NCBI RefSeq assembly: GCF_023093535.1
Contig: NZ_CP095757.1
Span: forward strand, 496,001-560,000
DNA length: 64,000 bases
Reading direction: 5' to 3'
Source: Halovivax limisalsi
GTDB lineage: Archaea > Halobacteriota > Halobacteria > Halobacteriales > Natrialbaceae
This document shows, piece after piece, positions 1 through 64,000 of this stretch (positions are counted from its first letter, which is position 1; the number at the start of each line of letters is the position of its first letter). The notes beneath the pieces are model-generated. The model searched no databases. It saw nothing but the letters and a program-made list of their open reading frames with translations, and had not been told where the DNA came from. The translations under genes were made by a program, and so were the position numbers.

Positions 1-1712
1 TCGACGGCTCGGAGAGCCAGGAGGACGCCCTCGTCCGGGACATCGTCGCCGAGGAGGCCTCCGCGCTCGTCTTCGTCAACTCGCGGCGCAACGCCGAGGC
101 CGCCGCGCGCCGACTCGCGAACGTCGTCGCCCCGGAACTCGATCACGACGAGCAGGAAGCGCTCGACGACCTCGCCGACGACATCAGGGACGTCAGCGAC
201 AGCGAGACGAGCACGGATCTGGCCGCCGCCGTCGAGAAGGGCGCTGCCTTTCACCACGCCGGACTCGCCAGCGACCACCGGTCGCTCGTCGAGGACGCCT
301 TCCGCGACCGCCTCCTGAAGGTCATCAGTGCCACACCGACGCTCGCCGCGGGCGTCAACACGCCAGCCCGCCGCGTGATCGTCCGCGACTGGCGGCGGTT
401 CGACCCGACCGCCGGCGGGATGGCGCCGCTGGACGTCCTGGAAGTCCACCAGATGATGGGCCGGGCGGGACGACCCGGCCTCGACCCCTACGGCGAGGCC
501 GTCCTGCTGGCCAAGAGCCACGACGAGCAGGACGAACTCTTCGAGCGCTACGTCTGGGCCGATCCCGAGGACGTCCGGTCGAAGCTCGCCGCCGAGCCCG
601 CCCTCCGGACGCACGTCCTCGCGACGATCGCCTCCGGCTTCGCCCGCACCCGCGACGGCCTGCTCTCGTTCATGAACGAGACGCTCTACGCCAGCCAGAC
701 CGGCGAACGCGGGCGGCTGGAGTCGGTCACCGACACCGTGCTGGACTACCTGGAGCGGAACGACTTCATAGAACGCGAAGGCGCTGGATCGACCCAAACA
801 CAATCGGCCGAGGACGACCCGTTCACCTCCGCCGCCGACCTCGCCGCCGAGGCCGACCGGGACGTCGAGCTCCGGGCGACGAATCTGGGCCACACCGTCT
901 CGCGGCTCTACCTCGACCCGATGAGCGCCGCGGAGATCGTCCACGGGCTCGAATCGGCCGACTCTCGCCCGACAGCGATGGGGCTCTACCAGCTGATCGC
1001 GCGTACGCCGGATATGTACGAGCTCTACCTGCGCTCCGGCGAGGACGACACCTACGGCCAGCTCTACTACGAACTCGAAGACGAGCTGCTGGGCGAGAAA
1101 CCCAGCGAGTACGAGGAAGACCGGTTCGAGGACTGGCTGTCCGCGCTGAAGACCGGCGCCCTCCTCAAAGACTGGGCGGACGAGATGGACGAGGATCGCC
1201 TCACGGAACGGTACTCCATCGGGCCCGGCGACCTCCGCGGGAAGGTCGACACCGCCGAGTGGCTCCTCGGGGCGGCGGAGACCCTGGCCGCCGAGATCGA
1301 CTCGGACTGGAGCGTCGCCGTCCGCGAGGCGCGCGCCCGGGTCGAACACGGCGTCCGCGAGGAACTGCTCGAACTCGTCTCCGTCCGCGGCGTCGGTCGA
1401 AAGCGCGCACGCCAGCTCTACGCGGCCGGAATCGAGACGCCGGCGGACCTCCGGACGGCCGACAAGGGCGTGATTCTGGGCGCGCTTCGCGGGAAGAAGA
1501 CCGCGAAGACCATCCTCGAAAACGCCGGTCGCGACGATCCCTCGATGGACGGCGTCACGCCGATCGACGCGGATTCGGCCGGCGCGACCGGCGACTCGGG
1601 GACCGACACGGAAACCGGATCGGGCGACGACGCCGGTTCGGACGAGCGGGCCCGGTCGAACGCGTCGGCCGCGGCCGACGCGGAGGATCAATCCAGCCTG
1701 GGTGACTTCTGA
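1..1712 (+). CDS. hel308: ATP-dependent DNA helicase Hel308, C-terminal part (5' end outside window)
   Basis: The gene is open from the first bases in frame 3. The visible part starts in the second RecA-like domain: VFVNSRR, then the FHHAGL and [16 protein letters not shown] segments, then motif VI (MMGRAGRPG). A winged-helix and ratchet region follows, and a helix-hairpin-helix near the end ([19 protein letters not shown]). This is the usual order of archaeal Hel308, a 3'-5' Ski2-type helicase that acts at stalled forks. The last residues after a long acidic, low-complexity tail are QSSLGDF. This fits a C-terminal PCNA-interacting (PIP) box of the QxxLxxF type; the PCNA link is an inference. 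The stop codon overlaps the start of cgi121 (TGATG), so the two genes are probably translated together. The first part of the helicase is missing only because the window begins here. Confidence 0.95.
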
Positions 1713-2248
1713 TGGAACTACTGGAATGCCGGCTCTCGGTCGACGACATCGATTCGTTCGTCGCGGATCTCGGCACGATCGGCGATCGACACGGGACGAC
1801 GGTCCAGGCGTTCGACGCGCGGTACGTCGCCGACCGGGAACACCTCGAACGGGCCGTCGAACTGGCCGATCGAGCGATCGAACGCGGCGACACCGTCGCC
1901 CGCGATCGGGCGGTCGAGATCCTGCTGTACGCCGCCGGTCGCCGCCAGATCGATCGCGCCCTCGAGATGGGCGTCGCAGACGGCGAGTGGCCCGCCGTGA
2001 TCCTCGTCGACGCGGTAGCCGAGGGCGACCGTGGGGACCAGTCGGCGACCGACGCCGAAGCGGCGGCGATCGAAGCGCTCACGGATCTCGACGCGGTCGT
2101 CGGCTGCGAACCCACGATCGACGGTGCAACCGACCGCGAGACGCTCGTCGACTTCTTCGAGATCACCGACGCCGAGCGATCGGCGACTGACGCCTCGCTC
2201 GGCGCGCTGGTTCGCGAACGGGTCGCCCTACTCGAGGTGCGGAAGTGA
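1712..2248 (+). CDS. cgi121: KEOPS complex subunit Cgi121
   Basis: The 178-residue protein has the size and layout of archaeal Cgi121: an N-terminal [12 protein letters not shown] strand, a helical AVEILLYAAGRRQIDRALEMG segment and a conserved C-terminal block (FEITDAERSATDASLGALV, then ERVALLEV). Cgi121 is the tRNA-binding subunit of KEOPS, which makes the threonylcarbamoyl-adenosine modification at A37 of ANN-decoding tRNAs. The start codon overlaps the hel308 stop, so an operon is likely; I recall this pairing from other haloarchaea. A decayed second copy of its 3' end lies about 0.5 kb downstream at 2766-2900. Confidence 0.92.
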   Translation: MELLECRLSVDDIDSFVADLGTIGDRHGTTVQAFDARYVADREHLERAVELADRAIERGDTVARDRAVEILLYAAGRRQIDRALEMGVADGEWPAVILVDAVAEGDRGDQSATDAEAAAIEALTDLDAVVGCEPTIDGATDRETLVDFFEITDAERSATDASLGALVRERVALLEVRK

Positions 2249-2334
2249 GACGAACAGCGGCACTACCCAGATACTCGATCGATCGGACTCCGTCCCAGTA
2301 TCGGAGTTCTGCTATCGACCGCAAGACAGAACCC

Positions 2335-2343
2335 TTACATATA
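2335..2343 (+). promoter_or_regulatory. TATA box for the small membrane gene at 2366
   Basis: TTACATATA is centred about 27 bases before the ATG at 2366. This is the spacing of a haloarchaeal leaderless transcript. Confidence 0.5.
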
Positions 2344-2365
2344 CACCGGTTCGGTAGATACGCTA

Positions 2366-2659
2366 ATGCACCCACCAGGACGGTCTGAGTTGCGTCTCGG
2401 CCTGGGCCTCATGGTCCCTGGTGGTATCGCCGCGATTGTTGTTGACGCGCTCCCGCCGACGGTACTATTCGATCCAAGAGTTGTCGCCGACATCGTTAGT
2501 GGCGCACTCTTTCTGGGCGGGTGGGGGCTGCTGACGGAGGGCGTCGATGCCCTTGCCCAAACCGGATTCGTTATCGGGCTTGCCGGTCTCTCCCTACTCT
2601 ATTACGTTGGTGTCGTCGCTGTCGCTGTGAGCGCCGTTTCCATCGTTCGGAAGACGTGA
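2366..2659 (+). CDS. Small hydrophobic membrane protein, function unknown
   Basis: The 97-residue protein has three likely membrane segments: LGLGLMVPGGIAAIVVDAL, a middle one around VSGALFLGGWGLL, and a C-terminal one across GLAGLSLLYYVGVVAVAVSAV. It ends in a short basic tail (RKT). I recognise no family. It sits between the intact cgi121 gene and a decayed duplicate of the cgi121 3' end, so it looks like an insert. It has its own TATA-like element and would be leaderless. Its codon use is less extreme in GC than that of the helicase upstream, which fits a recent origin. Confidence 0.6.
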   Translation: MHPPGRSELRLGLGLMVPGGIAAIVVDALPPTVLFDPRVVADIVSGALFLGGWGLLTEGVDALAQTGFVIGLAGLSLLYYVGVVAVAVSAVSIVRKT

Positions 2660-2765
2660 CATAGTAGTAATGGGATTGGTATCGAATACCGTACGCCGCG
2701 TTCGCTGGGACGGTTCAAACGGGCCCTCGAGAGCGCTGGGCGGAGCACCCGAATTCGAGGAATCG

Positions 2766-2900
2766 ACCGCCCCCGACGAGCGGGACGAGGCCGCGCTGAT
2801 CGACTGCTTCTATATCGGCGGCGCGGAGCGTTCCCCCACGGAGGCGACGCTCGAGGACCTGGTCTGTGAGCGCATTGGGTTGGTCGCAGTCACGAGGGAT
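2766..2900 (+). pseudogene. Decayed duplicate of the cgi121 3' end
   Basis: Translation in one frame gives DEAALIDCFYIGGAERSPTE, followed by ATLEDLVCERIGLVAVTR. This aligns without gaps to the last 40 residues of Cgi121 (TLVDFFEITDAERSATD, then ASLGALVRERVALLEV). Roughly half the residues are identical, including AERS, TL/SL, LV and ERI/ERV. Just beyond, TCGATC...TCCGTTCCAG at 2944-2962 resembles TCGATCGGACTCCGTCCCAG after the real cgi121. The open frame that runs through it (2670-3026) starts with unrelated residues and is probably not a working gene. See the findings for the insertion hypothesis. Confidence 0.65.
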
Positions 2901-3018
2901 AGCGGCTCCGTCCGCACCCGCCGTCGAACCCCGACCGACAGTATCGATCAGTCCGTTCCAGCAACAGAACCGCGTCAAATACCATTGCATCGGTTAAAAA
3001 TCTGTCCAGGCTGGCCGA

Positions 3019-6000
3019 ATGGCTAATCCATCAGCAGAACAATCCGAAGATGTGAAGGTTCCTGTCGAGGACCTCGTCGTCCTCCACCTGCGTCAGTGCG
3101 AACCGGTTCGGGCGGACCAGCCGGCACCGTACGGCCGGTCCGTTCCCGGCCTTTGCGACGTACTCGGCGTTGAGCTCGGCCGGATGTCCGAGTCCGTCGA
3201 GCTGCTCGCCACGCTGCGCGGTCTCCGAGATCGCGGGCTGGTCGTCGAGCGAGCCGCTCGCGTCGAGGGCCTCGACGAGGAGCGAAACGTCTACGAGCTC
3301 ACCGACGACGGCCGGGCGCGAGCGACCGAGGTGCGCGACCGGGCGGAGTCGGAATTTTCCGACTTCGTCGTCCACGAACCGGACGGTCGGCGGGTGAGGT
3401 GTGCGATCGCAGAGCTCGATCGGTACTTCGAGCGATCGCCGCTCGTCAGCGCCCTCGCCCGACTGACCGACGCCGGCGTCGTCTCGCTCGAACCGAATAT
3501 CGACGCGACGTTCGTCAACCGGGACGCCGAACTCCGGGCCCTGCTGGACCTCCCCGACGCCGGGCCGACGACCCTGCTGCTCGAGGGACCGCCCGGCGTC
3601 GGCAAGACCGAGCTCCTCGAACAGGCCCGATCACGACTCGTCGACGACGGCGTCACGGTCCTGGTGGGCGCCTGCGGATCCGATACCGACAGACCGTACG
3701 AGCCCTTCGCGGACGCCCTCGGGCATCTCCCGGCGCTCGCCGTCGGCGACGCCGGACGCCTCGAGGCCGAGGACTTTTCCGATCGGCGAACCGTCCTGTT
3801 CGACGGCGTAGTCGATCGACTGCGCGAGGACGCAGCCGACGGCCCGGTCGTCGTACTCCTCGAGGACCTCCACTGGGCGGATCCGGCCACGATCGACATG
3901 CTCGCTGCGGTCCTCGCGCGCCTGGATCCGGTCGACGACGTCCGCTTTGCCTGTACCTACCGACCGGCGGACGGAAGCCAGCAGCGACGACTCGCCGAGG
4001 CCGCCTCGGGCGACGCACACCGGGTCGAACGTGTACGCGTCGAACCCTTCGACCGCGAAACCGGTCGCGAGCTAATCGAGGCCCTGCTCGGAACCCGCAA
4101 CGTTCCCACCCAGTTCGTCGAGGAGATCGTCGAGACGACCGGCGGCCTTCCCCTGTTCATCGTCGAGGTGATCGAAGGGCTGCGAGACGGGGGAATCGTC
4201 GACCCGGGCCTCGGCGTCTACCCGGACGATCCCGAGGCGATCGACCTCCCGTCGGGCGTCCACGAGAGCGTCGATCGGCGCCTCGACGCCCTCGACGCGG
4301 ACGCGATCAGGCTGCTCGAGTGGGGCGCCGTCGCCGGCGAACCGATCCCGATCGACGTCGTGGCGGAGGCGATCGATCTCGCCGACCTACGCAAGAAGGA
4401 GTACGTCGATCTCCTCCTCGGCGCGGAGCTGTTGAGCGCAGACGACGACGCGCTCGGGTTCGACTCAGAGGTGATTCGCCAGGCGGTGCTCGACCGCGTG
4501 ACGGGCGAACGGGAGCGACGCATCCACGAGGCGATCGCCGACGGCCTGCTCGCTGCCGCGGAGACGCCCGACGAGGAACGGGTCGCCCGCCACCTCGATC
4601 GGGCGGGAGCCGACGAGCGCGCCGTCGAACACTACCTCGCCGCCGGCGACGAGGCGCTTGGCGTCTTCGCCAGCGACGTCGCCGCGGAGCGATTCGAGCG
4701 AGCCGCCGCGCTCGCCCGCGGCCTCGGACGCGAAGATATCCTCGTCGACGCCGTCGAGCGGATCGGTCGCGCACGGTACCTCGCGGGCGAGTACGACGAC
4801 GCCGAGAAACACTTCCAGTACGTCCGGGCCAACGTCGACGACGCCGAAACCCGCAGGCGGGCCGATCGACACCGGGCTCGGATGCGGGCGGATCGCGGCG
4901 ACCACGACGAGGCGATCGAGCTCGCAGAGCGCGCCCTCGAGGACTGGGACGGGGACGAACCCACGCCGGAGTGTTGTCGGTTGCTGAGTTGCATCGGGTC
5001 GTCGCTGATGGATCTCGGCGAGCTGCAAGCGGCCACGGATCGCCTCGAACGCGCCAGGGACCTGGCCGTCGAACTCGAGGAATCGGACGCGGTCCTCCCG
5101 ATCGCACTGACGGGTCTCGGGACGACGCTCGTCTATCGAAACGAGCACGGTGCGGCGATAGAGCACCTGGAACGTGCGGCCTCGCTCCTGGAGGGGAGCC
5201 CCAAGCGCCGGCTGCTCGCCAAGGCCCTCAACAACCTCGGCCTGGCGTACTTCGTTCGCCGACGCAGGGCGCGAGCGGGGGACGCCTTCGAGCGGTCGTA
5301 CCGAATCTACGAGGAAACGGGTACGCACACGACCGCGGCGATGGTGCTGTCGAACCTCGGACTGATCGCTTTCGAAGAGGGCGAGTGGGACGAGGCCGTC
5401 GAGACGCTCGAACGCTGTCTCGAGCGCGCAACGCGGTACGATGTCCAACGGACGATCGTCTTCATTACCAGAAACCTCGCCAAAATACAGCTCCACCGCG
5501 GCGACCTTGAGGGAGCGAAGCGATCCCTCGACCGATCGATCGAGATCGCCGAGGAACTCGGACTGACGAATCACGTGTTCAGCGCCCGTTTCGACACCGC
5601 GCAGTACCACTTCGTTCGGGACGACCTCGACGACGCGGTCGCGGCCGCCCGCCACGGCATCCGCGACGCCGCCGAGATCGGCGAGCCCTACCGGGCGGCC
5701 CCGGGCCACGCCTGGCTCGGTCGCGTCGCGCTCGAACGGGGCGACCACGACGCCGCGATCACCCACTTCGAGCGCGCGCTCTCGCTCACCGATCGGGACG
5801 ACGAGGGAAGCATCCAGGCGCGGTGCGGCCTCGCGGCGGCCTTCCTCGCCGTCGATCGAGTGGCGGACGCGGCGGCGCTCGTCGAGACCGCCACCGAGGA
5901 CGTCGAGGAGTGGGGCAACGTGCTTCACCGAGTTTCCGTCGACCGGATGAGGGGCCGGGTGCTGCGGCGTGAGGTCGACTTCGAGGCCAGTCGACGGGCG

Positions 6001-6231
6001 TTCGAACGCGCGCTCGAAACGGCCGTCGAACTCGACGCATCGCTGCAAGCGGCACGGACGCGTCACGAACTCGGCCGGCTGGCCCACGAACGTGGCGAGC
6101 GAACCGAGGCGGCGGAGCAGTTCGCGATCGCCGGGCGACTGGCCGACGAGCACGGCTTCGAGCGCCTGGAGCGCCGAATTGTCGCGGACCGCCGAGAGAT
6201 CGACGGCGGACCCGGCACCGAAGAGGCGTAA
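3019..6231 (+). CDS. Winged-helix / AAA ATPase / TPR signalling protein (STAND-like regulator)
   Basis: The protein has 1070 residues. Residues about 15-160 form one or two winged-helix units with a typical wing (GLVVERAARVEGLDEERNVYELTDDG). A P-loop NTPase follows: FVNRDAEL, Walker A GPPGVGKT at 190-197 and Walker B VVVLLEDLHWAD at 277-288. These are signatures of the MalT/LAL (AAA_16) group. From about residue 530 to the end there are at least ten TPR-like repeats (for example ALNNLGLAYFVRRRRARAGDAF). The likely role is a sensor-regulator in which the TPR array or a bound partner gates an ATP-driven switch on DNA; the ligand is unknown. MalT-type proteins carry their DNA-binding domain at the C-terminus, whereas here it is N-terminal. 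A GGTTAAAAATC TATA element about 25 bases upstream of the ATG suggests a separate, leaderless transcript. Confidence 0.85.
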   Translation: MANPSAEQSEDVKVPVEDLVVLHLRQCEPVRADQPAPYGRSVPGLCDVLGVELGRMSESVELLATLRGLRDRGLVVERAARVEGLDEERNVYELTDDGRARATEVRDRAESEFSDFVVHEPDGRRVRCAIAELDRYFERSPLVSALARLTDAGVVSLEPNIDATFVNRDAELRALLDLPDAGPTTLLLEGPPGVGKTELLEQARSRLVDDGVTVLVGACGSDTDRPYEPFADALGHLPALAVGDAGRLEAEDFSDRRTVLFDGVVDRLREDAADGPVVVLLEDLHWADPATIDMLAAVLARLDPVDDVRFACTYRPADGSQQRRLAEAASGDAHRVERVRVEPFDRETGRELIEALLGTRNVPTQFVEEIVETTGGLPLFIVEVIEGLRDGGIVDPGLGVYPDDPEAIDLPSGVHESVDRRLDALDADAIRLLEWGAVAGEPIPIDVVAEAIDLADLRKKEYVDLLLGAELLSADDDALGFDSEVIRQAVLDRVTGERERRIHEAIADGLLAAAETPDEERVARHLDRAGADERAVEHYLAAGDEALGVFASDVAAERFERAAALARGLGREDILVDAVERIGRARYLAGEYDDAEKHFQYVRANVDDAETRRRADRHRARMRADRGDHDEAIELAERALEDWDGDEPTPECCRLLSCIGSSLMDLGELQAATDRLERARDLAVELEESDAVLPIALTGLGTTLVYRNEHGAAIEHLERAASLLEGSPKRRLLAKALNNLGLAYFVRRRRARAGDAFERSYRIYEETGTHTTAAMVLSNLGLIAFEEGEWDEAVETLERCLERATRYDVQRTIVFITRNLAKIQLHRGDLEGAKRSLDRSIEIAEELGLTNHVFSARFDTAQYHFVRDDLDDAVAAARHGIRDAAEIGEPYRAAPGHAWLGRVALERGDHDAAITHFERALSLTDRDDEGSIQARCGLAAAFLAVDRVADAAALVETATEDVEEWGNVLHRVSVDRMRGRVLRREVDFEASRRAFERALETAVELDASLQAARTRHELGRLAHERGERTEAAEQFAIAGRLADEHGFERLERRIVADRREIDGGPGTEEA

Positions 6232-6330
6232 CCGAGCGCGGGACGCCGTACGGGGCACCGATTACGGTCGAGACAGCGGTCGGCAACTCGCCGCGTAACG
6301 GAAGCGGCGCGATCGGCCGGGGCGTGCGCG

Positions 6331-7008
6331 TCAGAAACTGAGCTGGCCGTCCTCGAGGTCGCCCAGCGGGCGCTCGACGGTCCGGTCGGGGAGTGTGAGG
6401 CGGGCGGGCGTCTCGCGGTCGACGTCGTAGAAGACGGGGTCCATCTCGAAGCCGCCGTCGTCGTCGACGAGCGTGACGTAGTGTTGTCGGTTTGCCTGCT
6501 CTTCGAGCCAGATCTGGTCGCCGGCGTAGGCGGGGTCGACCTGGCCGCTGATGAAGAACTGCGTCTTCGGCGCGGCAGCCGGGCCGCTCGCGGTCGGATA
6601 GCCGTTGTTTCGCCAGCCATTGAGCCCCTCGTCGATCGCGTAGACGTTCTCGAAGCCCTCGGCCATGAGTTCGGCCGCGCGGGCGCTGGAGAGGCTGTGC
6701 GGACAGGTGCAGTAGGTAACGATCCGCTGATCGGTCGAGAGGTCGGCGGTCGGATGGTCAAAGTCGGGGCTGTTCGCGGGACTCAACAGCGCCCCCTCGA
6801 TGCGAACGTTGACGTACGCGGCCGGACGCCGGGCGTCGAGAAAGACGGCGTCGTTCTGGTACCACTCGTAGGTGTCTTCCACCGGCGCAAGTGGCACTTC
6901 CTGTCCGCCAGTCGAGAGCGTCTCGTACCCGTCGTCGCCGAGACACCCCGCGAGGACGCTGGTCGCCCCTGCCGCGCCCGCCGTCGCGAGGAACTGCCGT
7001 CGATTCAT
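6331..7008 (-). CDS. Rhodanese-like lipoprotein (Tat-exported)
   Basis: The N-terminus MNRRQFLATAGAAG...LAGC is a twin-arginine signal with a lipobox; Cys22 would carry the lipid. Residues about 45-140 are a rhodanese domain (VFLDARRPAAYVNVRIEGA, then YCTCPHSLS, then GFENVYAIDEGLNGWRNNGYP). The catalytic Cys is probably Cys100, in a loop reading CTCPHSLS rather than the usual CxxGxRS. A C-terminal domain of about 85 residues (TQFFISGQVDPAYAGDQIW onward) looks beta-rich and is not one I can name. It would act on the outer face of the membrane in sulfur transfer or as a binding module. It is transcribed alone, convergent with the regulator upstream. Confidence 0.82.
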   Translation of the reverse strand: MNRRQFLATAGAAGATSVLAGCLGDDGYETLSTGGQEVPLAPVEDTYEWYQNDAVFLDARRPAAYVNVRIEGALLSPANSPDFDHPTADLSTDQRIVTYCTCPHSLSSARAAELMAEGFENVYAIDEGLNGWRNNGYPTASGPAAAPKTQFFISGQVDPAYAGDQIWLEEQANRQHYVTLVDDDGGFEMDPVFYDVDRETPARLTLPDRTVERPLGDLEDGQLSF

Positions 7009-7214
7009 AGACGGATTCTGGGGCTGGAATCAAAAAGCCGTTCCGGTCGGTCTACGGGCGAGAGCGACCACAGAAACCCGACCGATCGATCGGATCTCGC
7101 TCGATCATTCGCTCGACACCGAGCGTCGGTTCGCGACGATCGGACCACCGGACGGTCGCCAGTGCCGGCTGCCGGATGGCCAATGGGTTTCAGTGCCAGC
7201 CGTCAGTCTCCACT

Positions 7215-8246
7215 ATGAACCTCTCGATCGTCGATCTCTCGCACGTTCCCGACGGCGCGAGCGCGACGACCGCGTACGAACGGACGGTCGACCTCGCCCA
7301 ACTCGCCGACGACTGGGGCTACGAGCGGTTCTGGGTGGCGGAGCACCACGGGATGGCGAGCTACATCGCGGGCACGACGCCCGAGGTACTGCTCGGCCAC
7401 CTCGCCGCGGAGACGGAGTCGATCCGGCTGGGTTCGGGGACCGTCCTGCTCAACTACTACCAACCGTACAAGGTGGCCGAGGCGTTCGGCGTCCTCGACG
7501 CGCTCGCACCCGGCCGGATCGACATGGGACTGGGCCGGGCGACCGGCCCGCCCGCGGCCGATCGCGCGATGGGCTACGACTCGAGGCCGAAGACGCCCGA
7601 GGAAGCCGACGCCGAACACCGCGAGAAGATCGAGGAGACGCTCGCGTTCGTCCGCGACGACTTCGAGGAGACCCATCCCTACGACTCGCTCCAGTTGCCC
7701 CGGTCGGCCGAGAGTCGACCGGAGCCCTGGCTGCTCGGCTCCTCGCCGTCGAGCGCGACGCTCGCGGGCGAACTCGGCCTGCGATACTGTTTCGCGGGCT
7801 TCATCCGCCCGCAGTTCGCCGAGCCCGCCTTCGAGGCGTATCACGACGCGTTCGAACCCGATCCCACCGGGGCCGGCCCCGAGGAACCCGAGGGGATGCT
7901 CGCGATCAACGCGGTCTGTGCCGAGACCGACGAGGAAGCCGCGCGCCTGCGCGCCCCGACAGAGGCCGTCTACCAGCGGATGGCCCGAGGCCGGATCGGT
8001 GACGGCATCCCCTCGGTCGAGACCGCGATCGACGAGCTCGGCGGCGTCCCCGACCCGACGCCCGACCCGCTTCCCGAGGGCGAGTGGTCGCGTTCGATCT
8101 CCGGCAGTCCGGAAACGCTCGATTCGCTATTACACCAGCTCGGCGACCGCCTCGGCGTCGACGACGTGATGATCCAGCACTCGATCCCCGACTTCGACGA
8201 CGCGAAACGATCACACGAGTTGCTCGCCGACGGCGTCGGGAGCTGA
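7215..8246 (+). CDS. Luciferase-like (LLM class) flavin-dependent monooxygenase
   Basis: The 343-residue protein has the hallmarks of the bacterial-luciferase fold: DDWGYERFWVAEHHGM, then ETESIRLGSGTVLLNYYQPYKVAEAFGVLDALAPGRIDMGLGRA near residues 75-110. The family uses reduced flavin (FMN or F420) and oxygen; the substrate here cannot be told. I chose the ATG at 7215 because the next residues (MNLSIVDLSHVPDG) match the usual start of MsnO8-type members. The in-frame start 39 bases earlier lacks family residues. It stands alone between the rhodanese gene (divergent) and the tRNA gene. Confidence 0.88.
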   Translation: MNLSIVDLSHVPDGASATTAYERTVDLAQLADDWGYERFWVAEHHGMASYIAGTTPEVLLGHLAAETESIRLGSGTVLLNYYQPYKVAEAFGVLDALAPGRIDMGLGRATGPPAADRAMGYDSRPKTPEEADAEHREKIEETLAFVRDDFEETHPYDSLQLPRSAESRPEPWLLGSSPSSATLAGELGLRYCFAGFIRPQFAEPAFEAYHDAFEPDPTGAGPEEPEGMLAINAVCAETDEEAARLRAPTEAVYQRMARGRIGDGIPSVETAIDELGGVPDPTPDPLPEGEWSRSISGSPETLDSLLHQLGDRLGVDDVMIQHSIPDFDDAKRSHELLADGVGS

Positions 8247-8370
8247 GCGTACGGGCGTCTGGAATTGAATCGGATGTGAGATACCGGCTGCTCAGCGGTC
8301 ACTGAGATGTCGGCCCCGATTTAGAGAACGAATCTAAACGCACCGATCGCCGAATGAATCGACGGAGAAG

Positions 8371-8443
8371 TAGTCCATCCTGGATTCGAACCAGGGTCGA
8401 AGCCCCCAGAAGGCTTCAGGATTGGCCGCTACCCCAATGGACT
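8371..8443 (-). tRNA. tRNA-Gln (anticodon CTG)
   Basis: On the minus strand a 7-bp acceptor stem AGTCCAT/ATGGACT closes the molecule, with a discriminator A at 8371. The D-arm holds GGGGTAGCGGCCAAT. The anticodon arm is AAGCC-TTCTGGG-GGCTT, which places CTG at positions 34-36 and so reads CAG (glutamine). The T-arm is CCTGG-TTCGAAT-CCAGG. No intron is seen, and CCA is not encoded. Confidence 0.95.
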
Positions 8444-8683
8444 CTGTATTCGAACGGAGACGGTTGGCTCACAAAACTGTGTCGCTTTTAGACCGCCGTC
8501 GGGTGGCCCACGTCGGCATCGCTCCCCACCTGGCCGGCGTCGTACTGTCTGGCATCAAGCCCGGTCATGGCAGTTTATCTCGCTTCAACCAACAACCCTG
8601 CTTCCTGCCGCCACCACCCTCCCTTCGTCCATCACCTCGTCCGAATCGATACCAACTTACCCGCCACCCGAGCATGCACGCGT

Positions 8684-9286
8684 ATGTACGTCGGACGCTT
8701 CGTCATCGTCGGCCCCGAGACGGCCGCCTACCGCGTCTCCTCGCGCTCGTTCCCGAATCGCAAAATCACAGATCGCAGCGACGGGGAGACGACGCTGACC
8801 GTCGGCCCGACGGCGGACGCGCCGGAGACGGACAATCCGTACGTGGCTTACAACTGCCTGCGGACCGCCGACACGCCCCGCGGCACCGCTGCGGCGATCG
8901 GCAACGGCTCGCACGTCGACCCGATCGCGGAGAAACTCGAACTGGGGTACCCGGCGCGGGACGCGCTGGCGACGGCGCTGCTCGCCCTCGACTTCGAGAA
9001 GGACGACTACGACACGCCCCGGATCGCGGGCGTGCTCGACGCCGACGGCGGCGCGACCATCGCGACCGTGCGCCGTGACGCCCTGCACGTCGAAGCCGTC
9101 TCCGAACCCACCCTCGTCGCGACCTACGAGCGCGACTCGCCGGGCGCGTTCGACTTCGCGGCGACCGACGCCGAGTCCGCCGCCACCGAGGCCTACGACC
9201 TCGACTTCGAGCACGCAGTCTGTGCCGCGGGCGTCTCGCGGGTAGGCGAAGACTTCGAGACGGCGATCGAGAACGGCGGCCGGTAG
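8684..9286 (+). CDS. purO: IMP cyclohydrolase, archaeal PurO type
   Basis: The 200-residue protein begins [12 protein letters not shown], the standard start of archaeal PurO. It carries [57 protein letters not shown] and a C-terminal [10 protein letters not shown]. PurO closes the ring of FAICAR to give IMP, the last step of purine synthesis, and replaces the PurH cyclohydrolase domain of bacteria. The ATG at 8684 was chosen over an upstream in-frame ATG because family homology starts exactly there. Bases 8444-8683, between the tRNA and this gene, hold nothing else I can support. Confidence 0.93.
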
Positions 9287-9404
9287 TCGCGAACGGGGCC
9301 GTGGTCGCGAACAGGACCGGTGTCGAGAGCGGTGCGGCGCGGGCCACCTAGTTCCCTCGTGGCGATACCAACACACAAACGCCTGCGTGCCGTGTTCTTC
9401 GCGC

Positions 9405-10064
9405 ATGAACGTGGGTCTCATCGCCGATATCCACGCCAACCGCGTCGCCCTGGACGCCGTCCTCGAGGATATGCCGGCGGTCGACGCCCTCGTCTGCGCC
9501 GGCGACGTCGTCGGCTACAACCCCTGGCCGGGCGACTGCGTCAACGCGCTCCGCGAGCGCGACGTGCCGACCGTGATGGGCAACCACGACCGCGCGGTCG
9601 TCAGTGGGACCGGCTTTCGGTTCAACGACATGGCGTGCGCCGGCGTCGAGCACGCCGTCGCCGCCCTCGACGAGGACCAGCGGGCCTGGCTCGAGTCGCT
9701 CCCCGACGAGCGCAGACTGTTCGACGACCGGGTCCGCGTGGTCCACGGCCACCCGGCGGATCCGGATCGCTACACCTACCCCGGCGACTTCTCGCCCCGG
9801 TTGCTCGACGACGAGGCGTGTCTCGTCCTCGGGCACACACACGTCCAGCACGCCGAATCGTACGCCGAGGGGATCGTCGTGAATCCGGGCAGCGTCGGCC
9901 AACCGCGCGACGGCGACCCGCGGGCGGCCTACGCGACGCTCGATCTGGACGCGATGACGGCCGATACCCACCGCGTCGCGTACGATATCGAGGCTGTTCA
10001 GCGGGCCGTTCGCGATACTGGCCTGCCCGATCGGACGGCGACTCGCCTGGAACGCGGCGAGTGA
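9405..10064 (+). CDS. Calcineurin-like metallophosphoesterase
   Basis: The 219-residue protein shows the full metal-binding series of the family: LIADIHANRVAL (D, H), CAGDVVGYNPWP (D), MGNHD (N, H), VHGHP (H) and GHTHVQ (H). It resembles the YfcE/DNA-repair-exonuclease-like group that cleaves phosphodiesters with two metals; the natural substrate is unknown. The ATG at 9405 starts directly with the first strand (MNVGLIADI), so the longer frame starting at 9387 is unlikely. It follows purO by 118 bases on the same strand, but no promoter sharing can be shown. A second, more distant member of the family lies at 45842-46339. Confidence 0.88.
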   Translation: MNVGLIADIHANRVALDAVLEDMPAVDALVCAGDVVGYNPWPGDCVNALRERDVPTVMGNHDRAVVSGTGFRFNDMACAGVEHAVAALDEDQRAWLESLPDERRLFDDRVRVVHGHPADPDRYTYPGDFSPRLLDDEACLVLGHTHVQHAESYAEGIVVNPGSVGQPRDGDPRAAYATLDLDAMTADTHRVAYDIEAVQRAVRDTGLPDRTATRLERGE

Positions 10065-10154
10065 GCGTCCACGAACGTGTCCCGCAGCGGTCTATCACGA
10101 ACCCCTGACGGTGGCCGAACGGCTTTCACAACCGACGTGGTAGGGCGGGCCACC

Positions 10155-10523
10155 ATGCGGCTGCAACAGCTCCTCAGCAATCCGAAGCGAACGGGTCTGA
10201 TCTACGTCGCCATCGGCAGCGTCTCGCTGCTGAAGGCGATCGCGTTGCGCGACGATCGCCGGCGGTTTCGCCGCGAACTGACCGACGCCGCCCTCTTCCT
10301 CGGCGTCGGGATCGCGCTCCGGCGCTTCGCCGCGATGAAAGCCGAGAAACGAGCCGAACTCGAGTCCGTGATCCCGGACCGGCTGCGCGGGACCGGCGGA
10401 TCGACGGGCGGTGGCGGCCTTCGCGAGCGGGCGAGCGGGCGCCTTCGCGGTGATCGCCGCGACACGAAATCGAGTACCTCGACGGCCATCCGCGACCGGG
10501 CCCGATCGGTGCTCGCCGATTAA
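10155..10523 (+). CDS. Small conserved membrane-associated protein, function unknown
   Basis: The 122-residue protein starts MRLQQLLSNPKRTGLIYVAIGSVSLLKAIAL, so there is one likely membrane helix near the N-terminus. A second amphipathic stretch (ALFLGVGIALRRFAAM) follows, then a basic, Gly- and Ser-rich tail. The unusually basic character (many Arg) for a haloarchaeal protein suggests a link to nucleic acid or to the membrane surface. I recognise no named family. The ATG at 10155 was preferred over the frame start at 10077, which reads through residues of non-protein character. Confidence 0.6.
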   Translation: MRLQQLLSNPKRTGLIYVAIGSVSLLKAIALRDDRRRFRRELTDAALFLGVGIALRRFAAMKAEKRAELESVIPDRLRGTGGSTGGGGLRERASGRLRGDRRDTKSSTSTAIRDRARSVLAD

Positions 10524-10592
10524 TACCGCGCGGTATCCCGGGGCGAGTGCCGGGCTGGATCGGTATCGAGCCGACCCGTCGTCCGATCCGCG

Positions 10593-11957
10593 CTACGAGG
10601 AAGGGGTCGCGGAGGCGCCGACGGGTTCTAACTCGGCGGTAAAGTGTCTGAGTTCTGGGATCGGCGGCTCCGAGGCCAGCGCGAGGCCGGAGATCGATTC
10701 GCGTCGGTCGAGGACGTCTCGGGCGGTCTCGACGACGTGATCGATGTGATCCGCGCCGTAGGTTCGTCGCGGGACGGCCAGGCGGACGAGTTCCGGGCGG
10801 TCGGTGTCCGGGAAGGCGAGACTGCCGAGTTCGACCCCGCGAACGCCGCCCTCGAGGTAGAGCTCGCAGGCGAGCGCCTGCCCCGGGAACTCGGCGGCCG
10901 GGACGTGCGGTAGCGTCGCCGCCGCGTCGAGGTAGACGGCGTGGCCGCCGATCGGTTCGAAGACCGGCAGGCCGGCGTCGGCGAGCGACTCGCCGAGTCG
11001 CTGCACCTGAGCGACCCGGTCCGCGACGTAGGCCGCCTCGACCGCCTCCCGGAGCCCGACCGCCAGCGCCTCCATGTCGCGGCCGGCCATCCCGCCGTAG
11101 GTCGGAAAGCCTTCGTAGAGGATCGCCCGCTGCTTGCAAGCCTCGAAGACGTCGGCGTCGTCGGTCGCGACGAACCCGCCGACGTTGACCAGGCCGTCTT
11201 TCTTCCCGCTCATCACGATCGCGTCCGCGTAGCCGAGTTGCTCGCGAGCGATGTCGGCGACCGAGGCGTCGGCGAACTCGGATTCGCGCTCCCGGACGAA
11301 GTAGGCGTTCTCGGCGAACCGGCAGGCGTCGATCACGAACGCGGCATCGATGTCGGCGGCGAAGTCGGCCACCTCGCGGGTGTTCGCGACGCTAACCGGC
11401 TGACCGGCAGCCGAGTTGTTCGTGATGGTCAGGACGACCGCGGGGATCGCGTCGGCGCCAACCTCCGCGACGAGCTCGCGGCCGCGCTCGATCGAGAAGT
11501 CGCCCTTGAACGGCGCGTCGACGTCCGGATCGTCAGCGTCGGGCGACGGACAGTCGACGGGGTCGGCCCCCTGGTTCGCCACGTGCGCTCGGGTCGTGTC
11601 GAAGTGGGTGTTGTTCGGAACGACGTCGCCGTCGGACAGGAGCGTCCCGTAGAGGACGTTCTCGGCGCCGCGACCCTGGTGGGCGGGGACGACGTGCTCG
11701 AACCCCATCACGTCCGCGACCGCTCGCTCGAGCCGTCCGAAACTCTTCGAACCGGCGTACGATTCGTCGCCCCGCTGGAGCGCACCCCACTGGGCGTCGC
11801 TCATCGCACCCGTGCCGCTATCGGTGAGCAGGTCGACGTAGACGTCCCGCGCGTCGAGGTTGAAGAGGTTGTAGCCGGCCGCCTCCAGCGCCCGTTCGCG
11901 GGCCGATCGATCGGGCAACCGGATCCGCTCGGCGACCTTCGTTCGATAGGCGTCCAT
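10593..11957 (-). CDS. tnaA: Tryptophanase (tryptophan indole-lyase), PLP enzyme
   Basis: The 454-residue protein belongs to the beta-eliminating lyase family: NNTHFDTTRAHV, VVLTITNNSAAGQPVS, FVIDACRFAENAYFV, and the PLP lysine in VMSGKKDGLVNVGGF (about residue 251). The family splits tryptophan into indole, pyruvate and ammonia (TnaA) or tyrosine into phenol, pyruvate and ammonia (TPL). Stretches such as SGKKDxLVNxGGF and AGRDMEALAVGL resemble TPL. However, the position of the substrate-binding Arg of TPL (VRxMERG) reads VRGVELG, as in TnaA, and LPHVPAAEFPGQALACELY is TnaA-like. Tryptophanase is therefore favoured. A GTG two codons upstream (11963) is an alternative start. Confidence 0.9.
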   Translation of the reverse strand: MDAYRTKVAERIRLPDRSARERALEAAGYNLFNLDARDVYVDLLTDSGTGAMSDAQWGALQRGDESYAGSKSFGRLERAVADVMGFEHVVPAHQGRGAENVLYGTLLSDGDVVPNNTHFDTTRAHVANQGADPVDCPSPDADDPDVDAPFKGDFSIERGRELVAEVGADAIPAVVLTITNNSAAGQPVSVANTREVADFAADIDAAFVIDACRFAENAYFVRERESEFADASVADIAREQLGYADAIVMSGKKDGLVNVGGFVATDDADVFEACKQRAILYEGFPTYGGMAGRDMEALAVGLREAVEAAYVADRVAQVQRLGESLADAGLPVFEPIGGHAVYLDAAATLPHVPAAEFPGQALACELYLEGGVRGVELGSLAFPDTDRPELVRLAVPRRTYGADHIDHVVETARDVLDRRESISGLALASEPPIPELRHFTAELEPVGASATPSS

Positions 11958-12075
11958 ACGCACCCCTCACCGGACAGGCGTATCAATTCACCGTCAGAAA
12001 TGTGTCCGTCGACGCGTCGCACTGTCCCGTATCGTACGGATTCGTCCGCTGGTCGACGGAGTTTGACCGGACCCG

Positions 12076-12735
12076 TCAGGAGACCCACTCGAACACCGAT
12101 TCGGCGAGTTCGGCCTCGCGATCGGTGACCGCGTCCGAGTCGATCGCGGCGGGATCCGGTCGCGGTTCGCTCGCCCACGTCGAGGATCGAGCCGGCGCGT
12201 CGCGACGGTCGTCCCCGGAGGCGTTCGTCGGCCCGAACGAGTCGTTCGACACCCTTGCCGCGGCGGGGCCCGGGCCGACGAGAACGTGGTCTGCCCGCTC
12301 GGTCGTCGACGGTTCGTCGCCACCGTCCAGTCCGAGGAACGCCTCGAAGGAGTCGCCGTCGCCGGGCAGGACGTCGACCGTGGCACCACCGCCGACCGTC
12401 TCCGCGGTGTATCGCGGCCCGCTCGCACCCGATTCGGCCGTCCAGCCTCCGTTCGACGTGGTCCGGGGGCCGTCGAGGTGGGCGGATTCGGCGCCGACCC
12501 CGTCGGGAGACGCGACATCGTCCGCCCGGGGATCGAGCCCCACGTCGGCGAGGCGACTGAGGTGCTCCGACGCGGCCTCGACGTCGCCGTCGATCGCGGG
12601 GTCGGGTTCGGGGTCGTGCGCACCGGGACCGCCGAGGAGGTCGTCGACGTCGTCAGCGCCGAAGGCGGCGATGACGGCGTCGGGATCCGCGTCGACGTCT
12701 TCGAAGACTTCCGTGACGGGTACGTCGTCGGACAT
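12076..12735 (-). CDS. Acidic, low-complexity hypothetical protein
   Basis: The protein has 219 residues and is very rich in Asp, Ala, Gly, Pro and Ser. Two short structured parts flank a long disordered middle: an N-terminal MSDDVPVTEVFEDVDADPDAVIAAFGADDVDDLL and a C-terminal amphipathic helix (DREAELAESVFEWVS). A short N-terminal helix plus a disordered linker is common among haloarchaeal adaptor or regulatory proteins, but I cannot name the family. It lies upstream of tnaA on the same strand, 118 bases away, and downstream of lysC, also on the minus strand. Sharing a transcript with either is possible but unproven. Confidence 0.6.
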   Translation of the reverse strand: MSDDVPVTEVFEDVDADPDAVIAAFGADDVDDLLGGPGAHDPEPDPAIDGDVEAASEHLSRLADVGLDPRADDVASPDGVGAESAHLDGPRTTSNGGWTAESGASGPRYTAETVGGGATVDVLPGDGDSFEAFLGLDGGDEPSTTERADHVLVGPGPAAARVSNDSFGPTNASGDDRRDAPARSSTWASEPRPDPAAIDSDAVTDREAELAESVFEWVS

Positions 12736-12894
12736 ACCTGAACGCGGCAACGATCTCCGGTTTGGTTACACGCCGGTTACCGATCGAACGACGCCGGTCA
12801 ACGAGCGGTCCCTTCGGGAAACCCGGGGTTTCTCGGCGGGGTGTAGCAACCGGTCGTTCGCGGGTCTCCCGGACGAGCCGATGCGATCGCCCGA

Positions 12895-14073
12895 TCAGAA
12901 GAGGTCCTGGGCGAGTTCCAGCCCGCGTTCGCGATCCTCCCAATCGACGAGGATCGCGACGCTGGTGGCCGAGGTGACCAGATCGTGAATCTGGAGGCGC
13001 GCCTCCGCGAAGGGTTCGACGATCTCGTGGATGACGCCCGGCTGGGTCGGCAGTTCGCCGCCGGTGAGCGTGATCACGGCCAGGGGTTGATCGACGGTGA
13101 CGCTCGCGATGTCGTCGTGTTCGATCACCTGCCGGTGGAGGATGTTCTCCGCGCGTTCGGCCTCCTCGGCGTCGACGTAGAAGGTCACGGTGTCGAGCCC
13201 GCTCGCGGCGACGTCGACGTTGATCTCGGCCTCCCCGAGGGCGGTCGAGAGCGTCTGGAGGATGCCCGGGTGGTTGCGGATCGAGCGGCCGGCGACGGTC
13301 AGGCAGGCCAGCGGGTACTCCCGGAGGTCGACGAGATTCTCGAAGGTGCCCTCGATCTCGGTGCCGCCCGTCAGGAGGTCGCCGTGCTGGTAGTGGACGA
13401 CGCGGACGGCGAGGGACTCGTCCTTGTAGGACAGCGCCGACGGGGCCACGACTTCGGCCCCGCGAAACGAGAGGTTTCGCAGTTCGTCGACGGAGATCTG
13501 CCCGACGTTCCTGGCGCCTTCGACGACGTGCGGGTCGCCCGTCATCACGCCCTCGACGTCGGTGACGATGACGACCTCGTCCGCGTCCATGTAGTTGCCG
13601 AGCATGACGGCCGTCGTGTCGGAACCCCCACGCCCGAGCGTCGTGATCGTTCCGTCCGGCCCCTCCGCGAGGAACCCGGTGACGACGGGCACCGTCTCCG
13701 CACTCGTTTCGACGAGCGCGTCGGCCCGCCGCTTGGTCTCCTCGACATCGACCTCGCCGAACTCGTCGGTGACGACCGGCCAGTCGCCGTCGCCCGGTTC
13801 GAGGAACGTCGCGTCGACGTCGCGCGCCGACAGCGCCGCCTTGAGCATCCGCACCGAGGTCCGCTCGCCCATGCTGACGATCTCGGCGCGATCGGCCTCG
13901 CTCGCCTCGAAGCTGATCTCCTCGAGGAGCTCGTCGGTCGTCGACCCCATCGCGCTCGCGACGACGACGATCTCGTGGCCGTCCGCGACCGCGGTCGCGA
14001 TCGAGTCGGCCGCGCGGGAGATCCGATCCCCCGTGCCCAGGCTCGTCCCGCCGAACTTGGCTACGACGCGCAC
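12895..14073 (-). CDS. lysC: Aspartate kinase
   Basis: The 392-residue protein has the amino-acid-kinase N-terminus VVAKFGGTSLGTG. It also carries IVVVASAMGSTTDELL, MGERTSVRML, VVTGFLAEGPDGTITTLGRGGSDTTAVMLG and VTDVEGVMTGDP (kinase domain, residues 1-250). Two C-terminal ACT domains follow (ACLTVAGRSIRNHPGILQTLSTAL and AVITLTGGELPTQPGVIHEIVEP). It phosphorylates aspartate at the first step of the threonine, methionine and (where present) diaminopimelate/lysine routes; the ACT domains suggest allosteric control. The start MRVVAKFGG leaves no room for a longer N-terminus. Bases 12736-12894 downstream of it hold no feature. Confidence 0.95.
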   Translation of the reverse strand: MRVVAKFGGTSLGTGDRISRAADSIATAVADGHEIVVVASAMGSTTDELLEEISFEASEADRAEIVSMGERTSVRMLKAALSARDVDATFLEPGDGDWPVVTDEFGEVDVEETKRRADALVETSAETVPVVTGFLAEGPDGTITTLGRGGSDTTAVMLGNYMDADEVVIVTDVEGVMTGDPHVVEGARNVGQISVDELRNLSFRGAEVVAPSALSYKDESLAVRVVHYQHGDLLTGGTEIEGTFENLVDLREYPLACLTVAGRSIRNHPGILQTLSTALGEAEINVDVAASGLDTVTFYVDAEEAERAENILHRQVIEHDDIASVTVDQPLAVITLTGGELPTQPGVIHEIVEPFAEARLQIHDLVTSATSVAILVDWEDRERGLELAQDLF

Positions 14074-14207
14074 GCTCTCACCCCGTGATTGGATCCCTCA
14101 GACCGTTCCGAGACCGTTCGCCGTCGTCGTCCGGCTGTGACGTCGATCATATTCCTGGATTTCAGCCGGATCGATGATAACGCTGTCCCTCGATGGGATT
14201 TTTTGCC

Positions 14208-14330
14208 ACCGAACTATTCCGCGGCGGGTTCGCCTGCGGCGAACCACTTGCGGAAAATTTTCGATGAAAAAGGCCGCCTCCGCCGGCTTCGCCCGCTTCG
14301 GCGGTGAATCGCTCACTTCGTTCGCAAACA
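14208..14330 (+). repeat. Dispersed haloarchaeal repeat, copy A
   Basis: The copy begins CACCGAACTATTCCGCGGCG and continues through an 8-bp hairpin (GGTTCGCC-TGC-GGCGAACC). It then runs through the motif TTCGATGAAAAAGGCC, a GC-rich stem (CCGCCGGCTTCGCCCGCTTCGGCGG) and CTCACTTCGTTCGC. Copy B at 15178-15304 has the same order in inverted orientation; over the first 70 bases about nine of ten positions match. The copies bracket the lipoprotein gene at 14567. The rest of the 14074-14566 gap shows no gene. Confidence 0.75.
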
Positions 14331-14566
14331 GTAGTGCAGCGATTACGGGTCTGTTTAGACGACCAGTGTAACATGACCGTATATTATAGTTGATGTTATC
14401 AAAGCCATCCTGCTGGATCCAGAGGATAATACAGTAATCTGGCATCACGTATTCCGTGCGGTCCGAGCTGGATCAGTCGATCAAAAATTGTCGTGCTAGC
14501 CGACCAATCAATGATCGGTTTGCGTGTTTCAAGAAAGTTTTTATGCATACGATGAAGGGCGGGAAT

Positions 14567-14920
14567 ATGAAACGTCGCGCCGTTCTTGCTGCCAGCGGAG
14601 CCGCCTTCTCAACTGTTATGGCTGGCTGTTCAGTCATGAATACGGAGGACTTCCCTGATAATTGTGAACTGATACATGATGTAGGGGAGCCGTCGGAATT
14701 TGACGCACCCAGAGAAACGTACAGATACGAGAATTTGAGCAGGGAGGCCCGGCAAGTATTCGATGAGGCTCTTGTGGATGGCAGTTACTTTACCACAAAT
14801 CAAAGTTTGCGCTCCGAAGAACTCCGGTACGAGGGTATCAGGTCTATCTACCATATAATTTATGATAATGAAACTTATGGACTGGCAACGTATGTAAATG
14901 AAGGCTGCTACGGTCCGTAA
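14567..14920 (+). CDS. Small putative lipoprotein in an AT-rich patch
   Basis: The 117-residue protein starts MKRRAVLAASGAAFSTVMAGC, a twin-arginine-like signal followed by a lipobox (MAGC); Cys21 of this start would be lipidated. The mature part (ETYRYENLSREARQVFDEAL, then GIRSIYHIIYDNETYGLATYV) is not acidic in the usual way and I recognise no family. Codons here often end in A or T, unlike every neighbouring gene, so the gene probably came from elsewhere. It is enclosed by two inverted repeat copies (14208-14330 and 15178-15304). An in-frame ATG at 14552 is an alternative start. Confidence 0.65.
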   Translation: MKRRAVLAASGAAFSTVMAGCSVMNTEDFPDNCELIHDVGEPSEFDAPRETYRYENLSREARQVFDEALVDGSYFTTNQSLRSEELRYEGIRSIYHIIYDNETYGLATYVNEGCYGP

Positions 14921-15028
14921 AGGCGGCAGGTACCATCGACGGGAATTCCGGAGCGGGGCGAACGGTCAACCCTCAGCGACGCCGTAGGGCGCGCCGTCAG
15001 CCATTTTATCGACGTTTTTTGGTGTTGA

Positions 15029-15047
15029 GCGGGACCGAAGGTCCCGC
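15029..15047. repeat. Perfect hairpin next to a T-run
   Basis: GCGGGACC-GAA-GGTCCCGC forms an 8-bp stem with a 3-base loop. A run of six T lies at 15015-15020 on its left side. It could act as a terminator for the lipoprotein transcript, but the T-run precedes the stem on the plus strand, so that role is uncertain. Confidence 0.4.
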
Positions 15048-15177
15048 TGACCACGCGAACGGACGCTGCGCGCCCGCGAGCAGAGATGGGTTCGCCGAAG
15101 ACGCACCCGACGAAGAAGAAGTCGGTCCGCACGTTCAGGTATCGTTCGATACCATTGCGCGAGTACGACGGTCGAGC

Positions 15178-15304
15178 ATCCGAGCGAGCGGAGCGAGTGA
15201 GGTTCTCCGGGGGCGAGGCCGCAGGCCGAGCCACCGGCCTTTTTCATCGAAGTTTTTGCGCAAGCGGTTCGCCGTAGGCGAACCCGCCGCGGAAAAAGTT
15301 CGGT
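15178..15304 (-). repeat. Dispersed haloarchaeal repeat, copy B (inverted to copy A)
   Basis: Read on the minus strand from 15304 it begins CACCGAACTTTTTCCGCGGC and has the hairpin GGTTCGCC-TAC-GGCGAACC and the same TTCGATGAAAAAGGCC core. It then has a different GC stem and CTCACTCGCTCCGCTCGCTCG. It ends only 37 bases before the gene at 15341. The gap 14921-15340 holds this repeat, the hairpin at 15029 and no supportable gene. Confidence 0.75.
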
Positions 15305-15340
15305 GCTGACCCTTATGCCGCCCGGGCCCGTAGGCCGCGT

Positions 15341-15775
15341 ATGCACGTTCGTGACGCACGCGAGGCAGACGCGAACGCGCTCGCCGCCTTCGCGGACGTT
15401 CCGACCGAGGTCATCGGCAATCTCGTCCACGACCGGACGGTCCGCGTCGCGGAGGCCGAGGCGACGGATCCGTCCGTCGCGTCCGACGCGGACCGCCTCG
15501 ACGGGACGGACCCGGAGAACGTCCTGGGGTTCGTCAGTTTCGACGCCGGGGCCGACGCCGTCACGATCACCCAGCTCCGCGGTACCGAAGCCGCCTGCGA
15601 CCGCCTGCTGTCCGAGCCGGTGTCGTTCGCCGCGGGAGAATCCATGGATGTCGAAGCGCTGACCACGCCGGACGACGAGCCCGTCATCGCCGCACTCGAA
15701 GCCAACGGGTTCGAGCGCGTCGGTGCCGGCCCGCGATTCGACGGGACGGAGACGGTTCTATTTCGACTGGAGTGA
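15341..15775 (+). CDS. GNAT-like N-acetyltransferase domain protein, substrate unknown
   Basis: The 144-residue protein begins MHVRDAREADANALAAF, the typical first strand and helix of the GNAT fold. It continues with VLGFVSFDAGADAVTITQLRG (central strands) and ends with ALEANGFERVGAGPRFDGTETVLFRLE, the usual last helix-strand pair. The acetyl-CoA-binding Q/RxxGxG/A loop is not clear, so it may be a degenerate or non-catalytic member. A TATA-like CCTTATG about 27 bases upstream of the ATG fits a leaderless transcript. It is the last gene before the origin region. Confidence 0.65.
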   Translation: MHVRDAREADANALAAFADVPTEVIGNLVHDRTVRVAEAEATDPSVASDADRLDGTDPENVLGFVSFDAGADAVTITQLRGTEAACDRLLSEPVSFAAGESMDVEALTTPDDEPVIAALEANGFERVGAGPRFDGTETVLFRLE

Positions 15776-15871
15776 GTCGCAACAATATCGCGTACGGGCC
15801 GTATCGAACGATATTTAGGGGTCTGGACCGGAATCGCAGAGACGCACGGTGCAGACCGTCTCCACGAGAAC

Positions 15872-15888
15872 ACATACATTTATTATGT
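15872..15888. promoter_or_regulatory. AT-rich hairpin upstream of orc1 (candidate unwinding element or promoter)
   Basis: ACATA-CATTTAT-TATGT is a 5-bp inverted repeat in a short AT-rich island. It lies 147 bases before the orc1 start and 112 bases before the ORB at 16000. It could be part of a DNA-unwinding element or the orc1 promoter. Confidence 0.35.
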
Positions 15889-15999
15889 AGCTGTTCATCT
15901 GGTTCGGCTGCATCAACTGGACGCTCGAAGAGATCTCGTTCGACACGATTCCGCTCTCGAGCGTCCCTCCAGGGGTATCAGACGGGAAACGGGCCACAC

Positions 16000-16021
16000 G
16001 TTCCAGCTGAAACGGAGGGGT
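16000..16021 (+). promoter_or_regulatory. ORB 1 (origin recognition box) upstream of orc1
   Basis: It reads GTTCCAGCTGAAACGGAGG followed by GGT, a full match to the haloarchaeal ORB pattern (TTCCAnnTGAAACnnnGGGGT). It ends 13 bases before the orc1 start codon, so binding of Orc1 there could also repress its own gene. Confidence 0.8.
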
Positions 16022-16034
16022 ACGCGTACGACGA

Positions 16035-17858
16035 ATGTCTGACGACGATTCACACGACCGACGTCCGACCGACCGCCCAGCCAGCGAATCGACGCCCGGC
16101 TTCCGGGCCGAACTCGATTCGTCGGAGATCGGCGGATCCGAGTCGAAACAGGGCCTGTTCGACGACCTGTTGAGCGGCGAGCCCATCTTCGAGAACAAGG
16201 AGGTCCTCAGACCGTCGTACACGCCCCACGAGTTGCCCCACCGATCCGATCAGATCAACAAGATGGCGACCATCCTCGTCGCGGCGCTCCGCGGCGAGAC
16301 GCCGTCGAACATCCTCATCTACGGAAAGACGGGGACCGGCAAGACCGCGAGCGCGAAGTTCGTCAGCAAGGAACTCGAGCAGACCTCCACGAAGTACAGC
16401 GTCCCCTGCGACGTCGAGTACATCAACTGCGAGGTGACCGACACGCAGTATCGCGTGCTCGCCCAGCTCGCGAATACGTTCATCGAGACCAACAGGGCCC
16501 GCATCGACGAACGGGTGGCCGAACTCGAGTCGCTGAAGGAGGCCGTCAGGGAGTACGAATCGGGCGCACCCGGCACCCGATCGGGCGAGCCAGCCCGAGA
16601 CGCGACCTCGAACGTCGAGGCGACAAACGGTGACGACGCGCCCGCTACGGACTCCGCAACGCAGACGTCGACGAATACCGCCGAGCACCGACAGTCGACG
16701 TGGTCGAGCGACGGGGATCCCGGAACCGGAGGTGGCGTTCCAGATGAAACGAAGGGCTCCGCGTCCGGCGATCGACCATCGGATCAGGTGGAGTCACAGA
16801 TCGATTCCTCGTCCAGTTCAACCCCAGATACCACGGCATCTGCAGGTGAAATAGAGGGGTTCCAGTCGCCAGACGAACCGGCCAACGACCACCCGTTCAC
16901 CGACACCGAGTTCACCACGGTCGAGGGCGTCGACGACAGGATCGAACAGCTGGAGGCAGATCGCGACTCCTTCGAGGACGTTCCGATGACCGGCTGGCCG
17001 ACCGATCGCGTCTACAGCGTCTTCTTCGACGCCGTCGACTACTCCGAACGAGTCGTCGTCATCATGCTCGACGAGATCGACAAGCTCGTCGAGAAGAGCG
17101 GCGACGATACGCTGTACAATCTCTCGCGGATGAACTCCGAGCTCGAGAACTCGCGCGTCTCGATCATGGGCATCTCGAACGACCTCAAGTTCACCGACTT
17201 CCTCGACCCGCGCGTGAAGTCCTCGCTCGGCGAGGAAGAGATCGTCTTCCCGCCGTACGACGCCAATCAGCTGCGCGATATCCTCCAGCATCGCTCGGAG
17301 GTGGCGTTCAAGGAGGGCGCGCTGACGTCGGACGTCATTCCCCTCTGTGCGGCGTTCGCCGCCCAGGAGCACGGCGACGCCCGACGTGCGCTCGACCTCC
17401 TCCGGACGGCGGGGGAACTGGCGGAGCGCTCCCAGACCGACACGGTCGTCGAAGAGCACGTCCGCCAGGCCCAGGACAAGATCGAACTCGACCGCGTCGT
17501 CGAGGTCGTCCGCACCCTGCCGACCCAGAGCAAGCTGGTCCTCTTCTCGATCATCCTGCTCGAGCAGCACGGCGTCCACAGCATCAACACCGGCGAGGTG
17601 TACAACATTTACAAGCGCCTGTGCAAGGAACTCGACACGGACGTCCTGACCCAGCGACGGGTCACCGATCTGATCAGCGAACTCGACATGCTCGGCATCG
17701 TCAACGCCGTCGTCGTCTCGAAGGGCCGCTACGGCCGCACCAAGGAGATCAGCCTCTCGGTTCCACTCGAAGAGACGGAGGTCGTGCTCCGCTCGGACTC
17801 CCGTCTCAGCGACATCGACGACGTCAAGCCCTTCGTCCAGGCCCGGTTCGACAACTGA
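16035..17858 (+). CDS. orc1: Replication initiator Orc1/Cdc6
   Basis: The 607-residue protein is an AAA+ initiator: Walker A GKTGTGKT at 97-104, Walker B VVIMLDEID at 341-349, sensor-1 MGISNDL and sensor-2 HGDARRALDLLR. A C-terminal winged helix follows (LPTQSKLVLFSIILLEQHGVHSINTGEVYNIYK...). A Ser-, Asp- and Thr-rich insert of roughly 110 residues (about 176-285) splits the AAA+ core between Walker A and Walker B. It looks disordered and its DNA carries two ORB-like sites. Orc1 binds ORBs and loads the MCM helicase. The neighbours (PolD1, oapABC, many ORBs) mark this as the initiator of the main origin. The ATG at 16035 lies just after an ORB. Confidence 0.96.
   Translation: MSDDDSHDRRPTDRPASESTPGFRAELDSSEIGGSESKQGLFDDLLSGEPIFENKEVLRPSYTPHELPHRSDQINKMATILVAALRGETPSNILIYGKTGTGKTASAKFVSKELEQTSTKYSVPCDVEYINCEVTDTQYRVLAQLANTFIETNRARIDERVAELESLKEAVREYESGAPGTRSGEPARDATSNVEATNGDDAPATDSATQTSTNTAEHRQSTWSSDGDPGTGGGVPDETKGSASGDRPSDQVESQIDSSSSSTPDTTASAGEIEGFQSPDEPANDHPFTDTEFTTVEGVDDRIEQLEADRDSFEDVPMTGWPTDRVYSVFFDAVDYSERVVVIMLDEIDKLVEKSGDDTLYNLSRMNSELENSRVSIMGISNDLKFTDFLDPRVKSSLGEEEIVFPPYDANQLRDILQHRSEVAFKEGALTSDVIPLCAAFAAQEHGDARRALDLLRTAGELAERSQTDTVVEEHVRQAQDKIELDRVVEVVRTLPTQSKLVLFSIILLEQHGVHSINTGEVYNIYKRLCKELDTDVLTQRRVTDLISELDMLGIVNAVVVSKGRYGRTKEISLSVPLEETEVVLRSDSRLSDIDDVKPFVQARFDN
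16737..16758 (+). promoter_or_regulatory. ORB 2, inside the orc1 linker
   Basis: GTTCCAGATGAAACGAAGGG followed by CT matches the ORB core but has a three-base G-tract. It encodes residues VPDETKG (235-241) of the disordered insert. Confidence 0.6.
16839..16860 (+). promoter_or_regulatory. ORB-like 3, inside the orc1 linker (weaker)
   Basis: TCTGCAGGTGAAATAGAGGG followed by GT keeps AGGTGAAAnnGAGGGGT but deviates in the TTCCA half. It is in the same orientation as ORB 2, 102 bases further on. Confidence 0.45.
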
Positions 17859-17916
17859 CGACGTTGGTGCTCGTCACGGACGTCTCCACTCGGGCGAGTT
17901 CGCGGGCCGATCCAGC

Positions 17917-17938
17917 ACCCCCTCGTTTCAACTCGAAT
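17917..17938 (-). promoter_or_regulatory. ORB 4, just downstream of orc1
   Basis: On the minus strand ATTCGAGTTGAAACGAGGGG followed by GT fits the ORB pattern. It lies in the 176-base gap between the convergent orc1 and signal peptidase genes. Confidence 0.65.
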
Positions 17939-18034
17939 CGTCGCTTTCGCTCGGCTGTGGCATCTCCGGGTCAGCAACCGGCGAGTGTCGGACATCCGGG
18001 CCGTGTCGGCGTCGTGATTCGTCTGGCGGACCGA

Positions 18035-18943
18035 TCACTGGCGGCGCGTCCGTCGGAGGCCGATCAGTACCAGTCCGGACGGTGCGACGACGCCGAGTAC
18101 CGGAACGGGACCGCTCGGGGCGGCGCCTGCGAGATCCGCGGTGGCGAACGTTTCGTCGACCGTCAGTCGGATGTGGCCGAGCCACGGGACGCGATACTTG
18201 GCTTTTCCCTCGATCCACGCCGGTTTGACGATGGACGTATCGGCACCCGCACCGGTCTGGTCGTAGCCGGTATTGGCGTCGCCGTAGGTGACGAAGCCGG
18301 CGTACGGAGCGGGACAGGTCGAGAGTTGCGAGCAGCTGCGGCCGTTCGTCAGCATGGGGTCGGCTTTGGTCGCGATCCAATTTTCACCCCGTTCGACCCA
18401 GAAGTGGGCCCGATGGATCACCGGCGTCCGCACCTCGGAGCCGCCCGGCCGGAAGATGATGACGTCGCCGGGGTTGCCGAAGCTCGTGTACCCGCTCTCG
18501 GCGCCCGTCTCGTAGGTGACGATTCCGGTGCCCTCGATGTAGCCGTCGCCGACGAATCGATCCTGCTCGACGACGAAGACCATGTCCCCGCGCTGCATGT
18601 GCGGTTCCATGCTTCCGCTCTCGACGGCGACCAGCGGCGGCCAGACGCCGCTGACGCCGAAGAGAATCAGGGCGATCAGGAGGACCAGCCCGACGCTCGT
18701 CACCAGATCGCGGACGTAGACGTACGGCGTCTCCTCCGTTCGCATGAACCAGCGTATGATGCCGTCGGATTCGATGCTGGCGTCCGAATCGTTCGCAGTC
18801 GATCGACCGTCGGTCGGCGCGCGCGAATTCGAATCGCTGGAGCGAGCCGGTCGATCGTCGGTATCGGGAGTCGACGATGCCGATTCCTCGGTCGACGGAC
18901 GGTCCGATCCATCCCGTGGCGGATCGGAACCGGTGTTGGTCAT
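18035..18943 (-). CDS. sec11: Signal peptidase I, archaeal/ER (Sec11) type
   Basis: The 302-residue protein has a disordered, Ser- and Asp-rich N-terminus of about 70 residues. A membrane helix (VTSVGLVLLIALILFGVSGVW) follows, then the catalytic serine in VESGSMEP (about residue 109). The conserved VIHRA histidine is near 176, and a TKADPMLTN box is the equivalent of KGDxN. The Ser-His-Asp arrangement is that of Sec11 rather than the bacterial Ser-Lys type. A C-terminal hydrophobic stretch (GPVPVLGVVAPSGLVLIGL) may be a second helix. It removes Sec signal peptides outside the membrane, and the giant secreted proteins in this window would be candidate substrates. The ATG at 18943 was chosen; the frame is open 51 bases further up. 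Confidence 0.9.
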   Translation of the reverse strand: MTNTGSDPPRDGSDRPSTEESASSTPDTDDRPARSSDSNSRAPTDGRSTANDSDASIESDGIIRWFMRTEETPYVYVRDLVTSVGLVLLIALILFGVSGVWPPLVAVESGSMEPHMQRGDMVFVVEQDRFVGDGYIEGTGIVTYETGAESGYTSFGNPGDVIIFRPGGSEVRTPVIHRAHFWVERGENWIATKADPMLTNGRSCSQLSTCPAPYAGFVTYGDANTGYDQTGAGADTSIVKPAWIEGKAKYRVPWLGHIRLTVDETFATADLAGAAPSGPVPVLGVVAPSGLVLIGLRRTRRQ

Positions 18944-19227
18944 TGCATCGCCGTACCCGGGGAACGAAAATGAACTTTCTGCTCTCGGCCGCACCTCCGA
19001 ACGGCACTGGTACTCGTCGGGAGGGTCCGCCCCCGTCGGTCCACAGCACCGTCAGCCACGGCACGACCATCGCCCGCGACCATCGCCCACCCGTTGTTCC
19101 ACGTCACCACCGACCGTCACCGGTGTCGGTCAGGTGGCCGGGCTCCGTCCGACACGGTTGAACCGGTCGCACGTCGCGACGGTCCGGGATGCAATACGTT
19201 TTTGCACCTGCTCGCGAAGTCGGTTGT

Positions 19228-20946
19228 GTGCCACTCGAGGGATCGGCCCGGATCGTCCAACGACTGACGAGCTGCGGCTTCAACGTCGAACGCGAGGCCG
19301 TGACGCTCATCGCGGGATCGGCCGACCCGTCCCGCACGGTCGATCGCCTCGTCGAGGAACTCGACGACGACGTCCTCGTCATCGCCACAGCCGACGTGCG
19401 CGCGATTCTGGAGACCGGTCTCGAAACCGAGGCCGAGGCAGCGTCCCCGACTCGCTCGGACGCTGCTCTCGCAACCGACACCGACGACCCCACCGATCGG
19501 GAGGCTCGGCCCACCGGAGCGACACCCGATGGTGGCGACGTCCGCGCCGAGCCTTCGCCGTCCGCCGACGGGCACGACGACCCCTCTATTTCAACTGGAA
19601 CGACACCCCCCGACGGGGATTCGTCGGCTGCCTCTCCACCTGAAACGGAGGGGGTTCGCGAGCCGTCGAGTGATCGATCGTCGTCGGACGAGGACCGCTC
19701 GACTTCGGCACCCGACTTCGAACGGTCCGGCGAGACGGACGCACGGTCGGTCGAGATCGAGGGGGACATGACCGGCCAGAGCACCGGGACCGGAGCGTAC
19801 CGCGATTTCGTGACGGTCTTTCGCGATCGCCTCGAACGACTCGGGTCGAAACTCCGCGGCCGGGTCAATCACCGACCGGCGTCCTCGATCGAATCGATGC
19901 CGGGCGGGAGCGACGTGGCGATGGTCGGACTGGTCAACGACGTCCGCTCGACGGCCAGCGGCCACTGGCTGGTCGAACTCGAGGACACGACCGGGACGTT
20001 CCCGTTTCTCGTGATGAAAGACCGCGACTTCGCCGGCCTCGTCGACGAGTTGCTCTGCGACGAGGTCCTCGCGATGGAAGGGACCCTCGCCGACGATTCC
20101 GGCATCGCGTTCGTCGATTCGATCCACTTCCCCGACGTCCCGCGCACGCACGAACCCTCGACCGCGGATCGCCACGTCCAGGCGGCGCTGATCAGCGACG
20201 TCCACGTCGGGAGCGAGGAGTTCATGGCCGGCGCCTGGAACCGGTTCGCGGAGTGGTTGCATTCGGAGGCGGCCCAACACGTCGAGTACCTCTGCATCGC
20301 GGGCGACATGGTCGAAGGCGTCGGCATCTATCCCGACCAGGACGAGGAACTCGACATCGTCGACATCTACGACCAGTACGAGGCGTTCAACGAGCACCTC
20401 AAACGCGTGCCGGGCGACCTCGAGATCGTCATGATTCCGGGCAACCACGACGCCGTCCGACTCGCGGAACCCCAGCCGGGATTCGACGAGGAACTGCGAT
20501 CGATCATGTCGGCTCACGACGCGCGGATTTCGAGCAACCCGTCGGTCGTGGATCTCGAAGGGGTCTCGATCCTCATGTACCACGGCGTCTCGCTCGACGA
20601 AGTGATCGCGGAGTTACCCGCCGAATCCGCGAGCTACGACGAGCCGCACAAAGCGATGTACCAGTTGCTGAAGAAGCGCCACGTCGCGCCGCAGTTCGGC
20701 GGGCACACCCGCCTGGCTCCGGAAGAGCGCGATTACCTGGTCATCGAGGACGTGCCGGATATCTTCCACACCGGTCACGTTCACAAACTCGGCTTCGGGA
20801 AGTACCACGACGTCCTCGCGATCAACTCCGGCTGCTGGCAGGCCCAGACTGACTTCCAGAAGAGCGTCAACATCGATCCTGACGCCGGATTCGCCCCGAT
20901 CGTCGACCTGGACACGCTCGACGTGACGGTTCAGAAGTTTCGCTAA
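19228..20946 (+). CDS. polD1: DNA polymerase D small subunit (DP1), 3'-5' exonuclease
   Basis: The protein has 572 residues from a GTG at 19228. Homology begins with PLEGSARIVQRLTSCGFN, and a TATA-like TACGTTTTTGCA lies about 25-30 bases upstream, so the earlier ATG at 19189 is less likely. After an N-terminal helical domain, a Ser-, Asp- and Pro-rich linker runs to about residue 200. An OB fold follows (VAMVGLVNDVRSTASGHWLVELED), then the Mre11-like phosphoesterase core: LISDVHVGSEEF, IAGDMVEGVG, MIPGNHD, GGHTRLAPE and HTGHVHK. DP1 is the proofreading subunit of the archaeal replicative polymerase PolD. Its linker DNA contains an inverted pair of ORBs (19580 and 19634). Confidence 0.94.
   Translation: MPLEGSARIVQRLTSCGFNVEREAVTLIAGSADPSRTVDRLVEELDDDVLVIATADVRAILETGLETEAEAASPTRSDAALATDTDDPTDREARPTGATPDGGDVRAEPSPSADGHDDPSISTGTTPPDGDSSAASPPETEGVREPSSDRSSSDEDRSTSAPDFERSGETDARSVEIEGDMTGQSTGTGAYRDFVTVFRDRLERLGSKLRGRVNHRPASSIESMPGGSDVAMVGLVNDVRSTASGHWLVELEDTTGTFPFLVMKDRDFAGLVDELLCDEVLAMEGTLADDSGIAFVDSIHFPDVPRTHEPSTADRHVQAALISDVHVGSEEFMAGAWNRFAEWLHSEAAQHVEYLCIAGDMVEGVGIYPDQDEELDIVDIYDQYEAFNEHLKRVPGDLEIVMIPGNHDAVRLAEPQPGFDEELRSIMSAHDARISSNPSVVDLEGVSILMYHGVSLDEVIAELPAESASYDEPHKAMYQLLKKRHVAPQFGGHTRLAPEERDYLVIEDVPDIFHTGHVHKLGFGKYHDVLAINSGCWQAQTDFQKSVNIDPDAGFAPIVDLDTLDVTVQKFR
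19580..19601 (-). promoter_or_regulatory. ORB 5, inside the polD1 linker
   Basis: On the minus strand GTTCCAGTTGAAATAGAGGG followed by GT is a near-ideal ORB. On the plus strand it encodes PSISTGT in the disordered linker of DP1. Confidence 0.7.
19634..19655 (+). promoter_or_regulatory. ORB 6, inside the polD1 linker
   Basis: CTCCACCTGAAACGGAGGGG followed by GT fits the ORB pattern and encodes PPETEGV. With ORB 5 it forms an inverted pair with the G-tracts pointing outward and 32 bases between the boxes. Confidence 0.7.
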
Positions 20947-21235
20947 GCGTCGATCGCTGGTGACCCGTCGCTGTCGGCGGTGATCGCCGAGCCGTGACGA
21001 CGAACAGCGACACCGATCTTCCCAGATTGCATCTCTATGCGGAGGTCGATTTCGCTTCGAGTTGCCGTGTGACTTCCCGACCGATCACCTGACGGTGACC
21101 TCGATGGACGCTGGCGGACGATCGTGACGGCGATCAGGCCGGCGGCCATAGATACGGCCGATCCGTGGAATCGGTTCGGACGCGAACATATCGGATGGAT
21201 CGGAGTTGGATGTCGGCCGATCACTGGAGCCCCCC

Positions 21236-21257
21236 ACCCCTTCGTTTCGATTGGAGC
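21236..21257 (-). promoter_or_regulatory. ORB 7, left side of the gene-free gap
   Basis: On the minus strand GCTCCAATCGAAACGAAGGG followed by GT fits the ORB with one change in the half-site (TCGAAAC for TTGAAAC). It is preceded by a C-run on the plus strand. Confidence 0.7.
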
Positions 21258-21620
21258 GTCAAACCCCACCGACCGGCGAGAGGAGTATTGAAAACAGCAA
21301 ATTATATGTGTATGGTACAGAAACGATATCCGCAGTACGAGGAACGTACGTGGATGTGTCTAGATGCTGGTTTGTTGTTGGTTGGATTCGCCACCCAGTC
21401 GCGTTCTCGAAGCGTCGTTTCCCTCCTGATCTATTACATGTTCGCCGATAGTCACATTTGTTCAGTTGGGACGGATTCCGACCCAATACTTCGTTTCCGA
21501 GGTTTTCGAGTGAACGTTTCCGCTGGACGCACTCACGAGCCGCTCCTGACCACGCAACTGCATTCGACCCTGCTTCCGTCATCGGTTCTCCGGCCCGGCT
21601 CGCGTCCGGACGATCATTCT

Positions 21621-21642
21621 GTTCCAGTTGAAATGGAGGGGT
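21621..21642 (+). promoter_or_regulatory. ORB 8, right side of the gene-free gap
   Basis: GTTCCAGTTGAAATGGAGGG followed by GT is a near-ideal ORB, and a further G-run (GGGGG) follows. It forms an inverted pair with ORB 7 across the AT-richer core. Confidence 0.75.
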
Positions 21643-22097
21643 GGGGGATTCACACCGGCCGGCGGATGCAGTACGGCCGACATCGATCGACCGGTCCCAT
21701 CGATCGATAGACACTGGATCGACACCCGATGCTCCGGAGCAACTGACGGCAATCAATCGTGAACGTTCCGTTTCATTTCCAGGCTCCGTTCGGTTAATCG
21801 GCCAGCTGATCGATCCCGTTGCTCGCTCCGACCACTCCGACCAAGCACTCGATCCACTCACCGATCTCCTTCCTTGCTCCACGCACCCCGATCCGCTTGC
21901 TCGATCCACTCGCTCCGCCGATCACCGGCACCGCCCAACAACGATACGCAAGAGCTCGGTCCAGTGGGTCGGATTCCGGCACTGTCTCCCTATTTCGTCG
22001 ACCGTCGTCCGCTCACAAAATGTCTGACGTAGGCTTAAGTGCGCTCGAAACGCTTTTTTTCGCAGCACGCACTCGCGGGTGCTGGAGGTTCCCACAA

Positions 22098-22736
22098 ATG
22101 GGACTGTTACAAGGACTCAAAGATAGTATCTCTCGGGCGACCGATCGCCTCTTCTCGGAGCAGGAGCCAAAGCGGATCGGTATTTACGGCCCGCCGAACG
22201 CCGGAAAGACGACCCTCGCGAATCGTATCGCTCGCGACTGGACGGGCGACGCGATCGGGACGGAGAGCCACATTCCGCACGAAACGCGACGCGCCCGTCG
22301 CAAGGAAGGCGTCGAGATCGAGCGCAACGGCAAGACGGTGACGATTGACATCGTCGACACGCCGGGCGTGACGACGAAGGTGGACTACGAGGAGTTCACC
22401 GACGAGATGGACAAGGACGACGCCGTTCGGCGCTCTCGCGAGGCGACCGAGGGCGTCGCCGAGGCGATGCACTGGCTTCGCGAGGACGTCGACGGCGTCA
22501 TCTACGTCCTCGACAGCGCGCAGGATCCGATCACGCAAGTCAACACGATGCTGATCGGGATCATCGAATCCCGCGATCTGCCGGTACTCATCTTCGCGAA
22601 CAAGATTGACCTCGACGAGTCGTCGGTCAAACGAATCGAGGACGCCTTCCCGCAGCACCAGACCGTGGCGCTCTCGGCGAAGGAAGGGGACAACATGGAC
22701 GAAGTGTACGACAACATCGCGGAGTACTTCGGGTGA
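22098..22736 (+). CDS. oapA: Era-like GTPase, origin-associated protein OapA
   Basis: The 212-residue protein has the G motifs of a small TRAFAC GTPase: GPPNAGKTT at 31-39 (G1), DIVDTPGVTTK near 90 (G3), FANKIDLDE near 168 (G4) and ALSAKEGDN (G5). The next two genes encode OapB and OapC. The three genes together are the conserved origin-associated set described beside the main origin of Haloferax volcanii. Its molecular role is not established; a link to replication is inferred from position. I chose the ATG at 22098 because homology begins MGLLQGLKDSI; the open frame upstream runs through the intergenic gap. OapB starts 3 bases after the stop. Confidence 0.88.
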   Translation: MGLLQGLKDSISRATDRLFSEQEPKRIGIYGPPNAGKTTLANRIARDWTGDAIGTESHIPHETRRARRKEGVEIERNGKTVTIDIVDTPGVTTKVDYEEFTDEMDKDDAVRRSREATEGVAEAMHWLREDVDGVIYVLDSAQDPITQVNTMLIGIIESRDLPVLIFANKIDLDESSVKRIEDAFPQHQTVALSAKEGDNMDEVYDNIAEYFG

Positions 22737-22739
22737 ACC

Positions 22740-23132
22740 ATGCCACAGGCGAAACAACCCGATAACGGCGACGGCGTGCAGATCGACCTCGTCAGCGGCG
22801 AGCGCATGGAGGGCCTGACGAGCATGGAGAAGATCCGGCTGATCTTAGACGGCGTCCACGACGGCAACATCGTCATCCTCGAAGAAGGACTCTCACCCGA
22901 CGAGGAGAGCAAGCTCATCGAGGTGACGATGGCGGAGATCAGCCCCGACGAGTTCAACGGGATCGAGATCGAGACCTATCCCCGGTCGGAGTCGCGCGAC
23001 GCCTCGTTCATCAGCCGACTCGTCGGGAACGAGCAACCGGCGGCCAAACTCACCGTCATCGGTCCGGCCAACCAGATCGAGACGCTCCACAAGGACGAGA
23101 CGCTCATCAGCGCACTCGTCTCTCGCAAGTAG
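22740..23132 (+). CDS. oapB: DUF2073 family protein, origin-associated protein OapB
   Basis: The 130-residue acidic protein has the DUF2073 pattern: GVQIDLVSGERMEGLTSMEKIRLILDGV, GNIVILEEGLSPDEESKLIEVTM, then a C-terminal LTVIGPANQIETLHKDETLISALVS. It starts 3 bases after oapA and ends 1 base before oapC, so the three form one operon. No catalytic motif is visible. The family is restricted to archaea and always sits in this context as far as I know; the function is unknown. Confidence 0.85.
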   Translation: MPQAKQPDNGDGVQIDLVSGERMEGLTSMEKIRLILDGVHDGNIVILEEGLSPDEESKLIEVTMAEISPDEFNGIEIETYPRSESRDASFISRLVGNEQPAAKLTVIGPANQIETLHKDETLISALVSRK

Positions 23133-23133
23133 G

Positions 23134-23886
23134 ATGCCCCACCAGTGTACGACCTGCGACCGACGCTTTCCCGACGGCTCGAAGGAGATGCTCTCGGGGT
23201 GTCCCGATTGCGGGGGGAACAAGTTCCAGTTCGCACCCGCGAACAGAGCCGATTCGAGCGAGGACGCCGAATCGAGCGAGACGGCCGGACCGGGTTCGGC
23301 CGCCGAACCGGAGGCGTCTGCGACTTCAGATGCTCGCGAGTGGCCGGCGACGGCGCGTCGCCCCGCCGAACGGGACGTCGACCCGACCGATCGTGCCGAC
23401 GATTCGGCACACCCAGCCGTCGACTCGTCACGTCGAGCCGACGAGTCCGCGAGCGACCGCGACGATGCGATGGCGGACGAGTTCGAGTGGGTGGACGGTG
23501 ACGAGGACACCGCGCAGGCGAGCGCACGGTCCGACGTCGTCTCGCCTGATGAACTCCCGACCCGATCCGCCGACGTACATTCGACCGACGATCCCCAGTC
23601 CCGCGACGATCGAGGCCATTCGGACGCAGCCGCCGGCGACGAGGTGGAACCAGCTGATCCGCCGGGATCCGGGCGCGTCGTCAGCGAACCGTCGCCCGAC
23701 CAACCTTCGATCGAACAGCTTCGCGAGGAACTCAACGACCAGTTCGAGAGTATCAAGATCGTCAGTCCGGGCCAGTACGAACTCAACCTCATGGAACTGT
23801 ACGATCGCGAGGAGCACATCGTCTCCCTCCAGGAGGACGGTCGCTACGTCATCAACGTCCCCGATTCCTGGCACAGTGACGAGTGA
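23134..23886 (+). CDS. oapC: Zinc-ribbon protein, origin-associated protein OapC
   Basis: The 250-residue protein opens with a zinc ribbon (CTTC at residues 5-8, CPDC at about 23-26) followed by GGNKFQF. A long disordered, Ser-, Asp- and Ala-rich stretch follows (about 35-185). The last 60 residues form a compact domain (SIEQLREELNDQFESIKIVSPGQYELNLMELYDREEHIVSLQEDGRYVINVPDSW). The ribbon suggests contact with nucleic acid or with a replication partner. It is the third gene of the oap operon. Right after it come two ORBs in inverted orientation. Confidence 0.85.
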   Translation: MPHQCTTCDRRFPDGSKEMLSGCPDCGGNKFQFAPANRADSSEDAESSETAGPGSAAEPEASATSDAREWPATARRPAERDVDPTDRADDSAHPAVDSSRRADESASDRDDAMADEFEWVDGDEDTAQASARSDVVSPDELPTRSADVHSTDDPQSRDDRGHSDAAAGDEVEPADPPGSGRVVSEPSPDQPSIEQLREELNDQFESIKIVSPGQYELNLMELYDREEHIVSLQEDGRYVINVPDSWHSDE

Positions 23887-24007
23887 TCGAGTCGTTCTAT
23901 TCTGAACGCGACCCCATTGGGACCGAAACTCACGTCGTCGAGCGCCGTCACTCTCGAACTCACTAACTGATATTCTAGAACGGACGGCGACGGGGCGGCC
24001 TCCCGAA

Positions 24008-24029
24008 ACCCCTCCATTTCAACTGGAAC
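24008..24029 (-). promoter_or_regulatory. ORB 9, downstream of oapC
   Basis: On the minus strand GTTCCAGTTGAAATGGAGGG followed by GT is a near-ideal ORB and almost identical to ORB 8. It lies in the 489-base gap 23887-24375, which otherwise holds only ORB 10. Confidence 0.75.
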
Positions 24030-24089
24030 CGCCGACACGACGGGCCAACGCATCACTTACATTCGAGCGTACGGGCGTCGTGGAACGAT

Positions 24090-24111
24090 GTTCCAGAGGA
24101 AACGAAGGGGT
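24090..24111 (+). promoter_or_regulatory. ORB 10, downstream of oapC
   Basis: GTTCCAGAGGAAACGAAGGG followed by GT fits the ORB with one half-site change. With ORB 9 it makes an outward-facing pair separated by 60 bases. Confidence 0.65.
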
Positions 24112-24375
24112 AGCGGTTCAGGAGATCCGATTCGTCGGCGGAGAGACGTCGGTTCTCTCACGTCGGCCGGGCTCGTTAGTTCGATTGCGGGTAACCGACC
24201 GAATATATCGCCGAACGAGGAGTCGCTCGGACTCCGATCCCGGGATCGAACGACTGGGACAACTGCACTCGATTGAATGGGGCCATCGGCCGCGATTGGG
24301 GGTGACCGATCGGGCGCGACTGTCGATCGGCCGCAATTGAATGGATTTATGCGCGCGGATCCGTCACGCTATCGT

Positions 24376-24465
24376 ATGAGCACCGCCACGAAAATCGTCC
24401 TCTCGACGGTGAGCGTCGCCGTCGTGGTCTCGCTCGTCCTCGTCGTACAGCTCGCACTGGTCTGA
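24376..24465 (+). CDS. 29-residue single-pass membrane peptide
   Basis: The ATG at 24376 opens MSTATKIVLSTVSVAVVVSL, ending VLVVQLALV, a single hydrophobic helix with a short polar head. Its stop codon overlaps the start of the next gene (CTGATG), so the two are translationally coupled. The size and composition are like the small membrane peptides found in many haloarchaeal operons. The function is unknown. Confidence 0.55.
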   Translation: MSTATKIVLSTVSVAVVVSLVLVVQLALV

Positions 24466-25271
24466 TGTTCTCCGAACGCTCCCTCACGGGGCGCGTCGAG
24501 GCGGTTCGCGAGTCCTACGCACCCGACGCGCTCGTCCTCGACGCCGACCGCGACTTCGAGACCGTCCCGCCGGCCGCGGCGGAGGATCTGGGTCTGCTCG
24601 TCGACCGGCTCGATCCGCACACCTACCCCGTGGCGTGGCTGCCACCGGACGCCCCGCAACTGCTCGAACAGTACGTCTCCGGGACGTTCACGATCGGCAT
24701 GCCGGGCGACGGCAGCGTCGTCTGGACGCGCCAGACCGAGCCGCCGGTCGTCCTGGTCAAACCGCGACTCGAGGGCTCGCCGGCCGACTTCGTCGACTTT
24801 CTGCTCGCCGAGGCGTGCGTCGAACTTTCACTCGACGTCCCCGAACACTTCATCGGCTTCTTCGAGGACCGGTATCGGACCCTCCACGACAGTCTCGGGC
24901 TCGCTCCGGCCGAAACGTACCAGGTCGCCGCCGCGCTGTACGACGGCTGGGTCGGCCTCCGGACGCGTCCGGCGTTCGAATCCTGGGACGAGAACCACCC
25001 GGAACTGGCCGCGAGCTGGCGCGACGCGGGGCGCCAACTCGACGGGCGGATCGGTGACCTGCCGGGCGCCGTTGCGCGGCGCGAGACGTCGTTCCCCGAC
25101 GCGACGGAACTGGCCTGCGCGGCGATCAAACACGGCCTCGACCTGCCGGCGCCGTTCGACGCCCTCGACACCGCCGCGTATCGGGAACACGGTGCCGACT
25201 TCGCCTGTCGATGGGCCGACCGCATCGGCCGAACCGTCGGTGAGGAGTCCGCAGCGACGACCGAAGAGTGA
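24465..25271 (+). CDS. Conserved haloarchaeal protein, function unknown
   Basis: The 268-residue soluble acidic protein opens MFSERSLTGRVEAVRESYAPDALVLDADRDFETVPPAAAEDLGLLVD. Recognisable blocks are WLPPDAPQLLEQYVSGTFTIGMPGDGSVVWTRQ and, in the second half, a helical part (ALYDGWVGLRTRPAFESW, then FACRWADRIGRTV). I know similar proteins only as uncharacterised haloarchaeal families. It is coupled to the 29-residue membrane peptide upstream, which may tether it to the membrane. Its stop codon lies inside the first unit of a tandem repeat array. Confidence 0.7.
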   Translation: MFSERSLTGRVEAVRESYAPDALVLDADRDFETVPPAAAEDLGLLVDRLDPHTYPVAWLPPDAPQLLEQYVSGTFTIGMPGDGSVVWTRQTEPPVVLVKPRLEGSPADFVDFLLAEACVELSLDVPEHFIGFFEDRYRTLHDSLGLAPAETYQVAAALYDGWVGLRTRPAFESWDENHPELAASWRDAGRQLDGRIGDLPGAVARRETSFPDATELACAAIKHGLDLPAPFDALDTAAYREHGADFACRWADRIGRTVGEESAATTEE

Positions 25272-25402
25272 CGAGTCCGCCGCGAGGCCCGAGAGTAACA
25301 GGTCCGCCGCGGCGGCCGGAGTGACAGATCCGCCGCGGCGGCCCGAAGTGATATGTCTGCCGCGACGGCCCGGGAATGACAGATCCGCCGCGACGACCGA
25401 GG
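25268..25402. repeat. Five tandem units of about 27 bp
   Basis: The units run GTGACGAGTCCGCCGCGAGG, GTAACAGGTCCGCCGCGGCG, GTGACAGATCCGCCGCGGCG, GTGATATGTCTGCCGCGACG and ATGACAGATCCGCCGCGACG, each followed by a short GCCCGA-like end. Lengths are 26-28 bases. The first unit contains the stop codon of the gene upstream. Its position between that gene's end and a convergent gene suggests a transcription-end region. Confidence 0.8.
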
Positions 25403-25501
25403 TGTACCGACATCGCGTCGCTGTACGACCCAGAACCCGGGACCGGTGAAATTCTGACCCTCCCGCCGCGAATCCGACTCGAACGGGAACGGCCGCCGGT
25501 G

Positions 25502-26083
25502 TCAGAACTCGGCGTCGACCGTGCCGTCCGGCGAGAGTTCGATGACGCCGTCGAAGCGCGTCGCGAACTCGTCGAGGACCGCCTGGTCGTGGACCTCGGT
25601 CGAGAGGTGAAAGAGCCCGATCGCGTCGTGTTCGTCGAGCAGTTCGAGGATCCGATCGGCAGCGCTCAGCGCCTCGTCCTCGCCCGCGTAGTAGGCGAGT
25701 TCGGTCAACGAATCGAAACTGATCCGGCGTTTTCCGTCGGTTCGTTCGAGGAAGTCCTCGACGCCGGCGACGATTCCGTCGACGTGGTCCGGCGCCGAGA
25801 CGTACGAGACGTGATCCTTCGACCGGCGCGAGTAGCCGCGTTCGATGCTGAGCGTGTCGAGGATGTCCGCACAGGATTCGTCGACGTCGTAGTGCTCTAG
25901 CTTCTGACTCACCTCGCGTGCGGTCGTCCGGGTCGAGACGACGAGAAATCGGTCGGTGTCGGTTTTCAGAAAGTCCGTATCGATACGGTCGGTTTCGCCG
26001 ATACTCGGGTGTAAGAGTAACAATCCCGTCCCGCCGGGTACCGTCTCCGGCGTCCCGTCGATCGCCAGTGCGTACGTCATCAT
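25502..26083 (-). CDS. KaiC/RAD55-like protein lacking Walker A
   Basis: The 193-residue protein starts MMTYALAIDG (ATG at 26083, or the next ATG at 26080). The order of strands matches small haloarchaeal RecA-like proteins: TGLLLLHPSIGE where the P-loop should be, FLVVSTRTTAREVSQKLEHY, a middle SYVSAPDHVDGIVAGVEDFLE, RRISFDSLTELAYYAG, and a late AIGLFHLSTEVHDQAVLDEFATRFDGVIEL. The GxxxxGK[ST] motif is missing, so ATP binding is unlikely. Such proteins are thought to act in signalling or regulation. It is transcribed toward the repeat array at 25268-25402. The reading frame upstream of 26083 is open but has no family residues. Confidence 0.7.
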   Translation of the reverse strand: MMTYALAIDGTPETVPGGTGLLLLHPSIGETDRIDTDFLKTDTDRFLVVSTRTTAREVSQKLEHYDVDESCADILDTLSIERGYSRRSKDHVSYVSAPDHVDGIVAGVEDFLERTDGKRRISFDSLTELAYYAGEDEALSAADRILELLDEHDAIGLFHLSTEVHDQAVLDEFATRFDGVIELSPDGTVDAEF

Positions 26084-26288
26084 GGAATCAACACGTCGCG
26101 GATGGATTATAAACAGTGCGGGTATCGAATTCGTCGCGGTCGCCCGACGGTCAGGCGATCGCTCGACGGTGCTGGCGGGAGCAACGCTGGCAGTGGTGTA
26201 TTGTCGACGAATCCGTAGACCCGTCCGTTCGAAGGTGGCCGTCGGTCCGTTCGGAGGTGGCCCGTCGTCAAAACCCGGTGAGGACGTC

Positions 26289-27020
26289 TCATCCGAGTCC
26301 GAGCGCTGCGGCTCCATCGTATCGGAAGAAAAAAAGGTAGAGCTGGGCCGCTCCCGCACCGATCAACAGGAGTCCGGACGCGCGCCGAATCCGGCCGGTC
26401 TGGCGGGAAATCCGCCGGAGGATCGCGATGCGACCGAGGGCGGCCAGCAGCGTGATGGTAATCATGAGGGCACACAATCCGCCCACGTAGGTTCCGATCA
26501 CGGCGATGGCCCCGATCGAGCCGGTTCGAAGCGCGAACCCACTCAGTCCGATCAGCAGCGGGACGGTGCATCCGGCCGCCGCGGCGCCGTAGACGACGCC
26601 GAAGAGGACGTACCCCACGATCGACCGACGGCGTGCGGGGAGCTGAATCGACGGCGGGGTGAACGGGCTCGTCGAGGTGAACGCACTTCCCGATCCACCA
26701 GCGGCCATCCGGAGGCCGAGGACGATCACGACGCTTCCGACGACGAGTTCGATCGTCACCGCGTGTTCCGTGAGCCGACCGCCAGCCGTCAGTATCGCGG
26801 CGCCGAGACAGACGAACACGAGCGCCAATCCGACGCTCACCGATATCCCGACGACCGCCGCCCGACGAAGGCGTCGGCCGACGGACCGCTCGGCACCGTC
26901 GGCGTCACCGACGTAGTACGCGACGTATCCCGGAAGCAGCGGGTACGAACACGGGGCGAAGAAGGTCGCGGCCCCCGCCGAAAACGCGAACCAGAGGACC
27001 GCTGGGGTTACCGTCGTCAT
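26289..27020 (-). CDS. CcdA/DsbD-type membrane thiol-disulfide transporter
   Basis: The 243-residue protein has six likely membrane helices and the two hallmark cysteines of CcdA: APCSYPLLPGY near residue 23 and AAAAGCTVPLL near 145. The family passes electrons from cytoplasmic thioredoxin across the membrane to extracytoplasmic thiol proteins. The gene starts 4 bases after the end of the TlpA-like gene on the same strand, so the two form an operon and probably a redox pair. Confidence 0.88.
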   Translation of the reverse strand: MTTVTPAVLWFAFSAGAATFFAPCSYPLLPGYVAYYVGDADGAERSVGRRLRRAAVVGISVSVGLALVFVCLGAAILTAGGRLTEHAVTIELVVGSVVIVLGLRMAAGGSGSAFTSTSPFTPPSIQLPARRRSIVGYVLFGVVYGAAAAGCTVPLLIGLSGFALRTGSIGAIAVIGTYVGGLCALMITITLLAALGRIAILRRISRQTGRIRRASGLLLIGAGAAQLYLFFFRYDGAAALGLG

Positions 27021-27024
27021 CGAG

Positions 27025-27690
27025 TCACGATCCGTCCCCGCCGAGGATCGATTCGATTTCCCCGGTCAACGTGGACTCGCCGACGAGCCCGGTGTGGCGG
27101 GTCGCTTCGCCTCCGTCGGGTTCGAGGAGAACGACCGTGGGAATCGTCGTCGCGCCGAACGCCAGCGTCGCGCGCAAGTCGGGGTCCATCACCACCGGCC
27201 AGGTCGCGTCGTGTTCGCGCCAGAAATCTTCGATCGCCGGTTCGTCGCGTTCCTGCGTGATCGAGACGACGAACACCGAATCGCGATCGAAGCGATCGCG
27301 AACGCGACGGAGGTTCGCCATCTCCGGCGTACACGGCGGACACCACGTCGCGAAAAAATCGAGGAGAACGACGACGTTCTTCGGGGTGATATCGACGAGG
27401 CCGCCGGGCGACCCGGCGACGTCGACGGCGGGTAGCAGGAGTGATTCGGCGGCCGTCGGGTCGACAGCCGTCTCCGAATCGTCCGCCGGAACCTCCGGCG
27501 ACGGTCCGGACGGCGACCGATCCGTTCGACCGGCGTCTGGACTGTCCGGGTTCCGACCCGTCGGCGGATCGGCGGGCGTTTCCGTCGGTCGGGTCGGTCT
27601 GACGTCGGCGAGACAGCCGGCTACGGCCGCGGCCAGCACGCACCCGCCGGTCCGAAGCATCGACCGACGACCCACGTTTCGGCCCATCAC
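27025..27690 (-). CDS. TlpA/ResA-like thioredoxin-fold lipoprotein
   Basis: The 221-residue protein starts MMGRNVGRRSMLRTGG, a twin-arginine signal with a lipobox ending at Cys26 (VAGC). A Pro-, Ser- and Asp-rich linker follows to about residue 80. The thioredoxin fold then has the active site FFATWCPPC (Cys117 and Cys120) and the cis-proline segment ATTIPTVVLLEPDG. It would work outside the membrane as a thiol-disulfide reductase recharged by the CcdA protein encoded 4 bases downstream. It is divergent from the giant RHS gene at 28103, whose product has a cysteine cluster. Confidence 0.88.
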   Translation of the reverse strand: MMGRNVGRRSMLRTGGCVLAAAVAGCLADVRPTRPTETPADPPTGRNPDSPDAGRTDRSPSGPSPEVPADDSETAVDPTAAESLLLPAVDVAGSPGGLVDITPKNVVVLLDFFATWCPPCTPEMANLRRVRDRFDRDSVFVVSITQERDEPAIEDFWREHDATWPVVMDPDLRATLAFGATTIPTVVLLEPDGGEATRHTGLVGESTLTGEIESILGGDGS

Positions 27691-27757
27691 ACGTCCTCCA
27701 TTCGCCGAGTAATATTAAGTTGTGCCTGTCGTTCCAGCGGATCGACGGAACGTCGAG

Positions 27758-27940
27758 TGAACGCGTCCCGGTGCACCGGTAGTCCGTCCCGTAGCACGAG
27801 TGAGTGCGTCCCGGTGCACCGGTAGTCCGTCCCGTAGCACGAGTGAGTGCGTCCCGGTGCACCGGTAGTCCGTCCCGTAGCACGAGTGAGTGCGTCCCGT
27901 AGCACCAGTTAGTCCGTCTCGTCGCGCCAGTGAGCCCGTC
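27758..27940. repeat. 43-bp tandem repeat array between tlpA-like and RHS genes
   Basis: Units start TGA(G/A)(T/C)GCGTCCCGGTGCACC at 27758, 27801 and 27844 with a period of exactly 43 bases; units two and three are identical. Each unit is itself two related halves (AGTGCGTCCCGGTGCACCGG and AGTCCGTCCCGTAGCACGAG). The array decays to half-units up to about 27940. The GGTGCACC part is a palindrome. The gap 27691-28102 holds this array and the short frame at 28029. Confidence 0.85.
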
Positions 27941-28028
27941 TCATTACGATTTTGTCGACATCACCTAGCGAAGTTAATAAGTGGCCCGAATCGATATGTT
28001 TATCGTTGATACCTGCGCTGGTACGGCC

Positions 28029-28112
28029 ATGAATTCCAACACCCCTTATAATGGGTGGGCCATCGATACTAAGTTACTATTGGAAATTACTAACTGTGGG
28101 GAGTGCCAGTGA
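28029..28112 (+). CDS. Possible 27-residue leader peptide upstream of the giant RHS gene
   Basis: The ATG at 28029 lies about 30 bases after a TATA-like TTTATC near 28000. It opens MNSNTPYNGWAIDTKLLLEI and ends TNCGECQ. Its TGA (28110-28112) overlaps a GTG (28109) that can start the giant protein, a classic coupling arrangement. This would explain how a GTG with only a weak Shine-Dalgarno-like GGGG is reached. It may still be a chance frame. Confidence 0.35.
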   Translation: MNSNTPYNGWAIDTKLLLEITNCGECQ

Positions 28113-31100
28113 GTGCCGCCGATCGGACGGGTTCGACTCGCGACCGGACGGCGGCGATCGTCTTTTCGGTACTGATGATACTTTCGGTGGTGGTTGTACC
28201 CGTCGGGGCGACGGTCGAGTCTTCCGCGTCGATCGACGGGACGCCCGTCGGCGTCGGGCCAAACGGAATCGCCGCCGAGAACGGGGATCCGACGAGCGAT
28301 CGGTCGGAGGAGTCGGCCTCGACGACCGAACTCGGTGAGAAGACGCCCGACGAGGTGGACGACTTCGCCGTGCCCGATCGTGGAACCACCGGCTACGAGT
28401 CGTGGTACACGTACCGAAACGGCGTCAATCTCGCGAACGGCAACCTCTATCGGTCGAGTACGGACGCGTCGGTCGGCGCTCGCGCCGGCCCCATCGAGTT
28501 TACGCGGTCGTACAACAGTCGCGCGAGTCACGAACCCGGTCCGCTCGGGTTCGGGTGGACGCACGAGTACGCCGCCCGCCTCGACGTCCTCGTCGACGGC
28601 GTACGCTTCGTCGACGGCGACGGATCGGAACACGTCTTCCAGTCGGCCGTCGACGGCTTCGATACGCCCGCCGGTCTCGACGCGCGCCTCGTCGCGACCG
28701 ACGACGGCTACGAGCTTCGATGGAGCGACGGGCGGACGTTCGGATTCGACGAGGGGGGCGTCCTCCGGTGGACCGCCGATCGGAACGGAACCGGCGTCAC
28801 GCTCGAGTACACCGACGGCGCGCTCACGAGGATCGTCGACGACGCCGGGCAGGCGCTGTCGATCTCGTACGACGCCGACGGATGGATCGAGACGGTCGAG
28901 GATCCGCTCGGTCGAACCATACAGTACGACTACGACGTCGGGGATCTCGTCTCGGTTACCGGCGCGTCGGGCGAGACGACCTACGAGTACTTCGAGAACC
29001 ACAAACTCCGGAAGATCTCGCGCCCGACGGGCATGCTGACGACCGTCGACTACGAGTCGGGTTCCGATCGCGTCCGTCGCGTCGGCACCGGTCTGACCGA
29101 GGTGCAGTGTGCGCGCTCCGGCGTCACGTTCGCGTACGATTACGCGAACGACTCCGTCTCCTACGTCGACGGCATCACCGGGACCGAGACGACGGTGGTG
29201 CTGAACGAGGCCGGCAATCCCGCGTCGATGGCGTGGGACGACGAGACGGCCGAGTGGGCCTGGGACGACGAGCTGAACCTCGTCGGGGCGGAGAACGCGA
29301 GCGGCTCGTACGAGTTCGTCTACGACGCGCACGGAAACCTGCTCGAGCGAAGCGGGCCCGACGGGACGGTCGGCTACGAGTGGTTCGTCACGGAGACGAC
29401 CGACCGGTACCTGTCAGTCCGTACGAGCGAAACAGACGCCGCCGGCCGGACGACCGCGTACGAATATGACGATCGCGGAAACCTCGTCGCGGTGACGAAC
29501 CCCGCGGGCGCCCAGCGAACGTTCGAGTACGACGCGACGGGCGATCGCGTGGCGGCGACCGATCCCGCCGGCCACCGGACGACGTACGCGTACGACCACC
29601 GCGGATTCCTCACCGGCGTGACGGAGCCGACGGGCGCCGTGACGACCTACGAGTTCGACGCCGTGGGTCGACTTCTGACGGAGACGACCCCGCGGGGGGA
29701 CGCCTACGAGTACACCTACGACGATCGCGACGCGCTGCTGAACGTCACCGATCCGGCGGGGAACGTCCTCGAGTACGTCTACGACGAACGGGGAACGCAG
29801 ACCGGCATCGTCCGCTCCGTCGGCGAGAGCGGAACCTCGTCGACCCTCTCGACGATCGGGTCCAACGTGGGGCAGTCGAGATACGATATCGAGATCGACG
29901 GCGACGTCGTCACGTACCGTTCCGACGAACACGACCTCGTCCGTCGGTTGAACGCCCGCGGACGATTGGCGTCCGAAACGATCGATTACGGGCCGTTCAC
30001 GTCCGATCTCGACTACGCGTACGACGAACGCGGGAACCTCGTGGCGATCGCGACCGGCGGCGGCAACTACACGTTCGAGTACGACGCCTCCGACCGCGTC
30101 AGTCGGGCGACAGGGGTGGACGGCTCCTGGCTCGAGTACGCCTACGACGCGATGGATCGGGTGACGCAGACGACCGCCTCGAACGGCGTCACGACGACGT
30201 ACACGTACGACGAGGGCGGGAACGTCGCGTCGCTCCGCGCGGTCGACGCGTCCGGCGGGACGGTGCTCGACGAATCGTACGGCTACGACCTCCTCGGCAA
30301 CCTCGAGACCGTGACCGACGCCTCCGGATCGACCACGCAGTTCGAGTACGACGCGCTCGATCGCCTGGTGGTCGCGACGTACCCCTCGGGCGAGACCGTC
30401 GAGTACGCCTACGACGCCATCGGCAACCGACTCTCGAAGACCGTCAACGGGACGGAAACGACGGACTACGACTACGACGCCGACGGCACACTGTTGCAGG
30501 CCGGCGACACCGCGTACGAGTACGACGCGAACGGCAGCCTCGCGGTCAAAACCGTCGAGCGAGCGGACGGGACCACCGCGCGCACCGAGTACGAGTACGG
30601 TCAGGGTGGCCAGCTCGAGCGGGTCCTGCTACCGGACGGCGAGACGGTCTCGTACACGTACCTGCCCGACGGCGAGCGGGCGAGTAAAACGACGAGCAAC
30701 GGGACCACCTTCTACAGCTACAGCGACTTCCAGCTGCTCGGCGAGTACGGCGAGGACGGCGCCCTCGACCGCGGCTACCTCCAGGGGGCCGGCCTCGACA
30801 CGCCGATCGCACGCTACGACGAAGACAGCGACGAGGCGTACTTCTACCACATCGACGCGCGAAACGACGTGCGAGCGGTGACCGACGCCGCCGGCGGCGT
30901 CGCGAACCGGTACCGGTACGAGGCGTTCGGGGCCGTCCGGCACGCCGAAGAGTCCGTCGCGAACCCCTACAGATTCGCCGCCAGGCCGTTCGATTCGGCG
31001 GTGAACCTCTACTACAACCGCCAGCGCTACCACGACCCGGAGGTCGGACGGTTCACGCGCGGCGACCCGGCGGGGACGGTCGCCGGGGTCAACCAGTACG

Positions 31101-34100
31101 TCTACGCCGACAACAACCCGGCTACCTACACCGATCCGTTCGGCTTCGCCACGTGGGACGGCGGCGTCACGCTCGGCGGCGTGTCGCCGGGCAAACTGGG
31201 CGTGATCTCGATCGCGAGCAAGGGTGACATGAGCGGGTCGCTCAGTAACGGAGACACCGGGCAGGGGTGTTCGATCAGCGGCACCATCACCACCTACGGC
31301 CTGAACGTCGAACTGAGCGCGATCAAAGCGGAGATCGGCGCGATGCCGCTCGTGATCGGCGGCCCGACGTGCGGGGAATCGCTCCCCGGCATGACGATCG
31401 TCTGCGGCGGTATCGCGGGCCAGCTCGAAGCGGCGGCCGGCGTCGAAGTCGGCGCGTTCGCCTGCGGCGATACCCGCTCCGGCGGCTACAGCGGCGGTGC
31501 CGGCTCCGCGAAGACCGGAGTCACCGCCGGCGCCGGCGCGGGCGTGACGCTGTTCGTCAGGATCGACATCGCCGATTCGGAGTGTTCCTGCGTCGATGAG
31601 TGCGATAGCTGCAACGAAGACGACGACGAGCCGCCGCTGGGCGACGGGCCCAGCGCGCGACCGCCGGGCGGCGACCACCCCGACGACAACCACGACGTCT
31701 CCGTGCGACGCTACGCCGCGCGAACCGACGACGCATCGATCCCCGCGTACGGCTACGACGACGGCTCGATCGCGATGCTCGATCGGGGATTCGCCGACGA
31801 GTTCGGCGACTTCCTCGCCGACCAGGAGTTGCCGTACGACTCGGTGTCCTGGACGGTGCCGGCCGAGGAACTCGCGGCGTACGACCTGTTGATCCTCCCG
31901 AGCGGGTCGCTCACCGGGTTGACGGCGCTCGATACCTTCGAAGCGAAACTCGAGGCGTACGTCGACGGCGGCGGATCGCTCCTGGTCATGCCCCAGCAGC
32001 GGGGCTACCACTGGGGTCCGGTTCCCGGAGACCTCGCCGCGTACGGGTGGCTCGAAGATCAGAGCTGTCAGTTCGACTCCGTCGGGATCGACGCGACCTG
32101 CCCGGCGTTCGCCTCCGAGGCGGTCGGCGGGGAGAGTTCGCTGAACGTCGACGGCTACTTCACCGACTACCCCTCGAACGCCGAGATCCTCCTGACGCGC
32201 ACGAAGAACGCCCAGCCGGCGATGCTCGCCTACGACCGGGGTGCCGGCCAGGTGATCGCGACGACCGCCTACTCCGACTGGGCGTACGGACACCATGCTG
32301 CCAGTAGCGCCGACGAGCGGATCCTCAGGGATACGATCCGCTGGGCGCGATCGCACGACGACATACCGACGTACAATCGCGGCGAGGACGTCGACCTGCA
32401 CGTCGAGGCGACGAGCTACGTCGATCTCGCCGTCGAGCGCACCGATATCAGGGTGCGCGATCCGGACGGCGATATCGTCGACTCGGTCACGGTGACCGAC
32501 CCCGTCGCGGCGCTGTCGACGGCGAACCTGAGCGCCGCGCTGACGATTCCGACGGACGCACAGTACGGTATCTGGGACCTCGAGTACGTCTTCGAGACCG
32601 ACGCGCACGGGCCGGTTCAACGTGTCGTCGAACGCGACAGCCTCGCGATCACGCGGTACGAGGACGGCGACGACGGCTGGCGCGCGAGCGACAGTAACGT
32701 CTCCGTCTCGATCAACAGCGACGCGGAGCGGTACGCGCTCGGATCGAACGCGGCGTTTACGATCACGGCGCACAACCGCGGAGACCGAGAGGAAAACGTC
32801 ACGCTGTGGTGGAGTTTCCCGCACAACGCGCGATACGGTAACGCGTCCGTCTACGGATCGGGCGGCACACACCCCGGCGAGACGAGCAACCTCACCAGGC
32901 AACTCCAGCTCGGGCCGAACGGCGGCGGTAACGACGAGGCGACGTTCACCGTCGAGATACCGGTCGTCAACGCGGACGGGCGCGATCGCCTCTGGCTCGA
33001 GTACGCCGAGGAACGAAACGGCGAACTGGACCTCGTCGGTCGAGCGAGCCGCGGATTCTACACGTTCGAACCGTCGGTGGCCGTGACCATGTCCGCGGGC
33101 GCCGAGACGTACACCGGCGGGCAGACGGTCCCCGTCGACGTGGAACTCTCGGGCACCGGCGTCGAGAACGCCACCGTCGTGACCAGGATCGTCGCGGCCG
33201 ATCGGTCGCTCCACTTCCGGAACGAGACGGTGCGCTCCGTCGACGGGTCGACGACGCTCTCCTACGCCTACGCGCTCCCGTCCCCGACCGTCGACGGGCG
33301 GTACTCGGTCGTCACCGAGGTCCTCGACGCCCGGGGCGAGAAGATCGGCTTCCAGACGACCGGGTTCGACGTTCCCCTCGGCCTGGCGTTCGACGCGTCG
33401 ATTCCCGAGACGATCGGCGCGTCGAGCGATCTCGCGTTCACCGTCGAAAACGTGGACACGGCGCCGTTCGACGACGCCCTCGTCGACGTCTCGCTGGTCG
33501 ATCCGGCGGGAACGGTGGTCTGGTCCGACGCGGCGACGAGCGACGTCGGTCGCAACGAGACGAAGACGGTCGCGTTCCAGGTCGACGTGGACGACCTCTC
33601 GTTCGGGACGCACACGTTGCTGTACGTGCTCGACGCCGGCGCCAGCCGATTCGAGCGTCGCTGGTCGCTCGAGAACGACCACGCCGTCGACGCCGACTTC
33701 GATCGAGCCCGCTATCGCCAGCGCGAGAGCGCGGCACTGAACGCGACGATCTCGAACCGCGGCCGGTTCGAAACCGCCTTCGACGCGGTCGTCACCGCAC
33801 CCGCGGCCGACTTCGAGACCGTTCGGACGGTCGAACTGGCCCCCGGCGACCGCGAGTACGTGACCGTGGTCGTTCCGCTGCCCGCCGACATTCAGGCAGG
33901 CGAGCACGACGTGGCGGTGACGCTCGTCGACGGGTCGAACCTGACGGAGACGTACTCGTTCGTCGTCCCCGACTCCGAGCTGGTGTTCGATCGCGTCGAC
34001 GAGACGGCCGCGGCCGGAACCGACGTCGAAATCGTCGTCGGGAATCGCGGCGGCGTCGACACCGACGCCGCGTGCGCGTTCGAGTTGATCGGCCCGCAAG

Positions 34101-37100
34101 GAATCCGACTCGACGAGGGGCAACTGGCCGACACGGTTCTGGCCGGGGAGACCGCGACGACGACGGTCCGGATCCCCGATCAGGCGGTCAGCGGCGGATA
34201 CTTCGTCACCTCGTCGTGCACCGACGGGACCACGGGCGCCTCCTTCGAGACGATCGACGTCGTGGCGGTCGACGGACTCGACGCCGACGCGACCGCCGGG
34301 ACCGACGCGGACGTCTACGGGACCGGCGACACCGTCACGGTCTCCGCCGATATCGCGAACAACGGCGCTGCGATCGCGGACGGTCGACTCCGCCTCGAGA
34401 TCGCGGATCCGTCGGTGAGCGAGGGGTCGGACGCGAGCGAGGCTGCGGACGGAATCGCCGCGAGCGCGCCGGAGGCGGATTCGACGGAGCGTGCGATCGA
34501 TGACAGTGCACGCCTCGACGGCGTCCGGTCGTCGTGGGTCGACGGGACGTCGTGGGTCGAGCAGACCATAGCGACGTCCGGGATGTATTCGATCGCGACG
34601 GGAGCCGTCACCTCCGCTTCGGACGGAGGCGACAGCGTCGCCGCAACTGGCAGTGACGGCCCGACGGCGACGGAACTCGATAGCTCGGTCGCGCGCTGGG
34701 TCGACGTGCCGGGGACGATCACCGACGACGTCGTCTGGGAGGACGAAGTGATCGTGCTCAACGAGTCGCTGGTGATCGACGCCAACGGGTCGGTGACGAT
34801 GCGGAACGCCACGCTGCGATTCGACGTCGCCAGCGAGGGCGAGTTCGGCGTCGAAGTCCGCGACGGCGGGACGCTCGACGCGTTCGACGGATCGACCATC
34901 ACGAGTCACGACGAGGGGTGGAATCCGACCGAGTACTCGTTCACCGCGCTCCCGGGCGCGACGGTGTCCATTCGGGACTCGACCGTTCGCGACGTCGGCG
35001 CGGACTCGGAAACGCCGACGAGCGAGCGGGGGCTGTACGTCGCGGCGAACGACGTGGTCGTCGAGAACGCCACGATCGAGAACGTGCGGTTCGACGTCAT
35101 CCTCGAGGCCGTCGACGGCGTCGCGATCACGAACAGTACGATTCGAGAGCCGCTATCGGTCAACGCGTCGACCGGCGTCCGCATCGAGGGGAACGCGTTC
35201 GAAGACGGTAGCGGCGTCGACCTCAGCCACTCGAACGGCAACCTCGTCGCGGGGAACGCGTTCGGGGATCTCGATGCGCAGTACACGATCTCGCTCGAAA
35301 ACGCGAGCGACAACGTCCTTAGGGCCAACACCTTCGGAAAGACGGGCGGCGTCGAACTCGTCTCGAGTTCGTACGGCAACGAGCCCGGGACGCGATCGGT
35401 GCGAAACACGATCGCCGACAACGCGTTCTACCAGACGGATACGTACGGTAACGACGCGGACGGCATCACGATCGAAGCGGGGTCGACGGACACGGTCGTC
35501 GAGAACAACACGCTCGTCGGCACGGACCGGGAAGCGATCCTCGTCCACGCCCCGAACGCGACGATCGCGAACAACACGATCCGCGAGGTCGAGGATCACG
35601 GGATCCGCGTCACCGCCGCGAACGCGACGCTCGCGGACAACGCGATCGAGCGCAGCGACGGATTCGGTATCCTCCTCGACCGGACCGTGAACGCGACGCT
35701 TCGGAGCAACGACCTCGTCTCGAACGGCATCCACATCAACGGCCATCAGGACGGCGTCCCGCCGTACGAGCCGGGATCGGTGCCGGATCGACGCTACTAC
35801 GAGCACGACATCGACGGGAGCAACGCCGTCGACGGCGGTCCGTTCCAGTATCTGGTCGATCAGACCGGCGGACAGATCGTCCTCGACGGCGGCGCGGCGT
35901 GGCTGCTCAACGCGACTGACGTGACGGTCACGGGCGACGGAACCGCCGCGGCCGTCCTGTCAGAGGGCGTCGAACTACGCGACCTGAACGCCTCGGCTGA
36001 CGCCTACTTCGGCGTGTTCGTCGCCCACTCCGACGGGACGACGGTCTCGAATGTGACGTCGAACGGAAACGCGTACGGGCTCGCCGTGCTCGGGGCTTCG
36101 CAGTCCGGTCCGGCGACGTACGCGAACGAAACCTCCGTGACGGACAGCAGGTTCTCGGCGAACCGTCGCGGCAGCATCTACGCGCGAAACGTCGGCGGGT
36201 TCTCCGTCCGAAACGTCACCGCCGGCACTGAGACGAGATCGGGCGATCGGGACGTGGATATCGTCGGCGGCGAGTCCGTGACCGTCGCTGACCTCGCCCT
36301 GGACGAACGTGGTTCGTTCGGCGGATACGGGACCGGGGTGTCCTTCGATCGAACCTCGAACAGCGAGATCCGCGATAGCACCGTCCGGGGGTACGATCGC
36401 GGCATCGACGTCGAGGCCTCCTGGAGCGCATCGAACGTCACGGTCCAGAACGTGACGACCACCGGGAGCGACGGGACCGGCATCTTCGTGCGAACCGCGG
36501 ACTCGACGATCGCCGACAGTCGCGCGTTCGTCGCGGCCGGAACGGGGATCCGCGCGAACGGTGACCACTCCACCGTCGCGAGAAACAACGTGAGCGGTGC
36601 CGAAATCGGGATCAATACGGGCATCACGGGCGGCCTCGTCGCGGACAACGAGGTCACCGGCGCCGGCGAGTACGCGATCCGCATTCAGTCGCCCGACGGG
36701 ACCGCCTCCGGCAACGTCGTGCGCGAGAGTGCGACAGGCATCGTCGTCGACAGCTACGCGGGCGGGACGGTCCTGACCGACAACGTGCTCGCCGGCGATA
36801 CCGTCGACGTCCAGTTGTCCGATAGCGACCCGGTGACGATGCGGAACAACACGCTGGCACACGCCGGACTCGCCTTCGACTTCGGTTCGTACTCGAACCC
36901 GGGACCGACCGATTACGACCACGACATCGACGAGAGCAACGCGGTCCGGGGCGAGCCGCTGACGTACCTCTTCGACGAACACGACGTCGATATCGACGTC
37001 CCGGGGCGGCAGACGTGGATCGTCAACTCGAGTAACGTCACCGTCGACGCCCCGGCGCAGGCGGCCGTCCTCTTCTCGAGCGAGACGACGGTGCGCAACG

Positions 37101-40100
37101 CCGTCGTCTCCTCGTGGCGGAACAACGGGATCGAGGTGAGCGGGTCGACGAACACGACGATCTCGAACGCGACCGTCGCGGACACGGGGACCAGTATATA
37201 CGACGGTGGGATCTCCGTCAGCGAATCGAGCGGAACGACGATCCGCGACGCGAACGTCTCCGGCAACGCCGGGGACGGGATCTACCTCTACGCGGCCGAT
37301 GCGACCGAACTGTCCGACGTGACGGTCGACGGAAACGGCCACTACGGGATCTACCTCAACACCGACGTCACCGCCAGTACGGTCACCAACGTCACCGTCT
37401 CGAATCACAGCGACGCAACTGGCATCTACTTCGGGTCCGCGACGGGGAATCTCCTGACTAACGTAACGTCAGCGTACAACGCTCGCGGCATCTACGTCAG
37501 TGCGAGCGGAAACGAATTCAGGAACGTCACGTCGTCCAACAACGACGAGTACGGGATTCGAATAACGGAGGACGACAACGTGATATCGGACAGTACGGCC
37601 GACGCCAACGGCGAATCCGGCTTCCACATCTACAATGCCGGATACACTACTCTCTCGAACCTTACGGCGACCGCCAACGGCGAAGCCGGACTCGCCGTGC
37701 AAGGGTCGCACAACAACGTCACGAACAGTACGTTCGGCGAAAACGACCGCTACGGCGTCCACTTCACCCACGCCCGAAACAACCTGTTTACCCGGAATTA
37801 CGTGACGGACAACGCCGTCCACGGCGCGTATCTCGAGGCGGAGTCGTTCGACAACCTCCTCTACGACAACTACTTCGACAACCCGGCGGCCGACGCCGAG
37901 GCCGAGGAGCACGCGGGGTACTGGGGTGACGCCCCGTCGGAGAACCGGTGGAACGTGACGAAGACGCCCACCGGCGAATCGGCCGAAAACGTCGTCGGCG
38001 GGCCGTTCTACGGCGGCAACTACTGGGCGACGTACGACGGGTCGGACGCCGACGCCGACGGGATCGGCGACACGAACACGCCGTACACCGTCTCCGGATC
38101 CCTCTTCGCGGGCGACCACAATCCGCTCGTCTTCGAGTCCGACGAGAACGCCTCGCGCGTGGTCTGGGCGACGACGGAATCGATCGACGTCGCCGCGGGC
38201 GAAACGGTGACGGTCGACGTCGAGGTCCCGGCGTCGCAGCTCGAGGGCGAGGGCAAACGGGTCCTCTCCGCCACGCTCGACGCGGCGACCAACCAGACGG
38301 TCGCGTCCTCGAACGCGCCGTTCTACGTCCTCGACGGCGAGACGTCCCTCACGATGGCCACCGACGCGAGACGGTACGCGACGGGCGACACCGTTCGGAT
38401 CGAGGGCGCGCTCACCAACGACGGCGCCGCGAGCGAGACGTACGATCTCGCGATCGAGAAAAACGGGACGCCGATCCACGAGGCGACCGTCACCCTCGGC
38501 GCCGACGAGCGTCACGACTACGCGCTGACCACGGTCGCAGACGGGCCGTTCACGCTCGCCGCGACCGCCGGGGACGTCAGGATCGACGACGAGGTCGCGG
38601 TGGCCGAGCCGTCGGTGGACGCGACGGCCGTCGCGCCCGAGGTAGTGGGTCTCGAACCGTTCCCCGTCGGGGCGCAACTCGAGAACGACGGCGACGTCCC
38701 GGTCGATCTCACCGTCGCGGTCGATCCCGACGTCGGGACGATCGAAACGGTGACGCTCGAACCCGGCGAGCGAACCCGGGTGACCGACGAGACGGCGATC
38801 GCCGACGATACCACGTTCACGATCGTCGTCTCCGGCGACGTCGAGGCGACGCTCACCGAGACGGTGACGGTCGGCGAGTCCGCCGCGACGACCGTCTCAC
38901 CCGCGGCCGTTTACGCCCCGGGAACGATCGTCGTCCCCTACACCGTCGAGAACACCGGCGAACTCGACGCGACGTTTGACGTGGAATTCGCGGTGGGCAA
39001 CGAGACGGGACGCGAGACGGTGTACGTCGCCGCGGGCGCGAACGCGAACGGATCGGTCGCGTTCGACCTCGAAGCGGGCACGCACACCCTCGCGTACGAG
39101 ACCCCGTTCGAAACCGGCGACGCGACTGTCGAGGTGCGCGACCGCGACCAGCTCGTCCTTTCGGCCGACGTGCCGGCGAACGCCACCGACGGCACCCTCG
39201 AGATGGATCTCGCCGTCGAGAACGTCGGGTCGAACGACCTGAACGGGACGATCGTCGCCGACACGACGGTGTCGAGCGCCGAGCGCGGCTTCGACGTGGC
39301 CGCCGGCGAGACCGACAGCGTGACCGTGACCGTCCCGATTCCGGCCAGCGTCCGGCCAGGCGCGTACGACGTCTCCATCGAGGCGACGGCGGGCGACGAC
39401 ATCCTCGCGCGGGTAGCCGAACCGTTCGAGGTTCGAGGCCCGCAGTTCGAACTCGAGGCCACGCCCGGCCGGGAGACGTTCGAACTCGGCGAGCTGGCGA
39501 CGTGGAACTACACGGTGTACAACGCGGGTGACGCCGAGGGGCGAGTCGCCCTGGCCGTCAGCGCCACCGGGATGTCCGAGGGTGGCGCGGTCCAGCGCGA
39601 CGCCGCCTGGTTGGCCCCGGGCGAGCGCCGGACACTGCGCGTCGACGTCCCGATCGCCGACGACGTCGAGGCGGGTGCCTACGACGCGTCGTACGAACTC
39701 GCCGACGACGGCGGCGCGCTCCTCGCGACGGGCGAGACGACGTTCGACGTCGCAGGGGCGAACGTGAGCGTCAGCGCCACCCTCGACCGGCCGGCCTACG
39801 AGGTGGGCGAGAACGCCACGCTGACGCTTTCGATCACGAACGAGCGCCCGACGACCATCGACCTGTTCGCGCGGACGCAGTTCAACGGATTCGACGAGCG
39901 CACCGACCTCTCGCTCGGCGGCGGGGCGTCCGAGACGGTCACCGTCGACGTGCCGATCACCGAGGGCACCGACGAGAAGATCTTCTTCGGGGTCTACCAC
40001 GCGGACGGGCGGTCGCTGCACATCGACGGCCGGTACGCACACGAGCGGACGGGGAACGTGACGCTGTACACCGACGCGGACCGGTACGAACCGGGCGAGT

Positions 40101-41482
40101 CGGTCACCGTCACGGTCGAACCGCGCGCGTCGGGCGAGCTGGTTCTCGCCGCACCCTGGAACTCCTGGAGCGCGAACGTCACGGATGGCGTCGACGAAAC
40201 GTTCGAATTCGAGGTGCCCCCGTCGCGGACGGGCACCTACTACGTCCACTACGCCTTCGAGAACGAGACCCGCTCGTACCCGTTCGACGTCGACGGCTAC
40301 GGGGCCCGGGTGACCGGCGCCCGATTCGGTGCGGACGAGTACCGGGGCGGGGAGACGGTGGACCTCGAACTCGAACTCGCGCCGTCGCGGGACGTCCTCG
40401 CGACGGTGACCGGGACGCTCGTCGACGAGTCCGGCGAGGCGATCGCGAACGCCAGCACGGCCGTCGCCCTCGAAACCGGCGGCACCGACGCCCGCCTCTC
40501 GATCGACGTCCCGGCCGACGCGGCCGGCGTCCACGCGATCTCCTACGAGATCACCGCCGACGTCGAAGACGAAGGCGGTGCGGCGACGGCGCACGCGGCG
40601 GCCGTCAGCTCCCGACAGGTCCTCGCCGTCAACGGGATCGAGTACCTGGAGATCGAATCCGCGGCGACGAATCGACCGCCGGTCGCCGCCGTCGACTACG
40701 CCCCGTCCGACCCGACCGTCGGCGAGGAGGTCACCTTCGACGCGTCTCACTCGAGCGACCCGGACGGCTCCATCGCGGCCCACGAGTGGGACTTCGACGG
40801 GGACGGCAGGATCGACGCGGTCGGCGCCACCGCGACCACCGCGTTCGACGCGGCCGGCACGCACGCGGTGACGCTCTCCGTGACGGACGACGACGGATCC
40901 AGCGACGAGACGACGGTGACCGTGCCAGTCACCGAGGCTGACGACGATGACGGTGACGATGAGGATGACGACGGCGATAGCGGTGATGACGACGGAGACG
41001 ATGGCGACGGAGACGACGGAGATACTGGTGACGATGACGACGAGGACGACCAGTCGTCGGGTGACACCCCGCCGACGGCCGCGATCCAGATCGATCCCGA
41101 CCCGGCGACCGTCGGCGAGTCCGTGACGTTCTCGGCCGGCAACTCTTCGTACGCTGCCGGCGAGCTCGTCGCGTTCGAGTGGATCATCGACGGGCGATCG
41201 TACGCGGGCGAGACGGTCTCCGAGACCTTCGACGTCGCCGGAACCGTCGACGTCGAACTCGCGGTCACCGCCGCCGACGGCGAAACCGCCGCCGCGAGCA
41301 CCACTCTGGTCGTCCGGGAAGCCGCGGATGAGCCGCCGGACGACGGCGACGCAGACGATGAAACGCCCGGCGATGGCGACGACGATGACGGCGGGTCTCC
41401 GATCCCCGGGTTCGGTGCGGCCGCCGCCATCCTCGCGCTGCTCTGGGTCTCCCTCCTGTCCCGCCGCCGGAATCGCGCCTGA
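28103..41482 (+). CDS. Giant RHS/YD-repeat surface protein with beta-helix, PKD and PGF-CTERM anchor
   Basis: The protein has about 4459 residues from a GTG at 28103; a second GTG at 28109 fits coupling better. Domains: signal helix 15-36; RHS entry block about 98-158 (NGVNLANGNLYRSS); YD repeats about 160-890 (such as YEYDDRGNLVAVTNPAG); RHS core about 890-1015 ending YVYADNNPATYTDPFGF; a Gly- and Cys-rich segment about 1016-1195 (CSCVDECDSC); a ThuA/GATase-like domain about 1200-1422; CARDB-type Ig-like domains to about 2190; a right-handed beta-helix about 2213-3336 (repeated NATIANNTI-like turns); more CARDB domains; PKD domains about 4191-4278 and 4322-4406; and the anchor IPGFGAAAAILALLWVSLLS plus basic tail. 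The product should be exported and fixed to the membrane by archaeosortase. RHS shells usually enclose a toxin placed after the core; here the core is followed by surface modules. No immunity-like gene is evident next to it. Confidence 0.9.
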   Translation: MPVSAADRTGSTRDRTAAIVFSVLMILSVVVVPVGATVESSASIDGTPVGVGPNGIAAENGDPTSDRSEESASTTELGEKTPDEVDDFAVPDRGTTGYESWYTYRNGVNLANGNLYRSSTDASVGARAGPIEFTRSYNSRASHEPGPLGFGWTHEYAARLDVLVDGVRFVDGDGSEHVFQSAVDGFDTPAGLDARLVATDDGYELRWSDGRTFGFDEGGVLRWTADRNGTGVTLEYTDGALTRIVDDAGQALSISYDADGWIETVEDPLGRTIQYDYDVGDLVSVTGASGETTYEYFENHKLRKISRPTGMLTTVDYESGSDRVRRVGTGLTEVQCARSGVTFAYDYANDSVSYVDGITGTETTVVLNEAGNPASMAWDDETAEWAWDDELNLVGAENASGSYEFVYDAHGNLLERSGPDGTVGYEWFVTETTDRYLSVRTSETDAAGRTTAYEYDDRGNLVAVTNPAGAQRTFEYDATGDRVAATDPAGHRTTYAYDHRGFLTGVTEPTGAVTTYEFDAVGRLLTETTPRGDAYEYTYDDRDALLNVTDPAGNVLEYVYDERGTQTGIVRSVGESGTSSTLSTIGSNVGQSRYDIEIDGDVVTYRSDEHDLVRRLNARGRLASETIDYGPFTSDLDYAYDERGNLVAIATGGGNYTFEYDASDRVSRATGVDGSWLEYAYDAMDRVTQTTASNGVTTTYTYDEGGNVASLRAVDASGGTVLDESYGYDLLGNLETVTDASGSTTQFEYDALDRLVVATYPSGETVEYAYDAIGNRLSKTVNGTETTDYDYDADGTLLQAGDTAYEYDANGSLAVKTVERADGTTARTEYEYGQGGQLERVLLPDGETVSYTYLPDGERASKTTSNGTTFYSYSDFQLLGEYGEDGALDRGYLQGAGLDTPIARYDEDSDEAYFYHIDARNDVRAVTDAAGGVANRYRYEAFGAVRHAEESVANPYRFAARPFDSAVNLYYNRQRYHDPEVGRFTRGDPAGTVAGVNQYVYADNNPATYTDPFGFATWDGGVTLGGVSPGKLGVISIASKGDMSGSLSNGDTGQGCSISGTITTYGLNVELSAIKAEIGAMPLVIGGPTCGESLPGMTIVCGGIAGQLEAAAGVEVGAFACGDTRSGGYSGGAGSAKTGVTAGAGAGVTLFVRIDIADSECSCVDECDSCNEDDDEPPLGDGPSARPPGGDHPDDNHDVSVRRYAARTDDASIPAYGYDDGSIAMLDRGFADEFGDFLADQELPYDSVSWTVPAEELAAYDLLILPSGSLTGLTALDTFEAKLEAYVDGGGSLLVMPQQRGYHWGPVPGDLAAYGWLEDQSCQFDSVGIDATCPAFASEAVGGESSLNVDGYFTDYPSNAEILLTRTKNAQPAMLAYDRGAGQVIATTAYSDWAYGHHAASSADERILRDTIRWARSHDDIPTYNRGEDVDLHVEATSYVDLAVERTDIRVRDPDGDIVDSVTVTDPVAALSTANLSAALTIPTDAQYGIWDLEYVFETDAHGPVQRVVERDSLAITRYEDGDDGWRASDSNVSVSINSDAERYALGSNAAFTITAHNRGDREENVTLWWSFPHNARYGNASVYGSGGTHPGETSNLTRQLQLGPNGGGNDEATFTVEIPVVNADGRDRLWLEYAEERNGELDLVGRASRGFYTFEPSVAVTMSAGAETYTGGQTVPVDVELSGTGVENATVVTRIVAADRSLHFRNETVRSVDGSTTLSYAYALPSPTVDGRYSVVTEVLDARGEKIGFQTTGFDVPLGLAFDASIPETIGASSDLAFTVENVDTAPFDDALVDVSLVDPAGTVVWSDAATSDVGRNETKTVAFQVDVDDLSFGTHTLLYVLDAGASRFERRWSLENDHAVDADFDRARYRQRESAALNATISNRGRFETAFDAVVTAPAADFETVRTVELAPGDREYVTVVVPLPADIQAGEHDVAVTLVDGSNLTETYSFVVPDSELVFDRVDETAAAGTDVEIVVGNRGGVDTDAACAFELIGPQGIRLDEGQLADTVLAGETATTTVRIPDQAVSGGYFVTSSCTDGTTGASFETIDVVAVDGLDADATAGTDADVYGTGDTVTVSADIANNGAAIADGRLRLEIADPSVSEGSDASEAADGIAASAPEADSTERAIDDSARLDGVRSSWVDGTSWVEQTIATSGMYSIATGAVTSASDGGDSVAATGSDGPTATELDSSVARWVDVPGTITDDVVWEDEVIVLNESLVIDANGSVTMRNATLRFDVASEGEFGVEVRDGGTLDAFDGSTITSHDEGWNPTEYSFTALPGATVSIRDSTVRDVGADSETPTSERGLYVAANDVVVENATIENVRFDVILEAVDGVAITNSTIREPLSVNASTGVRIEGNAFEDGSGVDLSHSNGNLVAGNAFGDLDAQYTISLENASDNVLRANTFGKTGGVELVSSSYGNEPGTRSVRNTIADNAFYQTDTYGNDADGITIEAGSTDTVVENNTLVGTDREAILVHAPNATIANNTIREVEDHGIRVTAANATLADNAIERSDGFGILLDRTVNATLRSNDLVSNGIHINGHQDGVPPYEPGSVPDRRYYEHDIDGSNAVDGGPFQYLVDQTGGQIVLDGGAAWLLNATDVTVTGDGTAAAVLSEGVELRDLNASADAYFGVFVAHSDGTTVSNVTSNGNAYGLAVLGASQSGPATYANETSVTDSRFSANRRGSIYARNVGGFSVRNVTAGTETRSGDRDVDIVGGESVTVADLALDERGSFGGYGTGVSFDRTSNSEIRDSTVRGYDRGIDVEASWSASNVTVQNVTTTGSDGTGIFVRTADSTIADSRAFVAAGTGIRANGDHSTVARNNVSGAEIGINTGITGGLVADNEVTGAGEYAIRIQSPDGTASGNVVRESATGIVVDSYAGGTVLTDNVLAGDTVDVQLSDSDPVTMRNNTLAHAGLAFDFGSYSNPGPTDYDHDIDESNAVRGEPLTYLFDEHDVDIDVPGRQTWIVNSSNVTVDAPAQAAVLFSSETTVRNAVVSSWRNNGIEVSGSTNTTISNATVADTGTSIYDGGISVSESSGTTIRDANVSGNAGDGIYLYAADATELSDVTVDGNGHYGIYLNTDVTASTVTNVTVSNHSDATGIYFGSATGNLLTNVTSAYNARGIYVSASGNEFRNVTSSNNDEYGIRITEDDNVISDSTADANGESGFHIYNAGYTTLSNLTATANGEAGLAVQGSHNNVTNSTFGENDRYGVHFTHARNNLFTRNYVTDNAVHGAYLEAESFDNLLYDNYFDNPAADAEAEEHAGYWGDAPSENRWNVTKTPTGESAENVVGGPFYGGNYWATYDGSDADADGIGDTNTPYTVSGSLFAGDHNPLVFESDENASRVVWATTESIDVAAGETVTVDVEVPASQLEGEGKRVLSATLDAATNQTVASSNAPFYVLDGETSLTMATDARRYATGDTVRIEGALTNDGAASETYDLAIEKNGTPIHEATVTLGADERHDYALTTVADGPFTLAATAGDVRIDDEVAVAEPSVDATAVAPEVVGLEPFPVGAQLENDGDVPVDLTVAVDPDVGTIETVTLEPGERTRVTDETAIADDTTFTIVVSGDVEATLTETVTVGESAATTVSPAAVYAPGTIVVPYTVENTGELDATFDVEFAVGNETGRETVYVAAGANANGSVAFDLEAGTHTLAYETPFETGDATVEVRDRDQLVLSADVPANATDGTLEMDLAVENVGSNDLNGTIVADTTVSSAERGFDVAAGETDSVTVTVPIPASVRPGAYDVSIEATAGDDILARVAEPFEVRGPQFELEATPGRETFELGELATWNYTVYNAGDAEGRVALAVSATGMSEGGAVQRDAAWLAPGERRTLRVDVPIADDVEAGAYDASYELADDGGALLATGETTFDVAGANVSVSATLDRPAYEVGENATLTLSITNERPTTIDLFARTQFNGFDERTDLSLGGGASETVTVDVPITEGTDEKIFFGVYHADGRSLHIDGRYAHERTGNVTLYTDADRYEPGESVTVTVEPRASGELVLAAPWNSWSANVTDGVDETFEFEVPPSRTGTYYVHYAFENETRSYPFDVDGYGARVTGARFGADEYRGGETVDLELELAPSRDVLATVTGTLVDESGEAIANASTAVALETGGTDARLSIDVPADAAGVHAISYEITADVEDEGGAATAHAAAVSSRQVLAVNGIEYLEIESAATNRPPVAAVDYAPSDPTVGEEVTFDASHSSDPDGSIAAHEWDFDGDGRIDAVGATATTAFDAAGTHAVTLSVTDDDGSSDETTVTVPVTEADDDDGDDEDDDGDSGDDDGDDGDGDDGDTGDDDDEDDQSSGDTPPTAAIQIDPDPATVGESVTFSAGNSSYAAGELVAFEWIIDGRSYAGETVSETFDVAGTVDVELAVTAADGETAAASTTLVVREAADEPPDDGDADDETPGDGDDDDGGSPIPGFGAAAAILALLWVSLLSRRRNRA
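40934..41053 (+). repeat. GATGAC-type low-complexity tract coding an acidic linker
   Basis: About 120 bases of GAC, GAT and GGA/GGC codons encode an almost pure Asp/Gly/Glu linker between the two PKD domains. Such microsatellite-like DNA can change length by slippage in steps of codons. Confidence 0.8.
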
Positions 41483-41586
41483 CGGCCGTCTGCGAAACAC
41501 GTACCGGGGCCGTCCCGGCGAGCTATCGACCGCCGCGTCCACGGATCGTCCGCGAGTTTATATACCAGGTCGCGGCCAGAGTCCTC

Positions 41587-42333
41587 ATGCTCGAAGACAC
41601 CATTCGAGTCCTCGCCGGCGACTGCACCGTCCTCTTCGAGGGAGCCGATCGAACGGAGTATCGCGGCCGGGTGACGACCGTCGTCAAGCCGGACAACACG
41701 GTTCTCGTCCACGACGTCGACGGCTACCAGCCCGTCGCCTGGCTCACGCGGGCCGACAGCGTCGCCAGCGACCACTCGGGCGGCTTCTCACTCGTCGCTC
41801 AGAAAGACGACCAGCTCCTTCGGATCGTCACGCACGAGAGCGACGGTTTTTCGAACTATCACGCCTCGCCGGCCGGGAATCCGATCGGGACGTGCCGGAC
41901 GTGCGACGGGACCTTGATCCGGGCGGGCGACGTCCGATGTCTCGATTGCGGCGTTCGGTACGCGATCCCCGACGACGCGACGGTTCGCGAGGAGTCCTGC
42001 GACTGCGGCCTGCCCAGAATCCGCGCCGAGCGCGGCCTCGCGTTCGATATCTGTCTGGATCGCGACTGCGAGTCGCTCGACGACGCCGTTCGCGAGGCGT
42101 TCGATCGCGAGTGGGAGTGTCCCGAGTGCGACGGCGACCTGCGAATCCTCCGACGCGGCGGCCTCATCGCCGGGTGCGAACGCTACCCCACTTGCGAGAC
42201 CGGCTTCGTCGTCCCGACCGGTGTTCTCGACGGCCGGTGTCCGTGCGGCCTCCCCGCCTTCGATACGGGTTCCGGCCGTCGATGTCTGGACGCGGGCTGT
42301 GATCGCGCGGCGAGGCCGACGGTGGCGGAGTGA
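41587..42333 (+). CDS. NucS-type N-terminal domain fused to topoisomerase-type zinc fingers
   Basis: The 248-residue protein starts with a domain (residues about 1-75, CTVLFEGADRTEYRGRVTTVVKPDNTVLVHDVDGYQPVAWL). It closely resembles the DNA-binding N-terminal part of the mismatch endonuclease NucS. The NucS nuclease core is absent. Instead there are four Cys-based fingers of the topoisomerase I C-terminal type: CRTC...CLDC, CDC...CLDRDC, CPEC...CERYPTC and CPC...CLDAGC. A single-stranded or branched DNA-binding adaptor is a reasonable inference. A TATATACC element around 41559-41566 lies 25 bases before the start. Confidence 0.78.
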   Translation: MLEDTIRVLAGDCTVLFEGADRTEYRGRVTTVVKPDNTVLVHDVDGYQPVAWLTRADSVASDHSGGFSLVAQKDDQLLRIVTHESDGFSNYHASPAGNPIGTCRTCDGTLIRAGDVRCLDCGVRYAIPDDATVREESCDCGLPRIRAERGLAFDICLDRDCESLDDAVREAFDREWECPECDGDLRILRRGGLIAGCERYPTCETGFVVPTGVLDGRCPCGLPAFDTGSGRRCLDAGCDRAARPTVAE

Positions 42334-42469
42334 GATGACCGATCGGACGAGCGAGCACGACCGGTCACCCGACCACGACACCGGTCGGTGGCCCGGCTGT
42401 CGAACCCATCCCCAGGATCGCCCCCGGACGTTCCAACATCCCTTTGTGCGACGGCAGCCAGGCTCGACC

Positions 42470-43636
42470 ATGGCACTCGAGGGCGTCCTCGACGGCGATG
42501 TCGTCCGCGTCGGGGCCGACGCGCGACAGCGATTCCACGACGCGCGCGGGTACGGCTATCCCCTTTCGGGCAACGAGATCGCGCTCTCGCCGGTGGAAGC
42601 GGCGCACCTCCTCTACACGGACAATCTGACCGGCATCCGGGTCGAGGACGACGAGGCGTCGGCGCTCGACTTTCGGGCGTTCGTCGCGCGCGAACCGGGC
42701 ACGAACTTCGCCGTCCGGTATCTCGTCTACGCGGACCTGCGATCGCGCGGGCTCTACCTCTCGCCGGCGCGCGAGCCCTGGATCTCGCCGGAGCGCTTCG
42801 ACGACGTCACGGACCGGACCGACTTCGCCGTCTACCCGCGCGGACAGGGGCCGGGGGACGGCGACCTCGCGTACGCCCTGCGGGTCGTCGGCGAGCGGAC
42901 CGACGTCGCCGCGAGCGACCTCGACCCCGGCGTCCTGGCGGTCGTCGACGAGGAGAGCGAGCCCACGTACTTCGAACTCGCGGCGCCGTCGATCGAGGGC
43001 GATAGCGCCCGCGTCGCCGAACGGGGGCCGGGAGTGGCCGACGCGGCGCCGGCCGACGCCGACGCAGCCGGTATCGAGCAGGTCGGCACCGAACCGGCCG
43101 ACGCCGATCTCCTCACCGACCGCGTGATCGTCTGGAATCCGCCCGAAGCGCTCTACGAACGAACGTTCTTCGGCCAGCCGCTCGACGGGCGCGAGTACGA
43201 CGGCGACCGCCCGGCCATCCAGTGTTCGTTGCTCGAAGCGACGTACCTCGCTCGCCTCGGCGCGATCGATCTCGACCCTCGCGACGTGGCGGATCGCGGT
43301 CTCGCCGTCGAGGGTGATCGGTTCGCCCGCCGGCGCCGGGTGTACCGGACCCTCCGCGAGCGCGGCGTCGTCCCCAAGACGGGTTACAAGTTCGGCGCGG
43401 ACTTTCGAACCTACGCCGACGTCGAGTCGGTCGACGACCTCGGTCACTCCGCGCACCTGATCCGGGTCGTTCCGTCCTCGCACGTCTTCGAACCGCGCGA
43501 CCTCTCGCTCGACGTCCGCCTGGCCCACGGCGTCAGGAAGACGCTGGTCGTCGCGATCGTCGCGGACGAGCCCGCACATCCTGACGATCCCGGCGAGGGA
43601 ATCACCTGGCGGTCGATCGAGCGACTAACGCCGTGA
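42470..43636 (+). CDS. endA: tRNA-splicing endonuclease EndA (two-repeat, homodimer type)
   Basis: The 388-residue protein is built of two EndA repeats (about 1-175 and 210-388). The first is degenerate and the second carries the catalytic triad: Tyr in KTGYKFGADFRTY (near 305), His in LGHSAHLIRVV (near 327) and Lys in VRKTLVVAIV (near 355). It cuts bulge-helix-bulge motifs in intron-containing tRNA precursors. The repeats are joined by an Ala-, Asp- and Glu-rich loop (GVADAAPADADAAGIEQ). The ATG at 42470 opens with MALEGVLDGDVVRVG, matching the family; the frame upstream is non-coding in character. Confidence 0.92.
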   Translation: MALEGVLDGDVVRVGADARQRFHDARGYGYPLSGNEIALSPVEAAHLLYTDNLTGIRVEDDEASALDFRAFVAREPGTNFAVRYLVYADLRSRGLYLSPAREPWISPERFDDVTDRTDFAVYPRGQGPGDGDLAYALRVVGERTDVAASDLDPGVLAVVDEESEPTYFELAAPSIEGDSARVAERGPGVADAAPADADAAGIEQVGTEPADADLLTDRVIVWNPPEALYERTFFGQPLDGREYDGDRPAIQCSLLEATYLARLGAIDLDPRDVADRGLAVEGDRFARRRRVYRTLRERGVVPKTGYKFGADFRTYADVESVDDLGHSAHLIRVVPSSHVFEPRDLSLDVRLAHGVRKTLVVAIVADEPAHPDDPGEGITWRSIERLTP

Positions 43637-43771
43637 CGTGATCGACCCGATGACTCGACCGGCCGGAGCTCTGGGGCGCGATCGATCGAAGCCACCCGGC
43701 CCCGATTTTCGCCGCTCGTCGACGTGAACGATGGCGAACGCTTTAGCCCGTCGCGCGGCTAGGCCGATTGA

Positions 43772-44641
43772 ATGGGAGAGGAGTACGGTCTGGTCGAAAC
43801 GGACGCGAGCGAGGTCGCGGGCGACGAGTGGGAGGAGATCGACGTCTCCGACACGGAGGCCGATCGCATCGCTCGCAAGCGCGATCGCGAGTTCGACCAG
43901 TTCCGGAAACGGCTCACCGACGCCGACCAGTTCAAGGTCGAGCAGTCGGTCTTCGACGACGCGACCTTCGCCGCGCTCTACAAACTCGTCCAGGACGGTC
44001 ACGTGGAAGCCTTCGGCGGGCCGATCTCGACGGGCAAGGAGGCGAACGTCTACCAGGCGCTCGGGCCGGACGACACGGAGGTCGCGGTGAAGATCTACCG
44101 GATCAACGCCTCGAACTTCCGGCAGATGCGCGACTACCTGGAGGGCGACCCACGATTCGAGGGCCTCGGCGGGAAGAAGAAGGACGTGGTCCTCGCGTGG
44201 GTGAAAAAGGAGTTCGCCAATCTGAAACGGGCGAAACGGGCCGGCGTGCGCGTCCCCGATCCGATCGCGACCGAGCGAAACGTCCTCGTCATGGAGTACA
44301 TCGACGATGCCTCCGGGCGAGCCAAGCGTCTCGGCGAGGTCCACGTCGAGAATCCTGAGACGGCCTACGAGGTCCTCCGGGAGTACATGCGCCGGCTCTA
44401 CGCGGCGGGCATCGTCCACGGCGACCTGAGCGAGTACAACGTCGTCTTCCAGGACGGCCAGCTGGTCGTCATCGACTTCGGCCAGGCCGTCACCGTCCAC
44501 CACCCCAACAGCCGGGGCTTCCTCGAGCGCGACTGTCGCAACGTCGCCTCGTTTTTCTCCCGGCAGGGTCTCGAGACCGACGCCGACGACTTGCTCGCGT
44601 TCGTGACCGATCCCGAACCGGACCCGTCGCGAACCGAGTGA
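43772..44641 (+). CDS. rio1: Rio1-type serine/threonine protein kinase
   Basis: The 289-residue protein has the Rio1 features: a modified P-loop GPISTGKEANVYQA near residue 85, the ATP lysine in VAVKIYRI, catalytic HGDLSEYNVV near 215 and the metal loop VIDFGQAV near 230. Rio1 acts late in maturation of the small ribosomal subunit. In the haloarchaea I know, the KH-domain ribosome factor follows directly. Here that gene is 9.4 kb further on at 54031, with accessory genes between. Confidence 0.94.
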   Translation: MGEEYGLVETDASEVAGDEWEEIDVSDTEADRIARKRDREFDQFRKRLTDADQFKVEQSVFDDATFAALYKLVQDGHVEAFGGPISTGKEANVYQALGPDDTEVAVKIYRINASNFRQMRDYLEGDPRFEGLGGKKKDVVLAWVKKEFANLKRAKRAGVRVPDPIATERNVLVMEYIDDASGRAKRLGEVHVENPETAYEVLREYMRRLYAAGIVHGDLSEYNVVFQDGQLVVIDFGQAVTVHHPNSRGFLERDCRNVASFFSRQGLETDADDLLAFVTDPEPDPSRTE

Positions 44642-44711
44642 TTCGCCATTCGCCGTGTTGCAATGCGGTGGACGAGGTGCCCGACCACCAGCGGGCGGGA
44701 CTCTCGATCGA

Positions 44712-44740
44712 CCGTAACCGACGGACGACCGTCCTGTCAG
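44712..44740. repeat. 29-bp direct repeat, left copy
   Basis: It begins CCGTAACCGACGGACGACCG and is identical base for base to 45817-45845. Inside is a short hairpin GGACG-AC-CGTCC. The bases to its right (to about 44765), read on the minus strand, give KTVCIREG and a stop. This resembles the EAVGFREV end of the phosphoesterase at 45842. Confidence 0.85.
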
Positions 44741-44858
44741 CCCTCGCGAATGCAGACCGTTTTGAGCCGTGCGAGGAGCGGGCCAGTCCCGGGACCGTGG
44801 ATCGGGCCTGCCGATTCGGAGACGACGCGTCGGTCGAACGAATCGAGCGAAGGCAGGG

Positions 44859-45263
44859 CTATGGCGCTGCTGAACCGGCGATTCCGTTCGATCGGGCGAA
44901 CGGGATGTCGATTTCGAGCCCGTCGTACGACAGCTTCGGTTCCTTCGCTTGGCCCGGCCCGCCGCCTTCGAGCTCGATGACGCCGATGTCCGCGAGCTCG
45001 GTGAGATTGCGATGGACCTGCTTGTAGTCGCGATCTACCAGCTCGGCAGCGTCGCGAATGCTCCCGGGCTCGTGTTCGGAAATCACCTCGAGCAGTTCCA
45101 GATTCTTCGGACTGAGCAGCCGGCTGAGTGCTCCGTACGAGTCGAAGTTCAATACCGGCTGGGCCGGCTCGAGGTCTTCCCCCTCCTGGGCGGCCTCGAT
45201 GCGGCTGCGCGTACGCTGGTCGAGACGGTCGCGTTCACCGACAGTGACTTTGAGTGTGGGCAT
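44859..45263 (-). CDS. HTH antitoxin-like DNA-binding protein (HVO_A0114-type)
   Basis: The 134-residue protein starts MPTLKVTVGERDRLDQRTRS (ATG at 45263) and contains a MarR-like winged helix: LLSPKNLELLEVISEHEPGSIRDAAELVDRDYKQVHRNLTELADIGVIELE. The wing and tail carry KEPKLSYDGLEIDIPF. Its partner gene ends 19 bases upstream. Pairing of this fold with a TumE/DUF6516-type gene is a known toxin-antitoxin layout with the toxin first, so this is the probable antitoxin and autorepressor. Bases 44642-44858 downstream hold only the 29-bp repeat. Confidence 0.8.
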   Translation of the reverse strand: MPTLKVTVGERDRLDQRTRSRIEAAQEGEDLEPAQPVLNFDSYGALSRLLSPKNLELLEVISEHEPGSIRDAAELVDRDYKQVHRNLTELADIGVIELEGGGPGQAKEPKLSYDGLEIDIPFARSNGIAGSAAP

Positions 45264-45282
45264 AGTCGCTCCTGGAGGCGTC

Positions 45283-45588
45283 CTACGCGAGCCGGTCCCA
45301 CGAGATGGGCGACAGTTCCTCGGTCTCGCGCTTGAAGCGGTCATACAGCGTCAACATCCCAGGAAACTCGATGCGTTCGACGTCGTTCCGCGTGTGGCGC
45401 TCGTGCCCCTTCGTCCGTTCGTGTGCGTTGTCGTATCGAAGGAGGGTGTCGCCGCCGATTTCCCCGAGATGCAGGCTGTAATCCCACCCGCACGGATAGT
45501 TCTCGTCCTCCGTCTGTCGGATGGTCACATCCACGACGTGACCGCCTTCGACAGCCTGCCAGTCTTCGATGGTCGTGTAGGACGCCAT
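45283..45588 (-). CDS. TumE-like (DUF6516) putative toxin
   Basis: The 101-residue protein has the TumE/DUF6516 layout: an N-terminal DVTIRQTEDENYPCGWDYSLHLGEIGGDTLLRYDNAHERTKGHERH with conserved RYDNAH and H residues, followed by a helical tail (MLTLYDRFKRETEEL). The RYDNxH...KGxHxH pattern is the family's likely catalytic site (RNase-like is inferred for the family). It precedes the HTH gene by 19 bases. Its promoter carries repeated CTATGG half-sites (45597-45630), which suggests control by the HTH protein. Confidence 0.78.
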   Translation of the reverse strand: MASYTTIEDWQAVEGGHVVDVTIRQTEDENYPCGWDYSLHLGEIGGDTLLRYDNAHERTKGHERHTRNDVERIEFPGMLTLYDRFKRETEELSPISWDRLA

Positions 45589-45596
45589 CCGTCGAC

Positions 45597-45630
45597 CTAT
45601 GGTAGTGCCTCCATAGAGATAAATCTATGG
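45597..45630 (-). promoter_or_regulatory. Operator-promoter of the toxin-antitoxin genes
   Basis: Three copies of the same hexamer start at 45597 (CTATGG), 45611 (CCATAG, inverted) and 45625 (CTATGG), spaced exactly 14 bases. The last two extend to a 7-bp inverted repeat (CCATAGA-GATAAA-TCTATGG) that encloses the TATA element (ATTTATC on the minus strand). Binding there would block transcription. Confidence 0.6.
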
Positions 45631-45816
45631 ACCTAACCCCATACCTAGTCGAATCTGAGGATCGCGGGTGTTCGACCGGGAGCGGGGCGACCGGGATCGG
45701 TGGAACCGCCGAACGACGCGAACATCCGCTTCTGGTACGTCGCGGGCGGGAATAGAACCTACCAGTAGATCGGTCGCGCCTGGTAACAGTCGGTCACAAA
45801 TCGGCCTCGCGAACCG

Positions 45817-45845
45817 CCGTAACCGACGGACGACCGTCCTGTCAG
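45817..45845. repeat. 29-bp direct repeat, right copy
   Basis: It is identical to 44712-44740 and overlaps the stop codon of the phosphoesterase gene (45842-45844). With the left copy it frames the toxin-antitoxin cassette. Confidence 0.85.
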
Positions 45846-46339
45846 ACCTCCCGAAACCCGACCGCCTCGGTCTCCGTGTCGACGACGGCGACCGTCCGGT
45901 GATCCGGGGGGACCCGGCCGTAGTGCGCGCCGGGGTTGAGCACGACCGTTCGGCCGACCTCGCGGTGCTCGCGCTCGTGGTGATGGCCGTAACAGACGAC
46001 GTCGTACGTCTCGCTCGCCGCGATCGCGTCCACTTCGGCCGTCGACTCCCCGTGCAGGACCGCGAAGGAGACGCCGTCGAACGTGAGTTCGGCGAACCGA
46101 CCGTGGAGTTCGCTGCCCTCTCCGAGCGCGTCGAACGCGGCGTGGAGCCCGCCGATCTCGCCGTCGTTGTTCCCGAGGACGCCGTGGACCTCGACGCCCT
46201 CGAACGCCGAGAGCGTCGGCGGAGCGACGTAATCGCCGCAGTGGATCACCACCTCGACGCCGTCGTGTTCGAAGACGGTTCGGGCCCGCTGGGCCGCCTC
46301 GACGTCGTCGTGGGTGTCGGAGATGATACCGACGTGCAT
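45842..46339 (-). CDS. YfcE/MJ0936-type metallophosphoesterase
   Basis: The 165-residue protein begins MHVGIISDTHDD and shows the metal-binding set IISDTHD, IHCGDYV, VLGNNDGE, VLHGES and CYGHHHERE, with VLNPGAHYG near the end. This is the small MJ0936/YfcE phosphodiesterase family. The ATG at 46339 was chosen because the first strand follows at once. The 3' end lies in the 29-bp direct repeat, and a similar decayed 3' end is seen next to the left copy. Confidence 0.88.
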   Translation of the reverse strand: MHVGIISDTHDDVEAAQRARTVFEHDGVEVVIHCGDYVAPPTLSAFEGVEVHGVLGNNDGEIGGLHAAFDALGEGSELHGRFAELTFDGVSFAVLHGESTAEVDAIAASETYDVVCYGHHHEREHREVGRTVVLNPGAHYGRVPPDHRTVAVVDTETEAVGFREV

Positions 46340-46450
46340 GGGTGAATCGGGCTTCGCGGCGAGCACCTAAAGTACTCCTGCCGGACAGTCCGCGAAAGCG
46401 GCGTATCGACCCGTGAGGCCGACGTCCGGGGCGCGACGTCCAGACTACCG

Positions 46451-47623
46451 TCACTCGCGGTCGATCACGTGCGCGTCCGTCGGCTCGAACCCGATCAGTA
46501 GCTCGTCGCCAGCGTTCCGTGCCTCCCCGACTGTTTCGTCATCACCGGTTCGCCCGTACTCGACCCAGTCGTCGAGAGTCACGACGATGGACCGTCCGTC
46601 CCATCGGCCGTGGACGCGGACGCGATCGCCGAGAAATTCGGTCGTCTCGACGGTGATACGCAGTTGATTCCGGTCGACGGACGGCGAGAGCGCATCGGAC
46701 CTGACGCAGAACGTGACTCGATCGGCGTTCGCGGGCACGTCCGCCAGCTCGAACGTTCGGTCGCCGACGGCGACCTCCGTCCCGGCTGGCGAGGATCCCT
46801 GAATATGGCCATCCACAATCTCGCCGTCGAAGACGGTGTTGTCGCCGACGAACGAGGCGACGAACCGTGTCGCCGGCGTTCGGTACACCTCCCGGGGCGT
46901 CCCGATCTGTTCGATCCGACCATCGCGCATCACGGCGAGGCGATCCGAGATGGCCAGGGCCTCCGCCTGGTCGTGGGTGACGTAGACCGTGGTGATCCCG
47001 AGGTCGGACTGGATGTGCTTGACCTGGCGGCGCAGCGATTCCCGAAGGCGGGCGTCGAGCGCGCTCATCGGTTCGTCGAGCAGGAGCAGCGACGGTTCCG
47101 GCGCCAGCGCCCGGGCGAGGGCGACGCGCTGTTGCTGCCCGCCGGAGAGCTGGTCGGGCTCCCGATCGCCCAGCCCGTCGAGGTCGACGAGGGAGAGCAG
47201 CTCGGCGACGCGTTCCTCCCGGGACGTCCCCGCTGGCGGGTCGCGAAATCGCAGACCGTAGCCGACGTTCTCGCCGACGGTCATGTGCGGAAAGAGCGCG
47301 TAGCTCTGGAAGACGACGCCGACGTCGCGACCCTCGGGCGCCAGACCGGACACGTCCCCGCCGTCGAACGTGACGCGACCGCTCGTCGGGTCCTCGAACC
47401 CCGCGATCGTCCGCAGCGTCGTCGTCTTCCCGCAGCCGGAGGGGCCGACGAGAGTGAAGAACTCGCCGTCGCGGATCGTCAGGTCGACGTTCCTGAGCGC
47501 GAGCGTTCCCGAATCCGCGTCTGCCACCGTTCCCCCCGCTCCCGTCCCCGAGTCCCCGCCCGACCCCGACTTCGGCCCCGCTCCGTAGCGCTTCGTGACG
47601 CCCTCCAGGCGGAGTTCGGTCAT
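46451..47623 (-). CDS. ABC transporter ATPase, thiamine/Fe3+/polyamine type
   Basis: The 390-residue protein is a CUT1-like ABC ATPase: Walker A VGPSGCGKTTT, Q-loop VFQSYALFPHM, signature LSGGQQQRVALARAL, Walker B LLLLDEPMSALD and H-loop VYVTHDQAEAL. A C-terminal TOBE-type domain follows (VFDGEIVDGHIQGSS onward). A Gly- and Ser-rich insert of about 20 residues sits before Walker A. The start ATG at 47623 overlaps the permease stop by 4 bases (ATGA). Together with the permease and the lipoprotein upstream it forms a three-gene importer operon. Confidence 0.93.
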   Translation of the reverse strand: MTELRLEGVTKRYGAGPKSGSGGDSGTGAGGTVADADSGTLALRNVDLTIRDGEFFTLVGPSGCGKTTTLRTIAGFEDPTSGRVTFDGGDVSGLAPEGRDVGVVFQSYALFPHMTVGENVGYGLRFRDPPAGTSREERVAELLSLVDLDGLGDREPDQLSGGQQQRVALARALAPEPSLLLLDEPMSALDARLRESLRRQVKHIQSDLGITTVYVTHDQAEALAISDRLAVMRDGRIEQIGTPREVYRTPATRFVASFVGDNTVFDGEIVDGHIQGSSPAGTEVAVGDRTFELADVPANADRVTFCVRSDALSPSVDRNQLRITVETTEFLGDRVRVHGRWDGRSIVVTLDDWVEYGRTGDDETVGEARNAGDELLIGFEPTDAHVIDRE

Positions 47624-49518
47624 CGCTCGAACCTCCCGCCGACGCGATCGACGACGACGAAGCTGACCGCGGTGACGGCCAGCAGGACGGTCCCCATGGC
47701 GAGCGCGGGGCCGGACCGGCGACCCAGGTAGCGTTCGACGGCGACGGGCATGGTGTAGGCGTCGCTCCCGCTCGCCAATATCACCGTCGACGAGAACTCG
47801 CCGATCGAGATGGCGAAGGCGAAGGCCGCGCCGGCGACGACGCCGGAGGCGATCAGCGGGAGTTCGACGTCGCGAAGCGCTCGCACTCGGGAGGCGCCGA
47901 GGGCCCGCGCTGACTCGACCATCGCGGGGTCGAGCGAGGAAAGCAGCGGCGAGACGTTCCGGGTGACGAACGGGTAGGCGGCGACGGCGTGGGCGGCGAC
48001 GATCGCGACGCCGCCGGTCAGTTGCAGCCGCCACCCGCCGGGCAGCGCGATGCCGAAGACCAGCCCCTCCAGGAGCCCGATCCCGAAGACGATCCCGCTG
48101 ACCGCCAGCGGGAGCATGGCGAGCGCGTCGACGAGCGTCCCGCCGCGGCCCGCCCGCGTCGTCACAACCGAGATCACGACGCCCATCGGCACGGCGACCA
48201 GCAGCGTCCCCGCGCCGAAGACGAGCGAGTTCCGGATGGCGGGCAGCGGCAGCGTCTGGAACGACTGGCCCTCGACCTGGCGTTCGAGCAGGAACGCGTA
48301 GTGACGGAGGGTGAATCCGCCCCCGTCGGTGAACCCCCCGAGGACGAGGCTCGCGAGCGGGCCGACGAAGACGACGAGCGCGAGCAGGCCGTAACCGACG
48401 ATCGCGAGGCGGCGCGGTGAGAGCGCGCGGCGCCAGTCGGGGAACAGTGGCTCGCGCGGGGGTGGTGAAGCGCCGGCCCGCGAGAGGCCCGACTGGGCGG
48501 ACTCGTAGCGGAGGTAGGCGTACGTCAGCGCGAGCGAGAGCACCGTCTCGAGGACGGCCAGCGTCGCCGCCTCGGTGAAGTCGAGTCGACTGACGCGATC
48601 GTAGATCCAGACCTCGACGGTCGCGAGCTGCAGGCCGCCGAGCGCGAGGACGATGGGGAACGTCATGAACGTGAAGATGAACGTCAGGAGCGCGCCGGTG
48701 AGGATCGCGGGACGCAACTGCGGGAGGACGACGTCGAGGAACGCCCGCCGCCGACTCGCGCCGAGACTCCGGGCGGTCTCGACGGCGCGGACGTCGACGG
48801 ACTCCCAGGCGGCGACGGTGACTCGCGCGACCAGCGGCGCGTTGTAGAACGCGTGGGCGAGGATCACGATCGCGAGCGGGTTCCACTCGATGAAGGGGTA
48901 CGGCCCGAGGCCGACCGTACCGAGGACGGCGTTGAGCGTCCCCGCGTGGCCGAACGTGGCGTAGAAGCCGACGGCGACGAGGATTCCCGGAAGCACGAAC
49001 GGCAGGATCGTCAGCGAGCGGATGGTTCGCCGGCCCCGGAAGTCGTACCGCGCGAGGACGGACGCGGCGGGCAGGCCGAGCGCCACGCTGGCGAGCGTCG
49101 AGAGCGCCGCCTGGTAGGCGGTGAAGCCGAACAGGCCCATCCTGACCCCCGGCGTGTCCACGGCGAGCCACGGAACCGGGAGCCCGAGACCCGGGACCGT
49201 CGCGACCGTCGCGGAGACCGAGATCGCGGTGAGCCAGCCCCAGAGCGAGGCGAGGTGACCGGGGATCGCCAGCGGGTCGGCGAACGCGCCGGCGAGGTCG
49301 CCGACGTAGAACGGGTCCGTGAGGACGTCGGTGAAGGCCGCGAGCGACGCCGAGCCCCCGTCGATCACGGCGTTTCTGAAGACCACCGCGACCGGCAGGT
49401 AGAGCACGACGAGGAGCACCGCCCCTGTGGCGAGGGCGAGCAGGGTGAGCGCGTGGCGTTCGAGCCGCTCGGCCGCTGCGGTCGTCGCGCGATGCCGGCC
49501 TCGATCTGGGGTGGACAC
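47620..49518 (-). CDS. ABC transporter permease, double (ThiP-like)
   Basis: The 632-residue protein has about twelve membrane helices in two homologous halves. Each half carries an EAA-type loop (ETARSLGASRRRAFLDVVLPQLRPAIL and ESARALGASRVRALRDVELPLIASGV). This fused-permease layout is that of ThiP and Fe3+ permeases. The start is a GTG at 49518, 4 bases after the binding-protein gene. The stop overlaps the ATPase start. Confidence 0.9.
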   Translation of the reverse strand: MSTPDRGRHRATTAAAERLERHALTLLALATGAVLLVVLYLPVAVVFRNAVIDGGSASLAAFTDVLTDPFYVGDLAGAFADPLAIPGHLASLWGWLTAISVSATVATVPGLGLPVPWLAVDTPGVRMGLFGFTAYQAALSTLASVALGLPAASVLARYDFRGRRTIRSLTILPFVLPGILVAVGFYATFGHAGTLNAVLGTVGLGPYPFIEWNPLAIVILAHAFYNAPLVARVTVAAWESVDVRAVETARSLGASRRRAFLDVVLPQLRPAILTGALLTFIFTFMTFPIVLALGGLQLATVEVWIYDRVSRLDFTEAATLAVLETVLSLALTYAYLRYESAQSGLSRAGASPPPREPLFPDWRRALSPRRLAIVGYGLLALVVFVGPLASLVLGGFTDGGGFTLRHYAFLLERQVEGQSFQTLPLPAIRNSLVFGAGTLLVAVPMGVVISVVTTRAGRGGTLVDALAMLPLAVSGIVFGIGLLEGLVFGIALPGGWRLQLTGGVAIVAAHAVAAYPFVTRNVSPLLSSLDPAMVESARALGASRVRALRDVELPLIASGVVAGAAFAFAISIGEFSSTVILASGSDAYTMPVAVERYLGRRSGPALAMGTVLLAVTAVSFVVVDRVGGRFER

Positions 49519-49522
49519 GGCG

Positions 49523-50731
49523 TCAGTGGCCGGTTCGGTCGCGCGCCCACTCGTCGACCCACCCGTCGAGGTTACCCCGGAGGCGGTCGTAGCCGACGGT
49601 CACCGCCTCGGGCGGTTCGTGGGCGTACTGCTCGAACTCGTCGTCCAGGTCGACGTGGCCCGAACTCACAGCGGGGAACTGGACGTTTCGCTGGGCGATC
49701 TCCGCCTGGGCCTTTCTCGAGAGGACGAAGTCCAGAAAGGCGTAGGCCAGGTCCGGATTCGACGCGCGCTCGAAGATGCCCATTCCCTCCGGGTTGGCGT
49801 AGCCCTGGCCGTTCGGGAAGGCGATCTGGTGGCGGCTCATGTCGTGGCCCTCCGCCGAGGCGAACACCTGGTCGGTCGAGTACGAGACGATCATCGGGCG
49901 CTCTTCTTCCATGTAGGCGCCGTAGTAGGAGTCGCTCCAGTCGTCGAGGATGCGGACGCCGTTGTCGTCGAGTTCGTTCCAGTACTCGAGGTAGCCGTCC
50001 TCGCCGAAGGCGTCGATCGTCCACAGCAAGAACGCCTGGCCCGGATCGGACGTCTGGGCGTTCTGGGCGATCAGCGCGTCCTCGTAGGCCGGCTTCGTCA
50101 GGTCGTCGAACGTCTCGGGTTCGTCGACGACGGTCTCGTCGTAGACCAGGCTGATGTAGCCGGTGTCGTAGGGGAGCACGCGGCCGTGGGGATCGCCCAT
50201 GTCGAGTCCATCGCGAATTCGGTCCGCTTTGGAGATGCGACCGACGTCGAGTTCGCGAAAGAGGCCGCCCTCGTCGAGGGTGTCGTCGATACGAGCGAGG
50301 TCGTCGATGTTGAGTCCCAGGTAGACGTCCGCGTCGAGCGACGCCTCCCGCTCCTCGAGCTGGATGTAGTGGTTGAGCCCGTTTTCGGGCGTCTTCCACT
50401 CGATCGTCGCGTCGGGATAGTACGTTTCGAACGTGTCTGTGAGCCAGGGCCCTGCGGGGTCGGTCCCGTCGATCATCGAGTCGTACGTAGCGATCGTGAA
50501 CGTCCCGGATGGGTCGTCGGCGCCGTCGTCCGTTGCATCCGATCCCCCGTCGCCTTCGTCGTTCGTCCCGGTCTCGCCGTCGGATTCGTTCCCGTCCGCT
50601 CCATCGGAACCGTCGGCTTCCGAGGGATCGGACTCGCCGTCCGACCCGTCGTCGCCGTCGCGTGTCAGACACCCGGCGAACCCCGCGATCGTCCCGCCGC
50701 TTGCTGTTCCGAGAAACGTGCGTCGTCTCAT
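49523..50731 (-). CDS. Thiamine-type ABC transporter substrate-binding lipoprotein
   Basis: The 402-residue protein starts MRRRTFLGTASGGTIAGFAGC, a Tat signal with a lipobox at Cys21. An Asp-, Ser- and Gly-rich linker runs to about residue 75. The periplasmic-binding fold then starts TFTIATYDSMIDGTDPAGPWLTDTFETYYPDATIEWKTPE. The TYDS opening and VLPYDTGYISLVYDE are typical of thiamine/TbpA-like binding proteins. The C-terminus has FLDFVLSRKAQAEIAQRNVQFPA. A CTTAAG TATA element about 27 bases before the ATG indicates a leaderless transcript. I saw no TPP riboswitch in the upstream region. Confidence 0.85.
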   Translation of the reverse strand: MRRRTFLGTASGGTIAGFAGCLTRDGDDGSDGESDPSEADGSDGADGNESDGETGTNDEGDGGSDATDDGADDPSGTFTIATYDSMIDGTDPAGPWLTDTFETYYPDATIEWKTPENGLNHYIQLEEREASLDADVYLGLNIDDLARIDDTLDEGGLFRELDVGRISKADRIRDGLDMGDPHGRVLPYDTGYISLVYDETVVDEPETFDDLTKPAYEDALIAQNAQTSDPGQAFLLWTIDAFGEDGYLEYWNELDDNGVRILDDWSDSYYGAYMEEERPMIVSYSTDQVFASAEGHDMSRHQIAFPNGQGYANPEGMGIFERASNPDLAYAFLDFVLSRKAQAEIAQRNVQFPAVSSGHVDLDDEFEQYAHEPPEAVTVGYDRLRGNLDGWVDEWARDRTGH

Positions 50732-51177
50732 TACTCTGTTGTTTCACCCGGTGGTCTTAAGGAGCAGGATTTAGATCCCATCTCGTCAGTCTCATCCGAC
50801 ATTGCGAACCCCACGCTCTCGCATCATCTTCGATACCGACGCCAGCCGAAGTCGATTTTCTGAACGACTTCGACTCGTGGGCGGGGACGAACCTGTCCAG
50901 ACTGATCCGCTGTCGCAAGGTGCTGTACGGTCCGAATTCCCGGTTACGGTCGACCACCGAAACGATTAGGGCCGACCGGTTCCTACACCCGATTGATGTA
51001 CTCCGCTCTCGGCTGGCGCTGGCGCCGTCCACCGAGAGCGGACAGTTTCGACGCCGCCCGCGTCGCGGCCTAACCCGGCGGGTGTGGGGTCGATCGCTCC
51101 CTTCGTTCTCCCGCGAATCGATCGCCGAGTGACCACGACCCCACAGCCACGTGGCTGTCAGCAACTCAGCCGACCAG
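50732..51177. other. Gap between the thi-type operon and trpS
   Basis: It holds the minus-strand TATA box CTTAAG (50755-50760) and the palindrome at 51143-51158. The rest shows no gene or RNA that I can support; open frames here have no protein character. Confidence 0.6.
51143..51158. promoter_or_regulatory. Perfect 16-bp palindrome upstream of trpS
   Basis: ACAGCCAC/GTGGCTGT is a perfect inverted repeat without a spacer, 19 bases before the TrpRS start. It is a likely site for a dimeric regulator, or an RNA hairpin in the leader. Confidence 0.45.
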
Positions 51178-52377
51178 ATGCCACACCAGCCCGAATCCAC
51201 ACCGACCGACGCACAGCCGCAAGAATCGTCCGAGACCCACGCACCGACCGCCGCCGCTGACGGAACCGACTACGCGAAACTGATCGACCAGTTCGGCGCG
51301 GACCCACTGACCGACACCCAGATCGACCGCCTCCCCGACCATCCGGCGATCCGCCGTCGCACGTTCTACGCCGGACGAGACGTCGATCGCTATCTCGCCG
51401 CCGCCGCAGCCGGCGACCCGCACGCGATCGTCACCGGCGTCGGGCCGTCGGGATCGCTCCACCTCGGGCACGTCCTCCCGCTGTACCTCGCGAAGCGCTT
51501 CCAGGATGCGACGGGGGCGACGGTCTACCTGCCGCTGTCGGACGACGAGAAACTGTTCTCTCGAGATCTCGACTTCGAGACGATCGGCGAGTACACCCGC
51601 GAAAACCTGCGCGACGTCCTCGCCGTCGGGTTCGACCCCGAGCGGACGCGCATCGTCGTCGACACGGCCGACGCGGACGTCATCTACCCGATCGCCGCCT
51701 CGCTGGCCGCGCGCCTCACGCCGGCGACGGTCGAGGCGGTCTACGGCGAGTCGGACAACGTCGGCATGGGCTTTTACCCCGCGGTGCAGGCGACGCACCT
51801 CCTGTTGCCCCAGCTCGTCGGCGGTCGCCAGCCGACGCTGGTCCCGATCGCGGTCGACCAGGATCCCCACGTCCGCGTCTCTCGCGACCTCGCGGACGCG
51901 GAGGCCCTACCCGTCGAGAAACCGGGTGCCCTTCTCAGCCGCTTTCTGCCAGGACTCGACGGCCCGGGGAAGCTGAGTTCCTCCGACGACGCCCCGACGA
52001 TCGAATTGACCGACGACCGGGCGACGGTGGCCGAGACGATTCGGACGCACGCCTACACCGGCGGGCGGGCGACGGTCGCGGAGCACCGCGAACGGGGCGG
52101 CGACCCGACCGTCGATATCCCGTTCCAGTACCTGCGCTACCTGTTCGAACCGGACGACGACGAACTCGCCCGAATCGAGCGGGCTTACCGGGAGGGCGAC
52201 CTCCTCAGCGGCGAGCTGAAGCAACTCGCGATCGACCGGATCGCGGACGTTCTGGAGGCCCATCAGGTACGACGCAAGGCGCTGGGGAACCTATCTGACG
52301 AACTGGAGCCCTACCGGTTGACGGCGGCCGAACGCCGACGCGCGCTCGACGCGGCAGGCGTGCCACAGGCGCCGTAG
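51178..52377 (+). CDS. trpS: Tryptophanyl-tRNA synthetase
   Basis: The 399-residue class Ic synthetase has HIGH-type SGSLHLGH (about residue 100), the TrpRS segment YGESDNVGMGFYPAVQATHLLLPQ and VPIAVDQDPHVRVSRDLA, and the KMSKS-type loop GKLSSSDD. An N-terminal extension of about 35 residues (Gln-, Pro- and Thr-rich) precedes the fold. It charges tRNA-Trp. Haloarchaea often carry two TrpRS genes, so this may be one of two. The ATG at 51178 is preferred; a GTG at 51151 lies inside the palindrome. Confidence 0.92.
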   Translation: MPHQPESTPTDAQPQESSETHAPTAAADGTDYAKLIDQFGADPLTDTQIDRLPDHPAIRRRTFYAGRDVDRYLAAAAAGDPHAIVTGVGPSGSLHLGHVLPLYLAKRFQDATGATVYLPLSDDEKLFSRDLDFETIGEYTRENLRDVLAVGFDPERTRIVVDTADADVIYPIAASLAARLTPATVEAVYGESDNVGMGFYPAVQATHLLLPQLVGGRQPTLVPIAVDQDPHVRVSRDLADAEALPVEKPGALLSRFLPGLDGPGKLSSSDDAPTIELTDDRATVAETIRTHAYTGGRATVAEHRERGGDPTVDIPFQYLRYLFEPDDDELARIERAYREGDLLSGELKQLAIDRIADVLEAHQVRRKALGNLSDELEPYRLTAAERRRALDAAGVPQAP

Positions 52378-52527
52378 CCGACGCCAGCATTGCGATCGAT
52401 AGTCACCGACACCGGACACTGATCACCGCACCGCCACCAGTCCGAACTCGATCCGGCTGATCTCGCTCAACCGGTGGCTATTAGATCGGGCACCGATCAC
52501 CGTAATTTACGTTCGAGGCTCGAAACC

Positions 52528-52899
52528 ATGATGGGGCTGATTCAACCGGTGGTGTTCCTCGCCCTGGCGTGTTTGGGCTCGCTGATACTCGCCGATACGG
52601 TCGTCCTGTGGCGCGACTTCGGGTCGGCGACTCGGATTCTACTGGGACAGTACGCCGGAGGCGGAGTCTGCTGGCTCGCGATCGGGGCCTGGGGATTGGT
52701 GACTGATGCGTCGTTGATCACGCCGATCCCGGGGCCGTGGGCGGAGCACGAGGCGACCGAGCTGGTCTCGACGCTCGGACTCGTCGCGATGCTGGTCCAG
52801 CTGGGTCTGGTGGGTCCTCCGAAACGGCATCTGGATTTCGATCGTAGCCCGGCGATCGAGACGTTCAGGGACCGTCACTGCCGAGGGCGGAACCGGTAA
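52528..52899 (+). CDS. Small membrane protein, function unknown
   Basis: The 123-residue protein starts MMGLIQPVVFLALACLGSLILA. It has three or four hydrophobic helices (also LLGQYAGGGVCWLAIGAWGLV and ELVSTLGLVAMLVQLGLV) and a short polar, basic tail. I recognise no family. The double ATG (52528/52531) was chosen over the frame start at 52474, which lacks coding character. It stands alone between trpS and the gene at 53080. Confidence 0.6.
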   Translation: MMGLIQPVVFLALACLGSLILADTVVLWRDFGSATRILLGQYAGGGVCWLAIGAWGLVTDASLITPIPGPWAEHEATELVSTLGLVAMLVQLGLVGPPKRHLDFDRSPAIETFRDRHCRGRNR

Positions 52900-53079
52900 C
52901 GCGTTCGTCTCTCTGTGAGGCGTTCGTGCGACGCCCGATCGACATCCAGTTCCACACGCGCCCCGGTCGTGTGCCGTCTCAGTGAGCCGTCGGACGGCGG
53001 TGTTTGAGCGACACCCTACCAATTACTGTTACGATCCTCCACAAGACATAATTAGTAACCCGATGTAACGGATAGTGGT

Positions 53080-53793
53080 ATGCAATCGAATGACAATACT
53101 TCACTGGAAGATGGTGATGCGGAAGAGATTACTCCGCCGTGGCCGATCAACCTGCAGCTGACCGGTGAGGTAAACGGCGTCGACGTGACAGTACGTGGCG
53201 AAGGGCGGATTCGAACCGAAGGAGTCTACGAGGTAACGCTCAATTTCGATCGGATCCCCTCGGGCCTCCATCCGTCCATCGTCGCGACGTACGGCGTGAG
53301 CTGCTGCTGTTCGGCCCAGGCATCAACGCGTAACGGCGCGAAGAACATGATCGACATGGGGGCGACGGAGTACGTTGCGACCCGAGTGCTCTCGATGGGC
53401 GACGACGAACTCACGATCGAGGGAAATTCACTGGCGAGAGAAGAGTGTCTCGAGCTCGATCTCGAAATCGGCGGGACCGTGGACTTGCCCGAGGATATGC
53501 CAGGACACTCGGCGTACTACGTCCGGCTGGAGCCGGACGGCGAAGACCGACTCGTCGGGTCCGGAGCGGCAACCCTCTACCGCGAGTCGGGTGAACCACT
53601 CACCGCGGGGGTCGACTCGACGTACGACCTCCACCCAGCGGACGTTCCAAACCCCGTTTCCGAACCGCAGTACCGGGTCGTGACTGAAGACGGCGAACTC
53701 GACGGGAACACCTACAACACGCGCATTCACTCCCTTCTCGAAGGTGAAGACCCGATCGCGTTACTCGGGGATCGCGAGCCGAAGTTCGCGTAG
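53080..53793 (+). CDS. Hypothetical soluble protein
   Basis: The 237-residue acidic protein opens MQSNDNTSLEDGDAEEITPP, followed by beta-rich stretches: INLQLTGEVNGVDVTVRGEGRIRTEGVYEVTLNFDRI and ELDLEIGGTVDLPED. There is a short SCCC run at about residue 74, unusual for a haloarchaeal cytoplasmic protein and possibly metal-binding. I recognise no family. The TATA-like element CATAATTAGTAAC lies about 30 bases upstream, so the transcript is probably leaderless. The gap after it (53794-54030) holds no gene. Confidence 0.6.
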   Translation: MQSNDNTSLEDGDAEEITPPWPINLQLTGEVNGVDVTVRGEGRIRTEGVYEVTLNFDRIPSGLHPSIVATYGVSCCCSAQASTRNGAKNMIDMGATEYVATRVLSMGDDELTIEGNSLAREECLELDLEIGGTVDLPEDMPGHSAYYVRLEPDGEDRLVGSGAATLYRESGEPLTAGVDSTYDLHPADVPNPVSEPQYRVVTEDGELDGNTYNTRIHSLLEGEDPIALLGDREPKFA

Positions 53794-54030
53794 CGAGGCT
53801 GACCAGCGGCGGCACGATCGAGCGTTGGAATTTGTCGTCAACATCGATTCGAGAGCGCAATCGTTGAGCACGCCCCTCGACTGGCAGGTCCTCATCGATA
53901 TCGCACCCGCCGAGATCGAAGCCGGAGCGCAAGGGTCCCTTTCGAGGCTGTCCGATTGGGCGCGCTCGAGAGCAGCAAATCGCCTCCGGGCCGTCCAAGG
54001 GCTTAACCCGGTTCGACGAATAGATCCGGT

Positions 54031-54600
54031 ATGCAGCACGTGAAGATTCCGCAGGACCGCATCGGCGTCCTCATCGGCAGCGGCGGTGAGACGATGCGCG
54101 AGATCGAGTCGGCCGCGGAGGTCAGACTCGACATCGACTCCGAGAACGGGTCGGTCGCCGTCGACACCGTCGGCGACCCCGTTCGCGGCTTGAAGGGTCC
54201 GGAGATCGTCCGCGCGATCGGCCGCGGATTCGCCCCAGAGGACGCGCTGGCCCTCCTCGACGACGACCTGATGATGCTCGACGTGGTCGACATCGACGCC
54301 GCCTCGCGCAACAAGAACGACATGAAGCGCCAGAAGGGTCGCCTCATCGGCGAGGACGGGCGCACTCGCGAACTCATGGAGGAACTCTCCGGCGCATCGG
54401 TCGTCATCTACGGCTCGACGCTGGCCGCGATCGGCACCCCCGAGGAGGTCGACGTGGTGCGCACGGCCGCCGAGATGCTGCTCGAGGGCGCGCCCCACGG
54501 GACGGTGTACTCCTACCTCGAGGACAAGCACAACGAACTCAAACACCGGGGGCTGGACTACCACCGGTATCCGGGCTCGGGCGCGGAAGAAGAGGTCTAG
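54031..54600 (+). CDS. KH-domain ribosome-biogenesis protein (Pno1/Dim2-like)
   Basis: The 189-residue protein has two KH folds with GxxG-type loops: GVLIGSGGETMREIESAAEV (residues about 11-30) and RLIGEDGRTRELMEELSGASVVI (about 107-130). It matches the archaeal Pno1/Dim2 group, which helps mature the small ribosomal subunit, the same process as Rio1. It lies 9.4 kb away from rio1, whereas I would expect the two side by side. It is convergent with the giant gene at 54734-60874. Confidence 0.93.
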   Translation: MQHVKIPQDRIGVLIGSGGETMREIESAAEVRLDIDSENGSVAVDTVGDPVRGLKGPEIVRAIGRGFAPEDALALLDDDLMMLDVVDIDAASRNKNDMKRQKGRLIGEDGRTRELMEELSGASVVIYGSTLAAIGTPEEVDVVRTAAEMLLEGAPHGTVYSYLEDKHNELKHRGLDYHRYPGSGAEEEV

Positions 54601-54733
54601 GCGGCGCGAGCACCCAAGCCACGTTTGACGTACTCCGTTCGTCGGTCCGTTTTGCGAATCCATTTCGAGCCGGCCAGCGACTGCCGGCCGAACTCGCATC
54701 GGATCGGACCGGCTGACTCGCCAGCCGGCGCTT

Positions 54734-57700
54734 TCAGGCCCCGATCCCGACGATGGCCTGGTGAATCGCGGTGACGTCCGCCGGCGTGATCTCGCCGTCG
54801 TCGGTCAGGTCCGCGCAATCGGCGTCGAATCCGGATGGATCCAGTCCCGCGATGTGTCGCTGCGTGAGCGTCGCGTCGAGCGAGGTGACCTGGCCGTCGC
54901 CGTCGACGTCGCCCGGGAGCGCACAGCCGGCAGCGCCGATTTCGACCGCGGCGGTGGCCGAATCGTCGTCGCTTGTGACGGTGACGTTGCCCGCTCCGTC
55001 GTCGCCGGCCTCGGTGCTCCAGACGAGTTCGCGCTGGGTCGCGTTCCCCGGTTCGAGGTCGACGGTCGCGGTGTCGACGACCGTCCCGTCGAAGTCCGCG
55101 AGTTCGATCTGCTGGGCGATCGTCTCAGCTCGAACCTGGGTTTCGTTCCCCACGGCCTCAACTTGCACGTCCACGACGAGATCCTCGCCCGCGGTCACCG
55201 GGGAGTTCGTCCCGAGGATCTCGACGGCGAGTGTTGGCGGTTGCTCGACCGCGACGGTCTCGACCGCCGTGTCTCCGCTCGTCTCGACGATGGCGGAGAC
55301 GGTGCCGACGTCTTCGCCCGTGGGCGTCCAGGAGAGTGCGATCGTTTCGTCCGTCCCGGCGTCGATCGCGACCGATGCGTTGTCGACGACGGCGTGTCCG
55401 ATCGCGAGCGAGATCGGTTCCGTCGCGTCGGTGCCGCTCGGGTTCGCGAGGGTCGCGTTCACCGTGACCGGTTCTCCCGGGGCGACCGTGTCGGGGACGG
55501 CCACCGATTCGAGGGCGACGTCGACGGCGAGTTCGACCGATCTGGACGTCGGATCGTCCGGATCGACGGTAATCGGGATCGTCGACGCAGCGTACCCGGG
55601 CGCCGCGACGTGAAGCGTCCGATCGCCGGTCCTGGCGTCGACCGTGACCGTCCCGTCGGCGTCGGTGCGAGCGCCTTCCCCGTCGACGGCGGCCGTCGCG
55701 TTCTCGATCGGCGCGCCCGTCTCGTCGGTGACGGAGACCGACACGGGCCCGCGCTCGGGCACGATCGGGCCGACCTCGTCCTCGTAGCCGATCGTCGACC
55801 GGTCGCCCTCCGTCGCGTCGGCTTCGACGACGAACTGGACGGGATGCCCCCCGAGCTCGCCGTCGAGCGTCAACGAGACCGACTCGTAGGTGGACTCGTT
55901 CCGGCCGGTGCCCGCGAGTTCGACGGTCGTGTTGGCGTACTCGACGGTCGCGTTTCCGTCCGCCCCGGCGTCGAACGCCCGGACCGTCGCCGTCGTGCCG
56001 ATCGGTCCGCGATTCGAGACGTCGACCGTGGCGACGACGTCGTCCCCGTCCTCGACGTAGCGGACCGGGCCATCGATCGCGAGGTCGGCGTCGAAGAACT
56101 CCGTGCTGTAGGTTCGCTCACCGAACGTCGCGTGCGCGAGTTTTCGGTCGGGGTCGAGGACGACCGCGTCCGCGAGCGAGTGATTCATCTCGGCGAGATC
56201 GACCGATACCTCGGTCGTGACCGACTCGTTGACGGGGACGCGATCGACGGTGAGGTTCGCGATCGCGCCCGTGCCGTCGTCGACGGTCAGGGGCACGTCC
56301 GTCGCCGCGGCGGTGCCGGTGTTCTCGATCGTGACCGCGACCGTTCCGTTGGCGGCCGAACCGACCGCGCGTTCGGCGTGTCCCTCCGTCGACTCGGTCT
56401 CGCCGTCCGCGACGCTCGCCGTCACGTCGGTGATCGAGAGATCCGCGGTTCCGGTCGTGACGGAATCGCTCGTCGAGAGCCACTCCTCGTCGGGTTCGGC
56501 GATCGCAGCGGCCTGCTGGCCGTCGCTCTCCAGGGCAATCTCGTACTGACCTCCTTGGTCGGCGACGGTTTCGAACGTGCCCGAGGCGGTCTCGTTGACG
56601 CCGAGCGGGCCGACGGTCTGGGTGTCGAGGTCGGTCGTCGCGTTCGAGAGAACGACCGACAGCGGTTCCTCGCCGTCCGCAGCACCCGCGTTGGTGACCG
56701 TGTAGTCGATCTGGATCGATTCGCCGGGGGTCGCATCGTCGGGCCCGTCGGCGGTCACGTCGTAGGTGGGGGCGAACGCGCGGTCGGCGACGAAGACGTC
56801 GTCGCGACTCTCGTTGCCGAACTCCTTGGCCGCGTACGCGAGGGAGAATTCGCCGTCGCCGAGCGCCGCATCGGTGTGCCACAGCGTGAGGTTGTTCTCG
56901 GCGCCGCCGGCGATGCGCTGATCGCTCGCCCACTCGCCGTCCTGGGCGACGCGGTAGACGAGATCGCGCCGGTCCTGGTGTTCCGGTCGGCCGCGGTAGG
57001 TGAGCAGCGTGGTCTCGTTGTCGACGGAGAGCGAGAGTTCGTCCACGCTGGAGATGTTCGCGGCGAACGAATCGACTCCCGGACCCGTTCCGTCGTCGTA
57101 GTGAAGCGTCGGATCGGTGGTGTTGCCGGTGACCCAGGCGACCTCGCCGGCGTCGGTCGCGTGATCGACGTAGGTATCGAGCTCGCGGCGTTCGGCTTCT
57201 TCGAACCCATCGCCCGAAACGGTGCCCCGGACGAGCGCCGATGGCGGTGCGGAGTCGGCGCTCGCGTTGCGTTCGACGTAGGCCAGGTCGAAGCCGTCCG
57301 GCCCGGTGCCAACTGCGGGATCCGTCGCGTCTGCGATCTCGCCGCGTTCGACGATCGCGTCGCCGTCGGTGAGCGCGTACTCGACGGATCGGTCGGCGAC
57401 GGTACTCGTATTCGCGTCGGCGTCCGCCTCCCAGGCGACGAGCCATCGGTCGTCACCGGACGGACCCTCGCCACCGGCGACGACGGGTTCGAATCGCAAC
57501 GCGTCGCCGTCGGTCACCACGTCCAGGTCGGACCAGGATTCGCCGTCGTACTTCGAGAGGGCGATCTCGTAGTGCGGGAAGACGTCCTCCGGCTCGTCGA
57601 ACTCGCCTTCGCTCACGTTGGCCGTCACTCGCTCCCAGGCGGCGAGTGAGTCGGTGCCGTCGGCGCCCGCGGCGACGACGGGCGTTCCGTCGTGTCGGTC

Positions 57701-60700
57701 GTCGTCCGTCACGTGGGTTGTCTCGCTCCAGCCCGACCCGTCGTGGGTGCGGAAGACGACGTCGTTTCCGGCTTCGGTCGATTTGTTCTCGTGGTGTGAA
57801 CTCCAGACGACGAGTTGGCCGGTGGCGGTATTCGTGATCGACGGTTTCGTGTCGTCGTACGGCCGATTCGTCAGGCGATCGATGTCGGTGTTGGCGTCGG
57901 CGGCCAGCGCGATTCGGTCCTCGCCGGCCATCCGGCTCTCGTCCACAGTCGGAACGTCGGGGACCGGCGCGGTTCCTTGCGGGTCTTCGACTCGCCACTC
58001 GGATTCGTCGGTGACGATCCACCGTGGCGAGTTCGTGCTCGAAGGATAGCTGTACGATTCGGAGAGCAGCGTGATGTCGACCTCCTTCTCGAAGACCGAG
58101 GCCGAAACCGTCCCGGCGACGGTGAGATCGACGTCGCCCGAAACGATTTCACCGGGTTTTTGATCGAAGATGTCCGGCGAGACCGTCCCAGTTCCGGTTC
58201 CGGTCGCCGAGACTTCGGCGACTTTGGCGTCGAATGCGGTTTCGCCGCTGAGTTCGACGCCGCCGTACAGGTTCTGCAGGTCGAACTGTTCGCCACGATC
58301 TTTTCCGACCTCGAGGCCGAAGAGGCCGCCGGCGAACATTTCAAATCCTTGCTGGCCAACGACGGGGAAGTCGACCCCGAACTCGAACGTGCGTCCGCCC
58401 TTTCCGTCGATCGGGATCGACGCCGACTGGAATCGGAGTCTGGAATCGGCGACGATCCGTGGGTTTGATTCGGCCATGATGGCGACGCCGCTGACCTCCG
58501 TCTCGGACTCGAACGTCGGGCCGAGTGCCCACTCGTGGTCCGGGAAGCGGTACTCGGCGTTCGCACTGATTTCGAGGTTCGAACAGAACTCGCAGTTCCA
58601 CGGCGTCAGCGGCCCGAGCACGTTCGCGTGTTCGTTAAAATCGACGACAGTGACGTTGAATATATCGACGGTACCCTCGGCAGTGGGATCGGTAAAGACG
58701 TTCTCGTGATCGCGTTCGACCAGGTCGCCACCCACGCCGAGGACCCACTGGAGCCACTGTGGGGTATCGTACGCCCGCAACCACCGCCCGTTCGTGACGG
58801 TGCGCCCGCCGGCGCCCGTCGCCGTGATCGTGACGGTGTGGCCGGATCCGCCGTCCGCGAGGTGTGACAGGGAGTGAGTGTCGGTTATCCACCGATCCGG
58901 ATCGTCCGGGTCCTGGGACGCCTCGAACGTCTGGCCGCCCACGTCGACGGTGACGGATTCGACCTCGCCGACCGACTCGGTCCTGACTTCCCAGGCGTTT
59001 TGCAGGCCGAATCCGGACACGTACGTGCTGTCGAACATGTCCTCGACGCTCGTGATCGCGAGTTCCGTGTCGGCGATGGCGAGATCCGTTTCGATCGTCT
59101 CGCCATCGACGGTCGCGGTCACGGTGTACTCGCCCGGCTCCTCGTAGGTGTGCGTGACGTCGGTCCCGCCCGCGGTGTGTCCGTCGCCGAAGTTCCAGAC
59201 CACGCTGTCGGCGTCCGAATCGAGACACTGCTCGAAATTGAGCCGTTTGAACACCTCGTAGTCGTCGGGATAGACCTGGATGGCCTCGCCGGTGCAGATG
59301 AACGTCTGGGTCGTCCGCGTGTACGAACCGGTAAAGAGGACGCCGCGGGACTTCGTGGATCCGTCGTACTCGGTAGAAACGACGTAGAAGCCGGGATCAG
59401 GGTCGGCGCCCCACCAGCCGTCGCGTCCGGTCGTCGACTGCTCGATCACCGTTCCGCCGAACGTCTCGAGCGAGACGACCGCGCCCGACAGCGGATTCCC
59501 GTCCGCGTCGAAGACGGTCCCCTGGAGCGGATGGGTGTACCCGGCCCAGCCGTCGTGGTGGCCGAGCGTGCCGGAGTTCACCCGGGAGCCCTCGCTCGAG
59601 CCGGACGAGAACGCCGAAAACGCTCGAACTGACCCGTCGTTACTGCCGACGTAGACCGTTCCGTCGACGACCGTCGGCGAGGAGTCCGCGACCTCGCCCG
59701 AATCGTAGGCCCACACGTGATTGCCCGTCTCCGCGTCGAGTGCGTACAGGTAGCCGTCGAGGCTGCCGACGTAGACCGTCCCGTCGGCCACCGTGGGCGA
59801 GGAGTAGACGTATCGCCCCGTCTGGTAGCTCCATTCCCGGTTGCCGTCCTCCGCGTCGACGGCGTACACGGACTTGTCGTAGCTGCCGAAGTACACCGTT
59901 CCCTCGTGGACGGTCGGGGACGACGTCACGGTCTGGCTCGTCTCGTAGTGCCACTCCCGTTCGCCCGTGTCCGCATCTAGCGCGTACAGCCCGGGCGCGT
60001 TGGGCTCCATCGGTGCGTTGTTCGTCGGGACCGTTTCGTCGGTTGCCCCTTCGAGATTCGTCCCGCCCCCGACGTAGACGGTCCCGTCGACGACCGTCGG
60101 GGACGACCAGACGAACTTGCTCAGTTTCTCCGATCGCCACTCGAGTTCCCCGTTCGACGCCCGAATCGCGTACAGGTAGCCGTCGCTGTTCCCGATATAC
60201 ACCGTTCCATCCGATACCGTCGGCGACGAAGGCGTCCACGTGCCCGTGTCGTACGCCCACCGCTGGGTTCCCGAATCGGCGTCGAGCGCGTAGACGTACC
60301 CGTCGTTGCTGGCGACGTAGACCGTTCCGTCGAGAACGGTCGGTGACGACCCCACCGGATCACCGGTTTCGTAGGCCCACTCCTGCTCGCCCGTCGCCGC
60401 ATCCACCGCGTAGACGTTGCCGTCGAAGCTCCCGACGTAGACCGTCCCGTCGACGACCGTCGGGGAGGACTCCATCAGGCGGCCGGTTTCGAACGCCCAC
60501 CGCTTGGCGCCGGTGTCCGCGTCGAGCGCGTAGAGGTGGTTGTCCCTGCTGGCGATGTAGACCGTTCCGTCGACCACCGTCGGCGACGAGATGATCCGGC
60601 TGCCCGTCTCGTAGGCCCACTCGTCGCGGTGTGGCGTGTTCGATCGGTTGGCGTCCGACGCGTTCTCCGGCTGCCCGGTCGGACGCGTTCGCCGCACGGT

Positions 60701-60874
60701 CCGGTCGTCCGAATCAGTGTCCGCGACCGAGTCCGCGCCGGTTCCGACACCGGGATTCACACCGGCCGGGTCCTGTTGTGCCGTTCCAGCCCCGACAGCG
60801 ACCGCAACCGCGCCGCCCAGAAACAGCAGCGAGCAGAGGACGAGAACCGCCACGACCCGCTTCGAATCTACCAT
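54734..60874 (-). CDS. Giant secreted PQQ-propeller / PKD / CARDB / dockerin protein
   Basis: The 2046-residue protein starts MVDSKRVVAVLVLCSLLFLG, a Sec signal. Residues about 85-425 form eight blades of a PQQ/BamB-like propeller, each with SSPTVxDGTVYxGSxDG (eight copies). Further domains are a carboxypeptidase-regulatory-like domain (about 448-510), a PKD domain (about 545-605, WNFGDGHTAGGTDVTHTYEEPGEYTV), a long beta-rich middle, a second beta-propeller-like region (about 1000-1350), several CARDB domains and a further regulatory-like domain near 1700-1770. The C-terminus (about 1985-2046) is a type-I dockerin pair: GDVDGDGQVTSLDATLTQRHIAGLDP and LTDDGEITPADVTAIHQAIVG. There is no membrane anchor. 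A Shine-Dalgarno-like GAGGT lies about 10 bases before the ATG. The next gene upstream is a paralog. Confidence 0.88.
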   Translation of the reverse strand: MVDSKRVVAVLVLCSLLFLGGAVAVAVGAGTAQQDPAGVNPGVGTGADSVADTDSDDRTVRRTRPTGQPENASDANRSNTPHRDEWAYETGSRIISSPTVVDGTVYIASRDNHLYALDADTGAKRWAFETGRLMESSPTVVDGTVYVGSFDGNVYAVDAATGEQEWAYETGDPVGSSPTVLDGTVYVASNDGYVYALDADSGTQRWAYDTGTWTPSSPTVSDGTVYIGNSDGYLYAIRASNGELEWRSEKLSKFVWSSPTVVDGTVYVGGGTNLEGATDETVPTNNAPMEPNAPGLYALDADTGEREWHYETSQTVTSSPTVHEGTVYFGSYDKSVYAVDAEDGNREWSYQTGRYVYSSPTVADGTVYVGSLDGYLYALDAETGNHVWAYDSGEVADSSPTVVDGTVYVGSNDGSVRAFSAFSSGSSEGSRVNSGTLGHHDGWAGYTHPLQGTVFDADGNPLSGAVVSLETFGGTVIEQSTTGRDGWWGADPDPGFYVVSTEYDGSTKSRGVLFTGSYTRTTQTFICTGEAIQVYPDDYEVFKRLNFEQCLDSDADSVVWNFGDGHTAGGTDVTHTYEEPGEYTVTATVDGETIETDLAIADTELAITSVEDMFDSTYVSGFGLQNAWEVRTESVGEVESVTVDVGGQTFEASQDPDDPDRWITDTHSLSHLADGGSGHTVTITATGAGGRTVTNGRWLRAYDTPQWLQWVLGVGGDLVERDHENVFTDPTAEGTVDIFNVTVVDFNEHANVLGPLTPWNCEFCSNLEISANAEYRFPDHEWALGPTFESETEVSGVAIMAESNPRIVADSRLRFQSASIPIDGKGGRTFEFGVDFPVVGQQGFEMFAGGLFGLEVGKDRGEQFDLQNLYGGVELSGETAFDAKVAEVSATGTGTGTVSPDIFDQKPGEIVSGDVDLTVAGTVSASVFEKEVDITLLSESYSYPSSTNSPRWIVTDESEWRVEDPQGTAPVPDVPTVDESRMAGEDRIALAADANTDIDRLTNRPYDDTKPSITNTATGQLVVWSSHHENKSTEAGNDVVFRTHDGSGWSETTHVTDDDRHDGTPVVAAGADGTDSLAAWERVTANVSEGEFDEPEDVFPHYEIALSKYDGESWSDLDVVTDGDALRFEPVVAGGEGPSGDDRWLVAWEADADANTSTVADRSVEYALTDGDAIVERGEIADATDPAVGTGPDGFDLAYVERNASADSAPPSALVRGTVSGDGFEEAERRELDTYVDHATDAGEVAWVTGNTTDPTLHYDDGTGPGVDSFAANISSVDELSLSVDNETTLLTYRGRPEHQDRRDLVYRVAQDGEWASDQRIAGGAENNLTLWHTDAALGDGEFSLAYAAKEFGNESRDDVFVADRAFAPTYDVTADGPDDATPGESIQIDYTVTNAGAADGEEPLSVVLSNATTDLDTQTVGPLGVNETASGTFETVADQGGQYEIALESDGQQAAAIAEPDEEWLSTSDSVTTGTADLSITDVTASVADGETESTEGHAERAVGSAANGTVAVTIENTGTAAATDVPLTVDDGTGAIANLTVDRVPVNESVTTEVSVDLAEMNHSLADAVVLDPDRKLAHATFGERTYSTEFFDADLAIDGPVRYVEDGDDVVATVDVSNRGPIGTTATVRAFDAGADGNATVEYANTTVELAGTGRNESTYESVSLTLDGELGGHPVQFVVEADATEGDRSTIGYEDEVGPIVPERGPVSVSVTDETGAPIENATAAVDGEGARTDADGTVTVDARTGDRTLHVAAPGYAASTIPITVDPDDPTSRSVELAVDVALESVAVPDTVAPGEPVTVNATLANPSGTDATEPISLAIGHAVVDNASVAIDAGTDETIALSWTPTGEDVGTVSAIVETSGDTAVETVAVEQPPTLAVEILGTNSPVTAGEDLVVDVQVEAVGNETQVRAETIAQQIELADFDGTVVDTATVDLEPGNATQRELVWSTEAGDDGAGNVTVTSDDDSATAAVEIGAAGCALPGDVDGDGQVTSLDATLTQRHIAGLDPSGFDADCADLTDDGEITPADVTAIHQAIVGIGA

Positions 60875-61125
60875 AATTTTTTACCTCACTACCACACACG
60901 AACGAGATAATCTATTTACAACTTACGAATCTGATTTTCCACGATTAGATATTGATACTACCCTATAATTGAGCGATTATATCGGCCCTTCCTAACGCGG
61001 ACGGCGTCCTTCGAGCGGGAGGCGAACGGTGTCTGGACGAGTGCGACCGGGAGAGGTGTCGGAGCGGAGTGAGACGGCACCCGAGGCGATCGACCACACG
61101 TCGCCGGTGGACGGCAGTGGCGTTC

Positions 61126-64000
61126 TCAGTGGCGGGCCCCGACGATGGCCTGGTGAATCGCGGTGACGTCCGCCGGCGTGATCTGGCCGTCTCCGTTCAC
61201 GTCCGCACAGTCCTCGTCGAAGGGTTCGGGGTCGAGGCCGGCGACGTGCTTTTGAGTTTTGGTCGCGTCGAGCGAGGTGACCTGGCCGTCGCCGTCGACG
61301 TCGCCCGGGAGCGTACAGCCGGCAGCGCCGATTTCGACCGCGGCGGTGGCCGAATCGTCGTCGCTTGTGACGGTGACGTTACCCGTTCCGCCATCCCCAG
61401 CTTCGGTTTGCCAGACGAGTTCGCGCTGGGTCGCGTTCCCCGGTTCGAGGTCGACGGTCGCGGTGTCGACGACCGTCCCGTCGAAGTCCGCGAGTTCGAT
61501 CTGCTGGGCGATCGTCTCAGCTCGAACCTGGGTTTCGTTGCCCACGGCTTCGACTTGCACGTCCACGACGAGATCCTCGCCCGCGGTCACGGGCGAGTTC
61601 GTCTCGAGGATCTCGATTTCGAGGGTCGGCGGCTCCTCGACCGTGATCGGCTCGGTCACCGACTCGGTGCTGGTTTCGACGGTGGCGTCGACCGTTCCGA
61701 CGTCGGCGTCGGTCGGCGTCCAGGAGAGTGCGACCGTTTCGTTCGTCCCGGCGTCGAGCGCGACCGTCGCGTTGTCGACCACGCCACCCTCGATCGCGAG
61801 CGAGACCGGTTCGGTCGCGTCGGTCTGACTCGGATTCGAGAGCGTCGCGTTCACGACGGTCTGCTGCCCGGCAGTGGCCGTTTCCGGCGCGTCGATCGAG
61901 ACCAGCGCCACGTCGACGGCGAGTTCGACCGACAGCGACGTGGGTTCGTCCGGATCGATCGAGATGGCGCGCGTCGACTCGGCGTACCCCGGCGCGACCA
62001 CGCTGAGCGTCCGGTTGCCGGTCCGGGCGTCGTAGGTCGCGTTGCCGCTTGCATCGGTTCGCGTCCCTTGGCCGTCGACGAGGACCGTCGCGTTCTCGAT
62101 CGGCGCGCCCGTCTCGTCGGTGACGCTGACCGACACGGGCCCGCGCTCGGGCACGATCGGGCCGACCTCGTCCTCGTAGCCGATCGTCGATCGATCGGCC
62201 TCGGTCACGTCCCCCTCGGCGACGAACTGGACGGGATACCCCTCGAGATCGCCGTCGAGCGTGAGCGCAACCGACTCGAAGGTGGACTCGTTCGCGGCCG
62301 TGCCCGACAGATCGACGGTCGCACTGGCGTACTCGACGCTCTCGTTGCCGGTCGGGTTCGCTTCGAGCGCGCGGATCGTCGCCGTCGTCCCGATCGGTCC
62401 GCGGTTCGAGACGTCGACCGTGGCGACGACGTCGTGCCCGTCCTCGACGTAGCGGACCGGCCCGTCGATCGCGAGATTCGCGTCGAAGAACTCGGTGCTG
62501 TAGGTTCGCTCACCGAACGTCGCGTGCGCGAGTTCGCGGTCGGGATCGAGGACGACCGCGTCCGCGAGCGAGTGATTCAGTTCGGCGAGATCGACCACTG
62601 CTTCGGTCGTGACCGACTCGTTGGCGGGGACGCGATCGACGGTCACGTTCGCGACTGGCCCGGTTCCGTCGTCGACGGTCAGGGGCACGTCCGTCGCCGC
62701 GGCGGTGCCGGTGTTCTCGATCGTCACCGCGACCGTTCCGTTGGCGGCCGAACCGACCGCGCGTTCGGCGTGCCCGTCCGTTATCTCGGTCTCGCCGTCC
62801 GCGACGCTCGCCGTCACGCCGGTGATCGAGAGGTTCGCGGTCCCAGTCGTCACGGAGTCGTTCGTCGAGAGCCACTCCTCGTCGGGTTCGGCGACCGCAG
62901 CGGATTGCTGCCCGTCGCTCTCCAGTGAGATTTCGTACTGACCTCCTTGGTCGGCGACGGTTTCGAACGTGCCCGAGGCGGTCTCGTTGACGCCGAGCGG
63001 GCCGACGGCCTGCGTATCGAGGTCGGTCGTCGCGTTCGACAGGACGACCTGTAGCGGGTTTTCGCCGTCCGCAGCGCCCGCGTTGGTGACCGTGTAGTCG
63101 ATCTGGATCGATTCACCCGGCGGCGCATCGTCGGGCCCGTCGGCGGTCACGTCGTAGGTGGGGGCGAACGTACGATCGGCGACGAACACGTCGTCGCGAC
63201 TTTCGTTACCGAACTCCTTGGCCGCGTAGGCGAGCGAGAACCCGTCCGTTCCGAGCGCCGCATCGGTGTGCCAGAGCGTGAGATTGTTCTCGGCGCCGCC
63301 GGCGATGCGTTGATCGCTCGCCCACTCGCCGTCCTGGGCGACGCGGTAGACGAGATCGCGCCGGTCCTGGTGTTCCGGTCGGCCGCGGTAGGTGAGCAGT
63401 GTGGTTCCGTCGTCGACCGAGAGCGAGAGTTCGTCCACGTTGGAGATGTTGGCTGCGAAGGAGTCGACTCCCGGACCCGTTCCGTCGTCGTAGTGAAGCG
63501 TCGGATCGGTGGTGTTCCCCGTGACCCAGGCGACCTCGCCGGCGTCGGTCGCGTGATCCACGTAGGAGGTGAGACCGTGGCGCTCGTCCTCCTCGAACCC
63601 GTCACCCGCGACGGTTCCGTGGACGATCGCCTCCGGAGGCGACGATTCGGTGCTCGCGTTGCGTTCGACGTAGGCCAGGTCGAAGCCGCCCGGACCGGTG
63701 CCAACCGCGGGATCTGTCGCGTCTGCGATCTCGCCGCGTTCGACGATCGCGTCGCCGTCGGTGAGCGCGTACTCGACGGATCGATCCGCGACGGTACTCG
63801 TATTCGCGTCGGCGTCCGCCTCCCAGGCGACGAGCCACCGGTCGTCGCCCGACGGGCCCTCGCCACCGGCGACGACGGGTTCGAATCGCAAGGCGTCGCC
63901 GTCGGTCACCACGTCCAGGTCGGACCAGGATTCGCCGTCGTAGTGCGAGAAGGCGATCTCGTAGTGCGGGAACGTGTCTTCTGGCGAGGAGAAGCCTTCC
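61126..64000 (-). CDS. Second dockerin/CARDB giant, paralog of the preceding gene (5' end outside window)
   Basis: The frame is open to the window edge. The visible 958 residues begin EGFSSPEDTFPHYEIAFS and run parallel to the last half of the neighbour: propeller-like region, CARDB domains, regulatory-like domain (ETGAPIENATVLVDGQGTRTDASG) and a dockerin (GDVDGDGQVTSLDATKTQKHVAGLDP and DGQITPADVTAIHQAIVG). Identity to the neighbour is high in some tracts and lower in others. For example, the DNA at 61265-61379 matches 54873-54987 with about one difference, while the stretch just after it has many. The gap 60875-61125 between the two genes has no gene, only the AT-rich promoter region of the first. 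Confidence 0.9.
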   Translation of the reverse strand, partial: EGFSSPEDTFPHYEIAFSHYDGESWSDLDVVTDGDALRFEPVVAGGEGPSGDDRWLVAWEADADANTSTVADRSVEYALTDGDAIVERGEIADATDPAVGTGPGGFDLAYVERNASTESSPPEAIVHGTVAGDGFEEDERHGLTSYVDHATDAGEVAWVTGNTTDPTLHYDDGTGPGVDSFAANISNVDELSLSVDDGTTLLTYRGRPEHQDRRDLVYRVAQDGEWASDQRIAGGAENNLTLWHTDAALGTDGFSLAYAAKEFGNESRDDVFVADRTFAPTYDVTADGPDDAPPGESIQIDYTVTNAGAADGENPLQVVLSNATTDLDTQAVGPLGVNETASGTFETVADQGGQYEISLESDGQQSAAVAEPDEEWLSTNDSVTTGTANLSITGVTASVADGETEITDGHAERAVGSAANGTVAVTIENTGTAAATDVPLTVDDGTGPVANVTVDRVPANESVTTEAVVDLAELNHSLADAVVLDPDRELAHATFGERTYSTEFFDANLAIDGPVRYVEDGHDVVATVDVSNRGPIGTTATIRALEANPTGNESVEYASATVDLSGTAANESTFESVALTLDGDLEGYPVQFVAEGDVTEADRSTIGYEDEVGPIVPERGPVSVSVTDETGAPIENATVLVDGQGTRTDASGNATYDARTGNRTLSVVAPGYAESTRAISIDPDEPTSLSVELAVDVALVSIDAPETATAGQQTVVNATLSNPSQTDATEPVSLAIEGGVVDNATVALDAGTNETVALSWTPTDADVGTVDATVETSTESVTEPITVEEPPTLEIEILETNSPVTAGEDLVVDVQVEAVGNETQVRAETIAQQIELADFDGTVVDTATVDLEPGNATQRELVWQTEAGDGGTGNVTVTSDDDSATAAVEIGAAGCTLPGDVDGDGQVTSLDATKTQKHVAGLDPEPFDEDCADVNGDGQITPADVTAIHQAIVGARH

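Follow-up and report, generated by a model that had tools for sequence, protein, structure and literature searches.

A putative oriC1 core between polD1 and oapA

The gap that separates the stop of polD1 from the start of oapA (20947-22097 of the window, the whole stretch of 64,000 nucleotides of Halovivax limisalsi DNA analysed) most likely holds the haloarchaeal oriC1 core, parted from its initiator gene by an inversion and served by Orc1 acting in trans. We give this reading a probability of about 0.8, and from sequence comparison we infer that the gap fires as an origin. The earlier note had placed the origin here rather than upstream of orc1; comparative evidence supports the placement, the gap being orthologous to the oriC1 core of other haloarchaea. 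The locus comprises orc1 (16035-17858, + strand), a signal-peptidase-like gene (ORF 18035-18994, - strand), polD1 (19189-20946, + strand, Pfam DNA_pol_E_B) and oapA, oapB and oapC (22098-23886, + strand), for which Pfam gives a GTPase in oapA and identifies OapB and OapC by name. For polD1 and oapA we follow the naming of the earlier note, and the ORF at 18035-18994 is labelled signal-peptidase-like without a Pfam match. The left neighbours were labelled by us gnat, without Pfam match, and aspK, with AA_kinase and ACT domains.

An outward-facing ORB pair around an AT-richer core had been described in the gap and is confirmed. The left ORB with its extended G-string covers 21231-21256 on the - strand (ORB 21236-21256, 3 mismatches to the 21-mer consensus) and the right one 21622-21647 on the + strand (ORB 21622-21642, 2 mismatches); the extended halophile G-string GGGGTGGGGG is present at both. 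The candidate unwinding region between them (21257-21621) has 53.2% GC, against 66.7% in the window and a median of 50.1% in the cores of relatives, and its lowest 100 bp fall to 40%, a level reached at 0.17% of window positions. A profile built from 70 cores from outside Halovivax matches 21228-21648 on the + strand (E=6e-18). The core is separated from oapA by 867 bp and lies 5.2 kb from the orc1 start, away from the usual place beside orc1/cdc6A.

ORBs were searched with a hand-entered 21-mer consensus, allowing up to 3 mismatches unless stated otherwise. The window has eight, all within 16.0-24.1 kb, versus none in 100 dinucleotide shuffles, and the whole single-contig genome of 3,894,819 bases has 11, eight of them in the window, while the reversed-pattern control gives none. 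When the extended G-string is included in the pattern, only the gap pair matches across the genome at up to 2 mismatches; one more site, at 982 kb, is gained at 3.

The layout of ORBs, G-strings and AT-rich middle is the one reported for the minimal origin of Haloarcula hispanica, oriC1-cdc6A, which in the available text of PMC3936714 has two inverted ORBs, each with an extended halophile G-string, that enclose an AT-rich region. There, deletion of either ORB impairs replication, mutation of either G-string abolishes it, and a G-rich inner inverted repeat acts as an enhancer outside the minimal definition. The Halovivax core differs from the origin described in those parts of the paper in its position, past polD1 and 5.2 kb away from the start of orc1, and in that the inner repeat was not seen when 21257-21621 was read by eye. 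Haloarcula salina (L171) has a layout like that of H. hispanica between orc1 and oapA.

Some observations count against the gap as an origin. The inner repeat is not seen, other Orc paralogues are encoded in the genome, and the gap ORBs are imperfect, with 2-3 mismatches in the window and 5 in the second arm in H. asiaticus and in genome G002. GC skew is flat: the check proposed in the earlier note, made on 38 stretches of 20 kb across the genome (three from the window), gives no clear extremum. Dependence of H. hispanica origins on a co-located cdc6 gene, stated in the available text of PMC3936714, also counts against the gap, though it is compatible with action in trans. The ORBs and the central motif described below are nevertheless retained in all five Halovivax, while most of the gap aligns poorly. 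Close to oapA, the block GTCTGACGTAGGCTTAAGTG (22022-22041, + strand) is identical in all five Halovivax and keeps 19 of its 20 bases in Haloarcula salina L171; it is probably the oapA promoter.

Inversion of the orc1-polD1 block in Halovivax

Gene positions were obtained by tblastn in loci around oapA, in two locus sets that overlap and whose relatives are non-independent. Outside the genus, 29 of 35 oapA-bearing Natrialbaceae loci (set 1) have orc1 on the minus strand to the left of oapA, and in the other six (L045, L051, L062, L065, L067, L072) orc1 is absent from the fetched stretch. Set 2 has 100 loci, 20 from the same order and 80 from named organisms: orc1 is on the minus strand in 90, on the plus strand in one (L093, from the H. 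asiaticus contig that also gave L008) and absent from the stretch in nine (L073, L076, L078, L101, L106, L110, L115, L136, L146), some of which end at contig ends. All five Halovivax have orc1 on the plus strand and polD1 adjoining oapA. Halovivax sp. KZCA124 of NCBI (L105), placed in a different genus by the taxonomy used, has the canonical gene order. The canonical order also occurs at loci of other families, which makes that of Halovivax the derived one. The ancestral layout, judged from these comparisons, is the one with oriC1 between divergent orc1 and oapA found in other haloarchaea.

Gene order in relatives and the profile limits delimit the inverted block, with orc1, the signal-peptidase-like gene and polD1, to 15776-20946, and we infer breakpoints within 15776-15878 and 20947-21228. 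The core profile also matches the other four Halovivax near oapA (E 4e-15 to 2e-12, two of the four matches covering part of the model only); its remaining matches are less strong and fall mostly on ORBs. A second profile, from 76 orc1-upstream stretches outside the genus, matches 15878-16061 (E=4.4e-24), which defines the region that moved with orc1 (15878-16034, + strand), and it also matches upstream of orc1 in the other four Halovivax. Since the two profiles match separate places, the break separates the orc1-proximal ORB from the core. Comparison thus shows an old inversion in which the core remained beside oapA; the orc1 promoter and one plain ORB moved away with orc1. By splitting the start site from the initiator gene, it puts the likely origin about 5 kb from the usual search place.

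The region upstream of orc1

The description of this region in the earlier note as one ORB and a tiny AT-rich island holds: the single ORB is at 16001-16021 (+ strand, consensus search) and the island, 35 bp with 31% GC, at 15866-15900. Its demotion to a lesser site is likewise sustained, its match to the ancestral intergenic region, from which the core also derives, being confined to the promoter part near orc1. An ORB with up to 5 mismatches is found within 160 bp upstream of orc1 in 41 of 60 Natrialbaceae loci, most commonly at -34 and never with the extended G-string, and in 13 of 41 loci of other families. By this distribution the orc1-proximal ORB is old.

The active origin could still lie upstream of orc1 (15.78-16.03 kb), leaving the gap as a decaying remnant of the inversion. 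Origins are usually upstream of an orc1/cdc6 gene, according to the available parts of PMC3528665 and PMC4595724, and the region does have an ORB and a short AT island. However, this ORB is single and lacks the extended G-string in 5/5 Halovivax, the core profile gives only an ORB-length match there, the central motif is absent, and five species have retained the core in the gap. We leave this possibility a very slight chance; as main origin the site was rejected on ORB count, G-string, profile and motif evidence.

In the same region, a block of about 37 bp (window 15878-15930) is nearly identical across all five Halovivax and may belong to the promoter or leader of orc1.

A motif at fixed distance from one ORB

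About 60-72 bp inward from one of its ORBs, the core carries the motif AACARTATCCGYA. In the window it reads GAAACGATATCCGCA (21320-21334, + strand), 63 bp inside the left ORB, and is the only zero-mismatch match of the degenerate motif pattern in the genome; the motif was not found upstream of orc1. With a 15-position matrix built from 50 Natrialbaceae training sites, the distance between the best site and the ORB that it faces is 60-72 bp in 65 of 71 training-family loci (154/3550 shuffles), in 34 of 42 loci of other families (162/2100) and in 5/5 Halovivax (5/250), shuffle counts that are not probabilities because the loci are related, some are duplicates and two-base blocks were shuffled. 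Either ORB can be faced, eight of the 34 other-family loci being reversed. In the 42 loci from outside the family, mismatches are often 4-6 and number at least 4 in 26, so that the position of the motif is better kept than its letters. Genus g24 has a degenerate version, at least 4 mismatches from the hand-entered form.

The motif might instead be the promoter of an untranslated or unannotated gap transcript and not a replication element. Some 15-20 bp upstream of it stands a TTTAT block, which we take to resemble a haloarchaeal TATA box. Against this, its position is tied to the ORB in either orientation, as the 34/42 loci outside the family with their eight reversals illustrate, and an Rfam search of 14.0-24.5 kb gave no match; we consider a promoter unlikely, if worth weighing. 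We prefer a role in replication, in which the conserved motif may be a second requirement for starting.

With its place inside the unwinding region, flanked by two inverted ORBs, this short conserved motif recalls ucm, the central motif that is required at a Sulfolobus origin and bound by UBP in the available text of PMC12141716. The haloarchaeal motif differs in standing at a fixed distance from one ORB and not midway, and the parallel is one of analogy alone. No such spaced motif is mentioned for H. hispanica oriC1 in the available part of PMC3936714. A literature search of titles and abstracts, with few subscription papers, found no Halovivax origin split, haloarchaeal central motif or ORBs inside polD1.

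Separation of core and orc1 in other lineages

Of 129 distinct regions upstream of oapA, 118 have an outward G-string pair, and all of the 81 family genomes examined have one or more strong G-string ORBs (control 0). The placement table leaves out six of the 81 (G107, G113, G118, G119, G120, G122), with G059 added separately. Of the 76 family genomes with a placed pair, 63 have orc1 within 3 kb of it; G032, counted as distant in the table, is taken as adjacent on the circle because its orc1 sits at the other contig end. The non-adjacent 12 are the five Halovivax, G059, G060, G110, G111, G112, G114 and G117. The distance from orc1 to the core is 158-159 kb in G059 and G060, and from 147 kb to 1.34 Mb in the last five. 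In G059, the core profile matches the oapA side only and the orc1 profile the orc1 side only; G025 and G120 have their core on the side of orc1. The five genomes of genus g24 (L209-L213) have a full core at a third place, with nine marker genes including orc1 absent within about 5 kb. With Halovivax and two further unlinked lineages, the core is kept apart from orc1 in at least three separate lineages.

These splits bear on the idea that both places act together, Orc1 at the orc1-proximal and satellite ORBs looping to the gap so that 16.0-24.1 kb forms one extended origin. Eight ORBs lie within 8.1 kb, with only three elsewhere in the genome, and the satellite ORBs are conserved in relatives. 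The distances in G059 and G060 and in g24 (at least 147 kb) show, however, that proximity is not required there, and we regard an extended origin as distinctly unlikely.

A main origin elsewhere, at another orc paralogue, with oriC1 dormant in this species, is harder still to credit. The genome has two further Orc-like genes, at 265-266 kb and 1.48 Mb, the flat GC skew suits such an arrangement, and dormant origins are known in Haloferax mediterranei in the available part of PMC4595724. Against it stand the presence of the core in all 81 family genomes, as judged by the strong G-string ORB, and its conservation in all five Halovivax.

Loss of oriC1 in genus g24, suspected since neither the orc1 nor the oapA side had a core, was discarded when genome searches found the pair at the third site. 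The g24 core centre has several copies of CTAGTAAC or TTACTAG. In Salinarchaeum laminariae (L146), sec11-polD1 lies beside oapA, orc1 gives no match and the 327-bp gap lacks an ORB pair; by its gene order this is another rearranged oriC1 locus. In G110, G113, G115, G121 and L067 the oapA homologues align to the query as two segments (1-40 and 37-212), separated by about 1.4 kb in a single open frame of about 700 aa, suggestive of an intein or another kind of insertion at the GTPase P-loop.

ORBs within coding sequences

Six ORBs of the window were absent from the earlier note. Four are in or next to genes of the inverted block: 16738-16758 (+) within orc1, 17917-17937 (-) immediately downstream of it, and a divergent pair within polD1 formed by 19580-19600 (-) and 19634-19653 (+), the latter a ninth window ORB with 4 mismatches. 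The other two, 24008-24028 (-) and 24091-24111 (+), form a divergent pair downstream of oapC. All come from the consensus search.

At up to 4 mismatches, at least one ORB is found in 61 of 70 Natrialbaceae polD1 genes (Halovivax included) and in 29 of 39 from other families; the counts leave out matched stretches of less than 900 bases, those containing N or internal stops, and exact duplicates. The totals, 110 and 44, compare with means of 2.1 and 1.25 in 20 permutations of synonymous codons within each gene, the largest permuted total being 5 in each group. The usual pair is divergent with 56 bp spacing (45 Natrialbaceae and 14 other-family cases). Synonymous shuffling rules out that a conserved protein motif alone accounts for these ORBs, even though their reading frame does not vary and peptides such as PVETEG and PSVSTG turn up repeatedly. 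The pair is kept at synonymous sites. The orc1 coding sequence has an ORB in 32 of 75 Natrialbaceae genes and in 0 of 41 others, and among control genes, given for the same two groups, ORBs are found in 0/48 and 0/26 for aspK and in 2/52 and 0/2 for oapC.

Conserved initiator boxes outside the origin recall oriC2D of H. hispanica, an ORB-rich region near an origin that is proposed, in the available text of PMC3936714, to titrate the initiator; extra ORBs near an origin are present in Halovivax too. Unlike that region as described there, the conserved pair is inside the polD1 coding sequence, has mostly 56-bp spacing and resembles oriC1 ORBs. Titration is a candidate role.

A model for initiation

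In the mechanism that we favour, Orc1, encoded 5.2 kb away as counted from its start codon, would act in trans, binding the two outward ORBs through their extended G-strings, opening the AT-rich centre and loading MCM there. The single ORB at orc1 would serve autoregulation, and those in polD1, in orc1 and after oapC would be Orc1-bound accessory or titration sites. The central motif would be a further element at fixed distance from one ORB. Action of an initiator in trans has a precedent in oriC10 of Natrinema sp. J7 (plasmid pFJ6), which works without an adjacent cdc6; in the available part of PMC5350488 it is not identified as oriC1 and no inversion is described.

More tentatively, at slightly less than even odds, oriC1 could be a portable unit needing neither orc1 nor oapA beside it and composed of two G-string ORBs with AACARTATCCGYA some 60-72 bp inside one of them. 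The motif would give the unit polarity and be the site of a second factor or of first unwinding, as a counterpart of ucm; the initiator would also bind the polD1 ORB pairs, under silent-site selection, in a conserved control circuit. Origin prediction that searches only beside orc1/cdc6 would miss or misplace oriC1 in Halovivax, some Natrinema and genus g24. As these natural splits part the origin from the initiator gene, the role of linkage becomes testable, and the spaced motif and the polD1 ORBs are defined targets for mutagenesis in tractable haloarchaea.

Other features of the window

The divergent pair about 80 bp apart downstream of oapC is found in four of the five Halovivax (the window, L008, L010 and L011, in the last three near +1.9 to +2.1 kb of oapA), while L009 has one ORB; single ORBs are near this position in some other genera. 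The earlier description of the polD1-oapA gap as the longest gene-free stretch is doubtful, 14074-15340 being longer by a crude ORF call (1267 versus 1073 bp), although it contains a 154-aa ORF. This gene-poor and AT-richer stretch (to 53% GC per kb) has a 92-nt inverted repeat of 78% identity (14217-14308 and 15203-15294) flanking the ORF, and is possibly a small mobile element.

Follow-up and report, generated by a model that had tools for sequence, protein, structure and literature searches.

A giant haloarchaeal surface protein with an RHS head, an internal variable segment and a modular scaffold

The cargos of RHS proteins are thought of as C-terminal segments that are released. What could an RHS protein do, however, whose core is followed by more than three thousand further residues and a surface-sorting signal? 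This question is raised by a giant gene of Halovivax limisalsi, found in a window of 64,000 nucleotides (contig NZ_CP095757.1, positions 496,001 to 560,000, the whole stretch analysed, to which the coordinates below refer unless another locus is named). Polymorphic toxins have been described as rare in archaea, and a 2012 survey reported them only in a few methanoarchaea (stalked RHS proteins of the Methanosarcina type) and in haloarchaeal injection systems (PMC3482391).

Layout and relatives of the giant gene

A preliminary description, made from the sequence alone, had proposed a single gene of 4459 codons at 28103-41482 that encodes an RHS core, a Cys-rich segment, Ig-like domains, a beta-helix, PKD and a PGF-CTERM signal in this order. 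The open frame and the Pfam/NCBIfam matches bear this out. The end of the core was also placed correctly (near residue 1015, at DPFG): the DPxG motifs lie at 988 and 1011 and the core ends at 1014. The features are as follows.

28103..41482 (+): gene of the giant surface protein, 4459 aa (GTG start; open frame; full-length colinear ortholog)
28103..28210 (+): putative Sec-type signal peptide, residues 1-36 (read from the sequence: basic n-region, hydrophobic core, VGA)
28355..31144 (+): RHS/YD-repeat head, residues 85-1014 (RHS_repeat, Rhs_assc_core; phmmer and Foldseek matches to RHS cages)
28418..28639 (+): DUF6531, the N-terminal RHS module, residues 106-179 (Pfam, E 2.1e-17)
31025..31144 (+): predicted aspartyl self-cleavage site with R975, D988 (DPAG) and D1011 (DPFG) (motifs, alignment)
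31145..31660 (+): variable internal cargo slot, residues 1015-1186, Gly/Cys-rich with 8 Cys (homologous in Natronobiforma only; unrelated in the archaeal family f22)
31583..31612 (+): Cys cluster C1161, C1163, C1167 and C1170, right before the scaffold (sequence)
31661..32392 (+): start of the scaffold, PPGGDHPDD motif and ThuA/GATase1-like domain, residues 1187-1430 (motif in all relatives; fold by model)
32393..34282 (+): Ig block A, residues ~1431-2060, first domain MG2-like (Pfam MG2/NEW3-type; colinear in Nitrospirota; VIA-align)
34703..38137 (+): right-handed beta-helix insert, residues ~2201-3345 (NosD/Beta_helix)
38138..40642 (+): Ig block B, residues ~3346-4180 (colinear with Nitrospirota and f22 scaffolds; A2M_BRD-like match)
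40670..40924 (+): PKD, residues 4190-4274 (PKD_4, E 1.8e-19, two stretches)
41393..41473 (+): PGF-CTERM archaeosortase sorting signal, residues 4431-4457 (TIGR04126 above cut-off)

The head belongs to the RHS/YD-repeat proteins: nine RHS repeats (E 5e-49) and an Rhs-associated core ending in DPxG (residues 939-1014, E 9.5e-21) were matched in Pfam/NCBIfam. The same searches yielded MG2/A2M/NEW3-like Ig domains and NosD/beta-helix stretches (residues ~2280-3313, E 4.6e-67). The latter share only the beta-helix with the NosD copper protein, as NosD_copper_fam scored 58.9 bits where 300 are required. Behind the PKD domain, another PKD-like stretch and acidic linkers were seen. When the C-terminus was scanned alone, TIGR04126 scored 25.8 bits (cut-off 24.5), in line with the PGF motif, the hydrophobic segment and the basic end that mark archaeosortase-anchored surface proteins. 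Of the 13 cysteines of the protein, eight fall within residues 1056-1170. It is the sole RHS protein found in its genome.

RHS cores occur in 4 of the 391 sampled Halobacteria, H. limisalsi included. A full-length ortholog is present in Natronobiforma cellulositropha (4721 aa), which is colinear over its entire length (22-55% identity, depending on the region), contains PGF-CTERM (30.5 bits) and keeps nearly all cysteines, C336 of the putative shell among them. As the same domains and nearly all cysteines recur colinearly in another genus, the layout is not due to chance. The order RHS-ThuA-Ig was also found in three genomes of f22 (same phylum, another archaeal family), namely in the RHS-head scaffold proteins of G1065 (3735 aa), G1188 (2959 aa, truncated where its contig ends) and G1220 (also truncated). 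We do not claim that the RHS-scaffold fusion arose only once, since the haloarchaeal and f22 heads were not firmly grouped together in a tree of the RHS cores. The giant gene is absent from four congeners of H. limisalsi. The preliminary statement that no described system has this architecture thus has to be narrowed: five genomes contain the RHS-plus-scaffold form, while no paper on RHS combined with PGF-CTERM was found in the literature searched.

Other archaeal RHS proteins were encountered as well. Two of the other three Halobacteria with an RHS core, G324 and G359, hold proteins distinct from the giant one (~2000 aa, injection-system-like or Tc/SpvB-like). The loci L019 (4209-10175) and L020 (7880-13888) encode haloarchaeal RHS proteins, SpvB/Tc-like and injection-system-like, that end soon after the core. 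In another genome of the same phylum (L139, G1300:C1:80001-100000), ten RHS core matches lie within ~70 kb, possibly an archaeal RHS array.

The RHS head and the segment behind its core

Residues 454-1014 of the head match solved closed RHS cages (phmmer, E 8e-56) and, more weakly, teneurins. An AlphaFold model of residues 36-1200 could be built from a two-sequence alignment only and has an open shape (mean pLDDT 51, pTM 0.30) with locally confident RHS strands; its Foldseek match to RHS cages is local (E 5e-38, TM 0.16). Because of the two sequences, the local confidence and the open shape, the model was used neither for nor against closure. A closed shell around the RHS head is what we infer from homology. 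RHS and teneurin-like cages enclose cargos of ~15 kDa in small cavities, reported as about 28,000 to 44,000 cubic angstroms (PMC13018210, PMC8636562). Such volumes suit a slot-sized segment (163-282 aa, the order of these cargos) and rule out that the entire tail is enclosed.

The aspartyl self-cleavage site of the bacterial teneurin-like protein BiTLP consists of R2103, D2116 and D2140 (PMC13018210), and such a site has also been described for Rhs1 (PMC8636562). In the giant protein, R975, D988 and D1011 align with RhsP (DPTGF) and TccC3, both Asp motifs included, and the spacing of 13 residues between Arg and the first Asp equals that of R2103 and D2116 (PMC13018210). The three residues are kept in all five RHS-scaffold proteins, as read from the core tails of the relatives, with the first DPxG degenerate in two f22 loci (L133 and L135). 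The Arg/Asp/Asp cleavage residues of RHS polymorphic toxins are thus present and conserved, and a cut is expected after G1014.

The segment between DPxG and the scaffold measures 172 residues in the giant protein and 163, 217, 282 and 194 in the other four. Its conservation differs from that of its flanks in the f22 loci compared (L133, L135 and L151). Between L133 and L135, the last 330 residues of the core are 64% and the ThuA-like domains 68% identical, and the slot reaches 25%, the level of shuffled sequences (mean 23, max 28; BLAST E 2.2). The corresponding values for L133 and L151 are 69% (core), 64% (ThuA) and 29% (slot, E 9e-6), and those for the giant protein and its Natronobiforma ortholog 51%, 55% and 37% (slot, E 1e-13). 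In all remaining pairs of the five proteins no similarity between slots is detectable. A hypervariable segment therefore directly follows the core, at shuffle level between flanks of 61-68% identity in these few sequences. Since the two haloarchaeal cargos are homologous, replacement of the slot is seen only within f22 and between families (five sequences).

By its sequence, the slot has the conservation profile of an RHS cargo, but a conserved scaffold comes after it, so that the canonical variable position is internal. The preliminary view that a tail of 3400 residues stands in place of the variable toxin holds for the tail but not for the replacement, as the position behind the core is taken by a slot of 163-282 residues, non-homologous between lineages. 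The variable segments right after the core that it suggested looking for do exist in the five-protein comparison, inside the chain.

None of the RHS-head slots matched a Pfam family, a known toxin or a catalytic family. The slot cysteines are conserved between the two haloarchaea, and Cys-rich stretches also precede the scaffold in L135, L064, L149 and L150. The GC content is even across the slot and junction of the giant gene, unlike in imported toxin tips. A transmembrane pore-forming cargo was considered and rejected, the hydropathy being too low (maximum 1.28 for the haloarchaeal cargo and 1.36 for L133; only L135 exceeds 1.6).

Two genes next to the giant gene concern thiols.

27025..27690 (-): TlpA/ResA-like thioredoxin, WCPPC, Tat/lipobox-like N-terminus, divergent neighbour (Redoxin, E 1.9e-14)
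26289..27020 (-): CcdA-like membrane thiol carrier, PCSYPLLPGY, two conserved Cys (45% identical to the DsbD_TM-like protein encoded next to the Natronobiforma ortholog)

The TlpA-like protein is 47% identical to its counterpart beside the Natronobiforma ortholog, and the CcdA-TlpA pair represents the sole conserved neighbours of the giant gene in these two otherwise non-syntenic haloarchaea. For this reason an unrelated housekeeping role of the pair was rejected. The pair fits a cargo that holds eight of the protein's cysteines; the link stays suggestive, since CcdA-TlpA pairs also adjoin other genes in other haloarchaea. No immunity-like gene was found beside the giant gene, nor one conserved in both haloarchaea. 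Downstream lie a NucS_N-like gene and a tRNA endonuclease gene, both with housekeeping roles and present in congeners without the giant gene. In one congener (L105, 5381-8403), a response regulator/histidine kinase pair occupies the junction between the DUF7090 and the NucS_N/tRNA-endonuclease genes, which indicates that the chromosomal site is variable.

Two further observations were made in the window. A tandem repeat (27754-27934; 43-bp unit, 4.2 copies, 92% matches), which may be regulatory, lies in the intergenic region that separates the giant gene from the divergent gene of the TlpA-like protein. The gene at 54734-60874 (-) encodes a second giant surface protein (2046 aa), which combines a PQQ-type beta-propeller with PKD, CARDB and carboxypeptidase-regulatory domains and has a dockerin-type domain at the C-terminus; relatives of its C-terminal part occur on the contig of Natronobiforma.

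The scaffold and its other heads

The ThuA-like fold named in the preliminary description stands as a modest-confidence model and has no Pfam family behind it. The model of residues 1187-1420 (pLDDT 58) matches GATase1/ThuA-type structures with Z up to 12.2 (3rht 10.5; the ThuA-like 4jqs 10.4), and the domain next to it is modelled as an MG2-type Ig domain of complement and alpha-2-macroglobulin (Z about 9). A profile of the ThuA-like domain found no credible match among PDB sequences.

When named genomes were scanned with the post-core region, the PPGGDHPD motif and the ThuA-Ig part were found in one bacterium of the Nitrospirota and one archaeon of the Methanomethylicota. At E 1e-10 the scaffold is present in 23 of the 296 sampled Nitrospirota genomes. 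Local alignments show two conserved blocks, the ThuA-like domain with Ig block A (1220-2050 in the giant protein) and Ig block B (3350-4150). The insert between them varies: a beta-helix in the giant protein, an NHL propeller in L062 and ~200 residues in L063.

The heads vary as well. Elsewhere the scaffold is preceded by a transglutaminase-like domain, Amidase_6, a Zn-phospholipase-C-like domain (below cut-off), a thioredoxin, a head with a HELIH motif, or by a signal peptide alone. The HELIH example is an f22 scaffold protein (L149, 1266-10145, -) with a metalloprotease-like head that lacks a Pfam match. In the ThuA tree, it sits among the f22 RHS-head proteins on equally short branches, which points to head swapping. 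As the tail is common to several unrelated heads in archaea and Nitrospirota, RHS appears to be one of several exchangeable heads. The 'GGDHPDD' scaffold family is a modular surface scaffold that is undescribed in the literature searched.

Some members deserve separate mention. The f22 archaeal scaffold protein of L150 (3094-13599) has a thioredoxin head followed by a Cys-rich stretch, which echoes the TlpA neighbour of the haloarchaeal genes. In Nitrospirota, stand-alone secreted proteins of ~385 aa (L071, 5824-6972; L072, 5647-6801) consist mostly of the ThuA-like domain and have a GADQPDD/E motif. The scaffold had no match among IMG/VR viral contigs and its ThuA-like part none among PLSDB plasmids, so that there is no sign of a phage- or plasmid-borne origin; the pattern of the RHS head likewise had no relative among viral contigs.

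Possible roles and comparison with known systems

The preliminary description had put forward an anchored contact weapon, an adhesin and a shell that protects the Cys-rich segment; all three are possible. We lean towards a lipid-anchored modular stalk that displays an RHS cage with a self-cleaved, tethered and exchangeable cargo. In this case, the protein would be exported through its signal peptide and anchored via PGF-CTERM/archaeosortase processing. The tail of beta-helix, Ig and PKD domains could serve as stalk, holding the RHS head away from the cell. Like other RHS cages with their ~15 kDa cargos, the head would enclose the 172-residue, 8-Cys segment behind the core. R975, D988 and D1011 would then cut the chain after DPFG, whereupon the cage is expected to be held only non-covalently and the cargo to stay joined to the anchored stalk by its C-terminus. 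Opening or pulling off the cage would expose the cargo, still tethered. In haloarchaea, the CcdA-TlpA pair next to the gene probably maintains the disulfides in the Cys-rich cargo. Since the cargo position is exchangeable as in RHS polymorphic toxins, contact-dependent action on neighbouring cells would be the most likely use; antagonism by an RHS cage protein is plausible, if unproven. The tethered cargo draws further weight from the other heads on the scaffold, which look like effector or enzyme domains. It is weakened by the lack of an immunity-like gene and of any match of the cargos to known toxins, by a model without a closed shell, by the degenerate first DPxG of two f22 members and by the homology of the two haloarchaeal cargos, which limits replacement to f22 and to comparisons between families, with five sequences altogether. 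That such proteins form an archaeal class of contact-dependent weapons, with a mid-protein exchangeable RHS cargo tethered by an archaeosortase-anchored stalk, within a wider scaffold family that swaps effector heads in archaea and Nitrospirota, is offered tentatively.

The main rival, which we regard as rather unlikely though not remote, is a teneurin-like adhesin for other cells or substrates. The RHS head would act as a structural adhesive or receptor, as in animal teneurins, and the slot would fasten the head onto the stalk like a plug, with no effector involved. The very long anchored stalk of beta-helix, Ig and PKD domains would fit this role, as would the slot with its conserved cysteines, homologous in both haloarchaea, and the missing immunity gene; teneurins do use an RHS shell for adhesion (PMC13018210). 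A plug, however, would not need replacement by unrelated sequence between conserved flanks. Moreover, the self-cleavage residues are kept in the giant protein but absent in mammalian teneurins (PMC13018210), and sister scaffolds have enzyme-like heads.

Those same heads (transglutaminase-like, Amidase_6, Zn-PLC-like, thioredoxin and HELIH-motif) speak for a display of degradative or processing activities in nutrition or surface maintenance, the RHS cage carrying a redox-regulated enzyme or binding domain. The CcdA-TlpA neighbours would agree with this, and N. cellulositropha is named as a cellulose user. We nevertheless consider such a role improbable, as no RHS-head slot matched a catalytic family and the known roles of other RHS cages lie with toxins or adhesion rather than nutrition. 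An accidental fusion of the 3' part of a classical secreted RHS polymorphic toxin gene to a neighbouring surface-protein gene could be imagined from the scaffold-free RHS proteins of related archaea, but is contradicted by orthologs that share the fusion, fully colinear in two haloarchaeal genera and present in f22, and by the even base composition over the junction, and is hardly credible.

If the tethered cargo is correct, an internal, exchangeable RHS cargo on an archaeosortase-anchored stalk would amount to another mode of delivery, intermediate between bacterial toxins and animal teneurins, and interactions between archaeal cells could then be tested in a group amenable to genetics. Regardless of this, the scaffold common to archaea and Nitrospirota is itself a surface system with swapped heads that is undescribed in the literature searched.

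Compared to known systems, the giant protein is a variant RHS protein whose scaffold family is undescribed, a combination not found in the literature searched. With the bacterial RHS polymorphic toxins (Rhs1/Tre23, RhsP, RhsA, Tse5, Tse15) it shares the DUF6531-type start, the probable RHS shell, the Arg/Asp/Asp residues and a non-homologous, toxin-sized segment right after the core. In contrast to these, its variable segment is internal rather than a C-terminal toxin, with ~3270 residues of conserved scaffold and an archaeosortase anchor after it, and the gene comes without T6SS parts and without an immunity gene. Since it has neither the C-terminal toxin nor the immunity gene, it is not classed with the classical polymorphic toxin systems.

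BiTLP and animal teneurins have a surface-displayed RHS shell, as predicted for the giant protein, and the geometry of the cleavage site in common with it. BiTLP encloses a small C-terminal domain, which a disulfide joins to the shell plug (PMC13018210). Unlike the giant protein, it is anchored N-terminally, ends with its cargo and has NHL and an FN-plug, and downstream immunity genes have been reported (PMC13018210). The teneurin superfold of FN-plug, NHL and YD-shell was not recovered here: NHL had no match in the giant protein, and TEN_YD-shell scored 14.2 bits in the ortholog against a cut-off of 50.

The RHS toxins of haloarchaeal injection systems (Halogeometricum type; PMC3482391, PMC11566945) likewise have an RHS core in haloarchaea, but measure ~2000 aa, lack stalk and anchor and end soon after the core; the proteins of G324 and G359 look like these or like the Tc/SpvB type. 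The stalked RHS proteins of Methanosarcina (PMC3482391; relatives were found here) are exported archaeal RHS proteins too. Their long part, however, precedes the core, and the chain ends 162-220 residues after it. The 'GGDHPDD' scaffold proteins of Nitrospirota and Methanomethylicota (L022, L023, L062-L065) follow the same order of ThuA-like domain, Ig block A, insert and Ig block B. They differ in their non-RHS heads, and an NHL propeller, CARDB or FG-GAP takes the place of the beta-helix and the anchor.
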